From NCBI GenBank assembly GCA_030829955.1, contig JAURNY010000024.1, forward strand, positions 1-64,000: DNA of 64,000 nucleotides, in the 5' to 3' direction. Below the pieces are notes generated by a model, which was not told where the DNA came from, made no database searches, and saw nothing but the letters and a program-made list of their open reading frames with translations. Positions within the stretch are counted from its first letter, which is position 1. Each line of letters opens with the position of its first letter. Shown here one piece after another: positions 1 to 64,000 of this stretch. Origin of the DNA: Gammaproteobacteria bacterium (GTDB taxonomy: Bacteria > Pseudomonadota > Gammaproteobacteria > Eutrophobiales > Eutrophobiaceae). A program made the translations under genes and the position numbers.

Positions 1-217
1 CTGTGGCAATAATCTCACCCGCACCATCTGACAAAGGTATGACAGGACACATTTCATTTCTGGGGTAACCACCCAAAGGTATCAATAGATCACGATAGTT
101 CAATGAACAGGCTTTCATTCTTACCAGTATTTCATCTGCTGCCAGTTCTGGTTTTTCTATTTCTATTTGTTTTATGTCTTTAAATCCATCGCTACTCTGT
201 ACTTGATATGCTTTCAT
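1..217 (-). CDS. MDR-family zinc-type alcohol dehydrogenase / quinone reductase (N-terminal part)
   Basis: The gene begins at the ATG whose complement is at 215-217 and runs off the left edge, so only about 72 N-terminal residues are visible. They show the GroES-like fold start of medium-chain dehydrogenases: a beta strand, then EILVRMKACSLNYRDLL and a VIPLSDGAGEI segment. The NYRDLL form, rather than a Cys zinc ligand, points to the quinone-reductase-like branch. A sigma-54 promoter and an upstream activator palindrome lie before it, so it probably belongs to the AcoR regulon and oxidises or reduces an alcohol or carbonyl linked to acetoin metabolism. The substrate is not determinable. The family is fairly sure. 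Confidence 0.75.
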   Translation of the reverse strand, partial: MKAYQVQSSDGFKDIKQIEIEKPELAADEILVRMKACSLNYRDLLIPLGGYPRNEMCPVIPLSDGAGEIIAT

Positions 218-259
218 TTCAGTTTATTTCCGTTCATAAATTTTTAGTAAAAGTAGTAA

Positions 260-275
260 CGCAATATCGATGCCA
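260..275 (-). promoter_or_regulatory. Sigma-54 (-24/-12) promoter for the MDR dehydrogenase
   Basis: Read on the minus strand the site is TGGCATC-GATA-TTGCG. The GG and GC doublets start 12 bp apart, as the RpoN consensus TGGCAY-N5-TTGC requires. It lies about 43 bp before the MDR gene start and about 115 bp downstream (in the direction of transcription) of the palindrome at 390-405, a normal activator-promoter distance. Confidence 0.75.
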
Positions 276-389
276 AGGAACCAAATGATGATGTCAACCG
301 GGTAGCGAGTAATTGCTTAGTGTTTTCAGCCACTTAACAATCGGCTTCATGAAGTAGATTTTTGAAGAAAATAAATAAACGAGATGAGA

Positions 390-405
390 TGTTACATCTG
401 TAACA
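390..405. promoter_or_regulatory. Candidate AcoR upstream activator site
   Basis: TGTTACATCTGTAACA is an inverted repeat with 6-bp arms (TGTTAC / GTAACA) and a 4-bp centre. A 13-of-16 match occurs at 5039-5054 before acoX, also upstream of a sigma-54 promoter. The linked activator gene makes AcoR the likely ligand (inference). Confidence 0.6.
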
Positions 406-428
406 GATAAAAATTAAATATATATTAT

Positions 429-2435
429 TTATAATTGATTAGGGGGAACGATGTTATACCGTTTCATTCTTCTGTAAATAGTCGCTCTGGAGATACCTAG
501 ATCATTAGCGGTATCAGTAATGTTCCATTTATTATGCTTTAATGAAACAATCAGTTTTTCTTCAATAGATTTTGCGTTGCAGTTCGTTATTGAGTCGGGG
601 GTATTGTCAGAATACGAAGCATGCCGACTTGTTTCCTGATGATTATCTATTTTATTAAAAAATTGTTCAGGGATATCGTCCATGGTAATCGTTTGGGTAT
701 TACTTAAAGCCAATGCCACCTTGAGTATGTTTTTAAGTTCGCGAATATTGCCCGGCCAGCTATAAGACTTAAGTAATTCGAGAACTTCGTTTTCAATACT
801 AATATCAGGATTGCTACTTTCGGAAACAAGAATATTTTTAATGATAAAATCTTTATCTTGTCTAGCTCTAAATGGAGGCAGTGTTAATGTGGTGCCAGCG
901 AGCCTGAAATACAGATCCTCTCTAAAGCGTTTTTCGTTAATCATGCTCTCAATGCAACGATGAGATGCTGAGATGACATTTAGATCCACAGAAATGGGAG
1001 CATTAGATCCCAAAGGCAAGACTTCCTGCTCAGAGATAACGCGCAATAATCTGGTTTGCAGATCGAGTGGCATGTCACCAATTTCATCAAGGAACAGCGT
1101 ACCACCGCTGGATTGCTGAATCAGGCCCTGACTACCTTTGCTTTTGGCACCGGTAAAACTGCCAGGCTTGTAACCAAATAGTTCGCTTTCAATCAACGAT
1201 TCCGGAATAGCTGCACAGTTGACGGCAATGAATGGAGCTTTAGAACGATTGCTTTCGCGATGCATTGCCTTGGCAAAAAGTTCTTTACCGCAGCCGGTTT
1301 CTCCCTGTATCAGGAAATTAATTCTACTGTTCAACAATTTTCTGGCCAATCTTATCGACTTGTCCATCTTTGTATCTTTGCCAGCCAAAGAACCCAGAGG
1401 CATCATCTGATGCTGGCTAACTACACTTGGTCTATCTTTATTGTTTCTGCCAGTGACGAATAAAGATTTTATGTTATGTGGTGCATAACTGTGGAAATAA
1501 AATTGTTGATTTGTAGATTTCAGTTTTACAGGACTGGTCTTAGTAAGCGAAGTCGCATTGGCAAAAATATCATCTAGTTTGCAATCAAAATATTTGGTTA
1601 TATGTTTACCCATGGCTTCATCCCAGCTTTCATCTTGCCAGTGAGTATTGCCATTTAAAAATGTTCGTGCTGATGCATTAATACCTGTGATTTCCCCTGT
1701 TTCGTTAATGGCAATCATATGAGGAGCACTAACCTCTACATACTGTTTGCTCTCGCCAAAGCGTATTACCCAGTTTTCATGTTTGAAATAATGTAAAAAA
1801 TTGGCACTTTCAATTATGTGTGCATATAGCTCGACCATTTGTAGAAGTATATATTGACTGTCTTTTTTCTCAGGTGACTTCAGCGAAGAGACATCAAGTA
1901 CTGCCAATGGTTTACCAAATGGGTCAAATATAGGCGCTGCGGAACAGGTTAAAGTTGTATTGGCAATATCAAAATGGTCTGTTCGATGAGCTATGACAGG
2001 TTTCATTTCGGTAGCACACACACCAACCGCGCAGGTGCCGGCGCGCGTTTCATTCCAATCTGATCCCATATAAAGACCGCTTTTTCTTAATTCTTTGTCA
2101 AAGCGATCATTACCCAGATAGTCAATGGTAATTCCATGCTTATCCGTTAATAACACTACGTAATCGAGTGCTGAAACATGCTTATGAAGTTCATGTAAAC
2201 CCGATTTGGCTATAGATATAAATTCTTCTATCGGTGTCTTATGGTCCAATAATTCCTGATTACTCAGTACTCTTGCTGTACGGGTTGGACTTGGTTCCAA
2301 GTGAAAATGGGAAACGCAGCGTTTCCAAGAGCGGAGGATGATAGGATCTACATTACTAATAATGCCATCAACCTTTTCAGGTCGATAAACAGAATTCATA
2401 ATTACATCTATATGGTTCATGCTTCTACTTGACAT
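429..2435 (-). CDS. acoR: Sigma-54-dependent activator of acetoin catabolism, AcoR type
   Basis: This enhancer-binding protein has an N-terminal GAF-type sensor region (about residues 60-220, with AGTCAVGVCATEMKPV), a central AAA+ ATPase with Walker A GETGCGK near residue 378, and a C-terminal Fis-type helix-turn-helix (about 630-665). The sigma-54 contact loop reads GSFTGA instead of the common GAFTGA. I prefer the ATG at 2435 because the GGAGGAGG ribosome site then has about 6 bp spacing; the ATG at 2441 is only 0-3 bp away. Length matches AcoR proteins. The adjacent aco operon and three -24/-12 promoters support the assignment. The inducer is presumably acetoin or a related compound. Confidence 0.88.
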   Translation of the reverse strand: MSSRSMNHIDVIMNSVYRPEKVDGIISNVDPIILRSWKRCVSHFHLEPSPTRTARVLSNQELLDHKTPIEEFISIAKSGLHELHKHVSALDYVVLLTDKHGITIDYLGNDRFDKELRKSGLYMGSDWNETRAGTCAVGVCATEMKPVIAHRTDHFDIANTTLTCSAAPIFDPFGKPLAVLDVSSLKSPEKKDSQYILLQMVELYAHIIESANFLHYFKHENWVIRFGESKQYVEVSAPHMIAINETGEITGINASARTFLNGNTHWQDESWDEAMGKHITKYFDCKLDDIFANATSLTKTSPVKLKSTNQQFYFHSYAPHNIKSLFVTGRNNKDRPSVVSQHQMMPLGSLAGKDTKMDKSIRLARKLLNSRINFLIQGETGCGKELFAKAMHRESNRSKAPFIAVNCAAIPESLIESELFGYKPGSFTGAKSKGSQGLIQQSSGGTLFLDEIGDMPLDLQTRLLRVISEQEVLPLGSNAPISVDLNVISASHRCIESMINEKRFREDLYFRLAGTTLTLPPFRARQDKDFIIKNILVSESSNPDISIENEVLELLKSYSWPGNIRELKNILKVALALSNTQTITMDDIPEQFFNKIDNHQETSRHASYSDNTPDSITNCNAKSIEEKLIVSLKHNKWNITDTANDLGISRATIYRRMKRYNIVPPNQL

Positions 2436-2822
2436 GAACATCCTCCTCCAAATTACTTAAATTACCAGCTTTATTGTAATTTTAATGTGCAATAGCGAAT
2501 AACTCACTATTTGCTGGTATATTGTGTTAGACAATCTTTATGAAGTGATGATATCCCGATAAAAATCACTTCTGCAACACTTGAAGCATAATTATAAGCA
2601 ACAAATGTATCAATAATTTATATTAATAATTTTAAATTACTTATTTATCATACGGTTACATGCTGGCATGTTGATTGCAAATAGATTTTTGCAATTAATT
2701 TAATTTTTAATTCAGTAGATTACTTTTTAATATTTTTTTAAATCAAATCTTCGTTTTATTCATTAATTAATTATAAAAATAATTTAAACTTAAATTCTCT
2801 AGAGTATGTAGTAGGAGGAGTA
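2436..2822. other. Divergent intergenic region between acoR and the PQQ dehydrogenase
   Basis: About 390 bp, very AT-rich. It holds the acoR ribosome binding site, an imperfect inverted repeat (AGCGAAT at 2496-2502 against ATTTGCT at 2508-2514), the sigma-54 promoter at 2664-2679 and a leader of about 130 nt ending in an AGGAGGAG ribosome site next to the ATG at 2823. I could not find a clear copy of the TGTTAC...GTAACA activator site here; only a half site GTTACAT overlaps the promoter. Confidence 0.5.
2664..2679 (+). promoter_or_regulatory. Sigma-54 (-24/-12) promoter for the first PQQ dehydrogenase
   Basis: TGGCATG-TTGA-TTGCA is a perfect RpoN-type site with the correct 12-bp phase between GG and GC. 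Transcription would start near 2690 and give a leader of about 130 nt. Confidence 0.8.
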
Positions 2823-4496
2823 ATGATTAATCTTAAAGATTTTTCTATATCGAAAATAAGCGCAGCTTTGCTTTCGATTTCTATGCTCGGCATGTCGGTA
2901 ACGGCAAACGCTGAAGATAACCCGGCTGACTGGCCTAAGTACCATCGTCTGGATAACGGTTGGCGTTACAGCCCACTGGACCAAGTTAACAAGAAGAATG
3001 TTGCTGGTTTGAAAGTTGCATGGATTCACCATGTTGGTGATATTGCTAATGGCATGCAGGCAACACCAATCGTTCTCGACGGTGTAGTTTACAGCATCGG
3101 TCCAAACAATAATGTGTTTGCTATCGATGGCAACAGTGGTGATACCATCTGGCACTATCAGCCAGAACTCGATCCAATTGTTAACGAAGTTTTCTATACC
3201 AATGCTAGTCGTGGTGTAACTGTTGGTCACGGCAATGTTTATGTGGGTACACTGGATGGACGTTTTATCGCGTTAGATCAAAAAAGTGGTGAAGTAGTTT
3301 GGGAAAACCAAATTATTACTACCCAACGTGAAGACTACGGCATTCTGTTCTCATCTCCACCACAGCTTTGTGACGGTATCCTTTACAGCGGTACCACCGG
3401 TGGTGACCAACCTCAGATTGGTCGAGTATTCGCAGCTGACGCTATTACAGGTGCGACTGCATGGGTCTGGGAAACCTTGGAAGATTCTAAAAAATCTTGG
3501 CCAGGTGACTCAAGAGCCGTTGGTGGCGGTGGTGCTTGGTTGCCAGGTCAGTGTGACGATGCAACCGGTACTATCTACATTGGTACCAGTAACGCAGCGC
3601 CTGACTTTTATAAAGGCGGTCGTGAAGGCGATAACAAATGGTCTGCTAGTTACGTTGCACTGGAAGCTAAATCAGGTACGGTTAAATTCGCTCATCAGGA
3701 AATGCCAAATGACCTTTGGGACTATGACTCATCTTATGAAGGCGTTTTCTTCACCAGAAATGGTAAGGAATACATCGCGCATTTGAACAAAGGTGGTTTC
3801 GTTTTTGTATACAACAAGAAAGACTTATCTATTGCTAATGTTTGGCAATTTGCTGAACATGTAAATTTTGTTGATTCAATCGATCCTAAAACTGGTGAGC
3901 TGATTGGTCGTGTTGACCCAGTTGCTGGTCAGGAAAGTACCTTTTGTCCTTACCTGCTTGGCGCACGTAGCTGGAACCATGGTGCTTACAACCCAGATAC
4001 AGGTCTTTGGTACATGAATGCACAGGAAGCATGTAACACTGTTACTTCAGCTCCTACCGATCCTGATTCATTAGGTAGTCCTGCAGCATTAACCTTAGGT
4101 ATATCTGCGATTGCAGCTCATGCACCTCCAGGAACAGTTGCAGCTACTGCAAGACTGGACGCGCGTGATCCGTTCACTGGTAAACCTTCATGGTCATTGT
4201 CATACAAATTGCCAGGTTACGGCAGCGTATTAACAACCAAAGGTGGTCTCGTATTTAACGGTGATCCAACCGGTCAGGTTATGGCTTATGACGCTGACAA
4301 TGGTAAAACTCTATGGAAGTTCAACACCGGTTCTGGAATTCGTGGTGGTATCGTGAGCTATGCAGCTAATGGTAAACAATACATCCTTGTTCCAAGTGGC
4401 TGGGGTTCATTAGCTCCTGGTTTTGCTGCTGCAGCATATCCAGGTATCGATAAACAACCTGGTGGTGCTACACTGGTTGCTTTCGAGTTGCCATAA
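2823..4496 (+). CDS. PQQ-dependent alcohol dehydrogenase, exported, without the vicinal cysteine pair
   Basis: A signal peptide ending near SVTANA precedes an eight-bladed quinoprotein beta-propeller (557 aa). PQQ/metal-site residues include Asn257 in GTSNAAPDF and the catalytic Asp300 in LWDYD; Asp302 two residues on is the extra metal ligand typical of lanthanide-type enzymes. At the usual Glu metal ligand the sequence has Asp195 (TGGDQ). The vicinal Cys-Cys pair over PQQ is replaced by Phe124-Tyr125 (VFYTNASRG). It would oxidise an alcohol (2,3-butanediol is one guess) in the periplasm and pass electrons to the cytochrome c that follows. The sigma-54 promoter links it to AcoR. Family sure, substrate unknown. 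Confidence 0.88.
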   Translation: MINLKDFSISKISAALLSISMLGMSVTANAEDNPADWPKYHRLDNGWRYSPLDQVNKKNVAGLKVAWIHHVGDIANGMQATPIVLDGVVYSIGPNNNVFAIDGNSGDTIWHYQPELDPIVNEVFYTNASRGVTVGHGNVYVGTLDGRFIALDQKSGEVVWENQIITTQREDYGILFSSPPQLCDGILYSGTTGGDQPQIGRVFAADAITGATAWVWETLEDSKKSWPGDSRAVGGGGAWLPGQCDDATGTIYIGTSNAAPDFYKGGREGDNKWSASYVALEAKSGTVKFAHQEMPNDLWDYDSSYEGVFFTRNGKEYIAHLNKGGFVFVYNKKDLSIANVWQFAEHVNFVDSIDPKTGELIGRVDPVAGQESTFCPYLLGARSWNHGAYNPDTGLWYMNAQEACNTVTSAPTDPDSLGSPAALTLGISAIAAHAPPGTVAATARLDARDPFTGKPSWSLSYKLPGYGSVLTTKGGLVFNGDPTGQVMAYDADNGKTLWKFNTGSGIRGGIVSYAANGKQYILVPSGWGSLAPGFAAAAYPGIDKQPGGATLVAFELP

Positions 4497-4520
4497 GGGA
4501 AAATTCCCTTTAATAAATGC

Positions 4521-4550
4521 AAAAGGGAGGCTTATGCCTCCCTTTTGTTA
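4521..4550 (+). terminator. Rho-independent terminator after the PQQ dehydrogenase
   Basis: AAAAGGGAGGC pairs with GCCTCCCTTTT across a TTAT loop, followed by T-rich sequence. A smaller hairpin (AAGGGA / TCCCTT) precedes it just after the stop codon. It would limit read-through into the cytochrome gene. Confidence 0.85.
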
Positions 4551-4633
4551 TATATGGTTTTAATGAACAAAATCATGATTTTTATATCTAATTTAAATAA
4601 TTCAAATTAATTTAGAACGGTAATTAAAAAAAA

Positions 4634-4999
4634 ATGAAATTAACCTATTTATTACTTTTATCTGCTTTATTTTTCTCATCATCTTTTGCGATTGCTAACG
4701 ATAGTAAAACAGAAGGTTCTGTGGACAGTGAAAAAATATTAGCCGATCCTGAATCTATTGTAATTGGTAAAGCCAAATTTAGTTCTCTATGTGCCTATTG
4801 TCATGGGCCAGAAGGTAGTGGGGGTAAAGCACGTAAACTGCAGGGTCGTGACGACTTAACATCAGATTATGTTTTTACTACCATAACAAACGGAAAAAAG
4901 CGTGGCTCTTACAATATGCCGCCATGGAAAAGTTTACCGGAAGACTTACGTTGGAAATTAACAGCTTACATTTTACATCTCTCAGAAAAAGGCAGGTAA
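4634..4999 (+). CDS. Small periplasmic cytochrome c, electron acceptor of the PQQ dehydrogenase
   Basis: A 121-residue class I c-type cytochrome. The signal peptide ends near SFAIA; the single heme site is CAYCH and the likely axial methionine lies in NMPPW. It sits directly after a quinoprotein dehydrogenase, the usual place for its electron acceptor, but behind a strong terminator, so its level is probably set separately. The stop codon lies inside the loop of its own terminator hairpin. Confidence 0.85.
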   Translation: MKLTYLLLLSALFFSSSFAIANDSKTEGSVDSEKILADPESIVIGKAKFSSLCAYCHGPEGSGGKARKLQGRDDLTSDYVFTTITNGKKRGSYNMPPWKSLPEDLRWKLTAYILHLSEKGR

Positions 5000-5011
5000 A
5001 ACTGCCTTTTT
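4986..5011 (+). terminator. Terminator overlapping the cytochrome stop codon
   Basis: AAAAAGGCAG and CTGCCTTTTT form a 10-bp stem; the TAA stop (4997-4999) is in the loop. Confidence 0.8.
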
Positions 5012-5038
5012 CATTTCTATTCTGTGCTTTTTCTTGTG

Positions 5039-5072
5039 CGTTACATGTGAAACAGGTGTTACACCTGAAGCT
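5039..5072. promoter_or_regulatory. Two candidate AcoR sites upstream of acoX
   Basis: CGTTACATGTGAAACA (5039-5054) matches the palindrome at 390-405 in 13 of 16 positions. TGTTACACCTGAAGCT (5057-5072) matches it in 12 of 16. They are 18 bp apart and about 150-185 bp upstream of the -24/-12 promoter, the geometry of a tandem enhancer. Confidence 0.6.
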
Positions 5073-5223
5073 GCAGTGAATTATTAACTAAAATAATCGT
5101 ATTTTGTAATTCACAATAAAGTTAATATTGTTATATTAATTTTTCTATAATTATCAAAACATTAGCTATTTTTTTATTATTTACAGTTGTTAGTGCGCAT
5201 TAATTTTTTTGAGTCGGATTCTT

Positions 5224-5239
5224 TGGCATTTCTATTGCT
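5224..5239 (+). promoter_or_regulatory. Sigma-54 (-24/-12) promoter of the acoXABC operon
   Basis: TGGCATT-TCTA-TTGCT fits the RpoN consensus with correct spacing. It lies about 50 bp before acoX. Confidence 0.8.
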
Positions 5240-5290
5240 TATGTTCTGAAAGAAAATAATTATAAAACATAATAAAATTTAAAGCTGGGA

Positions 5291-6403
5291 ATGCGAACAT
5301 CAAATAAAAACAAATCTATTGGTATTGTTGCCAATCCTTATTCGTCTAGAGATATACGTAGACTGATATCCAGTGCGACCTCTATTCAGACGGTAGAAAG
5401 GGCAAATATCGTTGAGCGGATTATCGTTTCTGTGGCTAATTTTGGTCTGGATCGGGTTTACATGATGCCAGATAAAGGTGGCATTTCTTCTCATTTGCTC
5501 AGGAATCTCAAAACCCAACAACGCCTAAAAGATGTTGATTTGCCTGAAATAGAATTTCTCGATATCCCTATTACCAGTACTGCAGAAGATTCAGAAAATG
5601 CGGCAAAACTACTGTTTGAAAAAAGCGTTGATGCTGTATTGATACTTGGTGGTGATGGTACACATAGGGTGGTTGCCAAGGAAATAGGCGATATTCCCAT
5701 GGCGAGTATCTCTACCGGAACAAACAACGCTTTTCCAAGATTTTATGAAGCAACTTTGATTGGTATGGCGATAGGCTTGTATATAAATGGGATTGTACCA
5801 GCAGAGGAAATTTTACATAAAAATAAAACAATACATGTGCGACTAAATGATGATGTAGATGAAATTGCATTGGTTGATGTTGCTATTACCAATGACCAGT
5901 GGGTTGGTGCCAGAGCATTGTGGCAAATGGAAAATCTCAAAGAATTGTATCTTACTTTTTGTGAACCATCAGCGATTGGCATGTCTTCAATCGGTGGTTT
6001 ATTAAAGCCTGTTTCACGGTCGCAACAGAATGGATTGAAAGTTATTACTGCTGCACCTGATAACTGTGAACAAAGCGTTAATTGCCCTATTGCTCCTGGA
6101 TTGTTTGAAGAAGTCGGAATAGTGTCTTCAGATATTCTGGAGGTGGATGAGCCATGTAAAATTGAAACGCAATATGGCGTTATCGCATTTGATGGAGAGC
6201 GCGAAATCGAATTTAAAAAACAAGATGATGTAGTCATCGAGCTAAAGAATGACGGACCTGTAACCATTGATATTAATAAGGCTATCGAAATTGCGGTTAA
6301 ACAGGGTTCGTTCGTGAAAAAAAAAGATAAATTTTTAAATCAAGAAAATACTGATGTTGTTTATAAGGGAAGTAAAACAAACGAAAAAGTGGTTTCTGTT
6401 TAA
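5291..6403 (+). CDS. acoX: AcoX, NAD-kinase-like protein of acetoin catabolism
   Basis: 370 residues with the NAD-kinase/diacylglycerol-kinase signature GGDGT at 120-124 and the family's nucleotide-binding SISTGTNNAFP segment near 140. AcoX proteins stand first in acetoin dehydrogenase operons of several bacteria; their biochemical role is unsettled and not essential for the E1/E2 reaction. The ribosome site (GCTGGGA) is weak. The gene is preceded by a sigma-54 promoter and followed after 49 bp by acoA. The C-terminal 40 residues are Lys-rich and probably unstructured. Confidence 0.85.
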   Translation: MRTSNKNKSIGIVANPYSSRDIRRLISSATSIQTVERANIVERIIVSVANFGLDRVYMMPDKGGISSHLLRNLKTQQRLKDVDLPEIEFLDIPITSTAEDSENAAKLLFEKSVDAVLILGGDGTHRVVAKEIGDIPMASISTGTNNAFPRFYEATLIGMAIGLYINGIVPAEEILHKNKTIHVRLNDDVDEIALVDVAITNDQWVGARALWQMENLKELYLTFCEPSAIGMSSIGGLLKPVSRSQQNGLKVITAAPDNCEQSVNCPIAPGLFEEVGIVSSDILEVDEPCKIETQYGVIAFDGEREIEFKKQDDVVIELKNDGPVTIDINKAIEIAVKQGSFVKKKDKFLNQENTDVVYKGSKTNEKVVSV

Positions 6404-6452
6404 ATTTGTGTCAATCAATAACTAAATAAATATGAAGGGGAGGATGTAGTTA

Positions 6453-7424
6453 ATGTCTGAGTTAAGCAAAAATCAATTACTTGATGCATATCGCATGATG
6501 CGAACGATTCGTGATTTTGAAGTTCGCGTACATGATGAGTTTGCAAAAGGTGGTATACCGGGGTTTGTACATTTGTATGCCGGTGAAGAAGCATCTGCTA
6601 CAGGTATCTGTATGCATTTAAATGATGAAGACCGTATTGCCAGTACGCATCGCGGACATGGTCATTGTATTGCTAAGGGTGTAGATGTCATGGGTATGAT
6701 GGCAGAAATTTATGGCAAAGAAACAGGCACGTGTAAAGGTAAAGGCGGTTCAATGCATATTGCTGACCTAGATAGAGGCATGTTAGGTGCTAATGGTATC
6801 GTTGGTGGTGGTCCTCCATTAATTTGTGGTGTAGGCCTAGCACATAAAATGCGCGGTACCGACGGTGTTGGTATAGCTTTCTTTGGTGATGGCGCGTCCA
6901 ACCAAGGCACAACGCTCGAAGCTATGAACTTGGCCACAGTATGGAACTTGCCATGCATTTTTGTTGTTGAAAACAACGGTTATGCTGAAACGACCTCCTC
7001 GGAATGGTCTGTGTCTTGTGACAGCTATGCAGACCGTGCAGCAGGTTTTGGTATGCCTGGTACTACCTGTGATGGTCATGACTTTTTCGCAGTCTATGAA
7101 ACTGCCGGTGAAGCAATAAAAAGAGCGCGTTCTGGTGGTGGCCCTTCTTTTATTGAAGTGAAACTTAACCGTTACTATGGACACTTTGAAGGTGATTCGC
7201 AGACATATCGTGGTGACAATGAAGTAGAAAAAATCAAGGCCGAAAAAGATTGTCTGATGTTATTCAGAAAACGTGTGACAGAAGCAAATCTGCTTGATGC
7301 GTCTGAAATGGATGCAATCGATAAAGAAGTTGCAGAACTTATCGATGAGTCAGTTAAGAAAGCAGAGGCGGCGGCAGAACCATCTGTCGATACGCTCCTT
7401 ACCGATGTCTATGTTTCATATTAA
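6453..7424 (+). CDS. acoA: Acetoin:DCPIP oxidoreductase E1 alpha subunit (TPP-dependent)
   Basis: 323 residues, the usual AcoA length. The thiamine-diphosphate motif is complete: GDG at 145-147 and the closing NN at 174-175 (VVENNGY). AcoA with AcoB cleaves acetoin, releasing acetaldehyde and passing an acetyl group to the lipoyl arm of AcoC. A GGGGAGG ribosome site lies before the ATG. It is the second gene of acoXABC, 22 bp before acoB. Confusion with pyruvate or branched-chain 2-oxoacid dehydrogenase E1 is possible on sequence alone, but acoX and the AcoC layout argue for acetoin. Confidence 0.88.
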   Translation: MSELSKNQLLDAYRMMRTIRDFEVRVHDEFAKGGIPGFVHLYAGEEASATGICMHLNDEDRIASTHRGHGHCIAKGVDVMGMMAEIYGKETGTCKGKGGSMHIADLDRGMLGANGIVGGGPPLICGVGLAHKMRGTDGVGIAFFGDGASNQGTTLEAMNLATVWNLPCIFVVENNGYAETTSSEWSVSCDSYADRAAGFGMPGTTCDGHDFFAVYETAGEAIKRARSGGGPSFIEVKLNRYYGHFEGDSQTYRGDNEVEKIKAEKDCLMLFRKRVTEANLLDASEMDAIDKEVAELIDESVKKAEAAAEPSVDTLLTDVYVSY

Positions 7425-7446
7425 TTATTGAGAAGGATGAATAACA

Positions 7447-8451
7447 ATGGCTAGAAAAATTACATATCAACAAGCAGTGAATGAAGCGCTTGATCAGGAA
7501 ATGGCACGCGATCCATCCGTTATTGTTATGGGTGAAGACGTAGTTGGTGGTCAAGGTAGTCCGGGTGAAATGGATGCCTGGGGCGGTGTACTTGGTGTGA
7601 CCAAAGGTCTTTATGCTAAACATGGCGACCGCATTATGGATACACCAATTACAGAATCAGGTTACATTGGTGCGGCTGTTGGTGCTGCAACCTGTGGCAT
7701 GCGTCCAGTTGCCGAATTGATGTTTATCGATTTTATGGGTGTCTGTCTTGATCAGATCTTTAATCAGGCTGGTAAGTTCAAATACATGTTTGGCGGTAAG
7801 GCTGAAACACCTGTGGTTATCCGTGCAATGTACGGTGCAGGGTTTAGAGCTGCAGCCCAGCACTCTCAATGTTTGTATTCAGTCTTTACACATTTTCCCG
7901 GTATTAAAGTAGTACTGCCATCAACCCCTTATGATGTTAAAGGTTTATTGATTCAGTCTATCCGTGATAACGACCCGGTAATGTTCCTTGAGCATAAAAT
8001 GCTTTATACGCTGGAAGGCGAGGTGCCTGAAGAACCTTATACCATTCCTTTTGGCGAAGCGAACCTGGTTCGTGAAGGCGGCGATGTCACAATCGTAGGT
8101 TTTGGACGTATGGTGCATCTCGCAGCTGAAGTTGCTGACAAGTTAGCAAAAGAAGGAATTAGTTGTGATGTCATCGATCCTAGAACGACTTCTCCACTTG
8201 ATGAAGAAACCATTCTGGAAAGTATTGAAAATACTGGTCGATTGGTAGTGGTTGATGAATCAAACCCACGTTGCAGCATGGCGAGTGATATTGCTGAGCT
8301 GGCTGCAACTAAAGCCTTCAGTAGTCTTAAAGCTGCTATTCAAACTGTTACTGCACCTCATGTGCCGACGCCATTTGCTGCATCGCTTGAAGATGCCTAT
8401 ATCCCGTCTGTAGATCAAATTGAAGCGGCAGTTAGAAAGGTTCTTAAATAA
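7447..8451 (+). CDS. acoB: Acetoin:DCPIP oxidoreductase E1 beta subunit
   Basis: 334 residues of the transketolase central and C-terminal domains typical of E1 beta subunits: an N-terminal VIVMGEDV segment, MFIDFMG and FRAAAQHSQ in the core, and a C-terminal swivel domain with VVVDES. It pairs with AcoA to form the alpha2beta2 thiamine enzyme. An AGAAGGA ribosome site precedes the ATG; it lies 22 bp after acoA and 35 bp before acoC in the same operon. Confidence 0.88.
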   Translation: MARKITYQQAVNEALDQEMARDPSVIVMGEDVVGGQGSPGEMDAWGGVLGVTKGLYAKHGDRIMDTPITESGYIGAAVGAATCGMRPVAELMFIDFMGVCLDQIFNQAGKFKYMFGGKAETPVVIRAMYGAGFRAAAQHSQCLYSVFTHFPGIKVVLPSTPYDVKGLLIQSIRDNDPVMFLEHKMLYTLEGEVPEEPYTIPFGEANLVREGGDVTIVGFGRMVHLAAEVADKLAKEGISCDVIDPRTTSPLDEETILESIENTGRLVVVDESNPRCSMASDIAELAATKAFSSLKAAIQTVTAPHVPTPFAASLEDAYIPSVDQIEAAVRKVLK

Positions 8452-8486
8452 TTTAATTTAAATATTACAGGCTAAGAGGTATCTAG

Positions 8487-9608
8487 ATGTCAGATAGTAT
8501 TCGAGGGATAACAATGCCGAAATGGGGTTTGTCGATGAAAGAAGGCAAACTACTGGAATGGTCGGTAAATGAAGGTGATGAAATCTCTAAGGGCGATGAA
8601 ATTGCTGATGTAGAAACCGAGAAAATTGCCAGTGCTGTTGAAGCACCAGCTTCCGGCAAATTGAGAAAGATTGTAACTGAAAATGACACGGTTTATCCGG
8701 TTGGTGCATTGTTAGGTGTTATCGCTGATGACAGTGTTTCTGATGATGAAGTAAACGCATATGTGGAAAAATTTCTGGCTGAATTCGTACCACCAGAAGA
8801 TGATGACGAAGAGGAAGTTTCTGCAAGTGAGTTTATAGACATCAACGGACTCAATATTCGCTATGTTTCAAAAGGCGAAGGAGATGACACCATTCTGTTG
8901 ATACATGGTTTTGGTGGCGATCTGGATAACTGGCTGTTTAATCATGATGATCTTGTTGCACGTACAGGCAAAAAAGTCATTGCCCTGGATTTACCAGGGC
9001 ATGGTCAATCTTCGAAGTCTGTCGGTGACGGTAGTCAGGATTTTCTTGCTGATACCGTTATTGCTTTCATGAAAGCTGTCGGTGTAGATAAGGCGCATCT
9101 TGTTGGTCATTCAATGGGTGGTGCTGTTGCTCTAAACATTGCTAGTAAGCAGGCAGATATGGTGAATTCGTTAAGCCTTATCTGTTCTGCAGGTTTAGGT
9201 AAAGAAATCAATCTTGAGTATCTTGATGGTTTCATCAGCAGTGACAGCAGAAAACAGATCAAGCCATTTTTACAACAACTGTTTGCCGATGTTGATCTTG
9301 TGACACGCCAGCTAATCAATAATATGTTGCAGTACAAACGTCTCGATGGTGTGACTGCCGCTCTACAACAAATTAAAGATGGTTTTATTGAAGGTGCTAG
9401 TCAGAAAAAACAGTTTAACGATGTGCTTGGAAGTGTAAGCAAGGCAAGCGTTATCTGGGGTGCAAAAGATCAGATTATTCCTGCCAGCCATAAGGACAAT
9501 ATCAGTGGTGGAAATGTTGAAGTGCTTTCAGTCGCTGATGCTGGACACATGGTGCAGATGGAAGCTGCAAAGGAAGTCAATGAAGCGATTGCGAACACTG
9601 TTGCTTGA
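8487..9608 (+). CDS. acoC: AcoC, lipoyl-domain E2 fused to an alpha/beta hydrolase fold
   Basis: 373 residues. Residues 1-78 form a lipoyl domain with the lipoylated lysine expected at Lys46 (VETEKIA). An acidic Glu/Asp linker follows, then an alpha/beta hydrolase domain (about 110-373) with the nucleophile elbow GHSMGG (Ser209) and a late GH motif (ADAGHMVQM). This lipoyl plus hydrolase architecture is the mark of AcoC, unlike the catalytic domain of other E2s. It takes the acetyl group from E1 and makes acetyl-CoA. No dihydrolipoamide dehydrogenase gene follows, so E3 must come from elsewhere in the genome. Confidence 0.9.
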   Translation: MSDSIRGITMPKWGLSMKEGKLLEWSVNEGDEISKGDEIADVETEKIASAVEAPASGKLRKIVTENDTVYPVGALLGVIADDSVSDDEVNAYVEKFLAEFVPPEDDDEEEVSASEFIDINGLNIRYVSKGEGDDTILLIHGFGGDLDNWLFNHDDLVARTGKKVIALDLPGHGQSSKSVGDGSQDFLADTVIAFMKAVGVDKAHLVGHSMGGAVALNIASKQADMVNSLSLICSAGLGKEINLEYLDGFISSDSRKQIKPFLQQLFADVDLVTRQLINNMLQYKRLDGVTAALQQIKDGFIEGASQKKQFNDVLGSVSKASVIWGAKDQIIPASHKDNISGGNVEVLSVADAGHMVQMEAAKEVNEAIANTVA

Positions 9609-9711
9609 TATGGCGGAAAGGAAGACTTACTTAATAAATAAATAGTGAACTGTTCCTCCTCCTCCAGGAAGAGTTTTTCATACAAGTGCTATTACATCAC
9701 TTGATTACTCC

Positions 9712-9740
9712 GCCCGCTGTTTTATGACAGCGGGTTTTTT
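9712..9740 (+). terminator. Rho-independent terminator of acoXABC
   Basis: CCCGCTGT and ACAGCGGG form a perfect 8-bp stem followed by seven or more T residues. Confidence 0.9.
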
Positions 9741-9852
9741 TATCTCAAATTTTCACGCATAGCATCTTTAATTATCGGTCATAATTATTTATTTTAATAA
9801 ATACAAGTGGTTAGTATTTATTTGTATATCTTATTTTTTGTCTCAAAATTGC

Positions 9853-9881
9853 TTGATCATGCGAATAGCTAGTTATATGCT
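9853..9881 (+). promoter_or_regulatory. Probable sigma-70 promoter of the second PQQ dehydrogenase
   Basis: TTGATC (9853-9858) and TATGCT (9876-9881) are separated by 17 bp, about 75 bp before the start codon. Both hexamers deviate from consensus, so this is tentative. Confidence 0.4.
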
Positions 9882-9956
9882 AATAGTTGGCGTTTATCTA
9901 AACTGCCTAAAAAACTAACTAATCACTAGTGAATTTAAATAAGGGGAAAAACTAAG

Positions 9957-11675
9957 ATGTTCAATAATTATAAAATTATTAAAGCATTTTATGTCGCAGT
10001 TCTCTCGCTACTTTTATCTAGCCAGGCTTTTGCTCTGGGTGTAGATGAACTGGCGGGTAGACATATCGGTTATATGGTGACTGATGACATGCTTGCTAAT
10101 GCGGACAAGGACCCGAATAACTGGCTTCATTATGGTCGCGACCTAGAGCAAACTCGTTATTCACCGCTGTCACAAATTAACAAGAATAATATTGGCGACC
10201 TGGTACCAAAGTGGAATCTGTCATTTGGTGTGACTGGCGCACAAGTCAGTCAGGTGATGGCTGTTCATGGCCGTCTTTATGTTACTTCCAGTGAAAACAA
10301 GTTATTTGTTCTGGATGGCAACACCGGCGATATTATCTGGAAGTATGAGCATGCTTTACCGGGTGACATCGGACCGAAGCTTTGCTGTAGCTCGATTAAC
10401 CGTGGCGTTGCCTTGTATAAGGACAAGGTTTTCATGGCGACATTGGATACACATATGCTGGCGTTTGATGCAGCTACCGGTGAGATCGTCTGGAAAAAGA
10501 AATTGGGTGACTACAAGACTGGTCAAATCCTGACATCCATGCCAACGATTATCGAAGGTATGGTGACCATCGGTAACGCTGGTGGTGACCTTGGTGCAAA
10601 CGCAGGTACCTTCTGGGCATTAAATCCTGATAACGGCGAAGAAATATGGAAAACCCATACGGTACCAATGAGTGCCAAAGACCCGATAGCTAAGACCTGG
10701 GCTGGTGACTCCTGGAAGTTGGCTGGTGGTACACCATGGTTACCTGCTTCTTATGATAAGGAAACCGGATACATCCTGCTTGGTGTAGGTAACCCTGTAC
10801 CTGACTTTGACGGTTCTGTTCGCGAAGGTGACAACCTGTATACTGGTTCCACCGTTGCGATTGATGTTAAGACCGGCAAGATCAAGGGTCACTTTCAATA
10901 TACTCCACATGATGTTTGGGATTATGACGGCACCAACGAAGCTATCGTAATCACTGATAAGAAAGGTCGTAAGGTCTGGGTCCATGCGGATCGTAATGGT
11001 CACTTATACAGTATTGATCGTGAAAAATTTACCTGTAACTGGGTAAAAGCGATGCAACGTGTTAACTGGGTAAGCAGTTTTGGTAAAAACTGTCGTCCAA
11101 ATCCAAATCCTGAAAAAACTCCTACTCGTGGCAAGGAAACGATCGATATCGCTCCTACACTCGGTGGTGGTAAGGAATGGCATCCAGCGTCATACAGTAA
11201 ACGTACCGGTTATATCTATGTGCCTGGTATCGATATGGCTATGGACCTCGCTGCTAAGGAACAGGAATTCAAACCAGGACAGTGGTGGCTGGGTACCAGC
11301 GTAATTCGTCTGCATCCGGGTGCTGGATATTTAAAAGCATTTGATGCGACATCAGGCGATTTGGTCTGGATGCGTTCACAAAGCACTCCTAATACCAGTG
11401 GTGTGTTATCCACGGGTGGCGGACTTGTATTCAATGGCGATGCAGAAGGTTTCTTCCGTGCTGTTGATGACGAATCAGGCGAAACCCTGTGGGAATACAA
11501 CGTTGGCTCTGGTGTACATAGCAACCCGACTACCTTCATGGTTGGTGACACTCAATATGTTGCCATTCTTGTAGGTCCTGGTGGTGGTAGCTTATGGCCA
11601 TTGGTTTATGGAGAATTTTTCAAAACCAATAACCAAGGTGGCGCACTTTACGTTTTCGCACTACATAATAAATAA
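9957..11675 (+). CDS. PQQ-dependent alcohol dehydrogenase with vicinal disulfide and Asp-x-Asp metal site
   Basis: 572 residues with a signal peptide ending near SSQAFA and the full quinoprotein propeller. The vicinal Cys143-Cys144 (KLCCSSINRG) is present, as in methanol/ethanol dehydrogenases. Metal and PQQ residues: Asp211 at the usual Glu position (AGGDLG), Asn279 (GVGNPVPDF), catalytic Asp322 in VWDYDGTNE and the lanthanide-type extra Asp324. The DRNGHLYSID segment is the usual blade closing sequence. It oxidises an alcohol in the periplasm and probably feeds the cytochrome c that follows. A GGGG ribosome site precedes the ATG. Methanol, ethanol or longer alcohols cannot be told apart by eye. 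Confidence 0.9.
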   Translation: MFNNYKIIKAFYVAVLSLLLSSQAFALGVDELAGRHIGYMVTDDMLANADKDPNNWLHYGRDLEQTRYSPLSQINKNNIGDLVPKWNLSFGVTGAQVSQVMAVHGRLYVTSSENKLFVLDGNTGDIIWKYEHALPGDIGPKLCCSSINRGVALYKDKVFMATLDTHMLAFDAATGEIVWKKKLGDYKTGQILTSMPTIIEGMVTIGNAGGDLGANAGTFWALNPDNGEEIWKTHTVPMSAKDPIAKTWAGDSWKLAGGTPWLPASYDKETGYILLGVGNPVPDFDGSVREGDNLYTGSTVAIDVKTGKIKGHFQYTPHDVWDYDGTNEAIVITDKKGRKVWVHADRNGHLYSIDREKFTCNWVKAMQRVNWVSSFGKNCRPNPNPEKTPTRGKETIDIAPTLGGGKEWHPASYSKRTGYIYVPGIDMAMDLAAKEQEFKPGQWWLGTSVIRLHPGAGYLKAFDATSGDLVWMRSQSTPNTSGVLSTGGGLVFNGDAEGFFRAVDDESGETLWEYNVGSGVHSNPTTFMVGDTQYVAILVGPGGGSLWPLVYGEFFKTNNQGGALYVFALHNK

Positions 11676-11708
11676 GGTAGTAAGTTAACGTTAGTTCTCT
11701 ATAAAAGG

Positions 11709-11740
11709 AAAAAGGGGGGGGGGAACTCCCCCTTTTTTTT
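11709..11740 (+). terminator. Terminator with a ten-G tract
   Basis: The G run at 11714-11723 pairs with CTCCCCC before a run of eight T. The uninterrupted G10 is prone to slippage. Confidence 0.8.
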
Positions 11741-11779
11741 GATTAAATAATAGAGATAGGTAAATTTGAGGTTGAAGAA

Positions 11780-12253
11780 ATGAAGTACTGGAAAATTATT
11801 TTTGTTTTTAGTCTGATAAATGCATTTTCAATAACCAAGTTGTCTGCTTTTGGAGTTGATGCTGCGGCAGCTGAAAATGTAAATGTAGTTGTAGCAGAAA
11901 ACAGTTCTGCCAATGACGAAAGTGTAAATAGCACAGCTGCATCTTCTGGAACAGATATGGAAGCCCAACACATTGGCAATGCTGAATCTATTGAAGCAGG
12001 TCGGCAAACGTATGGTAATACCTGCCTGTTTTGTCATGGCCCAAAAGGCAAGGGCGCAAGAGCACCGACGCTAGTTGAAGGTGGTTTTGTACCAGGTGGT
12101 GTAAAAAGTAATGAGTACTTCTTTAGCACAGTGAAATATGGTAAGCCTGGCACGATCATGGGATCGTTTGAAGGCACGCTGACTGAAACACAAATGTGGC
12201 AGGTGATTGCTTATTTACGTGACCAAGCAAAACAGGTAGCTGCAAACAAGTAA
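11780..12253 (+). CDS. Periplasmic cytochrome c, partner of the second PQQ dehydrogenase
   Basis: 157 residues. The signal peptide is followed by an Ala/Asn/Ser-rich spacer of about 50 residues and then one class I cytochrome c domain: CLFCH heme site, PKGKGARAPTL and the likely axial methionine in GTIMGSF. It follows the dehydrogenase gene by about 100 bp, past the terminator, and precedes the hydrolase gene by 26 bp. Role as electron acceptor is inferred from position. Confidence 0.83.
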   Translation: MKYWKIIFVFSLINAFSITKLSAFGVDAAAAENVNVVVAENSSANDESVNSTAASSGTDMEAQHIGNAESIEAGRQTYGNTCLFCHGPKGKGARAPTLVEGGFVPGGVKSNEYFFSTVKYGKPGTIMGSFEGTLTETQMWQVIAYLRDQAKQVAANK

Positions 12254-12279
12254 CTAAATCATTCATTAAACTATACCTG

Positions 12280-13299
12280 TTGAGACAATTTAAAAACAAT
12301 CTCATTGCACTATTGTTTTTAGCTCTCGGAGTTTGTTCGAATCTATCCTGGAGTGCTGGCACTATTGCCTATAACGAAACTCTGGATGGATTCAAATATC
12401 CATTTGCTGTTGACTACTATAAGTTTGAAAGTTTTGGTCAAGACTTAAAAATGGCTTATATGCATGTTAGAAGTCCTATGACTGAAACTAGCTCCAGCAA
12501 GCCAACAGCTGTCTTGTTGCATGGTAAAAACTTCTCAGGATTTTACTGGGAAGAGGTTGCGCATTCATTGCAGGACTGGGGTTATGATGTCTTGATTCCT
12601 GATCAGATTGGTTTTGGTAAATCCAGCAAACCTGTTAATTTTCAATATTCATTTAGACAATTCGCGCGTCTGACTCATGAATTGCTTAAATCAAAAGGTA
12701 TAGATAAATTCATTGTTATTGGTCATTCCATGGGTGGAATGTTAGCGATAGAAATGGCTTACCTGTTTCCCAAAGAAGTACAAAATCTTGTTCTGGTTAA
12801 TCCAATCGGTCTTGAAGATTACGGCTATTATTCAGCGCCAAAGCCATATGAGTTTTTTCTGAATTATGAAAGAAAAAAAACCATAGAAGATATTATCGCT
12901 TATCAGAAGAAAAATTATTACGCCGGTCAGTGGGAAGAAAAGTATGAGGCATTAACCAGAATTCATGAGGGTTGGTTAAATGGTCCGGACGCTGAAAAAA
13001 TTCAGACGGTTAATGCGCTGACTTACAATATGATTTTTTCAGAACCAGCAATATTAAAGGTGCCGGAACTGCAAACAAACATCTCTTTGATTTTAGGCAC
13101 GCGTGATCGTACTGGTCCCGGGCGTGGTTGGCGCAGTAATGAACTCGACTATGAGCTTGGTCGTTATGATAAATTAGGTAATCATATTAAACAGAAAAAT
13201 AAAAAAGTAAGACTGTTTGAATTGAATGAACTCGGACATTTGCCACAGATTGAAGACTACAGCCGATTTGAATCTGTCTTGAAAAAATCACTTCAATAG
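12280..13299 (+). CDS. Exported alpha/beta hydrolase
   Basis: 339 residues with a hydrophobic N-terminus ending near LSWSAG, so probably periplasmic. The nucleophile elbow is GHSMGG (Ser150) and the catalytic His is in ELGHLPQ (about 320). The start is a TTG at 12280 without a strong ribosome site; no in-frame ATG gives the signal peptide. An HGKNFSGFYWEEVA segment forms the oxyanion-hole region. It is close to dehalogenase/epoxide-hydrolase/esterase relatives, and its substrate is unknown. Position after the PQQ dehydrogenase and cytochrome suggests a hydrolytic step feeding or clearing alcohols. Confidence 0.75.
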   Translation: MRQFKNNLIALLFLALGVCSNLSWSAGTIAYNETLDGFKYPFAVDYYKFESFGQDLKMAYMHVRSPMTETSSSKPTAVLLHGKNFSGFYWEEVAHSLQDWGYDVLIPDQIGFGKSSKPVNFQYSFRQFARLTHELLKSKGIDKFIVIGHSMGGMLAIEMAYLFPKEVQNLVLVNPIGLEDYGYYSAPKPYEFFLNYERKKTIEDIIAYQKKNYYAGQWEEKYEALTRIHEGWLNGPDAEKIQTVNALTYNMIFSEPAILKVPELQTNISLILGTRDRTGPGRGWRSNELDYELGRYDKLGNHIKQKNKKVRLFELNELGHLPQIEDYSRFESVLKKSLQ

Positions 13300-13392
13300 T
13301 GGGTGTTAAATGAGTTTTAAATCCTCAAATAGAGTTACCGAAATTTCTGATAGATATGGATTCTTTTTTTTGTTTGATCTGGGGAATCGTTG

Positions 13393-14325
13393 ATGGCTTA
13401 TGAAGACCTTGGGCAAGGAGTGTATCATATCGATACACAATATATTCGGCCGGGTATGGCGAGTCTGTATTGTGTTGTTCACAATGATGAAGTAGCTATC
13501 ATTGAAACCGGAACTGCCTATTCTCTTCAATATGTAGAAGCATTTTTAAATGAACTGTCGCTTACTGTAGAACAGGTTAAGTATGTCATTCCGACACATG
13601 TGCATCTGGATCATGCAGGAGGGGCGGGTATCATGATGCATAATTTTCCTGTAGCACAATTGGTTATTCATCCGCGCGGTGCTCGCCATATGATCGATCC
13701 GAAAAAACTAGTGGCCGCTGCAGAGGCGGTGTATGGAGAAGAGACTTTCAGGAATTTATATGGGGAAATACTGCCTATTGATTCATCACGAGTGATAAGT
13801 GCAGAACATGAAACTTCTATCAAACTGAATGACCGTGAATTTATTATTGTAGATACACCCGGGCATGCCTATCACCACTTTTGCGTGGTTGATGAATTTA
13901 GCAAAGGTATATTCACCGGCGACACTTTTGGACTTTCTTATCCCGATATATTATTTCGCAATCAACGTTTCATTATCCCAACCTCAACACCCACACAATT
14001 CAATCCTGATGCATTACACCAATCGATTGATTTATTGATGTCGTATCAACCAACACAAATGTATCTGACGCATTTTAATCGTTTGTCGGATCCTGCTTCA
14101 TTAGTTGATCAGCATCATGAGTGGATCGATAAATTTGTTGGCTTAGCCGAAGAGATTCAACCAAAGGATGATGACGGTTTAACAAAAATGAAACGGGGTA
14201 TGGGAGAGATGTTGCAAGAGAGTTTCGACTTAAGTGATGAAATTATATCGGGACAACTTGCTATGGATATTGATTTAAATTCGAAGGGTTTGGTGTATTG
14301 GTATCAAACTCGAGATGTAAACTGA
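13393..14325 (+). CDS. MBL-fold metallohydrolase
   Basis: 310 residues of the metallo-beta-lactamase fold, cytoplasmic. The metal motif THVHLDHAGG (about residues 67-76) is intact, with later ligands in DTPGHAYHH and FTGDTFG. I use the ATG at 13393 with the CTGGGGA ribosome site rather than the TTG just before it. Many relatives hydrolyse thioesters or lactones. Lying between a hydrolase and a symporter gene, it probably serves the same catabolic unit, but no substrate can be given. Confidence 0.75.
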   Translation: MAYEDLGQGVYHIDTQYIRPGMASLYCVVHNDEVAIIETGTAYSLQYVEAFLNELSLTVEQVKYVIPTHVHLDHAGGAGIMMHNFPVAQLVIHPRGARHMIDPKKLVAAAEAVYGEETFRNLYGEILPIDSSRVISAEHETSIKLNDREFIIVDTPGHAYHHFCVVDEFSKGIFTGDTFGLSYPDILFRNQRFIIPTSTPTQFNPDALHQSIDLLMSYQPTQMYLTHFNRLSDPASLVDQHHEWIDKFVGLAEEIQPKDDDGLTKMKRGMGEMLQESFDLSDEIISGQLAMDIDLNSKGLVYWYQTRDVN

Positions 14326-14496
14326 GGTGCCGAAGAAACCCGTAATTTATTAAATAAATGTAAATCAAGGATTCGATATTACCTTTATTGGTTAGACGCA
14401 CCCAGTACTATACAATATTTCACTACCTAGTCGCTTTACAACAAGAATTATATGCAAAAAGCAGACATTGTCTGTACTACAATAGGGGGTATACTA

Positions 14497-14751
14497 ATGA
14501 CTACAAAGGCTCAGGATTACTGGAAAGCTAATCTAAGATTGGTGTTAGGATGCATGATTATATGGTTCATTGTATCTTTTGGCTGTGGCATTTTGTTTGT
14601 TGATGAACTTAATCAGATTCGAGTTGGTGGTTATAAGCTTGGCTTCTGGTTTGCTCAACAAGGCTCAATCTATACATTTCTAGTACTCATTTTCTTCTAT
14701 GGATGGCGCATGAATCTTCTCGATAGAAAGTTCGATGTGCATGAAGACTAA
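14497..14751 (+). CDS. Small subunit of a sodium/solute symporter (DUF4212)
   Basis: 84 residues with two transmembrane helices (about 14-36 and 50-72) and the family pattern YWKANLRLVL ... FWFAQQGSIYTFL. The ATG at 14497 follows an AGGGGG ribosome site; an upstream ATG at 14452 would add an unrelated tail. It is 13 bp before the large subunit gene, the standard pairing of this transporter type. Confidence 0.88.
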   Translation: MTTKAQDYWKANLRLVLGCMIIWFIVSFGCGILFVDELNQIRVGGYKLGFWFAQQGSIYTFLVLIFFYGWRMNLLDRKFDVHED

Positions 14752-14764
14752 AAAATAGGAGAAC

Positions 14765-16549
14765 ATGATGGAATTACAAACACTCATATATTTATTTGTT
14801 GGCGGGACATTCGCTCTCTATATTGGCATTGCTGTTTGGGCTAGAGCTGGAAGTACCGGCGAATTCTATGTTGCGGGCAAGGGCATAAACCCAGTCGCTA
14901 ACGGTATGGCAACTGCTGCTGACTGGATGTCTGCAGCATCCTTTATTTCCATGGCAGGTCTTATTGCATTTAAAGGTTACGATGCCTCGGTATATCTCAT
15001 GGGTTGGACCGGTGGTTATGTGTTACTGGCCATGTTATTGGCGCCTTACCTAAGAAAATATGGAAAGTTTACAGTGCCAGGATTCATCGGTGACCGCTAC
15101 TATTCAAATACGGCACGTTTGGTTGCTGTGATATGTCTTATTGTCGTCTCGATTACCTATGTAATTGGTCAAATGAAAGGTGTCGGTGTGGCATTTGGTC
15201 GTTTTCTGGAAATTGATTTTGAACATGGCGTTATGTTCGGTATGGGTATCGTTTTTATCTATGCAGTACTTGGCGGCATGAAAGGCATTACCTACACACA
15301 GATCGCCCAATACTGTGTACTGATTTTTGCTTACACGGTGCCGGCAATATTTATCTCCTTACATCTTACTGGTAATCCATTACCTCAATTAGGACTAGGT
15401 AGCACACTAGCCGATGGTGGTGGGCTTCATCTTCTGGATAAGCTTGATAGTACTCTTATCGATCTTGGTTTTGCCGAGTATACGGCGCGGAAAGGAACGA
15501 CATTTAACATGGTGCTACTGACGATGTCGTTAATGATTGGCACGGCAGGATTGCCACATGTAATCGTTCGTTTCTTTACTGTGCCAAAAGTGCGTGATGC
15601 ACGTCGTTCAGCTGGTTGGGCATTATTATTTATTGCCATTCTTTACACATCTGCACCAGCCGTTGGCGCGATGGCGATATATAATTTTATTAAAACCGTT
15701 CAAGTCGAAGAAGTCGGCAGCCCAGATGGCAATTTAGTCTACGAAGAAAGACCGCAATGGTTTAAAACATGGGAAAAGACAGGTTTGCTGAAGTTCGAAG
15801 ACAAAAACGGTGATGGTCGTATTCAATATTACAATGACCAAAATGCTGAGTATGAGTCGCAAGCTGCCGAATATGGTTGGCAAGGCAATGAAATGGTCAA
15901 GGTTGATCGCGACATCATGGTGCTTGCTAATCCTGAAATTTCAAAACTGCCAAACTGGGTGATTGCGTTGGTTGCGGCAGGAGGCTTAGCCGCAGCATTA
16001 TCAACGGCCGCCGGTTTATTGCTCGCAATAGCATCTGCAATATCTCACGATCTGGTTAAAGGCATGTTAAGACCGAATATCAGTGAGAAGAGTGAACTCA
16101 TGGTTGGTCGATTGGCCATGACTGGCGCAATTCTGTTAGCGGGTTATTTCGGTATGAATCCGCCCGGATTTGCTGCACAAGTGGTTGCACTTGCATTTGG
16201 TCTTGCGGCTTCATCTATCTTCCCGGCATTGATGATGGGGATCTTTCTCAAGGGTATAAATAATAAGGGTGCGATTGCAGGTATGCTTACCGGTTTGCTT
16301 AGCACGCTTATTTATATCTTCTGGTTCAAAGGATGGTTCTTTATTCCTGGAACAGAGATGCTACCGAATACAGCGGAATATTGGCTCTGGGGAATACAGC
16401 CAGAATCATTTGGTGCTATCGGTGCATTAATTAATTTTGCTGTTGCGATCTTTGTATCTGCGATTACCGATGATCCACCTGAACATATTCAGCATTTGGT
16501 TGAACATATTCGTGTCCCAAGAGGTAGTGGTACGGGCATGGATCACTGA
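14765..16549 (+). CDS. Sodium:solute symporter large subunit (ActP-like, SSS family)
   Basis: 594 residues with about 13 transmembrane segments and the SSS core (SAASFISMAGLIAFKG, GRFLEIDF, AAALSTAAGLLLAIASAISHDL). A long extracytoplasmic insert (about 315-390) includes a loop DKNGDGRIQYYN at 346-357 that follows the EF-hand pattern except for Asn at position 12. With its DUF4212 partner it probably imports a small carboxylate such as acetate, lactate or pyruvate; the nearby acetoin genes fit acetate or pyruvate, but the ligand is not proven. Confidence 0.85.
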   Translation: MMELQTLIYLFVGGTFALYIGIAVWARAGSTGEFYVAGKGINPVANGMATAADWMSAASFISMAGLIAFKGYDASVYLMGWTGGYVLLAMLLAPYLRKYGKFTVPGFIGDRYYSNTARLVAVICLIVVSITYVIGQMKGVGVAFGRFLEIDFEHGVMFGMGIVFIYAVLGGMKGITYTQIAQYCVLIFAYTVPAIFISLHLTGNPLPQLGLGSTLADGGGLHLLDKLDSTLIDLGFAEYTARKGTTFNMVLLTMSLMIGTAGLPHVIVRFFTVPKVRDARRSAGWALLFIAILYTSAPAVGAMAIYNFIKTVQVEEVGSPDGNLVYEERPQWFKTWEKTGLLKFEDKNGDGRIQYYNDQNAEYESQAAEYGWQGNEMVKVDRDIMVLANPEISKLPNWVIALVAAGGLAAALSTAAGLLLAIASAISHDLVKGMLRPNISEKSELMVGRLAMTGAILLAGYFGMNPPGFAAQVVALAFGLAASSIFPALMMGIFLKGINNKGAIAGMLTGLLSTLIYIFWFKGWFFIPGTEMLPNTAEYWLWGIQPESFGAIGALINFAVAIFVSAITDDPPEHIQHLVEHIRVPRGSGTGMDH

Positions 16550-16586
16550 TATGTTTACAATGCTCTAATTTAACGAGGCAATAATT

Positions 16587-17222
16587 ATGTACAGTTTCAA
16601 TCGTCGCCGGTTTGTAAAGGCATCGATAGTTAGCAGCTTTCTGGCGTTGTTTTCGAAAGATAGCTTGGCTGGAACGGTCACTCCACCGGAAATTGAGGGA
16701 CCGTTTTATCCTCTTACACCACAGAAAGATATGGACTTTGACTTAACTTCTGTGATTGGCAGAGAGGGGACAGCACAAGGTCAGGTCGTATTTATAGAAG
16801 GTCAGGTTGTCGATCAAAATTCAAACCCTGTTGAAGATGCAACAGTTGATATCTGGCAGGCAAATGCAGCTGGTCGTTATCGACATCCACATGACACAAA
16901 CCCTGCGCCTCTTGATCCGGATTTTCAGGGTTGGGCGATTGTGCAAAGTGGTAAGCAAGGCAAGTTTAAATTTAAAACGATAGTGCCTGGCGCGTACCCA
17001 GTAAACAAGGATTGGACTCGTCCACCACATATCCATTTTAAAGTGTCGAAACGTGGGTACTCGGAGTTGACGACTCAAATGTATTTTCCGGCGAATGAAC
17101 TAAATAGTACTGATATTTTGCTGCAGGCAAAATCGAAGAACGAACAGCAACTGATGATTGCCAGAACGGTTTCAGAAAGTCCATTTACTCTTGAATACAT
17201 AATTACATTGGGTTCGGCATAA
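16587..17222 (+). CDS. Tat-exported intradiol ring-cleavage dioxygenase-like protein
   Basis: 211 residues. The N-terminus FNRRRFVKASIVSSF is a Tat-type signal. The dioxygenase beta-sandwich carries the iron-ligand motifs: Tyr in GRYRHPHD, Tyr in VPGAYP and the two His in PPHIHFKV. It resembles protocatechuate 3,4-dioxygenase-like secreted proteins, whose substrates are often unknown. No aromatic pathway genes accompany it. It lies 37 bp after the symporter gene. Confidence 0.8.
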   Translation: MYSFNRRRFVKASIVSSFLALFSKDSLAGTVTPPEIEGPFYPLTPQKDMDFDLTSVIGREGTAQGQVVFIEGQVVDQNSNPVEDATVDIWQANAAGRYRHPHDTNPAPLDPDFQGWAIVQSGKQGKFKFKTIVPGAYPVNKDWTRPPHIHFKVSKRGYSELTTQMYFPANELNSTDILLQAKSKNEQQLMIARTVSESPFTLEYIITLGSA

Positions 17223-17309
17223 ATACGTTTTAAGTATTCAATACATTTTATTGCACAGCATTGTCTAGTAACAAAGCGCAATAGAACGAATAGCTAGCGG
17301 AGGAATGTT

Positions 17310-17822
17310 ATGAGCAAGTTCATTTTGACATCTTTAGTAGCCTTTACAGTTTCATTTACCAGTGGGCTAGTAAATGCTGACTCTATTAACGTGCCTGATG
17401 GTATGGCATTTGATATTCCTTACGGGACAGCGATTGATTTAGAAACGGCGAAAAAACTGACTGCCGCAGTTGAGGCAAAGGCAAGCAAACATCGCTGGAA
17501 ATTAAATATTGCAGTCGTCGATCAAAATGGCGATCTGGTGCATTTTTCACGTATGGATGGTGCTCAACTTGGTTCGATTAATATTGCTCAGGGAAAAGCA
17601 CGCACGGCGGCGCGTTATCGCCGTGATACCCGCTTCTTTTTTAATGCATTTGAAGCAGGTCGTACATTTATTGGAACACTTGATCCAGAGCTTATTGCTT
17701 CGGCTGGTGGCTTACCATTAATCCAGTCAGGTAAGTTAATCGGTGCAATTGGTTGTAGTGGTGCTTCGGGTGATCAGGATGATGCAGCTTGCCAGGTAGC
17801 GGTCGATTTGATTAATCAGTAG
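17310..17822 (+). CDS. GlcG/HbpS-family heme-binding-like protein, exported
   Basis: 170 residues: signal peptide (to about LVNADS) and a DUF336/GlcG domain with AVVDQNGDLVHFSRMDGA and GGLPLIQSGKLIGAIGCSGASGDQDD. Such proteins are common neighbours of PQQ dehydrogenases and cytochromes; some bind heme or cobalamin. An AGCGGAGG ribosome site precedes the ATG. Specific role here is unknown. Confidence 0.8.
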   Translation: MSKFILTSLVAFTVSFTSGLVNADSINVPDGMAFDIPYGTAIDLETAKKLTAAVEAKASKHRWKLNIAVVDQNGDLVHFSRMDGAQLGSINIAQGKARTAARYRRDTRFFFNAFEAGRTFIGTLDPELIASAGGLPLIQSGKLIGAIGCSGASGDQDDAACQVAVDLINQ

Positions 17823-17897
17823 ATGCTCACATTTAATCTCTAACAAAGAAGAAAATAAGCAAGATTATTAAATTAGAAGCGCCGAATTAGAGCGCCT

Positions 17898-17919
17898 ATT
17901 TGCAAGATTGATTGCAAAT
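17898..17919. repeat. Perfect inverted repeat in the intergenic region
   Basis: ATTTGCAA and TTGCAAAT are separated by GATTGA. There is no T-run, so an operator is as likely as a terminator. It lies about 75 bp before the SHOCT protein start. Confidence 0.4.
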
Positions 17920-17992
17920 ACTCAATGCTGTTTGGCGGGGTGATTTATGTTATAAATGTCGCCCTGTAATATCGGTTCGGGAAAAATATAAA

Positions 17993-18949
17993 ATGTTCAA
18001 AATTAGACACACCATGCCAAACACAATGATTGCTGCACACTTCGCAGCATTGTTATTAATCGGTCAAGGTGCAATTGCTGCTGGTAACGATAGAGTGCTA
18101 TATCAGGATGCACAAGATTACGTGAAAATTGTTAGACAGGATGAACGCAGCATCCCGAATGAACACCCATTTTCTATTGGTGAAGAGGAAATTATCAGCT
18201 TGCTTTCACCACTGACCTACAAAAAGAAATCTTTTTTGGGAATTGGCGGTGGCGGACGTGAACCGATATTTGAAAGGAGACAACTGGAAAGACTAAGCGT
18301 TTATCTGAGTCAGGGATTGAAAGCAGCAAATAGATATCAGGATGTTGTGTTTGCAATGTCCGGGAGCAAGAAAAAATTAATGGGCAGTGAGACATTGGTT
18401 ACCAGCGGGCGAATATTCATATCAGCTGGTCAATTAAATATTATTTTTGGTTATATTGATCTTGATTATGATGCTTACCTCGATAGTAAGGACCATATTG
18501 CCTACATTGAAAGAGGCCGTTCAGGCGAGAACACCGCTCATTACCGCGAAGTAACTGCCGAACTGACAAGAGCTCATCCGGTGGAAGCGGGTCAGCGAAA
18601 AAGCGGTCGTAGTAAAGTCGAGGTATCCAGTAATGGGGGGCAGTTAGTCAGTGCAAAACGCAAAGATTGGCTAATGATTACTCTGGGAGAAAGAACTGTC
18701 GCTGACAAAGCCGCGATGGAGCAAATCCAGCAGGCGAATGATAGTGTCGAACAAATCCGCGCCCGACATGAGGGCAAATTCAGAGACGATTCTCAGTATC
18801 AATCAGCTCGACAACCGGTAAGACAAGAGTTCAAAGACACTAAAACATTGGACGAAAGGTTGGAAAAACTTAAGGAATTGCGTGAAAAGGAACTGATTGA
18901 CGATGCAACCTATCAGAAAAAACTCGAAGACCTCATGAGCGAGCTCTAA
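17993..18949 (+). CDS. Secreted protein of unknown function with a C-terminal SHOCT-like segment
   Basis: 318 residues from the ATG at 17993. The N-terminus carries a signal-like hydrophobic stretch ending near GAIAAG. The middle (about 30-215) is an uncharacterised domain with SFLGIGGGGREPIFERRQLERL and is followed by a charged coiled-coil-like region. The last 32 residues (LDERLEKLKELREKELI...) fit the short SHOCT motif. I do not recognise a function. A longer start at 17912 would add 27 residues before the signal and seems unlikely. Confidence 0.7.
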   Translation: MFKIRHTMPNTMIAAHFAALLLIGQGAIAAGNDRVLYQDAQDYVKIVRQDERSIPNEHPFSIGEEEIISLLSPLTYKKKSFLGIGGGGREPIFERRQLERLSVYLSQGLKAANRYQDVVFAMSGSKKKLMGSETLVTSGRIFISAGQLNIIFGYIDLDYDAYLDSKDHIAYIERGRSGENTAHYREVTAELTRAHPVEAGQRKSGRSKVEVSSNGGQLVSAKRKDWLMITLGERTVADKAAMEQIQQANDSVEQIRARHEGKFRDDSQYQSARQPVRQEFKDTKTLDERLEKLKELREKELIDDATYQKKLEDLMSEL

Positions 18950-19253
18950 TAATTTTTAAACATATTTATAGATAGCGGTTAGTCAGGTGGGCTGGCTGAC
19001 CGTTTTTCATTTTTATTTCCACTACTAAATCTTCATCAGAAATAGCTCAGAACTCAACTCGTTCACGTTGCAATAATAATACGATGGTGAATTTCGGAAA
19101 TAAGGTAAAATTTGGGCTTATTTCGAATTTTTAATTTAAGTTTGGCACGTAAGTATAGATAAATATGAGCTAAATACTTTTAAATAAATGAAACAATATG
19201 CGATACAAGCAGCATAATTATGAGACAAAGAGAGATATCAGCTTGTTGTTATA

Positions 19254-19273
19254 TTACAACATAACTGTTGTAA
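19254..19273. promoter_or_regulatory. Palindrome upstream of the porin, candidate operator
   Basis: TTACAACA and TGTTGTAA are perfect 8-bp arms around TAAC, about 40-60 bp upstream of the predicted -10. A partly matching TTGTTATATTACAA overlaps its left arm, so two binding sites could be side by side. Confidence 0.45.
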
Positions 19274-19309
19274 AAAGATTTATTTGTTGTTTTTTTTTTG
19301 CATAAAGTC

Positions 19310-19318
19310 TGTTACTAT
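19310..19318 (+). promoter_or_regulatory. Extended -10 promoter of the porin
   Basis: TGTTACTAT fits TGn-TATAAT with one weak base. No good -35 is spaced correctly; a T-rich run precedes it. Confidence 0.4.
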
Positions 19319-19413
19319 CCTTTTTGCCCTTAATTAGTGATTAGCTAAATAGGTGTAAAAAAGTAATTAATTAATTAATTAGACACAATAAAGATATTAA
19401 GAGGATATTTATA

Positions 19414-20607
19414 ATGAATACATCCAAATTAAAAAGTCTTGCTGCAGCGGTTGCGCTTTCATGTGCATCAACTGGCGCAATGGCTGATATGACTATCGCT
19501 GAAGCGGACGACGGTACTAAACTGTCTATGTTCGGTATTATTGACGTAGGTGTTCTTTATCAAGATAAATTCACCGCGCAAGCAGAAGACACTTTGCAAA
19601 TTGAATCAAGTGGTATGCGTCAATCAGTATTCGGTTGGAAAGGTAGCCGTCCAATGTTCAATGGCAGCACCGTATTCTTCAACTTAGAAGCTCACTTCGA
19701 TATCGACTCTGGTATGTTCCATAATACCGCTGACGATTTACGTGGCGCAGATGCTGATGATGAAAGTGGTAATCTGGCTTTCCGTCGTCAAGCTAACCTG
19801 GGTATGACAGGCGATTGGGGTACCGTGATCGTTGGTCGTCAATATGGTCCTGCTCTGTTAGCTCATCTGGCTTCTGAGCCACGTGTATTTAGAGAAAACT
19901 TCTCTAATCTGTACGCTTGGGCTTACACTCAGTTATTCAATGATATTAATGCTGCCAATGCTGGTGGTCGTAACACCAACAACGACGTTGGTATCTTCAT
20001 GAAGAACTCTGTTCAATATCGCAACAACCTCCAAGGTCTGGACTTCGGTATTCTGTACTCTTTTGGTGGTGTTGAAGGTAGTCTTGAAGATAACAGCATC
20101 CTTGCTCTTGGTGCTTCATACCCAATCGGTAACGTTACTCTGACCGGTTCTTGGCAACAAATGAAAGACCAGCAGACTGGTAACTCACTTACCGATCACT
20201 GGAGTGTAGGTGCTGCTTATAAAATGAATGACTTCACTTTCAGAGCAAACTACATGGATGCTAAAAACGAAACTCAAGCCGGTGTAGACGTTCTTGACTT
20301 CTCTGGTCTTGGTCTTGGTGTTGAATGGGCATGGAATGAAAAGAACGCGCTCATCGTTGCTTACTACAACAACGAAGACGACACTAACGCTGGTGGTACC
20401 GGTGGCAGTGCTGAAACCGATTCATGGGTAATCAGCAACGACTACTTAATTGCTCCATCTACCACTCTGTACAGCGTGTTATCAGTTGTTGATGTAGACG
20501 CCAATGCAGGTACAGTTGCTAACTTCGCAACTTCAATTGTGGCTAATCCAGCTCCAGTTGGTGAAACCACTACCTTCGTTAACGTTGGTGTGAACTACCA
20601 GTTCTAA
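19414..20607 (+). CDS. Outer-membrane porin (Gram-negative general porin type)
   Basis: 397 residues. The signal peptide ends at STGAMA. The mature part opens with a beta strand (LSMFGIIDVGVLYQ), has alternating amphipathic strands throughout and ends in the assembly signal VNVGVNYQF with a terminal Phe. The loop region GDWGTVIVGRQYGPAL is the family's early landmark. It likely forms a 16-strand diffusion trimer. Codon choice and strong flanking signals suggest high expression. Confidence 0.88.
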   Translation: MNTSKLKSLAAAVALSCASTGAMADMTIAEADDGTKLSMFGIIDVGVLYQDKFTAQAEDTLQIESSGMRQSVFGWKGSRPMFNGSTVFFNLEAHFDIDSGMFHNTADDLRGADADDESGNLAFRRQANLGMTGDWGTVIVGRQYGPALLAHLASEPRVFRENFSNLYAWAYTQLFNDINAANAGGRNTNNDVGIFMKNSVQYRNNLQGLDFGILYSFGGVEGSLEDNSILALGASYPIGNVTLTGSWQQMKDQQTGNSLTDHWSVGAAYKMNDFTFRANYMDAKNETQAGVDVLDFSGLGLGVEWAWNEKNALIVAYYNNEDDTNAGGTGGSAETDSWVISNDYLIAPSTTLYSVLSVVDVDANAGTVANFATSIVANPAPVGETTTFVNVGVNYQF

Positions 20608-20625
20608 TTGAGTTGTTCGAAATTT

Positions 20626-20688
20626 GGCTACTACCGTATGGTAGTGGCCATTTTCATAAAAAAAACCAGGCATTGCCTGGTTTTTTTT
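20626..20688 (+). terminator. Double hairpin terminator after the porin
   Basis: First hairpin GGCTACTACC / GGTAGTGGCC (20626-20649, one G-U pair). Second hairpin AAAACCAGGC / GCCTGGTTTT (within 20660-20688) is followed by a T run. Confidence 0.88.
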
Positions 20689-21112
20689 ATGTTCTACTCA
20701 AAAATCATGTCAGTCGTCAATCAAATGACCCCTGATAGATCATTTTATCGTGTGCGAATTCCGATAAGTTAGCTTGAGCATATCGAACTGGAAAAATTAA
20801 ACGAGAGATCGTTCATGTGAATTTTGAGTGCTTCAGCTTTGCGTCACATATTTACAAAACTGTCGTTTCAACACTGAGACGTGAATTTGGTTTTTAATCA
20901 GTACTTCTATTTGGTCATTTTTTTCGTTTATTATTTTTCGCTCAAAAATGTTGCGGTGAAGCAATTTCCCCCTGAAAATTAAGCTCTAAATGTTTTTTTT
21001 TCTGGAAGCTCTGTTTTGAATCGTCTATGCTTTATGCAGATGCTATGTATAAGACAAATAATGATCGAACAGCATCTTTAGAATAAATAAATGATTAGTT
21101 GGGGAGTGTTTT
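20689..21112 (+). other. Long upstream region of the cold-shock gene
   Basis: About 420 bp without a gene. Cold-shock genes often have long structured leaders; here I see AT-rich sequence and no clear cold-box or confident promoter. A GGGGAG ribosome site precedes the ATG. Confidence 0.4.
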
Positions 21113-21319
21113 ATGATTAGTGGTAAAGTAAAGTGGTTCAGTGAATCAAAAGGTTATGGATTCATCGAGCCTGAAGGAGGTGGCGAGGATATTTTTGTAC
21201 ATTTTTCATCAATAAAAGCAGAAGGTTTCAAAACATTGAATGAAGGACAAAGTGTTACTTATAATGCAGAAAAAGGTCCTAAAGGAATGCATGCAGTAGA
21301 AGTAGAGCCTTCCTCATAA
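21113..21319 (+). CDS. Cold-shock domain protein (Csp family)
   Basis: 68 residues forming a single OB-fold cold-shock domain. RNP1 is KGYGFIEPE and RNP2 is DIFVHFSSI. It binds single-stranded RNA/DNA and acts as an RNA chaperone. GGGGAGTG serves as ribosome site and a GC-rich terminator follows. Paralogue identity (CspA, CspD or other) cannot be set. Confidence 0.92.
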
Positions 21320-21340
21320 AATTCAACTGAAATTATTATA

Positions 21341-21369
21341 AAGCCCTGCATATTTTGCGGGGCTTTTTT
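21341..21369 (+). terminator. Terminator of the cold-shock gene
   Basis: AAGCCCTGC pairs with GCGGGGCTT, followed by TTTTT. Confidence 0.88.
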
Positions 21370-21561
21370 ATTTTACGCCTTCCAGCATCCACTTTTCGTT
21401 ATTACTCAGGGCGTTATTTAAAGGGCTATGATCCATAAACGTTATTAAATGAAATGATTTTAATACTCAGTTTATGTAAACCTGAACGATTTGAACAACT
21501 TGAGTTATATATAAGAAACGTGATTATATTGTAATTAGTATGACAAAGCGGAGACTTTTTG

Positions 21562-21750
21562 ATGGCAACATGGGAACAGATATTACTAGGTATAGCGGCA
21601 GTTATAATGCTGTTTTTCTTCTGGCCAGGCATAAGAAAAATGCTGAAACAGAGCCAGCAAGCCGAAAATAAGGATTGGCAAGGTGCATTAATGCCCATAG
21701 GTATTGTAGTTATATTTGTTATTCTAATGATTATAGTTGCACGCTCCTGA
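21562..21750 (+). CDS. Small membrane protein, two helices
   Basis: 62 residues from the ATG at 21562 (GCGGAG ribosome site). Hydrophobic helices at about 6-22 and 44-60 flank a short charged segment RKMLKQSQQAENKDW. It resembles small uncharacterised membrane proteins of gammaproteobacteria. No function can be assigned. Confidence 0.65.
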   Translation: MATWEQILLGIAAVIMLFFFWPGIRKMLKQSQQAENKDWQGALMPIGIVVIFVILMIIVARS

Positions 21751-21784
21751 ATGATTCAGGAACATTCTCCTATTTCCATATTCA

Positions 21785-21820
21785 AAAATAATTCACAAAA
21801 TAATTCACAAAATAATTCAC
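21785..21820. repeat. Three exact 12-bp tandem repeats
   Basis: The unit AAAATAATTCAC occurs three times without interruption and a fourth partial copy follows (AAAAGAAC). It lies about 90 bp before the next gene. Confidence 0.8.
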
Positions 21821-21907
21821 AAAAGAACTCTCATGTATAGTGCATTTTCTGTGAGCATGAGAAAATAAGATTTAATTAAGTATGTCGTATCGCGATTCGA
21901 GGTAAAA

Positions 21908-22291
21908 ATGAAACGTTTTATTTATACAAATATATTAATGGTAATGATGCTATTTGGTTTGGTGTCAGTAACACATGCGGAAGAAGAAGAGTTACTCACA
22001 GCGGGAGAACTGAAAACCAATTGTGATAAAGCTGCCAGTCCAGGAGCTCCAAGTAATTTTTGCATGAAGTATGTGGGTGATTTTGTCTTAATGATGATGG
22101 CCATGCAACAAGCAGAACAAAGCCCGCCAGTATTTTGTATCAATCCACAAGCAAATAGTCTTCAGTCGGTGACTGTAAAGGTACATGGCTATCTCCGTGC
22201 TAACTCATCTCGAAGAGCTGAACCCGCGCAGGATTTAGTACTGGAAGCCTTAAATAAGAATTACCCCTGCTCGTTGAGTAGCAGCACCTAA
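21908..22291 (+). CDS. Rap1a/Tai-family-like secreted protein
   Basis: 127 residues: signal peptide to about VTHAEE, then a compact domain with a four-cysteine pattern ([28 protein letters not shown]) and a V-HGYLRAN helix. This fits the Rap1a/Tai immunity fold, which also occurs outside type VI loci. No effector gene lies next to it. The stop codon is 1 bp before the ttcA start, so the two are probably co-transcribed. Confidence 0.65.
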
Positions 22292-22292
22292 C

Positions 22293-23141
22293 ATGACTGC
22301 CGTCGCGCAAAAAAAAAAATACGATCACAATAAACTGCATAAACGGCTGCGCCGAAATGTTGGTCAGGCTATTTCAGATTACAATATGATTGAAGAAGGA
22401 GACCGGGTAATGGTGTGTTTATCCGGTGGTGCGGACTCCTATACTATGCTCGATATTCTTATGAGTATGCAGCGTACGGCACCAGTTAATTTCGAATTGA
22501 TTGCTGTCAATCTTGATCAAAAACAGCCGGATTTCCCAGAACATATATTACCCGAATATCTCACTGAACTGGGTATCAAGTTTCATATAATTGAGGAAGA
22601 TACTTATAGTGTGGTGAAGCGCGTTATCCCGGAAAATAAAACCTACTGTGGGTTATGCTCGCGTTTACGCCGTGGTGTCTTATATCGAGTTGCAAAAGAA
22701 GAAGGTTATACCAAGGTCGCACTGGGTCATCATCGTGATGATATTATTGAAACATTATTTCTGAATATGTTTTACGGAGGGAAATTAAAATCAATGCCTC
22801 CCAAACTGAAAAGTGATGACGGGGAAAATATTGTCATCAGACCTTTGGCGTATTGTGCAGAAAAAGATATTAAAGCGTATGCCGAGGCAAAGGTATTTCC
22901 AATAATTCCATGTAATCTTTGTGGTTCACAGGATAACCTTCAGCGTCAAGCAATCAAGGCAATGTTAAATGAATGGAGTCGTACATATCCGGGCAGGGTA
23001 GAAACGATATTTACCAGTGTGCAAAATATTGTACCTTCACATCTGCTGGATACGTCTGCCTACAACTTTATTAATTTTGAAGAGAATAAAGCAGTATCAC
23101 CTGATAGTGCCGCTTGGTTGCTTGGTGATCGCGACGAATAA
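22293..23141 (+). CDS. ttcA: tRNA 2-thiocytidine(32) synthetase
   Basis: 282 residues. PP-loop motif [11 protein letters not shown] near 45-55; the cysteine pairs CGLC (near 117) and CNLCG (near 208) that hold the 4Fe-4S cluster are present. It thiolates cytidine 32 of certain tRNAs in the cytoplasm. The family name is well supported by motifs and length. Confidence 0.93.
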
Positions 23142-23157
23142 TAGCTGCTTGTAGTTA

Positions 23158-23811
23158 ATGGAAAACTTTTCAACTCTTCAGCAAATTTTTATCTGGGCAA
23201 TTCCAGTTTTGTTTGCGATAACCCTGCACGAAGTCGGACATGGTTATATTGCCAAATTATTAGGTGACCCGACTGCTGCAGAGAGAGGACGTTTAAGCCT
23301 TAATCCTCTAAAACACGTTGACCCAATGGGCACTGTCGTTATGCCATTAGTTGCTTTTTTTCTAAGCGGCTTTGTCTTTGGCTGGGCAAAACCGGTGCCA
23401 GTGGATTGGAGTAGATTGAAAAACCGTAAACGTGATATTGCATTGGTAGCATTGGCAGGACCGGGAGTCAACCTGATCATGATTGGTATCTGGATTGTGT
23501 TAGCAATGTTGTTTATGGACGGCGCTAATCAAAATAATATGTTTGCAATCATCATTATACTAATGGCGTGGGCAGGCATCATTATTAATAGTTTATTGAT
23601 GATTCTGAATCTTTTTCCATTACCACCATTGGATGGCAGTCGAGTGTTATATGCCTTATTGCCGGATAAATGGGGAGCTAAATATTTACAGATTGAACCT
23701 TATGGGCTGATTATTTTAATCTTACTACTGGTATCTGGCATCCTGTTCAAAGTATTGGGGCCTGTTCTGACAGGCGTTCAAACATTTTTATTCCAATTGA
23801 TCATGCAGTGA
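23158..23811 (+). CDS. Site-2-protease-like M50 membrane metallopeptidase
   Basis: 217 residues, about five to six transmembrane helices. Zinc motif HEVGH (24-28) and the second motif LPPLDGSR (Asp near 159). It belongs to the short M50 branch without PDZ domain; substrates are generally unknown. The start codon follows ttcA by 16 bp with a weak ribosome site. Confidence 0.85.
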   Translation: MENFSTLQQIFIWAIPVLFAITLHEVGHGYIAKLLGDPTAAERGRLSLNPLKHVDPMGTVVMPLVAFFLSGFVFGWAKPVPVDWSRLKNRKRDIALVALAGPGVNLIMIGIWIVLAMLFMDGANQNNMFAIIIILMAWAGIIINSLLMILNLFPLPPLDGSRVLYALLPDKWGAKYLQIEPYGLIILILLLVSGILFKVLGPVLTGVQTFLFQLIMQ

Positions 23812-23955
23812 TCTGGCGATTGGTTTACAAGCTTAAAAAGCTGTATCAATACGGAAGCAGATTGTCTAATCAAACGTATTGCTTATGAAATGTCGAATAA
23901 TGCCGGTATTGAATTACAAATACTGATGATTCATCGTGTTGCTCTGGACAAATAG
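23812..23955 (+). other. In-frame open stretch beyond the M50 protease stop codon
   Basis: After the TGA at 23809-23811 the same frame stays open for 47 codons and ends with TAG at 23953. The translation (with ADCLIKRIAYEMSNNAGIEL) looks protein-like. It may be a remnant of another gene or chance. Confidence 0.25.
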
Positions 23956-24014
23956 GCGTGGCCAAGAATTTAATCTAATTTGTGATGTCTAACTACGTTA
24001 ATAGGAATTTTACC

Positions 24015-24812
24015 ATGCGATTAATCTATTTCTTAATATTCATTTTCCCTCTTTCAGTACATGCAGTTGAATATGATGCTGTATATGACGCTTATATAAA
24101 TGGTGATTATGAGACGGCATTTGTGGGTTTTTCTGAACTGGCCGATAAAGATTATATGAGGGCACAATTCTATCTGGGTGAATTATATCGTGAGGGGAAG
24201 GGTGTAGAACAGGATTATGCTAAATCATTAGAGTGGTATAAAAAAGCAGCAGAACATGGTGAGCCAAAGGCAATACATAATGTTGCGATATTTTATCATA
24301 ATGGCATTGTAGTTGAACGCGATTTTACTGAGGCAGCGTTATGGTATGAAAAAGCCGCAGAAAAAGATTACACCCCTTCCATGGCCAATGTTGCCAAACT
24401 TTATTATAAGGGTGACGGTATTAAAGAAGATAAAGCGCGTGCATTATATTGGTGGAAACGAGCTGCTGAATTGGGTAGTAAAGGTGCACAACATAATATG
24501 GGCTTGATGTACATAACTGGGCAGGCTGGATTAGAGCAGGATTTTGTTCAAGCAGCAAAATGGTATCGTAAGGCAGCAGAACAAGGATCGAAAGAGGCGC
24601 AAAATAGTTTAGGCACTATGTATTTTGAAGGTAAAGGTGTAGAGAAGGATTTAATCAAGGCCTATGGTTGGTTCAGCCTTTCTGCAGCCGCAGATTTCGA
24701 ACAAGCAAAACTCAATATTATAATTGTTGAAAAAAATTTCAACGAAGTCGAAATGCTTGACGCAAAATCAATAGCAGACGAGTATCTATCTAAATATATC
24801 GTCGATAAGTAA
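24015..24812 (+). CDS. Sel1-repeat protein, exported
   Basis: 265 residues from the ATG at 24015 (AGGAAT ribosome site), giving a clean signal peptide ending at VHA. At least five Sel1-like repeats follow (patterns such as AQFYLGELYREGKGVEQDYAKSL and AQNSLGTMYFEGKGVEKD). Such proteins act as periplasmic scaffolds. A possible longer start at 23982 would place residues before the signal and is less likely. The next gene starts 17 bp downstream. Confidence 0.83.
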   Translation: MRLIYFLIFIFPLSVHAVEYDAVYDAYINGDYETAFVGFSELADKDYMRAQFYLGELYREGKGVEQDYAKSLEWYKKAAEHGEPKAIHNVAIFYHNGIVVERDFTEAALWYEKAAEKDYTPSMANVAKLYYKGDGIKEDKARALYWWKRAAELGSKGAQHNMGLMYITGQAGLEQDFVQAAKWYRKAAEQGSKEAQNSLGTMYFEGKGVEKDLIKAYGWFSLSAAADFEQAKLNIIIVEKNFNEVEMLDAKSIADEYLSKYIVDK

Positions 24813-24829
24813 TTTATTGGAGTAGTTAG

Positions 24830-25204
24830 TTGTTTAATAAAATTTTAGTTTTAGTTTTTTGTTTATCGATATCATTCTATATAAATGCAGAAGAATGGGA
24901 TCAACAAAGCAAACAAGCCATGATCAATGGTTGCACTTTTTCATTAATCAGTTCAACTCAAAGAGATTTTGAACAACGTGTTGTTGAATCTGGTAATCCG
25001 GATGCAAAGTTCCCCAGAGATCTAATTGAACCTTCCATGGCAATATTATGTGGTTGTGTTGTTCGCCGAGCAGAAAAAGAACACAGTTATGAAGATGCAG
25101 TAAATAATCAACAAATCTTTATGCCTTATATTCAGGAAGCCTTTAGTGGTGGCGAATGTATGCCTAAGGGTCCGCTGAGCAATATGATGGGCTACGATCA
25201 ATAA
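24830..25204 (+). CDS. Small secreted protein of unknown function
   Basis: 124 residues beginning with TTG at 24830 (TTGGAG ribosome site). The signal peptide ends near YINAEE. The mature part has four cysteines (NGCTF, LCGCVV, GECMP) that may form disulfides. It probably shares a transcript with the Sel1 gene. Its stop codon abuts the stop of the convergent TerC gene with no spacer. Confidence 0.6.
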   Translation: MFNKILVLVFCLSISFYINAEEWDQQSKQAMINGCTFSLISSTQRDFEQRVVESGNPDAKFPRDLIEPSMAILCGCVVRRAEKEHSYEDAVNNQQIFMPYIQEAFSGGECMPKGPLSNMMGYDQ

Positions 25205-25960
25205 TTATTCCTTGATAGCCTTGTTCAGAATAATGGTTTGAGTTGTTTTATTCTTTCTGATCTTCATATTCAATAACTCAACACTAACCGAGAACGCCAT
25301 CGCAAAATAGATGTAGCCTTTCGGCACATGTACATCGAAGCCTTCGACCATAAGCGTTAAGCCAATCATCAATAGAAAAGATAACGCCAGCATCTTGAAT
25401 GTCGGGTTCGCATCAACAAAATCACTAATCGGTTTTGCTGCTTTCATCATGACCCCAACTGCAATAATAACGGCGATTACCATAATCGCTAGTTGATCAA
25501 CCAAACCGACTGCCGTAATCACTGAATCGAGTGAGAAGACAATATCCAGCACCGCAATCTGACCAATCACCACGGCAAAACTACTTTTTGTCATATTGCC
25601 CTGTTTATCAGTTTCAATGACTTCAAGACTATTATGAATTTCATGAGTGGATTTCAGCATCAGGAATAAGCCACCGGTAATCAGTATCACATCACGTCCC
25701 GAGATTTCATTACCCATCATGGTAAACCAGGGTTCAACCAGCTCCATGACCCAGACAATGCTGAATAACAAGGCAAGACGAAACAACATGGCAAGCGATA
25801 AGCCAATCTGTCGTGCTTTTTGGCGTTGAGATTCGGAGAGCCTGCCGACAAGAATGGAAATGAAAATAATATTATCGATGCCCAGCACAATCTCAAGTAA
25901 TACTAGTGTGCTTAATGCAATCCACGCTTCTGGGCTAGCGATCCATTCGAACATAGTCAT
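25205..25960 (-). CDS. TerC-family integral membrane protein
   Basis: 251 residues with about seven transmembrane segments and the TerC signatures LEIVLGIDNIIFIS and DIVFSLDSVITAVGL, whose acidic residues lie inside the membrane and may bind Mn2+. Family members export manganese or contribute to metal homeostasis. The gene is monocistronic by layout and converges tail to tail with 24830-25204. Confidence 0.88.
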   Translation of the reverse strand: MTMFEWIASPEAWIALSTLVLLEIVLGIDNIIFISILVGRLSESQRQKARQIGLSLAMLFRLALLFSIVWVMELVEPWFTMMGNEISGRDVILITGGLFLMLKSTHEIHNSLEVIETDKQGNMTKSSFAVVIGQIAVLDIVFSLDSVITAVGLVDQLAIMVIAVIIAVGVMMKAAKPISDFVDANPTFKMLALSFLLMIGLTLMVEGFDVHVPKGYIYFAMAFSVSVELLNMKIRKNKTTQTIILNKAIKE

Positions 25961-26032
25961 TCCCCTGTTTGTATTGGTTAATTAGATATAGCATAACGAT
26001 GAAATGACATTAGTAGCAAACTATTCAAGAAG

Positions 26033-26496
26033 ATGAAGATTGTCGATTTAAAAATCTATCCCGAACATATACCGCAACTTGCGGAGTGGCATCATGCGCA
26101 ATGGAAGGCGATTAATCCTGGGCAAACAATGAAACAACGCATTGAAAAGATGCAGCAGTATTTGAATGATGAGTTTGTGCCAAGTACTTTTGTCGCGATA
26201 GAGCATGATATTGTAAAAGGTTCAGCCGCGATTTTGGAGTGAGATATGAAGATAGAAGGCTGTACACCTTGGTTAGCCGGTGTGTATGTAGATGAGCCGC
26301 ATCGCAATCAGGGTATTGGTTCGGCATTAGTCATATATGCAATGGGGTAGGCAAAATTAAATAATATTGAAAAATTTTATTTATTCACGTCGGATCAGGC
26401 AAACTTCTATAGCCGTTTAGGTTGCAGATCATATCAGTGGAGCCTTATTATGGCGAGGTAGTGACAATTATGGTCTATGATGTTAACACCAATTAA
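26033..26496 (+). pseudogene. Broken GNAT acetyltransferase gene
   Basis: Reading frame 1 encodes a GNAT start (MKIVDLKIYPEHIPQLAEWH), hits TGA at 26240, then resumes with the acetyl-CoA loop EPHRNQGIGSALV, meets TAG near 26348, continues with FYSRLGCRSYQ, and finally shifts one frame to end VVTIMVYDVNTN at TAA 26494-26496. Two stops and one frameshift make a functional product very unlikely. The MAPEG gene follows 15 bp later. Confidence 0.8.
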
Positions 26497-26511
26497 AAAA
26501 GGATAACCAAA

Positions 26512-26898
26512 ATGTACACAGCATTGTATGCATCTATTCTCGCAGGTTTAATCTGCAAACTTTCATTAAATGTCATTAAGGCACGCCGAAGCAATAAAGT
26601 GCTATATGCCGATGGAGATTGTCATGAATTAATTATTGCACGTACGGCACAATCGAACGCAGTTGATTATATCCCGATGGCAATATTGTTATTGCTGTTG
26701 CTGGAACTAAATGGTGGACATGTCTTATTAGTGAACGCGATCGGTATCATCTTTGTAATAGGTCGATTTATACATGCGAAAGGAATAGTAAGCGAAAACC
26801 TGAAAGGTAGAGTACTGGGGATGCAAATAACGATTAATTTGTTTATCGCATTGATTGTTTCGAATATCGGATATTTAGTTTATTCGAAAATTTTTTAA
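26512..26898 (+). CDS. MAPEG-family membrane protein
   Basis: 128 residues, four transmembrane helices, with the MAPEG pattern ERxxxN-like ARTAQSNAVDYIPMAILL and a GRFIHAKGI segment. Family members are membrane glutathione-linked or eicosanoid-related enzymes in eukaryotes; bacterial ones are mostly uncharacterised. The AAAGGATAACC ribosome site is adequate. Confidence 0.82.
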   Translation: MYTALYASILAGLICKLSLNVIKARRSNKVLYADGDCHELIIARTAQSNAVDYIPMAILLLLLLELNGGHVLLVNAIGIIFVIGRFIHAKGIVSENLKGRVLGMQITINLFIALIVSNIGYLVYSKIF

Positions 26899-26973
26899 GT
26901 TAATGCCCTATAAAAAATATAAATCATTACATGAATGAGCTTAAAGAAAAAATTATAAAATTGTTAACTTAAT

Positions 26974-27001
26974 ACGACTTTACTCTTGAAATAAAAGTCG
27001 T
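26974..27001. terminator. Possible bidirectional hairpin between MAPEG and uup
   Basis: ACGACTTT and AAAGTCGT form perfect 8-bp arms around a 12-nt loop between two convergent genes. It lacks a T-run, so termination is uncertain. Confidence 0.35.
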
Positions 27002-27127
27002 TCGTGAAATGCAGCTATTAGGTTTTTTAGCAACTTATCATGACCATATTTCTGATCTATTCTCTTGTGTAGTTGAATAAAATAAATGGCTCCCAGAACA
27101 GATAGTTAAATAATAAATAACTCAATA

Positions 27128-29020
27128 TTAAGATTTAGTATTTTCCAACTCATCCCATCTCTCAATTGCTTTTTCCAGTTCATCATTCTTTTTCTGTAAC
27201 TCATCTAATACAGGTTGTTGTTTATTATAATCCTGCTCGTAAAAGTCACATGCTTGTGTTTGTTCTACTAATTCTTTGATTGCCTGTTCTAGCTTTTCGA
27301 TCTTGTCGGGCAGGGCATCAAGTTCACGTTGCAACTTATAACTTAGCTTGGCTGGTTTAGCTGACGTATCATTTTTTTTCTCTTCCTGTTTTTGTTTTTT
27401 CTTTAATGGGTTATCCATTTCTGCCAACTGTCTGCCGCGTTTTTGCCAATCGCTAAAGCCGCCGGCATAGAGTTTGATATTGCTATGATCCTCAAATACT
27501 AGAATAGAACTCACCACATTATCAACAAACTCTCTATCATGGCTAACGATAATCAATGTGCCGGTATAATCTGTTAGTCTATCTTCTAGTACTTCCAGTG
27601 TTTCCACATCCAGATCATTCGTCGGCTCGTCAAGGACTAACAGATTACTGGGCTTGATTAATAGCTTGGCAAGGATGACGCGGTTCCTTTCACCGCCGGA
27701 TAAGACTTTCACTTTAGTCATGGAACGTTTGGGTGAAAACAAAAAACCACGTAGGTAACCAATTACATGACGTTCTTTACCATTGATTTTTATATAGTCA
27801 CCACCTTCACCAATGATTTGCGCAATGGTTTTTTCCGGGTCAAGAGAGCGTTGCAATTGATCGAAATAGGCAACTTCAATATTGGCACCGATTTTTACTG
27901 TGCCGGAATCAGGTGTAATCTCGCCAAGTAATATTCTAAGTAAGGTGCTTTTACCGACACCGTTATTACCAACCAATCCAATACGGTCACCTCGCATGAT
28001 CTTCAATGATAATTTATCGATAAGTTTATTTTCGCTATAACCATGTGAAATATTATAGGCTTCAACAACTTTTCTGCTGGATTGTTCAGCCTCTTCAATA
28101 TGTATTCGTGCCTGTTGTTGCGGCTTTAGGCGTTTACTGACTTCATCGCGCATTGCCATTAATGCACGTACACGTCCTTCGTTTCTGGTTCGCCTTGCTT
28201 TAATGCCTTGTCGAATCCAGGCTTCTTCCTGTTCCAGTTTTTTATCGAACAAGGCATTTTGTTTATCTTCTGCTTCCAATGCCCTCTCTTTATTTATCAG
28301 ATAATCATTATAAGTTCCGGGCCAACTAGAGAGTCTGCCACGATCGAGTTCGATAATACGCGTGGCTAGTCGTTGTACAAAAGCACGGTCATGGGTAATA
28401 AATATGACAGCACCCTGATAATTATTGATTCTATTTTCCAGCCAGCTAATGGTGCTGATGTCCAGGTGGTTGGTCGGTTCATCGAGTAATAATAACTGCG
28501 GATTGTTAACGAGTGCTTTACCCAAGGCAACGCGACGACGCCAGCCACCGGAAAGTTCGGTAAGTGTTAGTTCAGCAGGCAAGTCGAGTTCGGAGATTAT
28601 AGACTGCACTCGTAGGTCAATATGCCAGCCACCTTCAGCCTCGATTTGTTGTTGCAGATCTTGCATTTCACGCATTTTGATTTTTTCGTCATCCAACTGT
28701 TTTTCCGAGAGTTGTTCGAACTTATTGATTAAGGCTTGAAGATGAGAAAGACCTTCTGCGACATATTCTGTGACTGTTTTATTGGAATTATCAGGCAGTG
28801 ATTGCTCCAGCTGTGAAATCCGAAGATGTGATACTTTAACAATATCACCACTATCCGGTTGTAGCTGATTATCAATAATTCTGATCAGCGTAGATTTGCC
28901 TGCGCCATTACGCCCAATCAAACACACGCGCTCACCAGTTTCGATCGACAGATCGATATGATCAAGAACACGTTGGTCGCCGAGCTCAAGCGAGATGTTA
29001 TCTAAGGTAATTAGAGGCAT
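27128..29020 (-). CDS. uup: ABC-F ATPase Uup
   Basis: 630 residues with two ABC cassettes (Walker A GRNGAGKST near 36 and GNNGVGKST near 350; signatures LSGGWRRR and LSGGERNR; DEPTNHLD and DEPTNDLD). A charged C-terminal coiled-coil domain (about 560-630) is the mark of Uup within ABC-F. It acts on ribosomes and influences transposon excision in E. coli. Cytoplasmic, no membrane segments. Length matches the family. Confidence 0.92.
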   Translation of the reverse strand: MPLITLDNISLELGDQRVLDHIDLSIETGERVCLIGRNGAGKSTLIRIIDNQLQPDSGDIVKVSHLRISQLEQSLPDNSNKTVTEYVAEGLSHLQALINKFEQLSEKQLDDEKIKMREMQDLQQQIEAEGGWHIDLRVQSIISELDLPAELTLTELSGGWRRRVALGKALVNNPQLLLLDEPTNHLDISTISWLENRINNYQGAVIFITHDRAFVQRLATRIIELDRGRLSSWPGTYNDYLINKERALEAEDKQNALFDKKLEQEEAWIRQGIKARRTRNEGRVRALMAMRDEVSKRLKPQQQARIHIEEAEQSSRKVVEAYNISHGYSENKLIDKLSLKIMRGDRIGLVGNNGVGKSTLLRILLGEITPDSGTVKIGANIEVAYFDQLQRSLDPEKTIAQIIGEGGDYIKINGKERHVIGYLRGFLFSPKRSMTKVKVLSGGERNRVILAKLLIKPSNLLVLDEPTNDLDVETLEVLEDRLTDYTGTLIIVSHDREFVDNVVSSILVFEDHSNIKLYAGGFSDWQKRGRQLAEMDNPLKKKQKQEEKKNDTSAKPAKLSYKLQRELDALPDKIEKLEQAIKELVEQTQACDFYEQDYNKQQPVLDELQKKNDELEKAIERWDELENTKS

Positions 29021-29137
29021 AGACTACGTTGGTAAAATTTGCGCGGATTATATATGAAATGTAGTCCGACTTCAGGATTTGTCATCCCTCGCTTTCATGT
29101 TAATTTAGGCATTCCAGTCATAAAAGTGAGTAGTGAC

Positions 29138-29575
29138 ATGCTAGATAAGATCTTCAAGATGCAAACCGAATTAAATGACTATGTATTTGCCAAAAACCAA
29201 TTAAAAGATACTGACGGTCGGGATTTATCCATGAGCATAATTATTCAGGCAGCGGAAAATAATCAGTTTTCGGTTAATCATTTACCTAATCAATGGCTAG
29301 CAAGCTACTCAAAAGCCATGCGCGAAGAGCTTAATGAACTGGATGAGGAGTTACTCTGGAAATGGTGGAGTAAGGATGATATTGATATGCAGAATATTCG
29401 TGTGGAGTTGATCGATATTTTGCATTTTCTTGTATCGGCAATGATGTGCGCCGGATTGGATGCCGAAAAAGTGTATGATATTTATCAACAGAAACATGCA
29501 GTCAATCTGAAACGTCAGGACTCTAATTATAATAAGATAGATAAAAATGAAGATGATAATCAAACCATAGAATAA
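29138..29575 (+). CDS. Type-2 (all-alpha, dimeric) dUTP diphosphatase
   Basis: 145 residues from the ATG at 29138, which begins right at the conserved LDKIFKMQ helix; an upstream TTG at 29039 would add 33 unrelated residues. The Mg-binding motifs REELNELDEE and VELIDILHF are intact, along with KWWSK. It hydrolyses dUTP to dUMP and pyrophosphate. A hydrophilic tail ends the protein. It is divergently arranged from uup. Confidence 0.85.
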   Translation: MLDKIFKMQTELNDYVFAKNQLKDTDGRDLSMSIIIQAAENNQFSVNHLPNQWLASYSKAMREELNELDEELLWKWWSKDDIDMQNIRVELIDILHFLVSAMMCAGLDAEKVYDIYQQKHAVNLKRQDSNYNKIDKNEDDNQTIE

Positions 29576-29737
29576 TTTATTTTTAGCATCAAAATGATGG
29601 TTACCATAGTGATATCTATTGTTTCAGTATTGGCAAGTATCTATATTGCCAGTAATAGATCAGTGGTTAGCTAAATTTGTTGTATTGATAGTGGCATTTG
29701 ATGTGCCTATGAATTTTTAGGTGCAGATAATAATAAA

Positions 29738-30712
29738 CTAGAAAAAATTACGTAGCCGAATCGTATTGTTTTCACCACTATAAATAAGATTGTTGTAAGA
29801 ATAACTATTCATCATATTCTTTCTCGACATCTCGACGACTTTAAGAATATTTTCAATAATGACATCGGGTGCATCGGTATAAACCTGATGACCACTATCT
29901 TTAATAATTTCCTGCCAGGAATGTGTAGTTAATGACAATAAATCCTTTTGCATTAACTGCCATTGTTGTTCGAGTTCTACACCATCAATAATCGGGAGTT
30001 GTATTTTTCCTCGCGATATTACAGCTAAAGGAATATTTGGCATTGGTCCCAGAGAACTCACTTGTTGTGCACTGGTAGCAAAGCCCGCTAATTCACTCAT
30101 TTGAGCTACAGTTGCTTTACGGCTGGCATTAAGTAGATACCATTGTCTCTCAAATTTGTTCATCCACTCGGGTGGTGCCTCTCGTCTGGAAATTTTAAGT
30201 GGCTCATCTTTATGTTGCTTATCAAGTTTAGCCAGTCTCTCTATCTGTTCTGGATGGGATGAATCGACTAATACTACCCCTACTGTTATGTCCGAATATG
30301 TCGTTGCAAAATAACGTGCTGTAAAGCCACCAAAGGAGTGACCTACTAATATATAGGGTGGTGGTATTTCTGCCTCAAATAACAATCGATTTAGTTCGTA
30401 ACTGATTTGTGCAGTTGTTCGTTCGCCCGGACCTGTATTACTCCAGCCGTAGCCTGCACGATCATAAACACATACTCGTACGTCACTTGATAATTGTTTT
30501 GCCAGTTTATACCAGTTTGCTGACGAATCACCCAGACCGACATCAATTAAAACTGTTGGCGATGAATTACCGAGACAATCGATATACATAACCTGACTAT
30601 CGATATAAACAAATTTTCCCGGTGGACGAAATGGTTCATCTGCCTGCGTGGAGGTAAGCGAAAGCAAACATAAAGTAATTAATACAATTCGCAAATTTGT
30701 TAGACAGAACAT
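29738..30712 (-). CDS. Exported alpha/beta hydrolase, downstream of a MerR regulator
   Basis: 324 residues with a signal peptide ending near TQA. HG-like oxyanion region DVGLGDSSANW, nucleophile elbow GHSFGG and a late His in DSGHQVYTD. The start lies 3 bp after the stop of the MerR gene, so the two form one operon. Substrate unknown; esterase or lipase-like activity is plausible. Confidence 0.78.
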   Translation of the reverse strand: MFCLTNLRIVLITLCLLSLTSTQADEPFRPPGKFVYIDSQVMYIDCLGNSSPTVLIDVGLGDSSANWYKLAKQLSSDVRVCVYDRAGYGWSNTGPGERTTAQISYELNRLLFEAEIPPPYILVGHSFGGFTARYFATTYSDITVGVVLVDSSHPEQIERLAKLDKQHKDEPLKISRREAPPEWMNKFERQWYLLNASRKATVAQMSELAGFATSAQQVSSLGPMPNIPLAVISRGKIQLPIIDGVELEQQWQLMQKDLLSLTTHSWQEIIKDSGHQVYTDAPDVIIENILKVVEMSRKNMMNSYSYNNLIYSGENNTIRLRNFF

Positions 30713-30714
30713 GA

Positions 30715-31707
30715 TTAAACTTTTAAGCCTTCAGCTTTAACCACCTCAGTTAATGCTTCTTCCATAATTGCTCTAGCATGTCCGGTCATTTTGCCAAGTT
30801 GCGCATGTAGCTCTGCATCTTTTAAGCCACGGTTTTCGCATTGTTCACTGTAAATCTCGAATTGCACTAGTTTCAGTATCAACGTCGATAAATGTTGTGG
30901 GCATTCACACTTGATGGTACTGGATAATGATGAAAGCTGAATTAATTCCTTGTTTGTATAATGTCGTCTTGGGGCAGGGCTCTCAATCGAGGTTAATTGA
31001 GTAATTTGTGTTTTTGTTTGTGGATGTTCTGAGAGTTGATTGATTTCTGTGCGTAGATGCTCTACGGTCACCGGTGCTGGCACAAGGTGATAGCGTGAAG
31101 AACTTAATAAGCGTTTGGCAGCACTGTTGGTAAAGCCATACACTAGTATAATATTTTTTGCACCTGATTGTTTATAAAGCTGATCAATTTCAGAGATCTG
31201 TTCTTCCTGTACAGTAGGATATTCAACTACAAGGATATCGATAGGTTTATCATCATTGCTCTTATAAAACTCTTCTTCAGTATTGTATAAACCGTCAATA
31301 GTAAATAATTCATTATCGGATTGATGATGACTTAGCTGTAATGATAGTACATCGCCGATCACAACTACACGGCTGCCGCTTTTGTTTTTTCTACTTGTTT
31401 GATTATTCTTTATTCGGGAATTATTTTCATCGTGTAAATCAAGACGTTCAACTAATTCAACATTGGATAAATTAGCAATGCTGCCTATAGAGTGTCCTCG
31501 ATCAACAAGCATTTTAAGTAATGTTAAGCGGTTTATATCTCCACGTTGATAAAGTCGATCAGCATTGTTTGAACGTATAGGTTCAACAACACTGTAACGC
31601 CGTTCCCATATACGAAGCGTATCTACGGGTATGTTAGTGATTCTTGAAACAGCTCCTATTTTGAATGCTGTTGCAGCTCTGGTTGTCTCTGTAATTTTCA
31701 TAGACAT
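30715..31707 (-). CDS. MerR-family regulator with a B12-binding-like C-terminal domain (MlrA/LitR-like)
   Basis: 330 residues. The N-terminal winged HTH (GAVSRITNIPVDTLRIWERRY) is of the MlrA/CarH/LitR type. The region about 115-240 shows an alternating beta/alpha pattern (RVVVIGD, IDILVVEYP, NIILVYGF, HLVPAPV) like a cobalamin-binding fold, but no DxHxxG ligand motif is visible, so B12 binding is doubtful. Repeated AGACAA motifs upstream are candidate operators, suggesting autoregulation. It leads an operon with the alpha/beta hydrolase. Confidence 0.8.
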   Translation of the reverse strand: MSMKITETTRAATAFKIGAVSRITNIPVDTLRIWERRYSVVEPIRSNNADRLYQRGDINRLTLLKMLVDRGHSIGSIANLSNVELVERLDLHDENNSRIKNNQTSRKNKSGSRVVVIGDVLSLQLSHHQSDNELFTIDGLYNTEEEFYKSNDDKPIDILVVEYPTVQEEQISEIDQLYKQSGAKNIILVYGFTNSAAKRLLSSSRYHLVPAPVTVEHLRTEINQLSEHPQTKTQITQLTSIESPAPRRHYTNKELIQLSSLSSTIKCECPQHLSTLILKLVQFEIYSEQCENRGLKDAELHAQLGKMTGHARAIMEEALTEVVKAEGLKV

Positions 31708-31741
31708 GCTATGTTTCCTCTAAGTTAACTATTAAACAATT

Positions 31742-31856
31742 TAGACAAAGCATCGACTAAAATCAATGTAGAGCATGTTAAATCCCAAAAACATAGACAA
31801 AACATGTATAATTCATTGAATATAAAAGATATTGTTTATCTTATTGTCTAAGACAA
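31742..31856. promoter_or_regulatory. Repeated AGACAA boxes upstream of the MerR gene
   Basis: TAGACAAAGCAT (31742-31753) and TAGACAAAACAT (31794-31805) are near-identical direct repeats 52 bp apart (about five helical turns). TTGTCTAAGACAA (31844-31856) is a perfect palindrome with the same core. They lie between the divergent MerR and nitroreductase genes and could regulate both. Confidence 0.5.
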
Positions 31857-31976
31857 ATAAATAGTTAGTCAAAGAATACTTCAATACATAATTCATAATA
31901 AATTTTAATTTTGTGTCTGCTGACAGTTTAGAATAGGGGTATTTATCAATTGTTTCCGAATATAAATAATACAAAC

Positions 31977-32525
31977 ATGGATATACAAAATCTGATTCGC
32001 TCACGTCGTACGATACATGATTATGTGTCGGAAGATTTCATATCAAGAGATGATATTAAATCGATTATTGAAACAGCATGTTGGGCGCCGAATCATCATT
32101 TAACCGAGCCATGGCATTATTATCTATTGGGTCAAGAAACTATAGATGAAGTTTGTGAATTAAATCGAAGTATTTTGCTTGAGACAAAAGGAAAAGAAGT
32201 CGCTGAAGAGAAAACAGAGCGTTGGAAAAAGATACCTGGCTGGTTAGTCGTGACTTGCAATAAATCGAATGACCAACTACGTTTCATGGAAGACTATGCA
32301 GCTTGTGCCTGCGCCATGCAAAATATTATGTTGTCGCTGTGGGAGAAAGGGTTTGGCTCAAAGTGGTCAACAGGGGAGATTACCAGGAAAAAAGAGTTTT
32401 ATGATAGTGTCTGGATTGATCAGTCACTGGAACAAATCATGGGCATACTCTGGTATGGTAAACCGGATTTAATTCCGCAAACAGCAAGACAGCCGGTTGC
32501 CCAGTTCATCACAGAATTACCCTAG
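31977..32525 (+). CDS. Nitroreductase-family flavoprotein
   Basis: 182 residues of the FMN-dependent nitroreductase fold: IRSRRTIHDY phosphate-binding N-terminus, CWAPNHHLTEPWHYY and MEDYAACACAMQNIML. I prefer the ATG at 31977 because the family starts there; a TTG at 31950 with an AGGGG box 10 bp upstream is an alternative. It reduces quinones or nitro compounds with NAD(P)H. Divergent from the MerR gene, 10 bp before the ferredoxin gene. Confidence 0.82.
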   Translation: MDIQNLIRSRRTIHDYVSEDFISRDDIKSIIETACWAPNHHLTEPWHYYLLGQETIDEVCELNRSILLETKGKEVAEEKTERWKKIPGWLVVTCNKSNDQLRFMEDYAACACAMQNIMLSLWEKGFGSKWSTGEITRKKEFYDSVWIDQSLEQIMGILWYGKPDLIPQTARQPVAQFITELP

Positions 32526-32535
32526 TAAGTTAGTC

Positions 32536-32976
32536 ATGTCTGGCATAAAACAAAAAGAATGTGTTCGTTGTGGTGATTGCGTCAAGGCATGCCCAAAAAA
32601 ACTTGATGCCCAAAATCTGCACTTGTTTGCAAATACAATAAATATAAAAGAATTAAGAAGCCTGGATTTATCTAATTGTGTTGAATGTGGGGATTGTGAT
32701 GCGGTTTGCCCGAGTCACATACCTTTAACCAAACAATTCAAACTGGTTAAACAGCAGATTAATAAATTCGAGAAACAGCAAATACAGGCGAAAGAAAACC
32801 TGCGACGTTATCAGGCAAAGTTGAAAAGAGAAGAAAAACGCAAGCAGCAGAAAAAAACAGTAAGTAAGTCACTGGTCGCAACTTCATCCAGCTTGAATGA
32901 AAATGATAATAAGCAGGCTGTAATTGCCGCTGCTGTTAAACGTGTAAGAGAAAAACGTAAAAGTAAAGTTCAGTAA
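32536..32976 (+). CDS. Stand-alone 2x[4Fe-4S] ferredoxin domain like the C-terminal part of RnfC
   Basis: 146 residues from the ATG at 32536. Two clusters: CVRCGDCVKACP and CVECGDCDAVCPSHIPL, matching the double ferredoxin module of RnfC, followed by a Lys/Gln-rich tail like the RnfC tail. The large N-terminal NADH/SLBB parts are absent. It follows the nitroreductase gene by 10 bp, so it may pass electrons to or from that flavoprotein (inference). Confidence 0.75.
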   Translation: MSGIKQKECVRCGDCVKACPKKLDAQNLHLFANTINIKELRSLDLSNCVECGDCDAVCPSHIPLTKQFKLVKQQINKFEKQQIQAKENLRRYQAKLKREEKRKQQKKTVSKSLVATSSSLNENDNKQAVIAAAVKRVREKRKSKVQ

Positions 32977-33032
32977 TTCTACTGCCGAAAATTTTATTCC
33001 TATATCACGATTTCTATGAAGAATTCATTCTC

Positions 33033-33602
33033 ATGAAGAAAAAACCAAATCCTCAAGGAAAAGGCTTATCACCGATTTTAACTGGTTTAGCCTATGTTCA
33101 GCCCAGAAGACAGATTCCAGCCAAGCACATTCAACAAATAAGCAATGAGTTGTTTACTTCATTATTTGTTTTAAGTGCGCGTTTTGATTTTCGACCTGTT
33201 AGAGGAAAATCATATTGGCTATATGAAAAAGAAAGTAAATTTCGTCTTTTTACTATTGCACCCACTCATTGGTCTGGTAAGGCACCTGGTCGTTATATTG
33301 GAGAATGTATTTTACAAGATGACATGACCTGGACGATTGATCTTGATGAGTCACTTTCTGAAGCAAGTTGGTTTAATGAATTACTGGAGCAGGAAAGGCA
33401 GAAGGTTAATATTTCTTTACAACAATCTTCAACACTAGAAGATGCTATGCCTGTTTATCTTGATAAACTACCATACTATCGTCGACTACTTGCCTATGGG
33501 CTTGGGCTTTCATTGAAAACGTCGATGGAAAAGGCAGGTATTAAACAGTTGGCTTATAAAGAGGCAGCAACACTATTAATGTATGATAAGAAATGTGAAT
33601 AG
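33033..33602 (+). CDS. DUF2452-family protein
   Basis: 189 residues, cytoplasmic. The family pattern NPQGKGLSPIL ... FTSLFVLSARFDFRPVRGKSYWLY is clear. Function unknown in the family. It sits 56 bp after the ferredoxin gene in the same direction. Confidence 0.7.
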   Translation: MKKKPNPQGKGLSPILTGLAYVQPRRQIPAKHIQQISNELFTSLFVLSARFDFRPVRGKSYWLYEKESKFRLFTIAPTHWSGKAPGRYIGECILQDDMTWTIDLDESLSEASWFNELLEQERQKVNISLQQSSTLEDAMPVYLDKLPYYRRLLAYGLGLSLKTSMEKAGIKQLAYKEAATLLMYDKKCE

Positions 33603-33704
33603 TTGGTAGAATGTCTATTTTGTTATCAATAAACATATTTTATTTAAGATGCTAACACTGCTTACGAATAAATCGTATTAATTCTTTATAAAGAGGAAAA
33701 GTAA

Positions 33705-34343
33705 ATGTCATTATCAGTGATTAATGCAGGTTTTGGTCGTACCGGGACAATGTCTATCAAGATTGCTTTGGAGAAATTGGGGTTAGGTCCTTGTCATCAT
33801 ATGGAAGAGGTGGTTAAAAATCCTTCACAACTTCCTTATTGGCAAAAAGCTGCAAAGGGTGAGCAAGTAAATTGGGATGACGTGTTTGCTGGCTATGGTT
33901 CTGCAGTAGATTGGCCCAGCGCACATTACTGGAGAGAGCTTGCCGATTATTATCCAGATGCAAAAGTGTTATTGAGTGTACGTCCTGCTGATCAATGGTG
34001 GAACAGTTTTTCAGGAACTATACAAGAACTTTTGAAAATCAGGGATCAGGTAGAAGATGAATATCCACGTTCAGTAATGTATATGGCTGATGAAATTATC
34101 ACTCAGCAAACTTTTAGCAAAATAACTGATGATATGGACCATGCGTTAAAGGTATTTGCAAGAAGAATTGAAGAAGTCAAGCAAACTATTCCTGAAAGTC
34201 GTTTATTGATTTATCAGGTTAGTGAGGGTTGGGAACCATTATGTAACTTTTTAGATATACCTGTTCCTGATGAAGATTTTCCAAGAACAAATTCCAAAAA
34301 AGAATTTTGGGAAGTTTTTGGCGGAGGTAGTGAGCCCAGTTAG
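33705..34343 (+). CDS. P-loop sulfotransferase-family protein
   Basis: 212 residues. The PAPS 5'-phosphosulfate loop FGRTGTMSIKIAL lies near residues 8-20, and LLSVRPADQWWNSF forms the 3'-phosphate side. A short family member like those annotated as sulfotransferase family proteins in many gammaproteobacteria. Acceptor unknown. AGAGG ribosome site. Confidence 0.8.
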   Translation: MSLSVINAGFGRTGTMSIKIALEKLGLGPCHHMEEVVKNPSQLPYWQKAAKGEQVNWDDVFAGYGSAVDWPSAHYWRELADYYPDAKVLLSVRPADQWWNSFSGTIQELLKIRDQVEDEYPRSVMYMADEIITQQTFSKITDDMDHALKVFARRIEEVKQTIPESRLLIYQVSEGWEPLCNFLDIPVPDEDFPRTNSKKEFWEVFGGGSEPS

Positions 34344-34392
34344 TTGCATGCGTTACATGAAATGAATAACAAACTATGATTTAAATTAAACA

Positions 34393-35142
34393 TTAATAGA
34401 GTTTATTAATTGTATAATTTTCTTCTAGTGTTTTATTTATCACATAGTCATCCAATAAAAGTGGCAAGTTGTCATCAGCTTTTTCAAAAAAAGTTAACTC
34501 ATTGTTAGTTAGCTTTTTATAAAAATCTTTAACAGCGACAAACTCCATTGCTTTATCAAGGTAAGTGCCACCTAACAGATGGCGCATTTCATGCTGGAAT
34601 ATGACTGCTGAAAAGCCGGATAAACGCCCACGCTGTTTATCGCCTTTTGAATCATATGCTTCATATTCTATCCAGTCATAAGTAGCAACATTGCCCAACT
34701 TTTCATTATTGGCACTAAGACACCCATGCCAGAAATTATTTTTGCTATAGGAAACGTTCGTGATTTTCGGGTTAATAAAAACCTGAAAAGGAACAGTTTC
34801 AAGTGAATCATGCCAGAGAGAAAGTCTATCTGCTTCAATAATAAATATCTGAATATTCTTATTAACCTGATTGGCTGCAATACCTACCCCGTTCCACTTA
34901 TGCATCGATGAACGTAATTCACTAATAAAGTGATCGAGTGCTACAGTATTGAATTCGTATTCCTCTATTTTTCTGGAATGTGTGTATAGTGAATTTTTTA
35001 ATCTTTTATCTTTGTTATATGTATGTTGTACGAGCTTAAAACCCGCTTCGGGAATTAATATGGTATCTGGTGCATCAGGTTTGATTGATTTGCAGTTATT
35101 GAGCAAGAAAGCACAGCAGCAAACTAGTAATATAATCTTCAT
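34393..35142 (-). CDS. Exported peptide-deformylase-like protein (possible lipoprotein)
   Basis: 249 residues. All three deformylase motifs are present in recognisable form: GVGIAANQV (near 86-94), WHGCLS (the EGCLS motif with His for Glu) and QHEMRHLLG (metal HExxH). Unlike cytoplasmic Def it starts with a hydrophobic signal ending LLNNCKS, which could be a weak lipobox. The extra N-terminal region and export are unusual: formyl-Met removal occurs in the cytoplasm, so another substrate is likely. Confidence 0.75.
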   Translation of the reverse strand: MKIILLVCCCAFLLNNCKSIKPDAPDTILIPEAGFKLVQHTYNKDKRLKNSLYTHSRKIEEYEFNTVALDHFISELRSSMHKWNGVGIAANQVNKNIQIFIIEADRLSLWHDSLETVPFQVFINPKITNVSYSKNNFWHGCLSANNEKLGNVATYDWIEYEAYDSKGDKQRGRLSGFSAVIFQHEMRHLLGGTYLDKAMEFVAVKDFYKKLTNNELTFFEKADDNLPLLLDDYVINKTLEENYTINKLY

Positions 35143-35344
35143 TTAAAAATTGATGCCACTGGCCTGCCCATAGTAACGGTATCACTTATAAAGTTAGGGT
35201 TGAGGTAAGCCATTGTTTTCCTTATTTTTTTTTAATATTGGTAAAGAATGTTTTTTTTTCTGAACCGAGACACTTGTTATTACTCAAATTAAAAGTATGA
35301 TTTTTACACTATTTTTATAATTTTTTTCAATTTAGGAGGTTAAC

Positions 35345-35665
35345 ATTTTTAAATTAGCTACATTACCACTTTTCTTATTACTTCTAAGCTTTTCCGAGTA
35401 TGCATTGTGTGGAGATAAGGAGGCAGGAGAAGCAAGGTATAAAAAAACTTGCATTAATTGTCATGGGCCTGCAGGTAAGGGGGCAGCCAGTTATCCAAAA
35501 ATATCTGGAAATGAAATTTCCTATACGACTTCCAAGTTAAAGACGTATAGGGATGGAATAGAAATTGGTCCCAATTCGGCCTTAATGATTATGATGGCAA
35601 GACCCCTAACGGATGAAGAAATTGTAAATTTAGCTGCATATCTTAAAGATGCAAAATATAAATAA
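35345..35665 (+). CDS. Small cytochrome c starting at an ATT codon
   Basis: About 106 residues. The heme site is CINCH and the axial Met lies in LMIMMARPL. A good AGGAGG ribosome site (35334-35339) is followed after 5 nt by ATT at 35345, and translation from there gives a proper signal peptide (FKLATLPLFLLLLSFSEYA). The frame has a TAG at 35333 and no ATG, GTG or TTG until 35405, which would remove the signal. It lies 23 bp before the PQQ sugar dehydrogenase and is its likely electron acceptor. A point mutation of ATG or a sequencing error is the alternative. Confidence 0.75.
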   Translation: MFKLATLPLFLLLLSFSEYALCGDKEAGEARYKKTCINCHGPAGKGAASYPKISGNEISYTTSKLKTYRDGIEIGPNSALMIMMARPLTDEEIVNLAAYLKDAKYK

Positions 35666-35688
35666 AGTAACTAAGAGGAAAAATATTC

Positions 35689-36987
35689 ATGAATAGACTA
35701 AGTAAGACTTTTTCGACAGTCACGGCGTCAGCTGTGATGTTAGTCGGATTAATAACTAACGCTAATGCGATGGATGTACCAACCATAAAATCAACGGAAG
35801 TTATGTCCGGACTTGAAAACCCATGGGACATGGCTTTCTTACCTGACGGCACAATGTTTTATACTGAAAAATGTAAAGGTCTTTCAGTAAAGACAACATC
35901 CGGTGATGTTAACAAATTATATGGAATGAAGGATTCTAAAGGCTATACAAATTCCGGCAATGATCTATTCTGTGATGGTCAGGCTGGAATGTTGGGTGTT
36001 GTTCCAGATAGAAACTTCGATAAGAATCGTACACTTTACGTATACTCAACATCTAACAAATATCATGGCGATGGTTGCAAAACTAATTTTGAAAAGTGCG
36101 ACGGAAACATTGTCATGCGTTTTAAGGTCAGCAAAGATCTTAAAAGCGTTTCTGACCGTACCGATATCGTGAAAGATATACAGTACAAACCATTTAAATC
36201 TAATCAGCCATTTGGTGGTCCTGGTGCTCATAATGGTGGCAGGCTGCGTATAGGTCCTGGAGGATATCTTTGGGTTACGGGTGGTGATAGACATAGAGGA
36301 GTCTGCCCTCAAGATTCAAAGTTGCTGTGTGGTAAAGTACTCAGGATAGATGGAGATGGTAATGCCCATCCTGACAACAACCCACCTGCCGGTTTTGATA
36401 AGCGTATTTACACTTATGGACACAGAAATGTTCAGGGTATAGATTTTCGTCCAAGTGATGGTAGAGCCTTTACTGCAGAACATGGACCATGGCACAACGA
36501 CGAGATTACTGCGTTGGTGAATGGTGGTAATGCTGGATGGGATCCGGCAGAAAAGAGAGGCGGCAGAGGTGCATGTCCCGATAAATACTGTGGTTATGAG
36601 CCTAATCAAATGGATGCTGTAGATCCAGCAGTACGTGCTGCTTATACTCCCATGAGTGATACTCGCTTTGAAGATCTTATGCCTTCAGCCTGGAATAATA
36701 ATGGTTTTTCTCAGGGCACAGGGTCAGCTGCATTTCTCAAAGGTAGTAACTGGGGGATTTATGAAGGTCGTTTAGCTGCTGGAATTATGGGTATTGCCTT
36801 TGGTGATACACCAGCAGGATCTCGCATTGATATGTACGATCTCGCTGCTGATGGTTTGTCCATTAAGAGCGTTGTGCATATGCCTCTTGGGTTTTCAAAA
36901 AGGTTTCGTGGTCTTGTGATGGGGCCAGATAATGCGTTATATGCTTCTACTGATGAGGGTGAAATTTATAAAATTACAGCCGATTAA
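35689..36987 (+). CDS. PQQ-dependent soluble aldose sugar dehydrogenase-like protein
   Basis: 432 residues with a signal peptide ending at TNANA and a six-bladed propeller of the GSDH/YliI family: ENPWDMAFLPDG, the catalytic His in GAHNGGRLRIG, GHRNVQG (Arg near PQQ) and EHGPWHNDEI. It oxidises sugars or alcohols in the periplasm using PQQ. Six extra cysteines may form disulfides. The cytochrome gene just upstream is its probable partner. AGAGGA ribosome site. Confidence 0.88.
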   Translation: MNRLSKTFSTVTASAVMLVGLITNANAMDVPTIKSTEVMSGLENPWDMAFLPDGTMFYTEKCKGLSVKTTSGDVNKLYGMKDSKGYTNSGNDLFCDGQAGMLGVVPDRNFDKNRTLYVYSTSNKYHGDGCKTNFEKCDGNIVMRFKVSKDLKSVSDRTDIVKDIQYKPFKSNQPFGGPGAHNGGRLRIGPGGYLWVTGGDRHRGVCPQDSKLLCGKVLRIDGDGNAHPDNNPPAGFDKRIYTYGHRNVQGIDFRPSDGRAFTAEHGPWHNDEITALVNGGNAGWDPAEKRGGRGACPDKYCGYEPNQMDAVDPAVRAAYTPMSDTRFEDLMPSAWNNNGFSQGTGSAAFLKGSNWGIYEGRLAAGIMGIAFGDTPAGSRIDMYDLAADGLSIKSVVHMPLGFSKRFRGLVMGPDNALYASTDEGEIYKITAD

Positions 36988-37008
36988 GAAGTAGTATTTG
37001 ATATTAAT

Positions 37009-37039
37009 GCTCGCGCTATGAAAGTAGCGCGAGCTTTTT
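37009..37039 (+). terminator. Strong terminator after the sugar dehydrogenase
   Basis: GCTCGCGCTA and TAGCGCGAGC form a perfect 10-bp stem followed by TTTTT. Confidence 0.92.
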
Positions 37040-37182
37040 ATTAAATGTTCGAGCACTCCGCTGAATAGGATTACATCACTTCTTTAATTTTTATAGCTCG
37101 TGCCCAGAAGTTATTAGATGAAAATCAATACCATTCTAGCTTTTCAACATTCACAATACACCAACAATACAATATTGTTTAG

Positions 37183-37554
37183 CTATTCCTTACACAGGAT
37201 ATGGGCAAGACGTTCCATTGCCGAATCCGAAACTATATCTTCCTTTGGCTTTTCCTTCGTATCAGTTGCCATAGCGGGAGTGGTCCAGACTTTATCGATA
37301 TAAAACGTACTTTGGAGTGTTGTTTCTGAATTTTCGGTGCAGTCTATTCTGATATAGCTCTGATAGCTCGAGGCCGCCATGACTGAGGTCTTATATAAAA
37401 CTCTATTCCAAACCTTAACGAGATTATCGCTCTTTTGTACTCGTGCGTTGTCAAAAAAAAAGACATCTCCGTTTCTCCTGATAAAATACTCAACCCACTC
37501 TGCCATTGAATTGCATGAGAATGCTAGTAGGAATACGAGCAGTAATTTCTTCAT
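37183..37554 (-). CDS. Small secreted protein, surface-adhesin-E-like
   Basis: 123 residues from the ATG at 37554 (MKKLLLVFLLAFS signal ending at SMA). The short mature domain has the pattern WVEYF...GDVFFFD...VKVWNRVLY...IRIDC, like the adhesin E/NlpE-type small beta domains. Two cysteines remain in the mature part. Function unknown. Confidence 0.6.
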   Translation of the reverse strand: MKKLLLVFLLAFSCNSMAEWVEYFIRRNGDVFFFDNARVQKSDNLVKVWNRVLYKTSVMAASSYQSYIRIDCTENSETTLQSTFYIDKVWTTPAMATDTKEKPKEDIVSDSAMERLAHILCKE

Positions 37555-37590
37555 ATCTATATCCTGATTTAGTTTAGTGGATGGTAGCAA

Positions 37591-38030
37591 GCCCGCATAA
37601 GCTGTTCCAGTTGGGATAAATATTCAGTTGGTGTGAGATCGTTCAGCGTGCTTTATGGTTATGTAAAGTGTAATGTTCTTGCGAGCTAATTTCGTTTCAG
37701 AACCTGTTTTTTCTTATATATTAGTAAAGCTTTTCAATGGTTTAGATGAATTTAAGATTCAGAGATGAATACATTGGGGCAGTAATTAAAACTGTATCAA
37801 ATTAGAGTGCTGCATAGTGTAATTGAACCGTCATTTAATTACGGCTAGGTACAGGGAAGCACCGCAAGCAATAGTTTTAGATAGTAATTAAAATTACTTT
37901 TTAACTTAAAATCTCGGTGTAGGCAGTTCGATTCTATCTATTAAAACAATTCTCTATTATCATCAATCTTTGATCAGCGTGCACTGATAAGATGTTAGCT
38001 ATAGTCTTGAAAAACTCTAAAAACTAAAAC
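37591..38030. other. 440-bp region without recognised genes
   Basis: AT-rich sequence between a minus-strand small gene and DUF3429. I see no long frame, no clear terminator and no RNA gene. Confidence 0.4.
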
Positions 38031-38468
38031 ATGAATACACAAATGACTACAATCAAAATGAGTGGTTATAGTGGGTTGTTGCCATTTATATTAATGCTCA
38101 TTGGTTATTACTATGCTACAGGTAATATCAAGATTTTTTTCTTGAATGCTTTCCTAGCCTATAGTGCCGTAATTCTGAGTTTTATTGGTGCAGTTCACTG
38201 GGGTGTCGTTCTCAAGGAGGATGCTTTCAATAATGCAACAAGAAGTCTGCTACTTGCCATGATGCCATCATTGATTGGCTGGGTCGCTTTGCTTTGTCCA
38301 CCGCTCATTGCGTTGATTATTTTTGCTATTATTTTTCCATGTTTTTTTGTCTATGAATGGCTTAACAACCTAAATATATTATTGCCTCGTTGGTATTTGA
38401 AATTACGTGTCCAATTGACTCTATTTGTGACCATTATGCAAGTTATTGCTATCGGATTAACCTTATGA
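38031..38468 (+). CDS. DUF3429-family membrane protein
   Basis: 145 residues with four to five transmembrane helices and the family motif IGAVHWGVVLKED. It is found in many proteobacteria without known function. No clear ribosome site before 38031; the inner ATG at 38043 is possible. Confidence 0.75.
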   Translation: MNTQMTTIKMSGYSGLLPFILMLIGYYYATGNIKIFFLNAFLAYSAVILSFIGAVHWGVVLKEDAFNNATRSLLLAMMPSLIGWVALLCPPLIALIIFAIIFPCFFVYEWLNNLNILLPRWYLKLRVQLTLFVTIMQVIAIGLTL

Positions 38469-38593
38469 AAAAAATATTTTTTAACTTCTTTAATGTAATA
38501 AATTGGTGTTATAACGCCAAAGAGGAAGTTTGGGTTGAGACTATTGGTTGGCAAGGCTTATTTTATGTAAGGGCCTCATATTTGCCAACTTAA
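38465..38593 (+). CDS. Possible 42-residue protein coupled to DUF3429
   Basis: The ATG overlaps the DUF3429 stop as ATGA, suggesting translational coupling. The product (MKKIFFNFFNVINWCYNAKE...) has no signal and no known domain. Size and lack of family support keep this tentative. Confidence 0.35.
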   Translation: MKKIFFNFFNVINWCYNAKEEVWVETIGWQGLFYVRASYLPT

Positions 38594-38625
38594 GGTGTCT
38601 TTCTTTGTTTCTTGCCAGTTGATTT

Positions 38626-40032
38626 ATGTTTGATCAGGATACGGTATTCGTTGATATAGAGACAACGGGCGGTAATGCTACTCGAGATCGGATCATAGAG
38701 GTCGCTATATTAACCATGCGTGATGGAAGAATTATTTCCGAGTGGCAATCATTAATCAATCCCTCTACATACATACCGGAAAATATCCAGAATCTCACTG
38801 GCATTAGTAATGATATGGTCATCGGCAGCCCTTCTTTTGAGGATATCAGTCTCGATATATATGAACGTTTATCAGGTTGTGTTTTTGTTGCACACAATGC
38901 CCGTTTTGATTATGGGTTTTTAAAAAATGAGTTCAGACGCTGTAATATACAATTCAGGGCGCCGGTTCTTTGCACTGTGAAGCTTTCTCGCAATTTATTT
39001 CCTCAACATAAACGTCATAATCTCGATAGTATAATTTTACGTCATGGTCTTAAATGCGAGATCAGACATCGTGCAATCGGGGATGCTAGGGTCTTGTTCG
39101 ATTTTATGTGTTCCCTTTATTCTTTGTTGGATGTTGATGAGGTTAATCGGGTAATCAAAAAATTATTAAAGCGGCCCAGTTTACCCCAAGGACTTATTGA
39201 GGATGATATTGATGTATTGCCTGAAAAGGCAGGCGTATATAAATTTTTCAATGATGATGGTTGTCTGTTGTATATTGGCAAAAGTATTAATATCCGCAAG
39301 AGGGTGCTCTCGCATTTTGCTAATGATCACGCAAATTCCAAGGATATGAAAATCAGTCGTCAGATAAAATCAATTGAATATATACAAACTGCTGGTGAGC
39401 TTGGAGCATTCTTATTGGAGTCGAGGTTAATAAAAAAAGAATTACCCATTTATAATAAACGCCTGCGTCGATACGATTCTCTAGTTAGTCTGTATTGGGA
39501 TGCCGATGATATTAAGTCGATGCCTAAGGTTGTAACCTCCAGCGAGATTGAACCAGGACACATTAGTAAATATTTTGGCCTGTTTAAAAGCCGAAAAAAA
39601 CTCACAGACACTTTGAGGAAGTTGTCAAGAGAGCACGGCTTATGCCTGAAATTGATTGGCCTCGAAAAAGCGGAAGGTGCGTGTTTTGCGCATCAATTAA
39701 ATCAATGTTACGGAGTATGCGTAGGCAAAGAGACACTACTTCAACATCAAGCCCGGTTACTGCAGGCATTGTTACCACTTAAGAATCAAGTCTGGCCTTT
39801 TGACGGACGCATCGGTGTACGCGAGTCTTCCATTGATAATGAGCTCGTTGAAATCCACGTTTTGGATAACTGGTGTTATCTTGGGACAGCAAACGATGAA
39901 TCAGAACTATATCAATTACAATTATTTGAATCCAATAAGTTATCATTTGATCTGGATACCTACCATATCTTGATTCGATATTTTAAAAAAAATAAAAGAT
40001 CCTCGGTTATGAAAATTTCTCCTTGTGCATAA
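38626..40032 (+). CDS. DnaQ-like exonuclease fused to a GIY-YIG (UvrC/Cho-like) nuclease
   Basis: 468 residues. Residues about 5-165 form a DEDD 3'-5' exonuclease (VFVDIETTG, HNARFDYGFL, HRAIGDARVLFDF). A GIY-YIG domain follows (about 195-275: KAGVYKFFNDDGCLLYIGKSINIRKRV), with a UvrC-like C-terminal part including a Cys-containing segment (ACFAHQLNQCYGVCVG). The same fusion is known in other gammaproteobacteria and is thought to act in DNA repair. No LexA box was identified. Confidence 0.87.
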   Translation: MFDQDTVFVDIETTGGNATRDRIIEVAILTMRDGRIISEWQSLINPSTYIPENIQNLTGISNDMVIGSPSFEDISLDIYERLSGCVFVAHNARFDYGFLKNEFRRCNIQFRAPVLCTVKLSRNLFPQHKRHNLDSIILRHGLKCEIRHRAIGDARVLFDFMCSLYSLLDVDEVNRVIKKLLKRPSLPQGLIEDDIDVLPEKAGVYKFFNDDGCLLYIGKSINIRKRVLSHFANDHANSKDMKISRQIKSIEYIQTAGELGAFLLESRLIKKELPIYNKRLRRYDSLVSLYWDADDIKSMPKVVTSSEIEPGHISKYFGLFKSRKKLTDTLRKLSREHGLCLKLIGLEKAEGACFAHQLNQCYGVCVGKETLLQHQARLLQALLPLKNQVWPFDGRIGVRESSIDNELVEIHVLDNWCYLGTANDESELYQLQLFESNKLSFDLDTYHILIRYFKKNKRSSVMKISPCA

Positions 40033-40098
40033 AAAGGAAAAATTGCCTTTACCCCTAAAAAATTAATTCATATGAAAGCTTAAATGAAATGGATGTAA

Positions 40099-40208
40099 TA
40101 TGATTTCTCAAAAAATCACTGAGCTTAATGTCATGTTTTTATGGCGATCTAAATAAATCACTATAGTTTAGATTACATGTAATGATAGAGATGCTTACAT
40201 TCTATATT
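40099..40208 (+). pseudogene. Decayed copy of the orphan gene at 46811-47143
   Basis: This stretch aligns by eye with 47006-47128: shared blocks include AATGTCATG, TTTATGGCGATCTAAAT and TGTAATGATAGAGA. In the intact gene they encode LNVMCLWRSKS and MTCNDREADLL; here stops (TAA after the WRSK block, TAG further on) interrupt the frame. Only the 3' part of the gene is left, outside the island boundary at 42187. Confidence 0.65.
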
Positions 40209-40276
40209 ATTAACACAAACTATAATAAGTAGTTAAATATTTAACATTAATAATTGAGTTATAAAGTAATAATTTT

Positions 40277-42091
40277 ATGAGGTATAGAAGCGACATTGAC
40301 GGGCTGCGTGCTGTTGCCGTACTCAGCGTAATATTCTTTCATCTTGAGTTGCCATACATAACCGGTGGCTTTATAGGTGTCGATATATTTTTTGTTATTA
40401 GCGGCTACCTCATTACAAAAATAATTCAGTCTGAAATACGACAGGAAAAATTCTCTTTTATCAGGTTTTATGAAAGGCGAGCAAGGCGTATTTTTCCAGC
40501 TTTATTCGCATGTATCGTACTTACTACATGCGCCACCTATTTTATCTTGAAACCAGAACACTTTTTAGAATTTGGTAAATCGATAATTGCATCAATTTTT
40601 TCTGTCAGCAACATTCTGTTTTGGGCTCAGACCGGCTATTTCGATACAGCATCACAGTTTAAGCCGTTACTTCATACCTGGTCATTGGGAGTAGAAGAAC
40701 AGTTTTATCTTATATGGCCCATATTAATATTAATTGCATTTAAATGCGCCACACCTGTTTGGGTAATAATCGCAATAGCTTCATGTAGTTTTTTTGCCGC
40801 TTGTTTGTACGTTGATAATACGGCAGCCACATTTTTCCTGATGCCATTCAGAATATTTGAGTTTTGTCTTGGGGCATTGATATTGTGGGTGCCAAAGCTT
40901 ACTGGGCAAAAAATTTATTATGGTAAATGGATAGCTGTCTTAGGTTGCATAGCTATCATATTCTCGATATTCAGTTTTTCTACTGAAATACCATTTCCTT
41001 ACTATAATTCGCTTATCCCTTGTATTGGTACGGCAGCGCTGATCTATGCTGAGAGAGCAGGACCAGCTATTTTGCTTACCAATCCTGTTTTGGTTTACAT
41101 CGGTAAAATCAGTTATTCACTCTACTTGATTCATTGGCCGTTATTGATGCTCTATCAATACTGGCATTTTTATCCGATGTCAGCACTAGAACATTTGATG
41201 TTAATACTTATTTGCTTCTTGTTGGCCGCAGCGTCTTGGCGATATGTTGAACAACCATTTCGCCTAAGTGAACGTTGTCAAATATCAGGGAAAGTTTTTT
41301 TACTATGTTTGATTATCGCTGTAATACTACTCACAGTCACAGGACTAATTGTTACAAAAGGCAAGACACAACAATCGATTACAGACCACCCTGATAACAA
41401 TGACTATCCATTATGTAGTAACGGCTATGGCATTTGTTATGGGCCGGAAAATGTAAAAGATATGGTGTTGATAGGTGATAGTCATTCCGGATTCACATAT
41501 TTTTTTAATACACTAGCTATAAATAGTAAACAGACTATAAGTGCTTATCATACTTTGCCGGCATGTTTCCCCTTGTTTGATAACGGATATGTTTGTGCAG
41601 AAGAGATGAACAGAAGGTTAAATGAAATTTTAGACAAGAAACCAACAGCAGTCATATTGGCAGGAAACTGGAATACGTTCACACATGCATATGAAAGTAA
41701 TTGGTTGTTACAAAAAATACAGACAACGATAAGAATTTTTAATGAAAAGAGCATTCAGGTTTATTTCTGGGGAAGCATGCCGTTTCATGATCAGGATGCT
41801 AGTATTTGCTATGAAGGCCGATTCAAAACTAATTGCTCGTCAAGAATGAAGCCTGATAATTTTGAACAGCAAAAAATATTTAATCAAGAATTAAAAGAGA
41901 TCGTCCAAAGTAATCGTGCCAAATACTTTGATCTGTTTGATGTGATGTGTGCTGAAAAAGATTGTGATATTGGTGCGAATGGCAAGACCTTGTATAGCAA
42001 TCAATATCATATTCATGATCGTTTTTTCACAAAATACCTATTGGCGAAAAAACATGGCAATTTATTAACATTTGAGCATATGTTCCATTGA
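40277..42091 (+). CDS. OafA/YrhL-type membrane acyltransferase with C-terminal SGNH domain
   Basis: 604 residues. The N-terminal acyltransferase-3 domain (about 1-350) has ten hydrophobic helices and the motifs YRSDIDGLRAVAVLSVIFFHL, FFVISGYLI and RRARRIFPAL. The C-terminal SGNH hydrolase-like part starts with DMVLIGDSHSGF (Ser near 400) and ends near HDRFFT. Such enzymes O-acetylate cell-surface sugars of LPS, capsule or peptidoglycan. It stands alone, just before the island boundary. Confidence 0.88.
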   Translation: MRYRSDIDGLRAVAVLSVIFFHLELPYITGGFIGVDIFFVISGYLITKIIQSEIRQEKFSFIRFYERRARRIFPALFACIVLTTCATYFILKPEHFLEFGKSIIASIFSVSNILFWAQTGYFDTASQFKPLLHTWSLGVEEQFYLIWPILILIAFKCATPVWVIIAIASCSFFAACLYVDNTAATFFLMPFRIFEFCLGALILWVPKLTGQKIYYGKWIAVLGCIAIIFSIFSFSTEIPFPYYNSLIPCIGTAALIYAERAGPAILLTNPVLVYIGKISYSLYLIHWPLLMLYQYWHFYPMSALEHLMLILICFLLAAASWRYVEQPFRLSERCQISGKVFLLCLIIAVILLTVTGLIVTKGKTQQSITDHPDNNDYPLCSNGYGICYGPENVKDMVLIGDSHSGFTYFFNTLAINSKQTISAYHTLPACFPLFDNGYVCAEEMNRRLNEILDKKPTAVILAGNWNTFTHAYESNWLLQKIQTTIRIFNEKSIQVYFWGSMPFHDQDASICYEGRFKTNCSSRMKPDNFEQQKIFNQELKEIVQSNRAKYFDLFDVMCAEKDCDIGANGKTLYSNQYHIHDRFFTKYLLAKKHGNLLTFEHMFH

Positions 42092-42186
42092 AATCATACT
42101 TACTGGCAATAAGTCCGGGGTATGAAGCGGTTGGGACTCCTGGCAAGCAGCGACTTGATGTCACTACTGTAACTATTTGTTAAATA

Positions 42187-42230
42187 TGGCTGGGGGTAGA
42201 GGATTCGAACCTCTACTGACGGAGTCAGAG
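42187..42230 (-). tRNA. 3' half of a tRNA-Gln gene (partial, integration scar)
   Basis: Read on the minus strand: anticodon loop CTCTGAC (anticodon CTG), stem strand TCCGT, variable CAGT, T-arm AGAGG-TTCGAAT-CCTCT, acceptor ACCCCCA, then GCCA. The T-loop and CCA are canonical, but the sequence further upstream (plus-strand 42231 on) does not form a D-arm or acceptor 5' strand. This is the duplicate left by site-specific integration into the 3' half of a tRNA-Gln gene. The orientation places the element to the right. Confidence 0.75.
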
Positions 42231-42470
42231 TCACTGAAATACTAATAAAGACAATAAGTTACAATACTTCACAATAATCAAATCAATAATTTAGCAAGCT
42301 CTGTTAATTGTATTCTTTAGTCAGTTATTGTCAGATGTTGCAGTCTATTTCCCCATAATTCCCCCACGGATTAGGGTGGGGGAGGGTGTTTAGGTAAATA
42401 GCAATTACTGGAGTCCCTGCGTCTTTATATTCAGTCCATTTTCTTAACCATGCAGAGCTTCTTGGACTGC
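42231..42470. other. Left end of the integrated element
   Basis: No gene is seen. It holds the phased ACAATA repeats (42251-42280) and a GC-rich patch with CCCCATAATTCCCCC and GGGTGGGGGAGGG near 42351-42390, which can pair in part. These are suitable for integrase and excisionase binding (inference). Confidence 0.45.
42251..42280. repeat. Three ACAATA boxes at exact 10-bp spacing
   Basis: ACAATAAGTT, ACAATACTTC and ACAATAATCA follow each other directly, so the boxes lie on one face of the helix, 20 bp inside the tRNA scar. This is the typical arrangement for arm-type recombinase or bending-protein sites. Confidence 0.5.
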
Positions 42471-42635
42471 TTATTTCTGCTCCGGTGGGCGCTCGTCTGT
42501 ACCAAGAACTAATATCTTCTGATTCAGGCGAAGAAGTTTAACCCTATGGCGAGCATACCTTCTCATTCCTTCACGATGGGCAATGATTTCTTCTAAAGTA
42601 TCAAAATCAGGGCGTAATTTAATTATTTTTGCCAT
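42471..42635 (-). CDS. Small phage-like protein, 54 residues
   Basis: The ATG at 42635 follows a GGAGGAAAAA ribosome site. The product is basic (LRPDFDTLEEIIAHREGMRR) and likely helical. Its start overlaps the end of the next upstream gene by 17 bp, as in compact phage operons. No family recognised. Confidence 0.55.
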   Translation of the reverse strand: MAKIIKLRPDFDTLEEIIAHREGMRRYARHRVKLLRLNQKILVLGTDERPPEQK

Positions 42636-42771
42636 TATCTTTTTCCTCCGACTGCTGCTTTTGTTTGGCAGCTGATGGGCGATAACCAACTCGAAAACCA
42701 GATTTAGGACTCATTTTCTTGTAAAACTCAGCTAATTCTCTCGCATTACGCTTTGGTTCAACTAATGGCAT
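42619..42771 (-). CDS. Small basic phage-like protein, 50 residues
   Basis: Starts at the ATG at 42771 with an AGGAGAATTAC ribosome site. It is Lys/Gln-rich at the C-terminus. It probably forms a two-gene operon with 42471-42635. No family recognised. Confidence 0.5.
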   Translation of the reverse strand: MPLVEPKRNARELAEFYKKMSPKSGFRVGYRPSAAKQKQQSEEKDNGKNN

Positions 42772-42860
42772 TGTAATTCTCCTCTTTAGTAGTTCAGCAC
42801 GATGCCTAGGTCTACAATCTGAAATCAAATACCTAGCCGCTTTACGGGACGGTCACCCAC

Positions 42861-42894
42861 AAAAAAACCCACTCAGCATTTTGCTAAAGCGGGC
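42861..42894 (-). terminator. Minus-strand terminator without a matching gene
   Basis: On the minus strand CCCGCTTTAGCA pairs with TGCTGAGTGGG (with mismatches), followed by TTTTTTT. The neighbouring gene on the right is on the plus strand, so it may end a transcript that has been lost or an antisense RNA. Confidence 0.5.
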
Positions 42895-42995
42895 TTACGC
42901 TCTATTTAGCAAGTATTTATAAAACGCCCTGCAAGCTGAGTTCAAATCGGCGTATAGTGATAATATCAACTATTTAATTAATATCAAGAAAAGTT

Positions 42996-43364
42996 ATGAG
43001 TAACGACTGCCCGTTTTGTGATTTTGAAGAAGCTATAGTCAATGGGAAACTTGCATATGCACGTTATGATAAGTATCCCGTATCTAAAGGACATATATTA
43101 ATTGTGCCTAAAAGGCATGTTTCTGATTTTTTTAATACAACTAATGAAGAAAAGATAGAGTTCTATTCGATTATTGATAAATGCAAGTCAATGATTGACG
43201 AACTCTATTCGCCTGATGGTTACAATATTGGGATTAATGTTGGTGAAACTGCAGGTCAAACAGTAATGCATGTTCATATTCATTTAATACCTCGTTATCA
43301 AGGTGATATGGATGAACCAAGAGGCGGTGTGAGAGGGGTAATACCAGAAAAAAGAATATATTAA
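42996..43364 (+). CDS. HIT-family nucleotide hydrolase, first gene of a HIT-HNH pair
   Basis: 122 residues. CPFC at 5-8 and the histidine triad HVHIHLIP (about 92-99) are intact, with NVGETAGQTVMH before it. HIT proteins hydrolyse or transfer nucleoside phosphates (AMP-lysine, dinucleotide polyphosphates). The TAA stop overlaps the ATG of the HNH gene (TAATG), so the two are translationally coupled. Placement in a mobile element with a nuclease suggests a role in a defence or modification module (inference). Confidence 0.85.
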   Translation: MSNDCPFCDFEEAIVNGKLAYARYDKYPVSKGHILIVPKRHVSDFFNTTNEEKIEFYSIIDKCKSMIDELYSPDGYNIGINVGETAGQTVMHVHIHLIPRYQGDMDEPRGGVRGVIPEKRIY

Positions 43365-44422
43365 TGATGGATATAAAAAAGAAAGACATAAAAGAATTTC
43401 TGGAAAGTGAACAAAGTGCATTAAATACTGTAAGAACGTTATTGCTGTTTGGTAGAAATTCAGCAACATATAAATTCGCATTATGTAATGCGCTTATGAA
43501 AGCTAAGCCATCCTCTGAGCTTGTTGCAAGTGACCTAACTGAGGATTTTATAAATGAGTTTATATCGCACTATAAAAATAATCCGCATCAATTTAATAAT
43601 GGTAGTACTTCATTAACCAAGAGTATTGATCAATATTTAAGCTCAAGTAAAAGTCACTCAGACTGGAGTGATTTAATAGATAAAGCGGAGAAAGTTATCT
43701 ATTTAAATGTAATTGATAGGTTTCAAAACGTTGGTGGTGGTGAAATAGAAAAAAATTATATGTTGTATGAGCCTCTAGGAACTAATAACGATAAAGCAAG
43801 TAGAAAGTTAATATTGACAGATAATATACTTCAAATATTAGAAAATGATGTATTGAAGAAAAAAGTATTAGATGAAAGTCATTCGAGATGGCAAGTGGTC
43901 GAGGAAGCGTGGAGAGCAGGGGTAAATCCAAACACGCTTGAGTATGATAAACAAAATGAAATATTTTACTCTAACTGTCGCAATCAAAGAATTGGACTAC
44001 GCTCTGCAGTTGATGTTCTCAGTCCGTATCAAAAAGGCAAGTGTTTCTACTGTGGTCGACAGCTAGATAAAGAGGGAGGTTCACAATCACCTTCTTTCCC
44101 TGATGTTGATCATGTTTTTCCTCTTGAAATGTTGGTTAAGCTAAACATCATAAATCCAAATGGAATTTGGAATCTTGTTATAGCTTGCATGAAATGTAAT
44201 AGAGGGGCAGATGGTAAATTTATGACGCCACCCTGTATTGAATATTTTGAGAAATTACTGAAAAGAAATGTGCTTTTTGTAGAAGAGCATAATCATTCGC
44301 TAAGAAACTCTATACTTTTGAGCTTGAATGCTAGAAACAAAGCAGCGGTTACTGAAAGAATGAAAGCTATTTTTAAGCACTTTGATTTTATTAAGGGGTG
44401 GAAACCAGTAGAGCGTTTCTAG
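43364..44422 (+). CDS. HNH endonuclease, second gene of a HIT-HNH pair
   Basis: 352 residues. The HNH core has CFYCGRQL (near 227), DVDHVFPLEML (near 246-256) and NGIWNLVIACMKCNRGADGKF (near 265-285), giving two Cys pairs for a structural zinc plus the catalytic His. The long N-terminal part (1-200) is an unrecognised helical region with WRVVEEAWRAGVNP-like sequence that may sense or bind a partner. An alternative start is the next ATG at 43367. No methylase is adjacent. Confidence 0.8.
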   Translation: MMDIKKKDIKEFLESEQSALNTVRTLLLFGRNSATYKFALCNALMKAKPSSELVASDLTEDFINEFISHYKNNPHQFNNGSTSLTKSIDQYLSSSKSHSDWSDLIDKAEKVIYLNVIDRFQNVGGGEIEKNYMLYEPLGTNNDKASRKLILTDNILQILENDVLKKKVLDESHSRWQVVEEAWRAGVNPNTLEYDKQNEIFYSNCRNQRIGLRSAVDVLSPYQKGKCFYCGRQLDKEGGSQSPSFPDVDHVFPLEMLVKLNIINPNGIWNLVIACMKCNRGADGKFMTPPCIEYFEKLLKRNVLFVEEHNHSLRNSILLSLNARNKAAVTERMKAIFKHFDFIKGWKPVERF

Positions 44423-44539
44423 ATATATAAGCCGAGATTTTAGCATTGTTTCCTATGCCATATATTTACTATGGTTTCTTGAAGGTGATCATTTTTAATC
44501 GGGTCTAGCCCTATCGATTTTGGGCGCACTCGTGGAATC

Positions 44540-46225
44540 TTATGTTTTTGAATAAGCCCAGATATATCCACCTGCTTTTGGCCTTATTCCCTTGCATACC
44601 ATGCTGATATTTGAGCCATTTATTTTCATTTTTCTTGAAGCGTCTGAAATGGAAATAAATGTCCTCAATATCTCACCCGACTCTGGGTCAATCATATCTA
44701 CTGCTTTCCTTTTTGCCTGTGTCGATTTCTCAATGCCGCATTTTGGGCAACCAGTTTTAACACTTCCACTTATTCCGCCAGTTCTTTTACCAATCGCCGC
44801 TTCGTAAACATTATCACACTCGGGACACTCCCACCATGTCTTATGATTCGATCCAGGTTGAAAATACTCAGGTAATAATGTTCCATTTTTTGTTGAGTGC
44901 CACTCCTTCGCAATTTCAGGATATAAGTATTTTAGAGATTTTGCTTTTAGGTCTGTTTTATACTGTAGTATTTCAGGTCTATCCCTTGCGATATTAATGT
45001 CTATGGGGCAGCCTAGCATCCATGTTTTTGAGTAATTGATTCGCTTAAGTAATTCGCCAAGCATTTTTTCTAAATTATGGGGCTCATATAGCCTTTCCGT
45101 ATTGAACATTTCATCAGCTATATTTGATGGAAATTCTGGCATTTTTTCTCTTAGCCTTATTAGCTTTATCCCATTCTCTTTACAAAGTTGATACTTACGC
45201 TCTTCTCTTTTTAGGGTGTTTTTCTTATGCCATGCCTCACCATCATATTCGATAGCTAATTTAAACCCTGGAATGTAAATATCCAACTCCATTCGCTCGA
45301 GAAATTCAGGCGAATAGCGACTTACGGCATCAGGATAAAGTTGTTTGATATAAAAAAAAGTGGCTTGCTCTGCAAATGATGTCTGTCTGCCCTCGTTGCA
45401 TTTAGGGCATTCTGTTCCATGAGCTCTATGTAGAAGTGATGCTTTATATTCATGATTATTCGGACAGCGCCACCATACTTTCTTACCACTGCCATAAGTA
45501 ACTTCTTCAGGTGTTAATGGCTTATTTTTCGTTGGATGCCATTCCTTAGCTAAATATGGATGGGTTGTTGTGAGATCGTTTTTTCCTGCAACGATTACTT
45601 TATTTGAGCATAAAGGACAGCCTCGACCTAGTGAAGTTCGATTACTAATTTTAGCTGACCAACTGTGTCCACATATAGAGCACAACCACCATACATATTT
45701 ATTGCTAGCTGGCATGAAATTACTGGGTAGTCGGTCTTTATTTTTTTCTTTATCCCACTCTTTTGATATGTCGGGAAAAACTAATTCAAGATTTTTCTTT
45801 TGAAGTCGTTTTGGTTTTTTGCATTGTTTACAACCACTATAGGTTTTAATGCTTTTAGTGCTTTCCGTTCCGCATATATGACAACGCCAGTTAGCTTCAT
45901 ATCCGGCATTTTTGGAGAACATTTTGGCAGTTAATCTGCCATTTTTGTCTGGAGACCAATCTTTCGCAATATTAGGGTGTGTCTTGAAAATGCTTTCTTT
46001 AATATTGAAATTTAACCGTTGTCGCGAAGAACACTTACGACAACCGCTTTTGTTTATTGCACGATGATAGATCGCAGTTATCCACTTATAGCCGCAAAGA
46101 TAGCAAATCCAAGCAGCTTTTTTGTTACTTCCGACTAGAAGTTCAGCAGGATTTAGATCTTGATTGTCATCATAATCCCACTCTTTCATCAATTCGGATT
46201 CGTTGACCAAAAACTGCTTAGTCAT
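44540..46225 (-). CDS. Treble-clef repeat protein with embedded PD-(D/E)XK nuclease and NUMOD1-like tail
   Basis: 561 residues. Five zinc-ribbon repeats of the kind EWhptKNg-ltP-hh-GSnkkhWWpCphC-hpW-GCPpC lie at about 10-65, 83-135, 149-206, 222-277 and 434-497. Between repeats 4 and 5 a Vsr/DUF559-like nuclease core (285-365) carries ELDIY (Asp315), AIEYDGEAWH (Glu326, Asp328) and GIKLIRLRE. The end (508-557: SGEILRTFISISDASRKM) fits NUMOD1, a DNA-binding module of homing endonucleases. It likely cuts DNA. It converges with the HNH gene. Confidence 0.8.
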   Translation of the reverse strand: MTKQFLVNESELMKEWDYDDNQDLNPAELLVGSNKKAAWICYLCGYKWITAIYHRAINKSGCRKCSSRQRLNFNIKESIFKTHPNIAKDWSPDKNGRLTAKMFSKNAGYEANWRCHICGTESTKSIKTYSGCKQCKKPKRLQKKNLELVFPDISKEWDKEKNKDRLPSNFMPASNKYVWWLCSICGHSWSAKISNRTSLGRGCPLCSNKVIVAGKNDLTTTHPYLAKEWHPTKNKPLTPEEVTYGSGKKVWWRCPNNHEYKASLLHRAHGTECPKCNEGRQTSFAEQATFFYIKQLYPDAVSRYSPEFLERMELDIYIPGFKLAIEYDGEAWHKKNTLKREERKYQLCKENGIKLIRLREKMPEFPSNIADEMFNTERLYEPHNLEKMLGELLKRINYSKTWMLGCPIDINIARDRPEILQYKTDLKAKSLKYLYPEIAKEWHSTKNGTLLPEYFQPGSNHKTWWECPECDNVYEAAIGKRTGGISGSVKTGCPKCGIEKSTQAKRKAVDMIDPESGEILRTFISISDASRKMKINGSNISMVCKGIRPKAGGYIWAYSKT

Positions 46226-46547
46226 CGCAATTTAAGTGCTCTTTCAAACTCGAAGTTGTTTATAAAAATCATTCATAAGGGTGCGGACAAATTAACTTTC
46301 AAAGCTAGGTTTCTATATAAAACAAAAGTAGGTCATTCGATCCTTCAAAACATTAGAGCAACAAAAGTATAAATGTAATATTAAGTAAATCTACGTAAGA
46401 AGTGGTATATGCTACCGATATTGCGCAAGCAATTGTTAAAAATGTCTAATATAAAAAAAGCAGAAATTAAATTTTCCACAAAATTTAGAATTAAATAAAA
46501 AGGTAATAGCAAGGTTGCGGTAAGGTGTGTAGCAATTAAAACTAGAG
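46226..46547. other. AT-rich region with one copy of a 36-bp direct repeat
   Basis: No gene recognised. The first copy of the exact 36-bp repeat lies at 46480-46515. Confidence 0.4.
46480..46515. repeat. 36-bp exact direct repeat, copy 1
   Basis: Starts AAAATTTAGAATTAAATAA and ends AATAGCAAGGT. It is identical to 47135-47170, where it covers the last codons and stop of the gene 46811-47143. Confidence 0.85.
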
Positions 46548-46766
46548 TTATTCATCTGTTACATTAGCTGGTTTTGTCCTGTATGCCCATTTGAATATCC
46601 AACGAGTAGCCAGAATAAAAATAACTAAACCTACAAGAAAGCCTACTGCGTGAGCGCCATCATTACCGCCTAACACATCTGTTATTGACATGCCGATAAA
46701 AACACCTAGAAAGCCACCACCGAAAAGTGCGGCTATGCCAACGATTAATTTTACTAATGGTTCCAT
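46548..46766 (-). CDS. Small membrane protein between the direct repeats
   Basis: 72 residues with two transmembrane helices (about 5-28 and 40-62) rich in Gly, ending with a short charged tail. No family recognised. It lies between the 36-bp repeats with the divergent gene 46811-47143. Confidence 0.5.
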   Translation of the reverse strand: MEPLVKLIVGIAALFGGGFLGVFIGMSITDVLGGNDGAHAVGFLVGLVIFILATRWIFKWAYRTKPANVTDE

Positions 46767-46810
46767 TAATTCTAGAAAGATGTGAATATTTAACTTATTA
46801 ATATAACAGT

Positions 46811-47143
46811 ATGGATCACAAAGTTCACACCAATATGTTTATACTACTTGATATAGATAAAAACTTAGGCAAATCGCCTTATAAATCCTACGAAATTACT
46901 ACTGATCTTGATGAAGTAGCTAGGTTTGAACTTATTAGATGGGATGGATTAAAGGATTATGGACAAGCAAATAGCTATGAAAACTTGAATGATGCTGGCT
47001 CTAGTATGTTATCTCAAACCCCGACTGGATTAAATGTCATGTGTTTATGGCGATCTAAATCAATTACTAAGGTTTTAGATAGTCTATTGATGACTTGTAA
47101 TGATAGAGAGGCTGATCTTCTATATACATACCATAAAATTTAG
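46811..47143 (+). CDS. Orphan protein, 110 residues, with a decayed paralogue at 40.1 kb
   Basis: No signal or membrane segment. It is acidic, with segments NMFILLDIDKNLGKSPYK and LNVMCLWRSKSITKVL. The second ATG at 46832 (NMF) may be the true start. A broken copy of its 3' half lies at 40099-40208, so the family has been mobile or duplicated in this genome. Function unknown. The 36-bp repeat overlaps its stop codon. Confidence 0.5.
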   Translation: MDHKVHTNMFILLDIDKNLGKSPYKSYEITTDLDEVARFELIRWDGLKDYGQANSYENLNDAGSSMLSQTPTGLNVMCLWRSKSITKVLDSLLMTCNDREADLLYTYHKI

Positions 47144-47170
47144 AATTAAATAAAAAGGTAATAGCAAGGT
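47135..47170. repeat. 36-bp exact direct repeat, copy 2
   Basis: Identical to 46480-46515, 655 bp away. The two copies bracket a divergent small-gene pair. Confidence 0.85.
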
Positions 47171-47286
47171 AATGGCAAGTAACACCAAGATAACAACAAT
47201 GTTGTATTTCCGATAAAGAATACTTTTTAGTAATTTAACTCTTTTATTTGCTTCATTTGATCGTTTTAGTTGGTAAGATGTTTAAC

Positions 47287-47550
47287 ATGAAAAAACTAAC
47301 CTTCACCCTATTACTGTTTCTGTCTTTGCCTGCTGTAGAGGCGGAAGAAAGCGGCGCGAAAAATGGCTGCGTGCAAGCCAAAGCCGATTTTGAGCTATTG
47401 ATGGACGACTTTTTTATAATAAGCGAATTCCACGACAAACTTATACAAATAGCAAAAAAGGGAGACTCTTCAGAAATGAAATCGATTGACGACTACGAGG
47501 AGCATATGAACTACCAGAAGCAAGAGGCCGCCACTCTCTCCGCCATTTAA
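47287..47550 (+). CDS. Small secreted orphan protein
   Basis: 87 residues from the ATG at 47287; the signal peptide ends near AVEAEE. The mature part is acidic and helical with a single Cys. No family recognised. An upstream ATG at 47278 is also possible. Confidence 0.5.
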   Translation: MKKLTFTLLLFLSLPAVEAEESGAKNGCVQAKADFELLMDDFFIISEFHDKLIQIAKKGDSSEMKSIDDYEEHMNYQKQEAATLSAI

Positions 47551-47779
47551 AATACTTAACTTATTGTTAATAAAAGATAAATGTAAATTTAATTTGCATA
47601 GATCTTATTTACGATCTTACTATATTTCAATCTATACCTTCTCGATATTTCTTCCGACTTTTGGATACAAACGAATAACAAATCATTACTACAAATTGCT
47701 TCTCAACTATTAACAACATAAATATTTTTACATGCAAATCAATTAATATTTACGTTAATTGTCACTATAGAGATTTGTA

Positions 47780-48319
47780 ATGAAGAAATTTATAGAGCGC
47801 AATATAGAAGAGCAAGAACGAGAAGTGCAATATCAAATATATTTGATCAATGAAGGTGGAATAACTGATGAAATTGATGGTCCTAGCTGTGCAAGGTTAT
47901 TATGCAGGTGGTCTGCCTCATTACTTGAAGAGCAGAAGCCTTTCCCCCCTTCGTTGTCGAAATGGTTGTCGAGTGGATTAATTTCTGCAATTAAAGAAGA
48001 CCCAGAACCCTTAGAAAAAAGTCTAGGATTGAAACGAAAAAAAGGAGCAAAGAAACAGCGAGATAAACATTTAGAAATTAAAATCGCTATTGCAAAAATA
48101 GTAATCAAAGAAAATATTAGCAAGGAAGCCGCAATGCAACTACTCGCAGATCACATGAGGTCTTTTCCTGAAGAGGAAGAACCATTTTCTTATTTTTCTA
48201 TGGAAGATTTAGTTGACCATCCAGATAGACCGTTGACCTACGATGGCATCAAGAAAATTGTTTATAACAAAGAAGATATTGATGTAGACCTAATCATTAA
48301 GGATCTAAAACCTGTGTAA
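47780..48319 (+). CDS. Orphan protein of the element, 179 residues
   Basis: Soluble, with a basic middle section (LGLKRKKGAKKQRDKH) between acidic ends. A helix with CARLLCRWSASLLEEQ lies near 37-52. It precedes the AlpA-like gene, in the early-gene region of the element; a DNA-binding or accessory role is possible but not shown. Confidence 0.55.
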   Translation: MKKFIERNIEEQEREVQYQIYLINEGGITDEIDGPSCARLLCRWSASLLEEQKPFPPSLSKWLSSGLISAIKEDPEPLEKSLGLKRKKGAKKQRDKHLEIKIAIAKIVIKENISKEAAMQLLADHMRSFPEEEEPFSYFSMEDLVDHPDRPLTYDGIKKIVYNKEDIDVDLIIKDLKPV

Positions 48320-48406
48320 ATAAATAGGCATATTTATCGGTACAGACAGAATTCTGAATTAGTAGAAAATTTGTTTTTTCGCACTAATGCAGAGGAGTAC
48401 ATAGAT

Positions 48407-48607
48407 ATGTCTAACAATATACTACGTTTCTATCAGGTTATAGAGCGTACCGGATTAAGCCGGAGCACGCTATATAACAGGATGAACCCTAATAATAAGA
48501 GTTATGACCCCTCATTTCCTAAACCTAGGCCATTAGGTCCGCGTTTGGTTGGATGGTCTTCAAACGAAATCGAACAATGGATCGAGCAAACTCTTAAACC
48601 TGAATAA
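48407..48607 (+). CDS. AlpA-like excisionase/transcription regulator
   Basis: 66 residues from the ATG at 48407 (AGAGGAG ribosome site). The HTH pattern is FYQVIERTGLSRSTLYNRM, followed by FPKPRPLGPRLVGW and EIEQWIEQ, the AlpA/Cox signature. Such proteins activate integrase genes or act as excision factors of P4-like elements. It supports the mobile nature of the region. Confidence 0.83.
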   Translation: MSNNILRFYQVIERTGLSRSTLYNRMNPNNKSYDPSFPKPRPLGPRLVGWSSNEIEQWIEQTLKPE

Positions 48608-48640
48608 TACCACTATAAAGAATAACCGAAAGGTGGTATT
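48606..48640. repeat. Inverted repeat just after the AlpA-like gene
   Basis: AATACCAC and GTGGTATT are perfect 8-bp arms 19 bp apart and start at the stop codon. It may be an operator or weak terminator. Confidence 0.4.
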
Positions 48641-48717
48641 TGGTGTTCACTTAGTATTATTGAATTACTATTTTCAACTTTCGCTATTCATAGTGGTTCC
48701 GTATAAGGAGCAACATT

Positions 48718-49302
48718 ATGAAATATAGTCAAAAAATTTCTGATCTTGTAAGTGAAGAACTACTTTATGAAATTAGAAGAAGTATAAAACAATTAAAAAC
48801 AGATCCATTGAGTCCAATGGTTTTGTCAGCAGATGAAGGGGTAGCTATTTTTGCTTATGGCGGCAATCAGTATTGCAAATTTCCTTTCGCAAATTGCGTC
48901 AAAATACCCAATCCATTAACAGTCTTTGAGGCAAAGCATAAGTATACATTTTGGAAAGAATGGGAGTGGGAAAGAACGTGGAATAATTATTTTGAGAAAA
49001 AAAACCTTCAAATTGAAAGTGGTATAAATGTTGATGATATCAATGATATTGATGTTAAAGATGAATTCATAAACTTTACGTTTGAAGAACTTATTGGTGA
49101 GGGAATAAATGAAACTATAAGAGAAAGAATCTCTACATTTTGGGTTGCCGAGCAGTTTAAAACAGGAATCTCATTTGAAGAGCAAGTAAGAGTTAATCTT
49201 GGGCATACTGTGATTGGGCACTTTGCAATTATAGATATTCATAATAGGTATCATTTGTTTAGTAATGAAATTGGACACAGGATGCATTATGAAGATGAAT
49301 AA
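48718..49302 (+). CDS. Orphan protein upstream of the primase
   Basis: 194 residues, soluble, with a Trp-rich segment FWKEWEWERTWNNYF near 78-92. No known domain. It starts after an AAGGAG ribosome site and its 3' end overlaps the primase start by about 14 bp, so the two are coupled and it may assist replication. Confidence 0.6.
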   Translation: MKYSQKISDLVSEELLYEIRRSIKQLKTDPLSPMVLSADEGVAIFAYGGNQYCKFPFANCVKIPNPLTVFEAKHKYTFWKEWEWERTWNNYFEKKNLQIESGINVDDINDIDVKDEFINFTFEELIGEGINETIRERISTFWVAEQFKTGISFEEQVRVNLGHTVIGHFAIIDIHNRYHLFSNEIGHRMHYEDE

Positions 49303-51763
49303 AGATTATATATCTTCTGCATTAATGCCGTTGCTGTCTTATAATCAATTTATTCTTTATAAGTTAGTACCGTCAAAAACACATGAAGGAAAGTTTGATA
49401 AGTTACCTGTCAATCCTACTACATTGGCTGTATCAACAGCGCATGATAGAGGGGCATGGTTAAGTTATGATGAATGTAAAGCAACGTTAACAAGACTTGA
49501 TGATAGTTATGGTGTTGCTTTTGTATTTAGTCATGATGATCCTTTCTTCTTTTTAGATATAGATAACTGCTTACAGGATGATGGTAGCTGGAACGCTATC
49601 GCTACTGAGTTGTGTAGTCGATTACCTGAAGCAGCAAAAGAAATTTCACAGTCAGGTAGAGGGCTTCACATCTTTGGTGTTACTTCACCTGTTCATCATG
49701 GTTGCAAGAATAAAGATCTTGGCATTGAACTCTATACATCAGACAGGTTTGTTGCATTAACTGATGTTAACACTATGGGTAATGCTGCTGTTGATTGTAC
49801 TGCACAACTGCAAAGTATTATTGATGACCACTTCACTAAGTCTGAACAAAACTTAATTGGTTGGCGTGATACACCAGTACCTGAAGCTAATCCAATTGAA
49901 AGTGATGATGCACTAATTGAAAAAGCATTGAACTCTAAGTCTGCTGCTGGTGTGTTTGGTAACAAAGCAACGTTCAGAGATTTATGGTTTAACGATGAAG
50001 CGAAGTTAGCTCAATGTTATGCGTCCTTTAAACCTGAAGACCCTTATGATCGTTCCAGTGCTGATGCAGCGTTAGCACAAATGTTAGCGTTCTGGACGGG
50101 TAAGAATCACAATCGCATGTGGAATTTAATGTGGCAATCTCAATTAGTCCGGGACAAGTGGCATCCTGATAATCATAAGAACTATTTAACTAACACTATC
50201 ATGAACGCTGTTGGTAATCAGGTTAACGTTTATGGTAAGAATCAGTTTGATAATAAAAGTTGTTATAAAGATATTAAAAGTCAGATGGATCAGATGGGGG
50301 ATCGCCTTACGCCTGAAGAGACTATTACAATATGTAAGCTTACCGCAAATGCATCTAATCTGCTTACACCAGAAAAAGAAGATATCATTGATCAACTAAA
50401 AAAACGTTCGTCTTTAAGTTCAAAAAAAGATATCAGGCAATCGATACAAGAGCAAAGTCATGAAGAAGTTTCAAGTAATAGTCATCCTGAGATTGCAAGA
50501 ACTGTTATAGAACTACTGGGAGAAGGAAATGTAATTTTTAGTGCAAGCACATTCTGGGTATGGAATGGAGGCGTATGGGTAAAAGTAGATGACAGAACAA
50601 TTCGTAAGATAATACAGAAAGTATGCATGGATAAATTATATGGTAATTATACTGACTCAACTGTAAACAGCACTCTAAGTATAATAAAAACAGAATTACA
50701 TAACCCTGATCATAAGTTTAATGACAACACAGATACTAATATTATTAATACACTCAATGGCGAATTACATTTTTTAGAAGGGCAGTGGGTATTAAAGTCT
50801 CATTTTCGTGAAAATTATTTCACAACACAAATACCCGTTAACTATGAACCTGCTGCTACTGCTCCCAGATTCATTCAATTTTTAAATGAAATATTTGCAG
50901 GTGATTCTGATGGCTCAGATAAAGTCAAAGTATTACTGCAGATGATTGGCTACACTATGCTACCTACCTGTCAGTATGAAAAATTCATAATGTTGATTGG
51001 AAATGGAGCTAATGGCAAGTCTGTTCTATTAGCTTTAGTTGAAGCATTAATTGGTAAAAATAATGTTTGTGCGGTATTACCTTCACAGTTTGATAATAAA
51101 TTTCAACGGGCACACTTGCATGGAAAAGCAGCTAACATTGTTACTGAAATTCGTGAAGGTGAAATAATTGCAGACGCTCAGTTAAAGGCAATTGTGTCAG
51201 GTGAGTTAACAACTGCGGAATATAAAAACAAAGATCCTTTTGACTTTCATCCAATTGTAACATGTTGGTTTGGAACTAATCATATGCCTCACACTCGTGA
51301 TTTTTCTGGTGCATTTTTCAGACGGTCTATTGTATTAGAATTAAATAATTCTTTTGAAGGTGCTAAGCGTGACACTAAACTTATTAAAAAACTCATTCAA
51401 GAACTGCCAGGTATATTAAATATGGTACTCATAGAATTATCTGCCGCAATTTTGAATGATGGAATATCTACATCTGAGAGTATTGATGAGGCTAAACGTC
51501 AATGGCGATATGAAGCAGATCAGGTCGTTCAGTTTGTTGATGAAAAGTGTACTCCAGATCAAAATAGTAGAGTTGATTTTTCAAGCATCTACTTTGAGTA
51601 TCAATCATGGGCAAAGCAATCTGGAATCAACCGTGTGCTGAGTAAGAAAAGTTTTGGTAATCGTCTAACTAAAATGGGGTATGTGGCAGGTAAAGGTACA
51701 GGTGGTATTCGTCAACGTTTTGGGTTATCGATGACTAGTATATCTTACCCTCAAATATATTAG
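49289..51763 (+). CDS. PrimPol-like/D5 SF3 primase-helicase of the element
   Basis: 824 residues from the ATG at 49289 inside the end of the preceding gene. The N-terminal part (about 20-190) has primase-polymerase features: FFFLDIDNCL and the SGRGLHIFG motif. The C-terminal part (about 480-760) is an SF3 helicase: Walker A IGNGANGKS near 570, then the D5-type NIVTEIREGE and WFGTNHMPHT with FRRS. The layout resembles NrS-1-type phage polymerases and P4-like satellite replicases. It should start and drive replication of the element from a nearby origin. Confidence 0.88.
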   Translation: MKMNKDYISSALMPLLSYNQFILYKLVPSKTHEGKFDKLPVNPTTLAVSTAHDRGAWLSYDECKATLTRLDDSYGVAFVFSHDDPFFFLDIDNCLQDDGSWNAIATELCSRLPEAAKEISQSGRGLHIFGVTSPVHHGCKNKDLGIELYTSDRFVALTDVNTMGNAAVDCTAQLQSIIDDHFTKSEQNLIGWRDTPVPEANPIESDDALIEKALNSKSAAGVFGNKATFRDLWFNDEAKLAQCYASFKPEDPYDRSSADAALAQMLAFWTGKNHNRMWNLMWQSQLVRDKWHPDNHKNYLTNTIMNAVGNQVNVYGKNQFDNKSCYKDIKSQMDQMGDRLTPEETITICKLTANASNLLTPEKEDIIDQLKKRSSLSSKKDIRQSIQEQSHEEVSSNSHPEIARTVIELLGEGNVIFSASTFWVWNGGVWVKVDDRTIRKIIQKVCMDKLYGNYTDSTVNSTLSIIKTELHNPDHKFNDNTDTNIINTLNGELHFLEGQWVLKSHFRENYFTTQIPVNYEPAATAPRFIQFLNEIFAGDSDGSDKVKVLLQMIGYTMLPTCQYEKFIMLIGNGANGKSVLLALVEALIGKNNVCAVLPSQFDNKFQRAHLHGKAANIVTEIREGEIIADAQLKAIVSGELTTAEYKNKDPFDFHPIVTCWFGTNHMPHTRDFSGAFFRRSIVLELNNSFEGAKRDTKLIKKLIQELPGILNMVLIELSAAILNDGISTSESIDEAKRQWRYEADQVVQFVDEKCTPDQNSRVDFSSIYFEYQSWAKQSGINRVLSKKSFGNRLTKMGYVAGKGTGGIRQRFGLSMTSISYPQIY

Positions 51764-51874
51764 TGGCTAAAGTGGCTCATGTTTTCACATCTTTTATATT
51801 TAAATGCTTTGTTATTTGTAAAGTATAAATGTTTATAGGCAGTCAATAAAAAATAACAGCCACTTTAGCCACTA
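51761..51874. repeat. Perfect 17-bp inverted repeat after the primase, candidate replication origin
   Basis: TAGTGGCTAAAGTGGCT (51761-51777, including the primase stop codon) and its exact reverse complement (51858-51874) flank an AT-rich 80-bp spacer. Each arm contains AGTGGCT twice, giving four iteron-like boxes. Position after an SF3 replicase gene is where satellite and plasmid origins are often found. Confidence 0.6.
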
Positions 51875-51939
51875 ACAATATAGTTACTGTGAAAATTAGA
51901 TAATTTAGCTAACAATTTAGGTAGTATGAAATAATTTCG

Positions 51940-52479
51940 ATGAAAACATATACAAATAAACAAATGACTGTTGAAGGGTCAATTAAACTTGATATACGTA
52001 AACTAGATAAAGAGTGTTTTATTAATGATGGATGGATCAGTCACTGTAAATTAAGTAATGGGGAATATATTGAATTAAAAGCTATAACTGATGGCATTCT
52101 ATCTCTGAGTAATAACCAAGTTATCCCGTTAAATAAGATTAATTGCAACTATGGTGGTTATAGGTATCGGTTCAAATGTCCAAAGTGTGATAAAAATTAT
52201 GAAATTTTATATTTTACAAATAATATATATTTGTGCCGACAATGCCACAAACTACCTTACTCATGTCAATTAGAAAGTAAAATAGACCAAATAATTCGTA
52301 AAATACGAAAAATTAGGGAAAGATTAGAAGTATCAGGGAATCTTTCAGAACCAATACTTTTAAAACCAAAAAATATGCACTGGAAAACATTTATACAACT
52401 AAGAGAAAAGGAAATGATACTTAGTCAGCAATATTGCCAAGAAACAATGAAATATCTGAAGTTAGACTTAGATTTTTAG
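51940..52479 (+). CDS. Zinc-ribbon protein of mobile elements
   Basis: 179 residues. A zinc ribbon FKCPKCDKNYEILYFTNN with CRQCHKLPYSCQ lies near 85-110, followed by a helical part with KPKNMHWKTF. Similar GG-x-R-x-F-CP-x-C proteins occur in many bacterial islands without assigned function. Nucleic-acid binding is likely. Confidence 0.65.
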   Translation: MKTYTNKQMTVEGSIKLDIRKLDKECFINDGWISHCKLSNGEYIELKAITDGILSLSNNQVIPLNKINCNYGGYRYRFKCPKCDKNYEILYFTNNIYLCRQCHKLPYSCQLESKIDQIIRKIRKIRERLEVSGNLSEPILLKPKNMHWKTFIQLREKEMILSQQYCQETMKYLKLDLDF

Positions 52480-52507
52480 CCGTTCTTATTACTTACTGGC
52501 TTCTAAA

Positions 52508-52654
52508 TTAATTTCTGTCGCGTTTACTATATACATCATGAACAATATAGACAGCTATCGCAAATATTGTTAACCCCACCTGATACCAATTAATAGTCTC
52601 GAAATGAAGAAAAAAAAGTAAAACTATTCCTAATAGTATTATTGCATGTGACAT
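52508..52654 (-). CDS. Possible 48-residue membrane protein
   Basis: From the ATG at 52654, the product MSHAIILLGIVLLFFLHF... has two hydrophobic helices split by ETINWYQVG and ends YSKRDRN. The ribosome site (TGGAATAA) is weak. Tentative. Confidence 0.4.
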   Translation of the reverse strand: MSHAIILLGIVLLFFLHFETINWYQVGLTIFAIAVYIVHDVYSKRDRN

Positions 52655-52690
52655 AGATTATTTATTCCATATCTTTCTCTAAGATATAAT

Positions 52691-52939
52691 TTATAAAACA
52701 CCATTCACTAACCCTATAATGGCGAATATTAATAATACGAAACCACCAATTTTAAATTTAGATTTTTTGAAGTAATAACCACATGCTAATACCCATGTAC
52801 CCCAAAGAATCAAACCAACTTCAAGACCAGGATCAGGACCATAATCAGCTTTGGCTAGCATAAAAGTTATTGCCGCTGTAACTAAAAAAGCAGGGATAAG
52901 AAATGCTACGACAATTAACATTTTCTTAAATTTATCCAT
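52691..52939 (-). CDS. Small membrane protein, three helices
   Basis: 82 residues from the ATG at 52939 (MDKFKKMLIVVAF). Helices at about 6-28, 40-55 and 64-80 with a KADYGPDPGLEVG loop. No family recognised. Probably transcribed with 52508-52654. Confidence 0.5.
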   Translation of the reverse strand: MDKFKKMLIVVAFLIPAFLVTAAITFMLAKADYGPDPGLEVGLILWGTWVLACGYYFKKSKFKIGGFVLLIFAIIGLVNGVL

Positions 52940-53017
52940 ATGAATATCCCTCAAAATATTAGAAAATGATACTTATAGGCCGTGGTTATAAAGCAAGTAT
53001 AGCCATATTGTGGATTG

Positions 53018-53257
53018 ATGCAAAAAGATCCACGGTTACTGAAAATTGGTAGGCAGATACGCAAGCTTAGAGAGAGGGCTGGGTATAGTCAGGAAGCATT
53101 TGCGACTGAAGCTGGGTTAGACAGGGCTTATTATGGTGGAGTAGAGAGAGGAGAACGTAACATATCCTCACTAAATTTAATTTTAATTGCTGCTACTTTA
53201 AAAGTAGAAGTAGGTGAATTATTTCCTGCTATAAAAATATTAAAGAAAGCTAAATAA
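53018..53257 (+). CDS. XRE-family transcriptional regulator
   Basis: 79 residues, a single HTH_XRE domain: IGRQIRKLRERAGYSQEAFATEAGLDRAYYGGVERGERNISS written as two helices, then LNLILIAATLKVEVGELF. The AYYGGVERGERN form is like controller proteins of restriction systems and element regulators. I use the ATG at 53018. No restriction genes are adjacent. Confidence 0.83.
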   Translation: MQKDPRLLKIGRQIRKLRERAGYSQEAFATEAGLDRAYYGGVERGERNISSLNLILIAATLKVEVGELFPAIKILKKAK

Positions 53258-53454
53258 TCGCTGGGATATTAATAAGGGGTAATAATAAAATAAGATAATT
53301 TTTCATCAGTTAATTATCAGCAGTTAACCCTAAATATTCGACTGACGTTATAGCAACATTTGATCGTTCTATGCCCGTATGTGGCTACTTAAGAAAAGAC
53401 ACTGATTTGTATAAAAAGCTTGAAATACAAAAACATATCAGTCATATTTAAGCA

Positions 53455-53766
53455 ATGCAAATTCGAATGGCAAAAATATTATTGGTGTTGATGACCCTCT
53501 CAGGGATCATCATGCCGATACACGCCTACGCTCATGAGTTGGCAGAAACAGCTGAAGGTCATTCTTTAGAGATGGATGTTCAACATGAATCTAAGAGTGA
53601 CGTGGACTCCTGTGACCATTGCTGTCATTTTTCTTGTCACTGTTTGGGTCTCGTGCAAAAAATTTCTTTTGCTGCTAATCATCGAATCAATGAAGTTCTG
53701 AAATTTCAGGAACAAGACTATCTTTCCATTAAAGGGCCTCCGCCTTACCAACCTCCTATAGCTTAA
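53455..53766 (+). CDS. Small Cys/His-rich exported protein before czcCBA (CzcI-like)
   Basis: 103 residues: signal peptide to about HAYA, then His-rich and Cys-rich sequence CDHCCHFSCHCLGL near 58-71 and a Pro-rich C-terminal PPPYQPPIA. Proteins of this form precede czcCBA operons and probably bind metal in the periplasm. The next gene, czcC, starts 93 bp on. Confidence 0.65.
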   Translation: MQIRMAKILLVLMTLSGIIMPIHAYAHELAETAEGHSLEMDVQHESKSDVDSCDHCCHFSCHCLGLVQKISFAANHRINEVLKFQEQDYLSIKGPPPYQPPIA

Positions 53767-53858
53767 TCTCTCACTACCATCAGGTAGTTCTAAAACAATA
53801 ATGAATCTCTTTTAGCGTGTGCTGAGAGGGTGTTGTCTTTTGATTCACGAGATTAGGT

Positions 53859-55196
53859 ATGTTTATTAAAACTTATATATTTGCTGTTGCATGTTTTATT
53901 CATGTAACAGTCATGGCTGTTGATAATGAACTTCTATTGCCACCGACAATGGCACCGGAAGAATTTGATCAACCAATGGTTCAACCCACGGGTGAACTTT
54001 CGTTTCAGCAAGCAATGGTTCTGACGTTGAAACACAATCCGGAATTAGCGACGTATGCATGGACGATACGTTCTAAAGAAATAGATCAAATCGAAGCAGG
54101 CTTGTTACCGAACCCGGAAGCCGAAATTGAATTAGAAAATTTTGCTGGCTCTGGTGATATCGGTGCATTTAAATCAGCGGAAACCACTATTGCACTAAGC
54201 CAGGTTATTGAGCTGGGAGATAAACGGATGAAGCGTCGACAGCTTGCATCGACGGATCGTGATCTAGCTCGATGGGATTATGAAGTTAAACGCGTTGATT
54301 TGTTATCACAAACGGCAGTGGCCTTTGCTGATGTTCTTGGCCAGCAAGAAAAACTCACGATAGCTAATGAAATAAATAAATTAGCTGATGAAATTTATCT
54401 AACGGTAAAGAAACGCGTGGAAGCAGGGAAGGTTTCCCCGCTTGAAGAGATTAAAGCAAGGGTTGAGCTTTCGAAGACACGCCTGAGTCAAATGAATGCC
54501 GAACGGCAATTGGCCATATCAAAACAAAACCTGGTGTCGGGTTGGGGCGGAACAGAGGTTACCTTCAATAGGGTACTGGGAGACTTCTACAATATACCTT
54601 TTTTGCCGGAGTTAACTTCAATTGTTAGCAAACTTAACAATAACCCAGATATTGCACGATGGGCGACAGAAGTGAGTCGCCATCAAAATGCCATTAACCT
54701 CGCACAAGCAGATACCATTCCGGATATTTCTGTCAGTGCGGGTTTGCGTCATCTCAATGAGTCTGATGATGTCGCTGCGGTTGCGAGTATTTCTATTCCG
54801 TTATTTATTTTTAATAACAAGCAAACCGGTGTGCAACGATCAGAAGTTGGACTTAGTCGCGCATCAAAAGAACAAGCTGTAACTGAAACACGATTACGTT
54901 CCGCACTACTTATTGCGTATCAACGTTTAAACATCCTACACCAAGAAGTAATAACACTGAAAAGTGAAATCTTACCTGGGGCTGAAGAGGCATTTAACGC
55001 GTCAACAAATATTTACCGTTTAGGCAAATTGGATTTATTAAGTTTATTAGATGCACAACGCACCTACTTTGAAACACGACAACAATATGTTGATGCCGTG
55101 ACTGAGTATCACCGGGTTGTCGTTGCCATTGAGAGATTGATTGGATCATCTTTAGGTGATCGCACTGATTATATTGCTGAGGAGGCAATCAGATGA
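53859..55196 (+). CDS. czcC: CzcC-type outer-membrane channel of a metal RND pump
   Basis: 445 residues of the TolC/OEP fold with two internal repeats, e.g. ALTLKHNPELATYAW and the second helix set AINLAQADTIPDISVSAG. Signal peptide at the N-terminus. The ATGA overlap with the next gene shows operon structure. It forms the outer-membrane exit duct with CzcB and CzcA. Confidence 0.87.
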   Translation: MFIKTYIFAVACFIHVTVMAVDNELLLPPTMAPEEFDQPMVQPTGELSFQQAMVLTLKHNPELATYAWTIRSKEIDQIEAGLLPNPEAEIELENFAGSGDIGAFKSAETTIALSQVIELGDKRMKRRQLASTDRDLARWDYEVKRVDLLSQTAVAFADVLGQQEKLTIANEINKLADEIYLTVKKRVEAGKVSPLEEIKARVELSKTRLSQMNAERQLAISKQNLVSGWGGTEVTFNRVLGDFYNIPFLPELTSIVSKLNNNPDIARWATEVSRHQNAINLAQADTIPDISVSAGLRHLNESDDVAAVASISIPLFIFNNKQTGVQRSEVGLSRASKEQAVTETRLRSALLIAYQRLNILHQEVITLKSEILPGAEEAFNASTNIYRLGKLDLLSLLDAQRTYFETRQQYVDAVTEYHRVVVAIERLIGSSLGDRTDYIAEEAIR

Positions 55197-56518
55197 AATT
55201 ATTATGGAGTATTACTATTAGTATAGGTTTATTACTTAGCTTTAATACTTATGCGCAAGAAGAACATGATCATGCACATGATGAATCTACTCATGTAGAG
55301 CAGGATGAAGGACAACATGAGGGAGAACATGAGAAAGATGACCACCCACATGATGAACCTACTCATGCAGAGCAGGATGAAGGTGAGCATGAGGGAGAAC
55401 ACGAGGAGGATGCCCATGCGCATGATGAAGCCTCTCATGCAGAGCAGGATGAAGGAGAGCACAATGAAGAACAGCTCGTGCTTTCAGAAAAGGAAATTGA
55501 AGAGTTTGAAATCAAACTAGGTAAAGCAGTGAGGGGCAGTATTAAAGAAACTCTGACCTTGCCCGGAGAAATCACACTTGATCCGGATCGTTTGATTCAT
55601 ATTGTTCCGCGTGTTTCCGGTATCACCAAACAAGTTTACAAAACATTAGGTGAAAGTGTTAAGACAGGTGATTTATTAGCGACCTTGTCCAGCCGGGAGT
55701 TAGCCGAGATAAAAGCTGAAACAGAAGCTGCCAAGAGTCGTTATGATTTAGCCATAAAGACATACGAACGTGAGAAAAAATTAAAAAAAGAAGGCTTAAC
55801 TTCCGATAGAGAATTTCAGGAAGCACAACAAATTAAAGATAACGCCTATATTGAGTATAAGCTGGCTAAACAAAAATTACGTGCTATCGGTATCGAACAA
55901 GTTAACAATCAATGTAGTGATGATTGTGATTTAACTTTGTATGAAATACGTTCACCTAGTGATGGCGTGATTACTGATAAACATGTTGTACAAGGTGAAC
56001 TATTGAGTGAAGAAAGTCGGCCATTTGTCATTTCGAACCTTGATCATATTTGGGTGAATCTAACTATTTATCAAAAAGATCTGGAAAAGGTACAAATGGG
56101 ACAACAAGTTCGGGTTATCTCAGGTTACGGAGTTCCCGATGTTAAAAGCGTTATAGATTATATCAGCCCCAAAGTTTCTGAAGAAACACGAAGTGCAACT
56201 GCGCGAGTTGTTATTGATAACATAGAACATAAATGGCGACCCGGCTTATTCGTTTCGGTTGTTGTCACATTATCAGACTTTACCAGTGACATCGTCATTC
56301 CAAAAACAGCCATCGAGTCTATCGATAATCAATCGGTTGTCTTTATTAAAACTGAAGAAGGGTTTGAGCCACATCCGGTGAAACTGGGCCGCAGTGACAC
56401 GACACATGTTGAAGTACTGGATGGCTTACATGAAGGCGAACAATACGTGACTAAAAATGCATTTGTATTAAAAGCACAAATGCAAAAGGCATCGTTTGGC
56501 GATGGCCATGGTCACTAG
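55193..56518 (+). CDS. czcB: CzcB-type periplasmic adaptor with His-rich repeats
   Basis: 441 residues: signal peptide to about NTYAQE, then a His/Asp/Glu-rich segment of almost three 24-residue repeats (26-94), then the adaptor core (barrel-sandwich hybrid and helical hairpin with EIKAETEAAKSRYDLAIKTY, then beta-barrel). The His repeats should bind divalent metal ions in the periplasm. Start overlaps the czcC stop; czcA follows by 28 bp. Confidence 0.87.
   Translation: MKLLWSITISIGLLLSFNTYAQEEHDHAHDESTHVEQDEGQHEGEHEKDDHPHDEPTHAEQDEGEHEGEHEEDAHAHDEASHAEQDEGEHNEEQLVLSEKEIEEFEIKLGKAVRGSIKETLTLPGEITLDPDRLIHIVPRVSGITKQVYKTLGESVKTGDLLATLSSRELAEIKAETEAAKSRYDLAIKTYEREKKLKKEGLTSDREFQEAQQIKDNAYIEYKLAKQKLRAIGIEQVNNQCSDDCDLTLYEIRSPSDGVITDKHVVQGELLSEESRPFVISNLDHIWVNLTIYQKDLEKVQMGQQVRVISGYGVPDVKSVIDYISPKVSEETRSATARVVIDNIEHKWRPGLFVSVVVTLSDFTSDIVIPKTAIESIDNQSVVFIKTEEGFEPHPVKLGRSDTTHVEVLDGLHEGEQYVTKNAFVLKAQMQKASFGDGHGH
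55268..55474 (+). repeat. 72-bp tandem repeats coding the His-rich segment of CzcB
   Basis: Units at 55268-55339, 55340-55411 and a shorter third at 55412-55474 encode DHxHDExTHxEQDEGxHEGEHE-type sequence. Codon differences between units show they are not brand new. Confidence 0.85.
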
Positions 56519-56546
56519 TTAAAAAATAAAAAGAGAATTCAAAACA

Positions 56547-59500
56547 ATGATTGATAAATTAATCGACTTTAGTCTGCAAAACCGATTATTGATGGTGTTG
56601 TTTGCCATCATGGTTGTGATCGCCGGTTATCGTGCTTACACACAATTACCGATTGATGCCTTTCCTGATGTATCACCAAATCTGGTGCAAGTCTTTACTG
56701 AAACGGAAGGACTAGCGCCGGAAGAAATCGAAATGTATGTCACCTATCCGGTGGAAGTGGCGATGACCGGACTACCCGGTATTGATAATGTTCGTTCTAT
56801 ATCTAACTTTGGTCTGTCAGTCGTCAATGTCTACTTTGATGATGATATTGATATCTATTTTGCGCGTCAGCTAGTCAATGAACGTTTACAGGAGGCAAGA
56901 GAACAAATACCGGAAGGCTTTGGAGACCCTGTGATGGGGCCGATCTCTACCGGGATGGGATTGATCCTGTTTTATTATCTTGAAGATACAACAGGTCAAT
57001 ACTCGCTGATAGAACTACGCGAGATTCAGGACTGGATAGTCAAATTCAACTTACAAACCGTACCAGGTGTTACAGAGATACTGGGTATTGGCGGTTTTGA
57101 AAAACAATTTCATGTAGAGATTAATCCCGATGCTTTATTACGTTATTCTGTTTCGTTAAACGAAGTAATCGGACGTATTCGTGCAAACAATCTAAATGTC
57201 GGTGCACAGTTTATCGAGAAGAACTCTGAAGAATTTATTGTCCGTTCTGTTGGCTTGGCCAAAGGGATTGATGATTTAAACAATATTATTGTTAAAACGG
57301 TAGATGGCAGTCCTATCTTTCTGGGTGACTTGGCGGATATCAAAATGGGCGGTGCTATACGCCGAGGATTACAAACTCGTAATGGCGTTGAAGAAGTGAT
57401 TGCCGGTATGGTGATTAAACTGTTTGGCACTAATTCATCTACTGTAATTGCCGATGTAGAAAAAAGACTAGGTGAGGTTAATAAAATATTACCGGAAGGG
57501 ATTCGCATCGTTCCTTATTATGAACAAAAGAGTCTGGTCGAGGCATGTGTCAAGACTGTCACTGATGCTTTGGTTCAAGGTGTTGCGTTGGTTGTTATTA
57601 TCCTGTTGTTGTTTTTGGGAGCACTTCGGCCCAGTTTTGTCGTGGCGATATCGATTCCGTTTTCTGTCTTCTTTGCCTTGATAGGGATGTATGTACTCAA
57701 CATCTCGGCAAATCTGATGTCGTTTGGTGGATTAGCAATTGCGATCGGTATGATGGTCGATGGTGGTGTCGTTATGGTCGAAAATGTTGATCGACTATTA
57801 CGCAAAGCCAATTCCGGTGAAAGCGTATTACATATCGTGGGACGTGCCTGTCGTGAAGTAGGTCGACCCATTGTCTTTGCGATTATCATTATTTTGATTG
57901 TGTTTCTTCCCTTGTTTACCTTGCAAGGGGTTGAAGGAAAAACGTTCGGGCCATTGGCGTATACCATAGCGCTAGCGATGACAGGTTCATTGCTATTTGC
58001 GATCTTTATCGCACCTGTACTTGCCTCGTTTGTCATGAACAAACCCAAACAGAAAGAAAGTGAAAATAATGAAGACGAAGTGCTAATCGTTAAGTGGTTG
58101 CTTAAAATTTATACGCCATTGGTGCGCTTTTTTGTTCATAACCGAATCATTGCGTTAATAGTCGCATTTGTATTAATTGTTGTTGGCGGTGCAATCTTTC
58201 CACAACTGGGTGCGGAGTTTACACCAAAGTTAAATGAAGGCACGATAGTCGTTCGCTTGACCATGGCACCGTCTATTTCATTAAACGAAAGTAAACGCAA
58301 TACCATGTTGGTTGAAAAGCGCTTGCAAGAAATTCCTGAAATCACCAAGGTAGTGACTCGTATAGGGCGTGGTGAGGTGGGCGCACATGCCGATCCCACT
58401 AACTCCGCCGAGATGTATGTCATCCTGAAACCAAATACGGAATGGCGTAAGCCTAAAGATCAACCTTTTATCGAAGAACAGATCAGAGAGAAAATTAAAA
58501 ACATACCGGGTATTCAAGCTAACCTGACTCAACCTATTAAAATGACAGTCGATGAATTGCTGGAAGGTGTGAGAGCAGAACTCGCAATTAAAGTCTTTGG
58601 CGATGATCTGGTTATTCTTAAACAGAAAGCCGATGAAATTGCAGCAGTGATACAGGAAACAGAAGGTGCTGCGGATGTTCAAGTCGATCAAATATCAGGT
58701 GTACCACAACTTCGTATTCGTCCGGATAGACAAGCAATTGCCCGATACGGGTTAAATCTTGAAGATGTACAGAATGTGATCAGTGCCGCTGTCGGGGGTG
58801 TTTCTGCTGGACAAATCTTTGAAGGGATACGTCGTTTCGATATTTTTGTTCGATATACACCGGATGCAAGAGCAACAAAAGACGATATTAGACAAATATT
58901 GATCGAAACACCTGATGGGGTAAAGGTTCCTCTTGAGCAGGTTGCTTTGATTGAAGAGTTGGTTGGACAAAGACAAATCACGCGACAAAACAATCAACGT
59001 TTTATTACGGTACAAAGCAATGTTGTTGGTCGTGATATTGTGACCTTTGTTGAAGAGGCGCAACAACAAATAGATCAAAGTGTTGAGTTACCTCCTGGTT
59101 ATCTGGTGACCTGGGGCGGGCAGTATCGTTTGCAACAGGAAGCAAATAAACGTTTAGCTATCGTTATCCCTGTTACGTTGCTGTTAATATTCATCATGCT
59201 ATTTAGCAGTTTTAATTCGTTTAAAAATGCAACATTGATCTTCTTAAACATTCCGTTGGCACTGGTAGGAGGCGTAGTCGCTTTATGGTTAAGTGGACAA
59301 AACCTTTCCGTTCCTGCTTCTGTAGGCTTTATTTCACTCTTTGGTATTGCCCTAATGAACGGCATTGTATTGGTAACATACTTTAACCAATTATTAGAGA
59401 AGGGAATGAATATAGATGAAGTATCTATCCATGGAGCATGTCTTAGATTAAGACCCGTTTTGATGACAGCAATAACAACGGTATTGGCAATGATTCCACT

Positions 59501-59648
59501 CTTACTATCAACAGGTACAGGTAGTGAAGTTCAACGCCCATTAGCAACGGTTGTCGTGGGTGGAATTGTGACGTCTACCATACTGACCTTATTAGTTATA
59601 CCCGCGCTTTATAAATGGTTTGCAATTCGAGTTGAACCTGAAATTTAA
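56547..59648 (+). CDS. czcA: CzcA-type heavy-metal RND transporter
   Basis: 1033 residues with 12 transmembrane helices in two halves. Landmarks: TQLPIDAFPDVSPN near 32-45, helix-4 motif AIGMMVDGGVVMVEN (Asp405), a C-terminal FGIALMNGIVLVTYFNQL. The helix-4 motif differs from the DFG-xxx-DGA form of Co/Zn/Cd pumps (the first Asp is missing), so substrate class is open. It exports metal ions by proton antiport together with CzcB and CzcC. Confidence 0.88.
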   Translation: MIDKLIDFSLQNRLLMVLFAIMVVIAGYRAYTQLPIDAFPDVSPNLVQVFTETEGLAPEEIEMYVTYPVEVAMTGLPGIDNVRSISNFGLSVVNVYFDDDIDIYFARQLVNERLQEAREQIPEGFGDPVMGPISTGMGLILFYYLEDTTGQYSLIELREIQDWIVKFNLQTVPGVTEILGIGGFEKQFHVEINPDALLRYSVSLNEVIGRIRANNLNVGAQFIEKNSEEFIVRSVGLAKGIDDLNNIIVKTVDGSPIFLGDLADIKMGGAIRRGLQTRNGVEEVIAGMVIKLFGTNSSTVIADVEKRLGEVNKILPEGIRIVPYYEQKSLVEACVKTVTDALVQGVALVVIILLLFLGALRPSFVVAISIPFSVFFALIGMYVLNISANLMSFGGLAIAIGMMVDGGVVMVENVDRLLRKANSGESVLHIVGRACREVGRPIVFAIIIILIVFLPLFTLQGVEGKTFGPLAYTIALAMTGSLLFAIFIAPVLASFVMNKPKQKESENNEDEVLIVKWLLKIYTPLVRFFVHNRIIALIVAFVLIVVGGAIFPQLGAEFTPKLNEGTIVVRLTMAPSISLNESKRNTMLVEKRLQEIPEITKVVTRIGRGEVGAHADPTNSAEMYVILKPNTEWRKPKDQPFIEEQIREKIKNIPGIQANLTQPIKMTVDELLEGVRAELAIKVFGDDLVILKQKADEIAAVIQETEGAADVQVDQISGVPQLRIRPDRQAIARYGLNLEDVQNVISAAVGGVSAGQIFEGIRRFDIFVRYTPDARATKDDIRQILIETPDGVKVPLEQVALIEELVGQRQITRQNNQRFITVQSNVVGRDIVTFVEEAQQQIDQSVELPPGYLVTWGGQYRLQQEANKRLAIVIPVTLLLIFIMLFSSFNSFKNATLIFLNIPLALVGGVVALWLSGQNLSVPASVGFISLFGIALMNGIVLVTYFNQLLEKGMNIDEVSIHGACLRLRPVLMTAITTVLAMIPLLLSTGTGSEVQRPLATVVVGGIVTSTILTLLVIPALYKWFAIRVEPEI

Positions 59649-59678
59649 TATTAGTCCATATTATGGAGATTTAATAAC

Positions 59679-60020
59679 ATGAAAATGATTATTGCCTATA
59701 TAAAAGAACATATGCTTGAGAATGTGACTCTGGCGTTACATAAGATTGATGGATTAACAGGAATGAGCATAGCTGATTACAAAGGTTTTGGAAGAAGCCG
59801 TGGTGGCACAGAGAATGAAGAACGTCTTGAAGACGGTTTTGACTTTTTGCCGTGTATTAAAATAGAAATTACATGTGAGAATGAACTCGTCGAAAAAATT
59901 GTACATGAAATACAAACGCATGCTCATACGGGTTTACGACGTGATGGAAAAATATATGTATTACCCGTTGACAACGCAATTCGAATTAGTACTGGTGCTG
60001 CAGGAAAAGATGCAATCTAA
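59679..60020 (+). CDS. PII-like small regulator linked to metal efflux
   Basis: 113 residues with the PII/CutA-like ferredoxin fold: MKMIIAYIKEHMLENVTLALHKI, a T-loop region ADYKGFGRSRGGTENEERLED and the C-terminal GKIYVLPVDNAIRISTGAAG. T-loop lacks the Tyr uridylylation site context of GlnB. PII-like proteins of this branch occur after RND metal pumps and probably sense metal or nucleotides to control the pump. Confidence 0.78.
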   Translation: MKMIIAYIKEHMLENVTLALHKIDGLTGMSIADYKGFGRSRGGTENEERLEDGFDFLPCIKIEITCENELVEKIVHEIQTHAHTGLRRDGKIYVLPVDNAIRISTGAAGKDAI

Positions 60021-60047
60021 TATTATAATTTTCAATACTCTAAAAAC

Positions 60048-60983
60048 ATGAACACATCTCATGTACATACTGAACGTATAAATGTTCAAAATGCCAATGG
60101 TATTAGGCGATTGATTCTTGCGCTATTTGTAAACCTGGTGCTGACTGTTGTGCAAGTCATTGGTGGAATTATTTCGGGAAGTCTTGCACTAGTTGCTGAT
60201 GCACTTCATAACTTTAGTGATGCAGCCGCGCTCTTAATCACGCTTATTGCCAGGAAATGGTCAGAGAAACCTGCGGATGAAAACCGCACCTTTGGATATA
60301 AACGTGCTGAATTAATCGGAGCGATGATTAATTTAACAACCTTGATCTTGATTGGGGTGTATCTTCTGTTTGAAGCTATCATGCGCGTTTTTGAACCTGA
60401 ACCCATAGCGGGATGGATTGTAGTTATCATTGCCTGTGTTGCCCTGGTTGTCGATGTCATTACTGCATTACTTACTTATGCCATGTCAAAAGACAGTCTT
60501 AATATTCGTGCAGCCTTTTTACATAATGTGGCAGATGCATTGAGTAGTGTCGCCGTCATTATCGCAGGCACACTTATCATTTTTTATGAATGGTACATTG
60601 TGGATACGATTTGTACTTTTCTAATTGCAGGCTATGTTCTTTTCCATGGTTACATCGAAATAAAATCTGTGATTAGGATTTTGATGCAAAGTGTACCAGC
60701 CGATATTGACCTCAATGAGGTGATTAATAGCCTAGAGGAGATTGAAAATATAAAGGAAGTTCACCACTTGCATGTGTGGGAATTAAATGAGCATGAACGA
60801 TCACTTGAAGCACATGTTGTTATTTCTGAGTCTGGATATCAGGATGCCGAAATCATCAAAGGCCAAATTAAAGATATCTTAAATGAATCATTTCATATTT
60901 CGCACTCAACTATTGAATTTGAGTATGAAAGTCAGTCGGAAAATAAGAATTGTTGTGATAAATCAATTGTTACTCCTCATTGA
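60048..60983 (+). CDS. CDF cation-efflux transporter (CzcD/ZitB-like)
   Basis: 311 residues. Six transmembrane helices; metal sites DALHNFSDA (HxxxD) and HNVADALSS (HxxxD); cytoplasmic domain with VHHLHVWELNEHERSLEAHVV. It exports Zn2+ or related cations from the cytoplasm to the periplasm, feeding the RND pump. The C-terminus has two adjacent Cys (KNCCDKS). 22 bp before the next CDF-like gene. Confidence 0.88.
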   Translation: MNTSHVHTERINVQNANGIRRLILALFVNLVLTVVQVIGGIISGSLALVADALHNFSDAAALLITLIARKWSEKPADENRTFGYKRAELIGAMINLTTLILIGVYLLFEAIMRVFEPEPIAGWIVVIIACVALVVDVITALLTYAMSKDSLNIRAAFLHNVADALSSVAVIIAGTLIIFYEWYIVDTICTFLIAGYVLFHGYIEIKSVIRILMQSVPADIDLNEVINSLEEIENIKEVHHLHVWELNEHERSLEAHVVISESGYQDAEIIKGQIKDILNESFHISHSTIEFEYESQSENKNCCDKSIVTPH

Positions 60984-61004
60984 TAAATAGGAAACTTTAG
61001 TGCT

Positions 61005-61607
61005 ATGAGTAATTGCGACTGTCATGAAGATATAGATCCAAAGAGCCAACGTAATCTCTTAATCATTGTATTAGTGATTAATGGAGTTATGTTTTTATTT
61101 GAATTTGCGTTTGGTTTGTATGCAGAGTCAACGGGGTTGCTTGCTGATTCACTCGATATGTTAGCAGATGCAATGGTATATGCATCGGCATTATACGTCA
61201 TAGGTAAAACGGTATTAGCTAAAGCGAATTCAGCTATGTTGAGTGGTATGCTTCAAATGCTACTTGGATTCGGAATAATATTTGAAGTTATTCGACGCTT
61301 CTTATATGGCAGTGAACCAATTTCTATTGTGATGATTGTTATTTCATTATTCGCCTTAACCGCAAATATTGTTTGTCTTGTATTACTAAATAAACATAAA
61401 CAGGGTGAAGTTCATATGCGTGCAACATGGATTTTTTCGAAGAACGATGTGATTGCAAATTTAGGTGTCATTACTGCTGGTATATTAGTAGCGTATTTCG
61501 AATCAGCATTACCTGATTTAATTATTGGCGCAATAATATCAACGGTTGTTCTGTATGGAAGTTATCAAATCTTACGAGAAGCGGTTGATGCCCGAAGTAA
61601 AATGTAA
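61005..61607 (+). CDS. Second CDF-like transporter, membrane domain only
   Basis: 200 residues with about six helices and no cytoplasmic domain. Metal-site residues: LLADSLDMLADA (DxxxD) and SKNDVIANLG (NDxxxN). The N-terminal MSNCDCHED could add a metal ligand. It follows the first CDF gene in the same operon. Short CDF forms like this occur beside czc operons; their substrate is not fixed. Confidence 0.8.
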   Translation: MSNCDCHEDIDPKSQRNLLIIVLVINGVMFLFEFAFGLYAESTGLLADSLDMLADAMVYASALYVIGKTVLAKANSAMLSGMLQMLLGFGIIFEVIRRFLYGSEPISIVMIVISLFALTANIVCLVLLNKHKQGEVHMRATWIFSKNDVIANLGVITAGILVAYFESALPDLIIGAIISTVVLYGSYQILREAVDARSKM

Positions 61608-61708
61608 AATAGTGAAAATAGATGAACCTTATATAATTTAGATGTCATATATTGATATCGATCAATAATTAGAGATTAGATTTTTTATGTTATTTAAATT
61701 AGTTCGGC

Positions 61709-61714
61709 TATAAT
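61709..61714 (+). promoter_or_regulatory. -10 box very close to the start codon
   Basis: TATAAT (61709-61714) lies 7 bp before the ATG at 61722, so transcription would begin near that codon. This suggests a leaderless mRNA, or the true start is a later ATG (61728). No strong -35 is seen. Confidence 0.4.
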
Positions 61715-61721
61715 ATTCAAT

Positions 61722-62141
61722 ATGTTGATGCATTTTAATAACAAGCGACACAATATCGCCTCTGGAATATTATCCATTTTTGTGGGTAGTTGGTTGTTAT
61801 TGTTGTGTCAAACTTGTATGGCTTTGACTGATGATAATATGGGTCATCATGAAACTTCATCTGAAGTTACTAATTCTTGCCATGTTCCTGATGAAGATAT
61901 TAATAGTATAGATGATGAGCATTGTCTCGGTGCTTGTGATTGTGATGCCTTAACGGTCACTATTAATAGTGACAAGAATTCTGAATCAAAAGAGAAAGTC
62001 AAATTCATACCTGATGTGGCTTTAGCTATTTCATCAAAAATAACGTTATCGAATCGAGCACCGCCAGGCTATCCAATATCCTCCTCTCCTGAGCGAGCTA
62101 AACTTCCCCCTTTCTATACCTACAACGTACTTCTGATTTAA
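61722..62141 (+). CDS. Cys/Asp-rich exported protein before the second efflux system
   Basis: 139 residues: long N-terminal hydrophobic segment (about 14-35), then an acidic Cys-rich domain (NSCHVPDEDINSIDDEHCLGACDCD) and a C-terminal RAPPGYPISSS segment. The layout (leader protein, then TolC-family channel) repeats that at 53455, so it is probably another CzcI/CopL-like metal-binding protein. Confidence 0.55.
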   Translation: MLMHFNNKRHNIASGILSIFVGSWLLLLCQTCMALTDDNMGHHETSSEVTNSCHVPDEDINSIDDEHCLGACDCDALTVTINSDKNSESKEKVKFIPDVALAISSKITLSNRAPPGYPISSSPERAKLPPFYTYNVLLI

Positions 62142-62215
62142 ACACGTCTCTACCTTTTGTTCGTTGATTGATCGCGAGATCGATTGTCGTTTGTTGCTTG
62201 TGTTTGAGGTGTGTT

Positions 62216-63478
62216 ATGTATTTTTTCAATTTATTTAAAAAATTAAGTGCAATATTTTTGATAGTGTTGCCTGTTAATACTCTGGCGAATGAATTATCGC
62301 TGGTTGAAGCAGAACGACTGGCATTAGAAGCTGATTTTATTATCAAGCAATATAATGCGAGTGCAGATAGTCTGAATGAAATTGCTATTGCTGAGGAACA
62401 ACTGCCAGATCCAAAGGCTAAGTTCGGCATCATGAATATTCCTGTTAACAGTTTTGATCGTAGTCAGGAACCCATGACGCAACTTCAGTTTGGTGTTCAA
62501 CAATCATTTCCGCGTGGTGACACACTTCACTATAAAAGACAACGCATTGAGGATATGGCAGATGTTGATAAAGCAAAGGCTTTGGATCAGAAAAAGAAAG
62601 TTTTGCGATCACTGCGTAATAGTTATCTGGATTTATATCTGAATGTAAAAACAGAATCAATTCTGCAACAAAACCGTGATTTGTTTACACAACTTCTGGA
62701 TATCACCCAGCGCCAATATGCTGTTGGCAGAGATAATCAACATGATGTACTTCGTGCACAACTTGAGTTGGCATTGGTCGATGATCGTATTGCAGAAATT
62801 GTGGGTGCTAAAGAAATTGCTCAGGCCGAGCTATCAAAATGGATTGGTAGTAATTCGGCACAAAGACCTTTGCCAGAAACATTTCCTGAATTAACAACGT
62901 TTTCAGATGTAGAAATGATCATTTCATCCTTGGCAGATCATCCTTTGATTCAAATGGAAGATGCAGTTGTTAATTCCAAAGAAAAAAATATCAAGATAGC
63001 GGAAGAGCAATACAAACCTGGCTGGATGTTGGATCTGACTTATGGTCAACGTTCTGGAAATAATCTGGATGGTAGTAGTCGAGATGATTTTGCTTCAGCA
63101 ATGGTCATGGTCGACATTCCTCTTTTTACGGATAAACGTCAGGACAAACGTTTATCAGCAAGCAAACTGGAACACATTGCATCTCAATATTCGCGTAGTG
63201 ATCGACTGTTGGAACTCAAACGGCAGGTTGAAAAAGAACATGCAAACTGGGTGCGTATGGGGCGACGGTTTGAACTTTATGAAACACGTGCCGTTGTTGA
63301 TGCTGCTCAAAATTCTGAATCCACATTAAAAGCGTATCAAAATGGTCAAACAGATTTTACAACTTTGATGCGTGCTCGATTAACAGAATTAAATACGCAA
63401 CTCGATATGCTAAAGATTCGTGTAGATCGCGCCAAGTCTCAAGCAAACCTGTTGTATTACAAAAGAGAAACGATATGA
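62216..63478 (+). CDS. TolC-family outer-membrane channel of a second metal efflux system (CusC/CzcC-like)
   Basis: 420 residues from the ATG at 62216, which starts the signal peptide (YFFNLFKKLSAIFLIV...TLA). Helical TolC fold with ERLALEADFIIKQYNAS and SLADHPLIQMEDAVVNSKEK. The TGA stop overlaps the next ATG. The neighbouring adaptor has a heavy-metal binding domain, hinting at Cu/Ag efflux. Confidence 0.84.
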   Translation: MYFFNLFKKLSAIFLIVLPVNTLANELSLVEAERLALEADFIIKQYNASADSLNEIAIAEEQLPDPKAKFGIMNIPVNSFDRSQEPMTQLQFGVQQSFPRGDTLHYKRQRIEDMADVDKAKALDQKKKVLRSLRNSYLDLYLNVKTESILQQNRDLFTQLLDITQRQYAVGRDNQHDVLRAQLELALVDDRIAEIVGAKEIAQAELSKWIGSNSAQRPLPETFPELTTFSDVEMIISSLADHPLIQMEDAVVNSKEKNIKIAEEQYKPGWMLDLTYGQRSGNNLDGSSRDDFASAMVMVDIPLFTDKRQDKRLSASKLEHIASQYSRSDRLLELKRQVEKEHANWVRMGRRFELYETRAVVDAAQNSESTLKAYQNGQTDFTTLMRARLTELNTQLDMLKIRVDRAKSQANLLYYKRETI

Positions 63479-64000
63479 AAAGTTTAATTATATTAGTAAT
63501 GATAGTTATTGGTTTACTAGTAGGTATTACAGTCGAGAATCGATTTGATATAACTGCGCTGTTATTTGATTATGAATTGAATAGTCAAAATGAATTAAAT
63601 TCTACTGAAAAGCAAATCAAATACTGGGTTGCACCAATGAACCCAGATTATCGTCGTGATGAACCTGGAAAATCACCTATGGGTATGGATCTAATTCCAG
63701 TATATGAAGGTGAAGATGAGGGCATGGGTAAAGATATGTCCATCGTTAAGATAAGGCCCGAGGTCGTTAATAATCTTGGTGTGCGGTCAGCTAAAGTAGA
63801 ACGTGGCCCCTTATGGAAAAGGATTAGTACTGTTGGTTATATCGATTATGACGAAACTCGAATTAATCATATTCATACCAGGACAGAAGGTTGGATAGAA
63901 AAGTTACAAGTCCGTGCCAAAGGAGAAAAAGTTAAGCGCGGCCAACTTTTATTTGAACTATATTCGCCACCTCTTGTTAATGCACAAGAAGAATATTTAC
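63475..64000 (+). CDS. CusB-type periplasmic adaptor (N-terminal part, cut by the window edge)
   Basis: 175 residues are visible. An N-terminal membrane anchor is followed by a heavy-metal-binding domain (KYWVAPMNPDYRRDEPGK, then SPMGMDLIPVYE) as in CusB-like adaptors, and by the start of the barrel-sandwich region (YIDYDETRINHIHTRTEGWIEKL). Methionine and Met-Gly motifs favour Cu(I)/Ag(I). It should be followed by a CusA-type pump outside the window. Confidence 0.82.
   Translation, partial: MKSLIILVMIVIGLLVGITVENRFDITALLFDYELNSQNELNSTEKQIKYWVAPMNPDYRRDEPGKSPMGMDLIPVYEGEDEGMGKDMSIVKIRPEVVNNLGVRSAKVERGPLWKRISTVGYIDYDETRINHIHTRTEGWIEKLQVRAKGEKVKRGQLLFELYSPPLVNAQEEYL

Follow-up and report, generated by a model that had tools for sequence, protein, structure and literature searches.

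A predicted AcoR/sigma-54 regulon with a conserved operator palindrome and a periplasmic PQQ dehydrogenase branch

Background

AcoR is the switch by which many bacteria turn on acetoin breakdown. We are confident that the start of the window, by which we mean the whole 64-kb stretch of DNA analysed here, holds an AcoR/sigma-54 regulon for the catabolism of acetoin and probably of its alcohol precursor. The genes, promoters and predicted operators, as well as their conservation, are read directly from the sequence. The scheme we propose for them is as follows. Acetoin would activate AcoR, as it does with the characterised AcoR proteins. AcoR would then bind 16-bp palindromes of the TGNNACANNTGTNNCA type lying 67-176 bp upstream of three sigma-54 promoters, and the bound activator would remodel RNA polymerase-sigma-54 at each of them. 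Promoter 1 would express the quinoprotein PQQ-DH1 as well as a cytochrome c encoded beyond a terminator-like hairpin, and the two would oxidise alcohol in the periplasm. Promoter 2 would express AcoXABC, splitting acetoin into acetaldehyde and acetyl-CoA, and promoter 3 an MDR oxidoreductase.

The initial annotation had already suggested that a shared palindrome is the operator of a three-promoter AcoR/sigma-54 regulon. This prediction is well supported by conservation in two related genera and in the aco loci of alpha- and betaproteobacteria. It is important to realize that the regulon extends a known regulatory scheme and is not a new type of system. What is unusual is a periplasmic alcohol-oxidising target that is not normally wired to AcoR.

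The acoR and acoXABC genes

The core genes are these:

429-2441 (-): acoR, sigma-54 enhancer-binding protein with a GSFTGA loop and a Fis-type HTH (Pfam Sigma54_activat and HTH_8)
5291-6403 (+): acoX, NAD-kinase-like
6453-7424 (+): acoA, acetoin dehydrogenase E1 alpha, 84% identical to that of the related genome G009
7447-8451 (+): acoB, acetoin dehydrogenase E1 beta
8487-9608 (+): acoC, acetoin dehydrogenase E2 (NF011457 equivalog, 459 bits against a cut-off of 307)

AcoR carries the GAFTGA-type loop of AAA+ activators in the form GSFTGA, the same as in Azospirillum AcoR. It is encoded with acoXABC and is homologous over its full length to aco-linked AcoR proteins, with 57% identity to G009 AcoR and about 41% to those of the Azospirillum, Chelatococcus, Caballeronia and Tistrella aco loci. 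In the AcoR tree it falls inside the clade that holds all aco-linked sequences; aco linkage is not monophyletic there. The operon has everything expected of acoXABC: E1 alpha, E1 beta, AcoX and an AcoC E2 with a C-terminal alpha/beta hydrolase domain. The order acoR / pqq1-cyc1-acoXABC is common to the window and G009, and pqq1-cyc1-acoXABC is also found in a second related genome, G413.

The best comparison is with the AcoR-RpoN systems of Pseudomonas putida, where acoXABC-bdhA is under AcoR control (PMC10943186), and Cupriavidus necator, whose AcoR responds to acetoin and whose promoter is functional in P. putida even when its own regulator gene is left out (PMC7057948). There too a sigma-54 activator adjoins acoXABC(-bdhA), and acetoin is the inducer in those characterised cases (PMC10943186, PMC7057948). 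Unlike them, the window has three promoters and acoX on the opposite side of acoR, and the place that a cytosolic NAD-butanediol dehydrogenase usually holds in the regulon is taken by a PQQ dehydrogenase and a cytochrome c.

Sigma-54 promoters

Three sites match the -24/-12 consensus exactly:

260-275 (-): TGGCATCGATATTGCG, facing the MDR gene
2664-2679 (+): TGGCATGTTGATTGCA, promoter of pqq1
5224-5239 (+): TGGCATTTCTATTGCT, promoter of acoXABC

We required TGGCAC/T-N5-TTGC with the GG and GC invariant, and all three have it. Perfect TGGCAY-N5-TTGC sites number nine in the whole 1.89-Mb genome, three of them within these 5 kb, and the reversed pattern, used as a control, has no match in that genome. 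The genome also contains rpoN. The three sites thus stand exactly as first annotated. The annotation had also suggested a genome search for the motif upstream of other RpoN sites; operator-like sequences lie upstream of only these three promoters and of a weaker one at L079.

The predicted AcoR operators

The predicted operators, scored with a matrix described below, are:

390-405: TGTTACATCTGTAACA, starting 130 bp upstream of the -24 element (18.4 bits, window rank 2)
2573-2588: TGCAACACTTGAAGCA, at the middle promoter (2664) (12.3 bits, window rank 3)
2597-2612: AGCAACAAATGTATCA, at the middle promoter (2664) (12.2 bits, window rank 4)
5039-5072: array of half-sites with a 9-bp pitch upstream of acoX; its best 16-mer is TGAAACAGGTGTTACA at 5048-5063, 176 bp upstream of the -24 element (20.2 bits, window rank 1)

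The palindromes listed initially need some revision. The one at 390-405 is exact, and is the genome's best match of its kind. The two given upstream of acoX, 5039-5054 and 5057-5072 (2 and 3 mismatches to TGTTACANNTGTAACA), were out of register and split a single array in two, and its best site lies at 5048-5063. None had been listed for the 2664 promoter, where the matrix from the relatives places two. The second of these, at 2597-2612, keeps its distance to the -24 element, the pqq1 operator lying 67, 67 and 68 bp upstream of it in three genera.

How strong is the motif? As first written it is weak evidence by itself: allowing up to 3 mismatches gives 4 matches where 0.86 would be expected, a count reached in 2 of 100 shuffles. 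An earlier matrix that included the window's own sites was circular. Our conclusions rest instead on a matrix from the relatives, a comparison of aco loci, and dyad enumeration. The matrix was built from G009 and G413 sites alone and scanned over the window, and its top four of 64,000 positions were 5048, 390, 2573 and 2597. Sites of at least 12 bits occur at a measured 29.5 per Mb, so 600 bp of upstream DNA should hold about 0.018 of them. This test is not fully blind, because the training sites were picked knowing the window's motif.

Dyad enumeration is blind to that motif. Upstream of aco-locus sigma-54 promoters, ACA-N2-TGT was the strongest of 832 dyads tested. It is present in 13 of 17 such promoters against 0.61 expected (10 of 14 with the window left out), and in 7 of 9 alpha- and betaproteobacterial aco loci against 0.15 expected. 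We therefore believe the palindrome, consensus TGNNACANNTGTNNCA, is very likely the AcoR operator. The acoXABC loci of Azospirillum, Paracoccus, Caballeronia, Chelatococcus and Tistrella have the core upstream of their own sigma-54 promoters; the exact core is absent in Mycetohabitans (AcoR about 37% identical) and Paracoccus kondratievae.

One could argue that the palindromes bind another regulator or arose by chance, and that AcoR binds elsewhere. The first motif count was near chance, and strong-looking sites also occur inside coding DNA, with chance sites of 12-15 bits in ftsZ for example. However, several lineages whose AcoR is about 41% identical have the same dyad next to acoR and upstream of sigma-54 promoters, and it is absent near most other AcoR-like genes: across 21 loci of such genes there are only 4 instances of [TC]G..ACA..TGT..C[AG], of which 3 adjoin the gene of the regulator. 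We consider this explanation very improbable.

A scan of genome contigs for acoX gave only four distant Firmicutes-type loci; AcoR aligned in one of them (L023), and sigma-54-like sites were seen only in another (L021), with no core upstream. The acoX scan across the class found no other genome, and upstream of the acoABC loci in which acoX was not detected (L101-L106) there was no sigma-54 promoter that could be used. A possible double operator in the window's genome (L003) falls within ftsZ, and we dismissed it as a chance match.

The Bacillus AcoR operator is likewise a palindromic activator site, located ahead of an aco operon that depends on sigma-54 (PMC10018347). However, it is reported to span about 30 bp and to contain two paired elements; our comparison is by this description. 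TGT-N10/12-ACA activator sites have also been described (PMC6615313). Ours resemble the NifA/FhlA-type TGT-N10-ACA form in being 16-bp dyads, some of the best with TGT/ACA ends; they differ in that the conserved part is the central ACA-N2-TGT and not the ends only. The result is a candidate consensus, shared across classes, for the AcoR operator of proteobacteria. We did not find such a consensus stated in the literature searched, and earlier accounts of the proteobacterial operator are possible (the original A. eutrophus and B. subtilis AcoR papers). If it is right, acetoin and butanediol regulons could be predicted genome by genome, and the design of acetoin biosensors would be helped.

The PQQ dehydrogenase and its substrate

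Between acoR and acoX lie:

2823-4496 (+): pqq1, encoding PQQ-DH1, a secreted PQQ-dependent alcohol dehydrogenase-like quinoprotein
4525-4549 (+): terminator-like hairpin GGGAGGC-TTAT-GCCTCCC with a T run, read from sequence, between pqq1 and cyc1
4634-4999 (+): cyc1, cytochrome c with CAYCH, in the same position in G009 and G413

The cytochrome is likely the electron acceptor of PQQ-DH1, and pqqE is found in the genome. A similar hairpin also follows pqq1 in G413.

PQQ-DH1 is a divergent quinoprotein. Its fold is certain, although the fold would not reveal the substrate. It scores 384 bits against TIGR03075, under the curated cut-off of 480, which PQQ-DH2 passes with 524. Aligned at WDYD and GTSN with the quinoprotein ethanol dehydrogenase 6zcw and orthologues, it keeps the catalytic Asp, the +2 Asp (lanthanide-type DYD) and the metal-site Asn. 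It has no Cys pair at the place of the vicinal disulfide over PQQ (VFYTN). The pair is also absent from the G009, G413, G022 and G410 homologues and present in PQQ-DH2.

The P. putida quinoproteins PedE and PedH, which oxidise (2S,3S)-2,3-butanediol, are likewise PQQ-dependent and periplasmic and act ahead of acetoin dehydrogenase (PMC8427195). By PDB alignments PQQ-DH1 is only a distant relative of them. It lacks the vicinal Cys-Cys, and its metal loop carries Asp in place of Glu. The pedE and pedH genes (PP2674, PP2679) are remote from the aco genes (PP0552-PP0557), unlike pqq1.

The first PQQ enzyme had been assigned to acetoin metabolism. Its place in the regulon holds up, since gene order and operator distance are kept in three genera, and a periplasmic PQQ dehydrogenase is thereby linked to acetoin catabolism via shared control. 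The substrate has to be argued for separately. No close homologue of NAD-butanediol dehydrogenase was found in this genome, nor in the two other genera with pqq1-cyc1-acoXABC. With the dehydrogenase, cytochrome c and acoXABC kept together at a fixed operator distance in three genera, PQQ-DH1 is therefore plausibly a periplasmic dehydrogenase of 2,3-butanediol (or a related alcohol) that feeds acetoin dehydrogenase.

It is nearly an even call whether AcoR instead controls acoXABC through the motif while the PQQ branch serves another alcohol (ethanol, C3-C4), merely co-induced and with a product other than acetoin; we put this slightly behind. Among solved structures, those closest to PQQ-DH1 are ethanol dehydrogenases of broad substrate range. 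Nor is the subfamily bound to acetoin: the homologues in G022 and G410 (56-58% identity) have a periplasmic binding protein as neighbour but no aco genes, the one in G022 adjoining a different activator. Against this stand the conserved neighbourhood and spacing, and the lack of an NAD-butanediol dehydrogenase as acetoin source.

The MDR gene and the promoter behind acoR

The third promoter faces a gene at the edge of the contig:

1-217 (-): 5' part of an MDR-family NAD(P)-dependent alcohol/quinone dehydrogenase gene (Pfam ADH_N), 72 codons, cut by the contig start

Its nearest plasmid homologues (42-48%) are annotated as NAD(P)-dependent alcohol dehydrogenases, and it does not keep the catalytic-cysteine motif of zinc alcohol dehydrogenases (kacgvchtdl against kacslnyrdl). 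The initial annotation made it an acetoin enzyme. It does share the regulation, and this is its single, weak tie to acetoin: 72 N-terminal residues are present, the Cys motif is lost, and in G009 the equivalent promoter drives thiC with a TPP riboswitch instead. The thiC of the window's own genome has neither an operator nor a perfect sigma-54 site.

This promoter could be a relic of an ancestral acoR-operator-sigma54-acoX arrangement, with acoXABC having moved across and the gene behind captured by chance or selection. That order exists in Azospirillum, Caballeronia and Chelatococcus; alpha- and betaproteobacterial loci have operator and promoter immediately behind acoR, and the window and G009 keep both elements there in front of different genes. 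However, the similarity is judged on short motifs, and the two promoters could have arisen independently, so we find the relic idea possible but somewhat doubtful. We also offer, tentatively, the idea that in this family AcoR took a divergent periplasmic quinoprotein, with a lanthanide-type DYD motif and lacking the vicinal disulfide, into its regulon instead of NAD-butanediol dehydrogenase, and that in one relative or more it did the same with thiamine biosynthesis through the TPP-riboswitch thiC. If this is true, AcoR/sigma-54-driven thiC would supply the cofactor of acetoin dehydrogenase.

The regulon and its promoters

The AcoR/sigma-54 regulon proposed in the initial annotation is real and conserved, with gene order and operators common to its relatives. 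It is a system of known kind with an unusual target. Its metabolic interpretation is plausible for PQQ-DH1, the secreted PQQ-dependent dehydrogenase encoded by pqq1, and unproven for the MDR dehydrogenase. The three promoters proposed at the same time are all exact.

260-275, minus strand: sigma-54 -24/-12 element, exact match
2664-2679, plus strand: sigma-54 -24/-12 element, exact match
5224-5239, plus strand: sigma-54 -24/-12 element, exact match
4525-4549: terminator-like hairpin after pqq1, visible in the sequence
about 4989-5010: terminator-like hairpin after cyc1, visible in the sequence

Base 1 of the window is also base 1 of contig C21, part of a 1.89 Mb draft genome that encodes RpoN. 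A whole-genome search found nine perfect TGGCAY-N5-TTGC sites, three of them within these 5 kb, and the reversed pattern, used as a control, gave no matches. Because terminator-like hairpins follow both pqq1 and cyc1, the best reading is that acoXABC is transcribed separately, from 5224.

Among 58 genomes searched, a close AcoR occurs in only two, that of the window and its relative G009, which has the same gene order (acoR / PQQ-DH1 - cytochrome c - acoX - acoA - acoB - acoC). A further relative, G413, has PQQ-DH1 through AcoC on one short contig. Across the three genera, the pqq1 operator sits upstream of the -24 element at distances of 67, 67 and 68 bp.

The probable operator

The palindrome at 390-405 is exact and is the genome's best match of its kind. 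The originally proposed motif has four matches in the window against 0.86 expected, a count reached in 2 of 100 shuffles, so independent evidence for an operator is needed. Dyads of the same shape lie upstream of pqq1 (TGATACATCTGTATCA, TGCTACAGATGTCTCA) and acoX (TGATACACATGTTGCA, TGAAACAGATGTTTCA) in G009 and G413. When a weight matrix derived solely from these relatives' sites is scanned over all 64 kb, the top four positions are 5048 (20.2 bits), 390 (18.4), 2573 (12.3) and 2597 (12.2), and all of them fall in the three intergenic regions. Random sequence with matching dinucleotide composition yields 29.5 sites/Mb at 12 bits or more and 1/Mb at 18. Two sites thus lie at the middle promoter, for which none had been listed. 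The best site for acoX, at 5048, falls between the two originally named: a candidate operator is there, but in another register. The region is an array of half-sites with a 9-bp pitch.

Outside the family, acoXABC loci occur in plasmid records of Tistrella, Paracoccus, Caballeronia, Azospirillum, Chelatococcus and Mycetohabitans, most adjoined by an AcoR about 41% identical. The matrix also finds sites in these loci, in the interval separating acoR from acoX and ahead of a sigma-54 element; examples are TGCAACACCTGTTGCA from two Azospirillum species and TGCGACAGGTGTTGCA from Paracoccus versutus. For a count free of motif choice, each of the 832 trinucleotide dyads (64 triplets with spacers of 0-12) was tallied over the 200 bp preceding 17 promoters. 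The dyad ACA-N2-TGT ranks first, at 13 of 17 promoters against 0.61 expected; it is found at 10 of 14 without the window's promoters, and at 7 of 9 alpha- and betaproteobacterial loci against 0.15 expected. Two of the four misses are acoX of G009 and G413, with sites at 211 and 219, just past the 200 bp; Mycetohabitans and Paracoccus kondratievae have none within 200 bp. The extended pattern occurs four times in 21 loci that hold other AcoR-like genes of the class, and three of the four adjoin the regulator gene. This supports TGNNACANNTGTNNCA as a candidate operator of the AcoR clade. The early proposal that the motif is the AcoR operator is very likely right, with matrix and dyad count agreeing across classes of Pseudomonadota.

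The promoter behind acoR

The MDR gene is cut after 72 codons. On plasmids, its best relatives carry the annotation NAD(P)-dependent alcohol dehydrogenase, and the Cys motif typical of zinc alcohol dehydrogenases is missing (slnyrdl vs gvchtdl). At the same position directly behind acoR, G009 (L018:11539-11860) has an AcoR-type double operator (11539-11563) and a sigma-54 site (11695). Next come a TPP riboswitch, scoring 66.9 bits, and the first part of thiC, which continues on another contig. Judged from these sequences, the position of the promoter is conserved and the gene downstream is not, since it is MDR here and riboswitch-thiC in G009. This promoter either survives from an ancestral acoR-acoX arrangement or serves to recruit accessory genes. 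AcoAB uses thiamine diphosphate as its cofactor, as E1 enzymes do, so thiC would be a sensible AcoR target, and thiamine synthesis is possibly coupled to acetoin catabolism in G009. The genome pattern search and matrix found no such operator or sigma-54 promoter at thiC of the window's own genome.

PQQ-DH1 and acetoin

PQQ-DH1 has a signal-peptide-like N-terminus and retains both the DYD motif and the Asn of the metal site. In the alignment it and its orthologues lack the vicinal Cys-Cys and have Asp in place of Glu in the metal loop; its score falls short of the curated cut-off for the methanol/ethanol subfamily. The genome encodes PqqE, and a search of it at E 1e-10 with the Paracoccus 2,3-butanediol dehydrogenase (a 232-residue query) found no homologue. 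In P. putida, acoXABC-bdhA is under AcoR control (PMC10943186) and PedE/PedH oxidize (2S,3S)-2,3-butanediol (PMC8427195). By analogy, PQQ-DH1 and its cytochrome may stand in for the NAD enzyme. The fixed operator distance, the lack of a butanediol dehydrogenase homologue and this analogy make the suggested role of the first PQQ enzyme in acetoin metabolism plausible. Its replacement of the NAD enzyme stays something we infer, since homologues in two other genomes, G022 (L052:7865-12151) and G410 (L107:14589-18136), are found without aco genes. Genes for a cytochrome c and for a periplasmic binding protein accompany these homologues, a different AcoR-like activator adjoins the G022 copy, and we regard them as a sister system.

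Downstream of acoC, 9957-17822 encodes a second PQQ dehydrogenase, with Cys-Cys and a score above the family cut-off, and also a cytochrome c, an alpha/beta hydrolase, a metallo-beta-lactamase-fold-like protein, a VC_2705-type symporter and a dioxygenase-like gene. No sigma-54 site or operator stands in front of these genes.

Other sigma-54 activator sites

Elsewhere in the window's genome (L079:1245-1596, on contig C9 near 14545), a gene for a 68-aa putative membrane protein follows a perfect sigma-54 site, and 81 bp upstream of that site is an operator-like dyad, TGAGACACCGGTCACA; this is possibly a further AcoR target or the site of another activator. On contig C4 (L076:36-3014), a perfect sigma-54 site accompanies a sulfide-quinone-reductase-like gene that is divergent from the gene of another sigma-54 activator, a separate small regulon. 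AcoR homologues (about 43%) at L055:5960 and L056:8212, with GAFTGG in place of GAFTGA, are divergent from an FAD monooxygenase-like gene, with CGTTACAGGTGTAACA and CGTTACACCTGTAACG, respectively, in between. In three Paracoccus plasmids (L094, L108, L110), a gene of about 380 aa is divergent from acoX at the expected place of acoR, and two of the three copies carry the annotation RNA polymerase subunit sigma-54. The RpoN-box-like ARRTVAKYR at the C-terminal end of its protein suggests a second sigma-54 dedicated to the Paracoccus aco operon.
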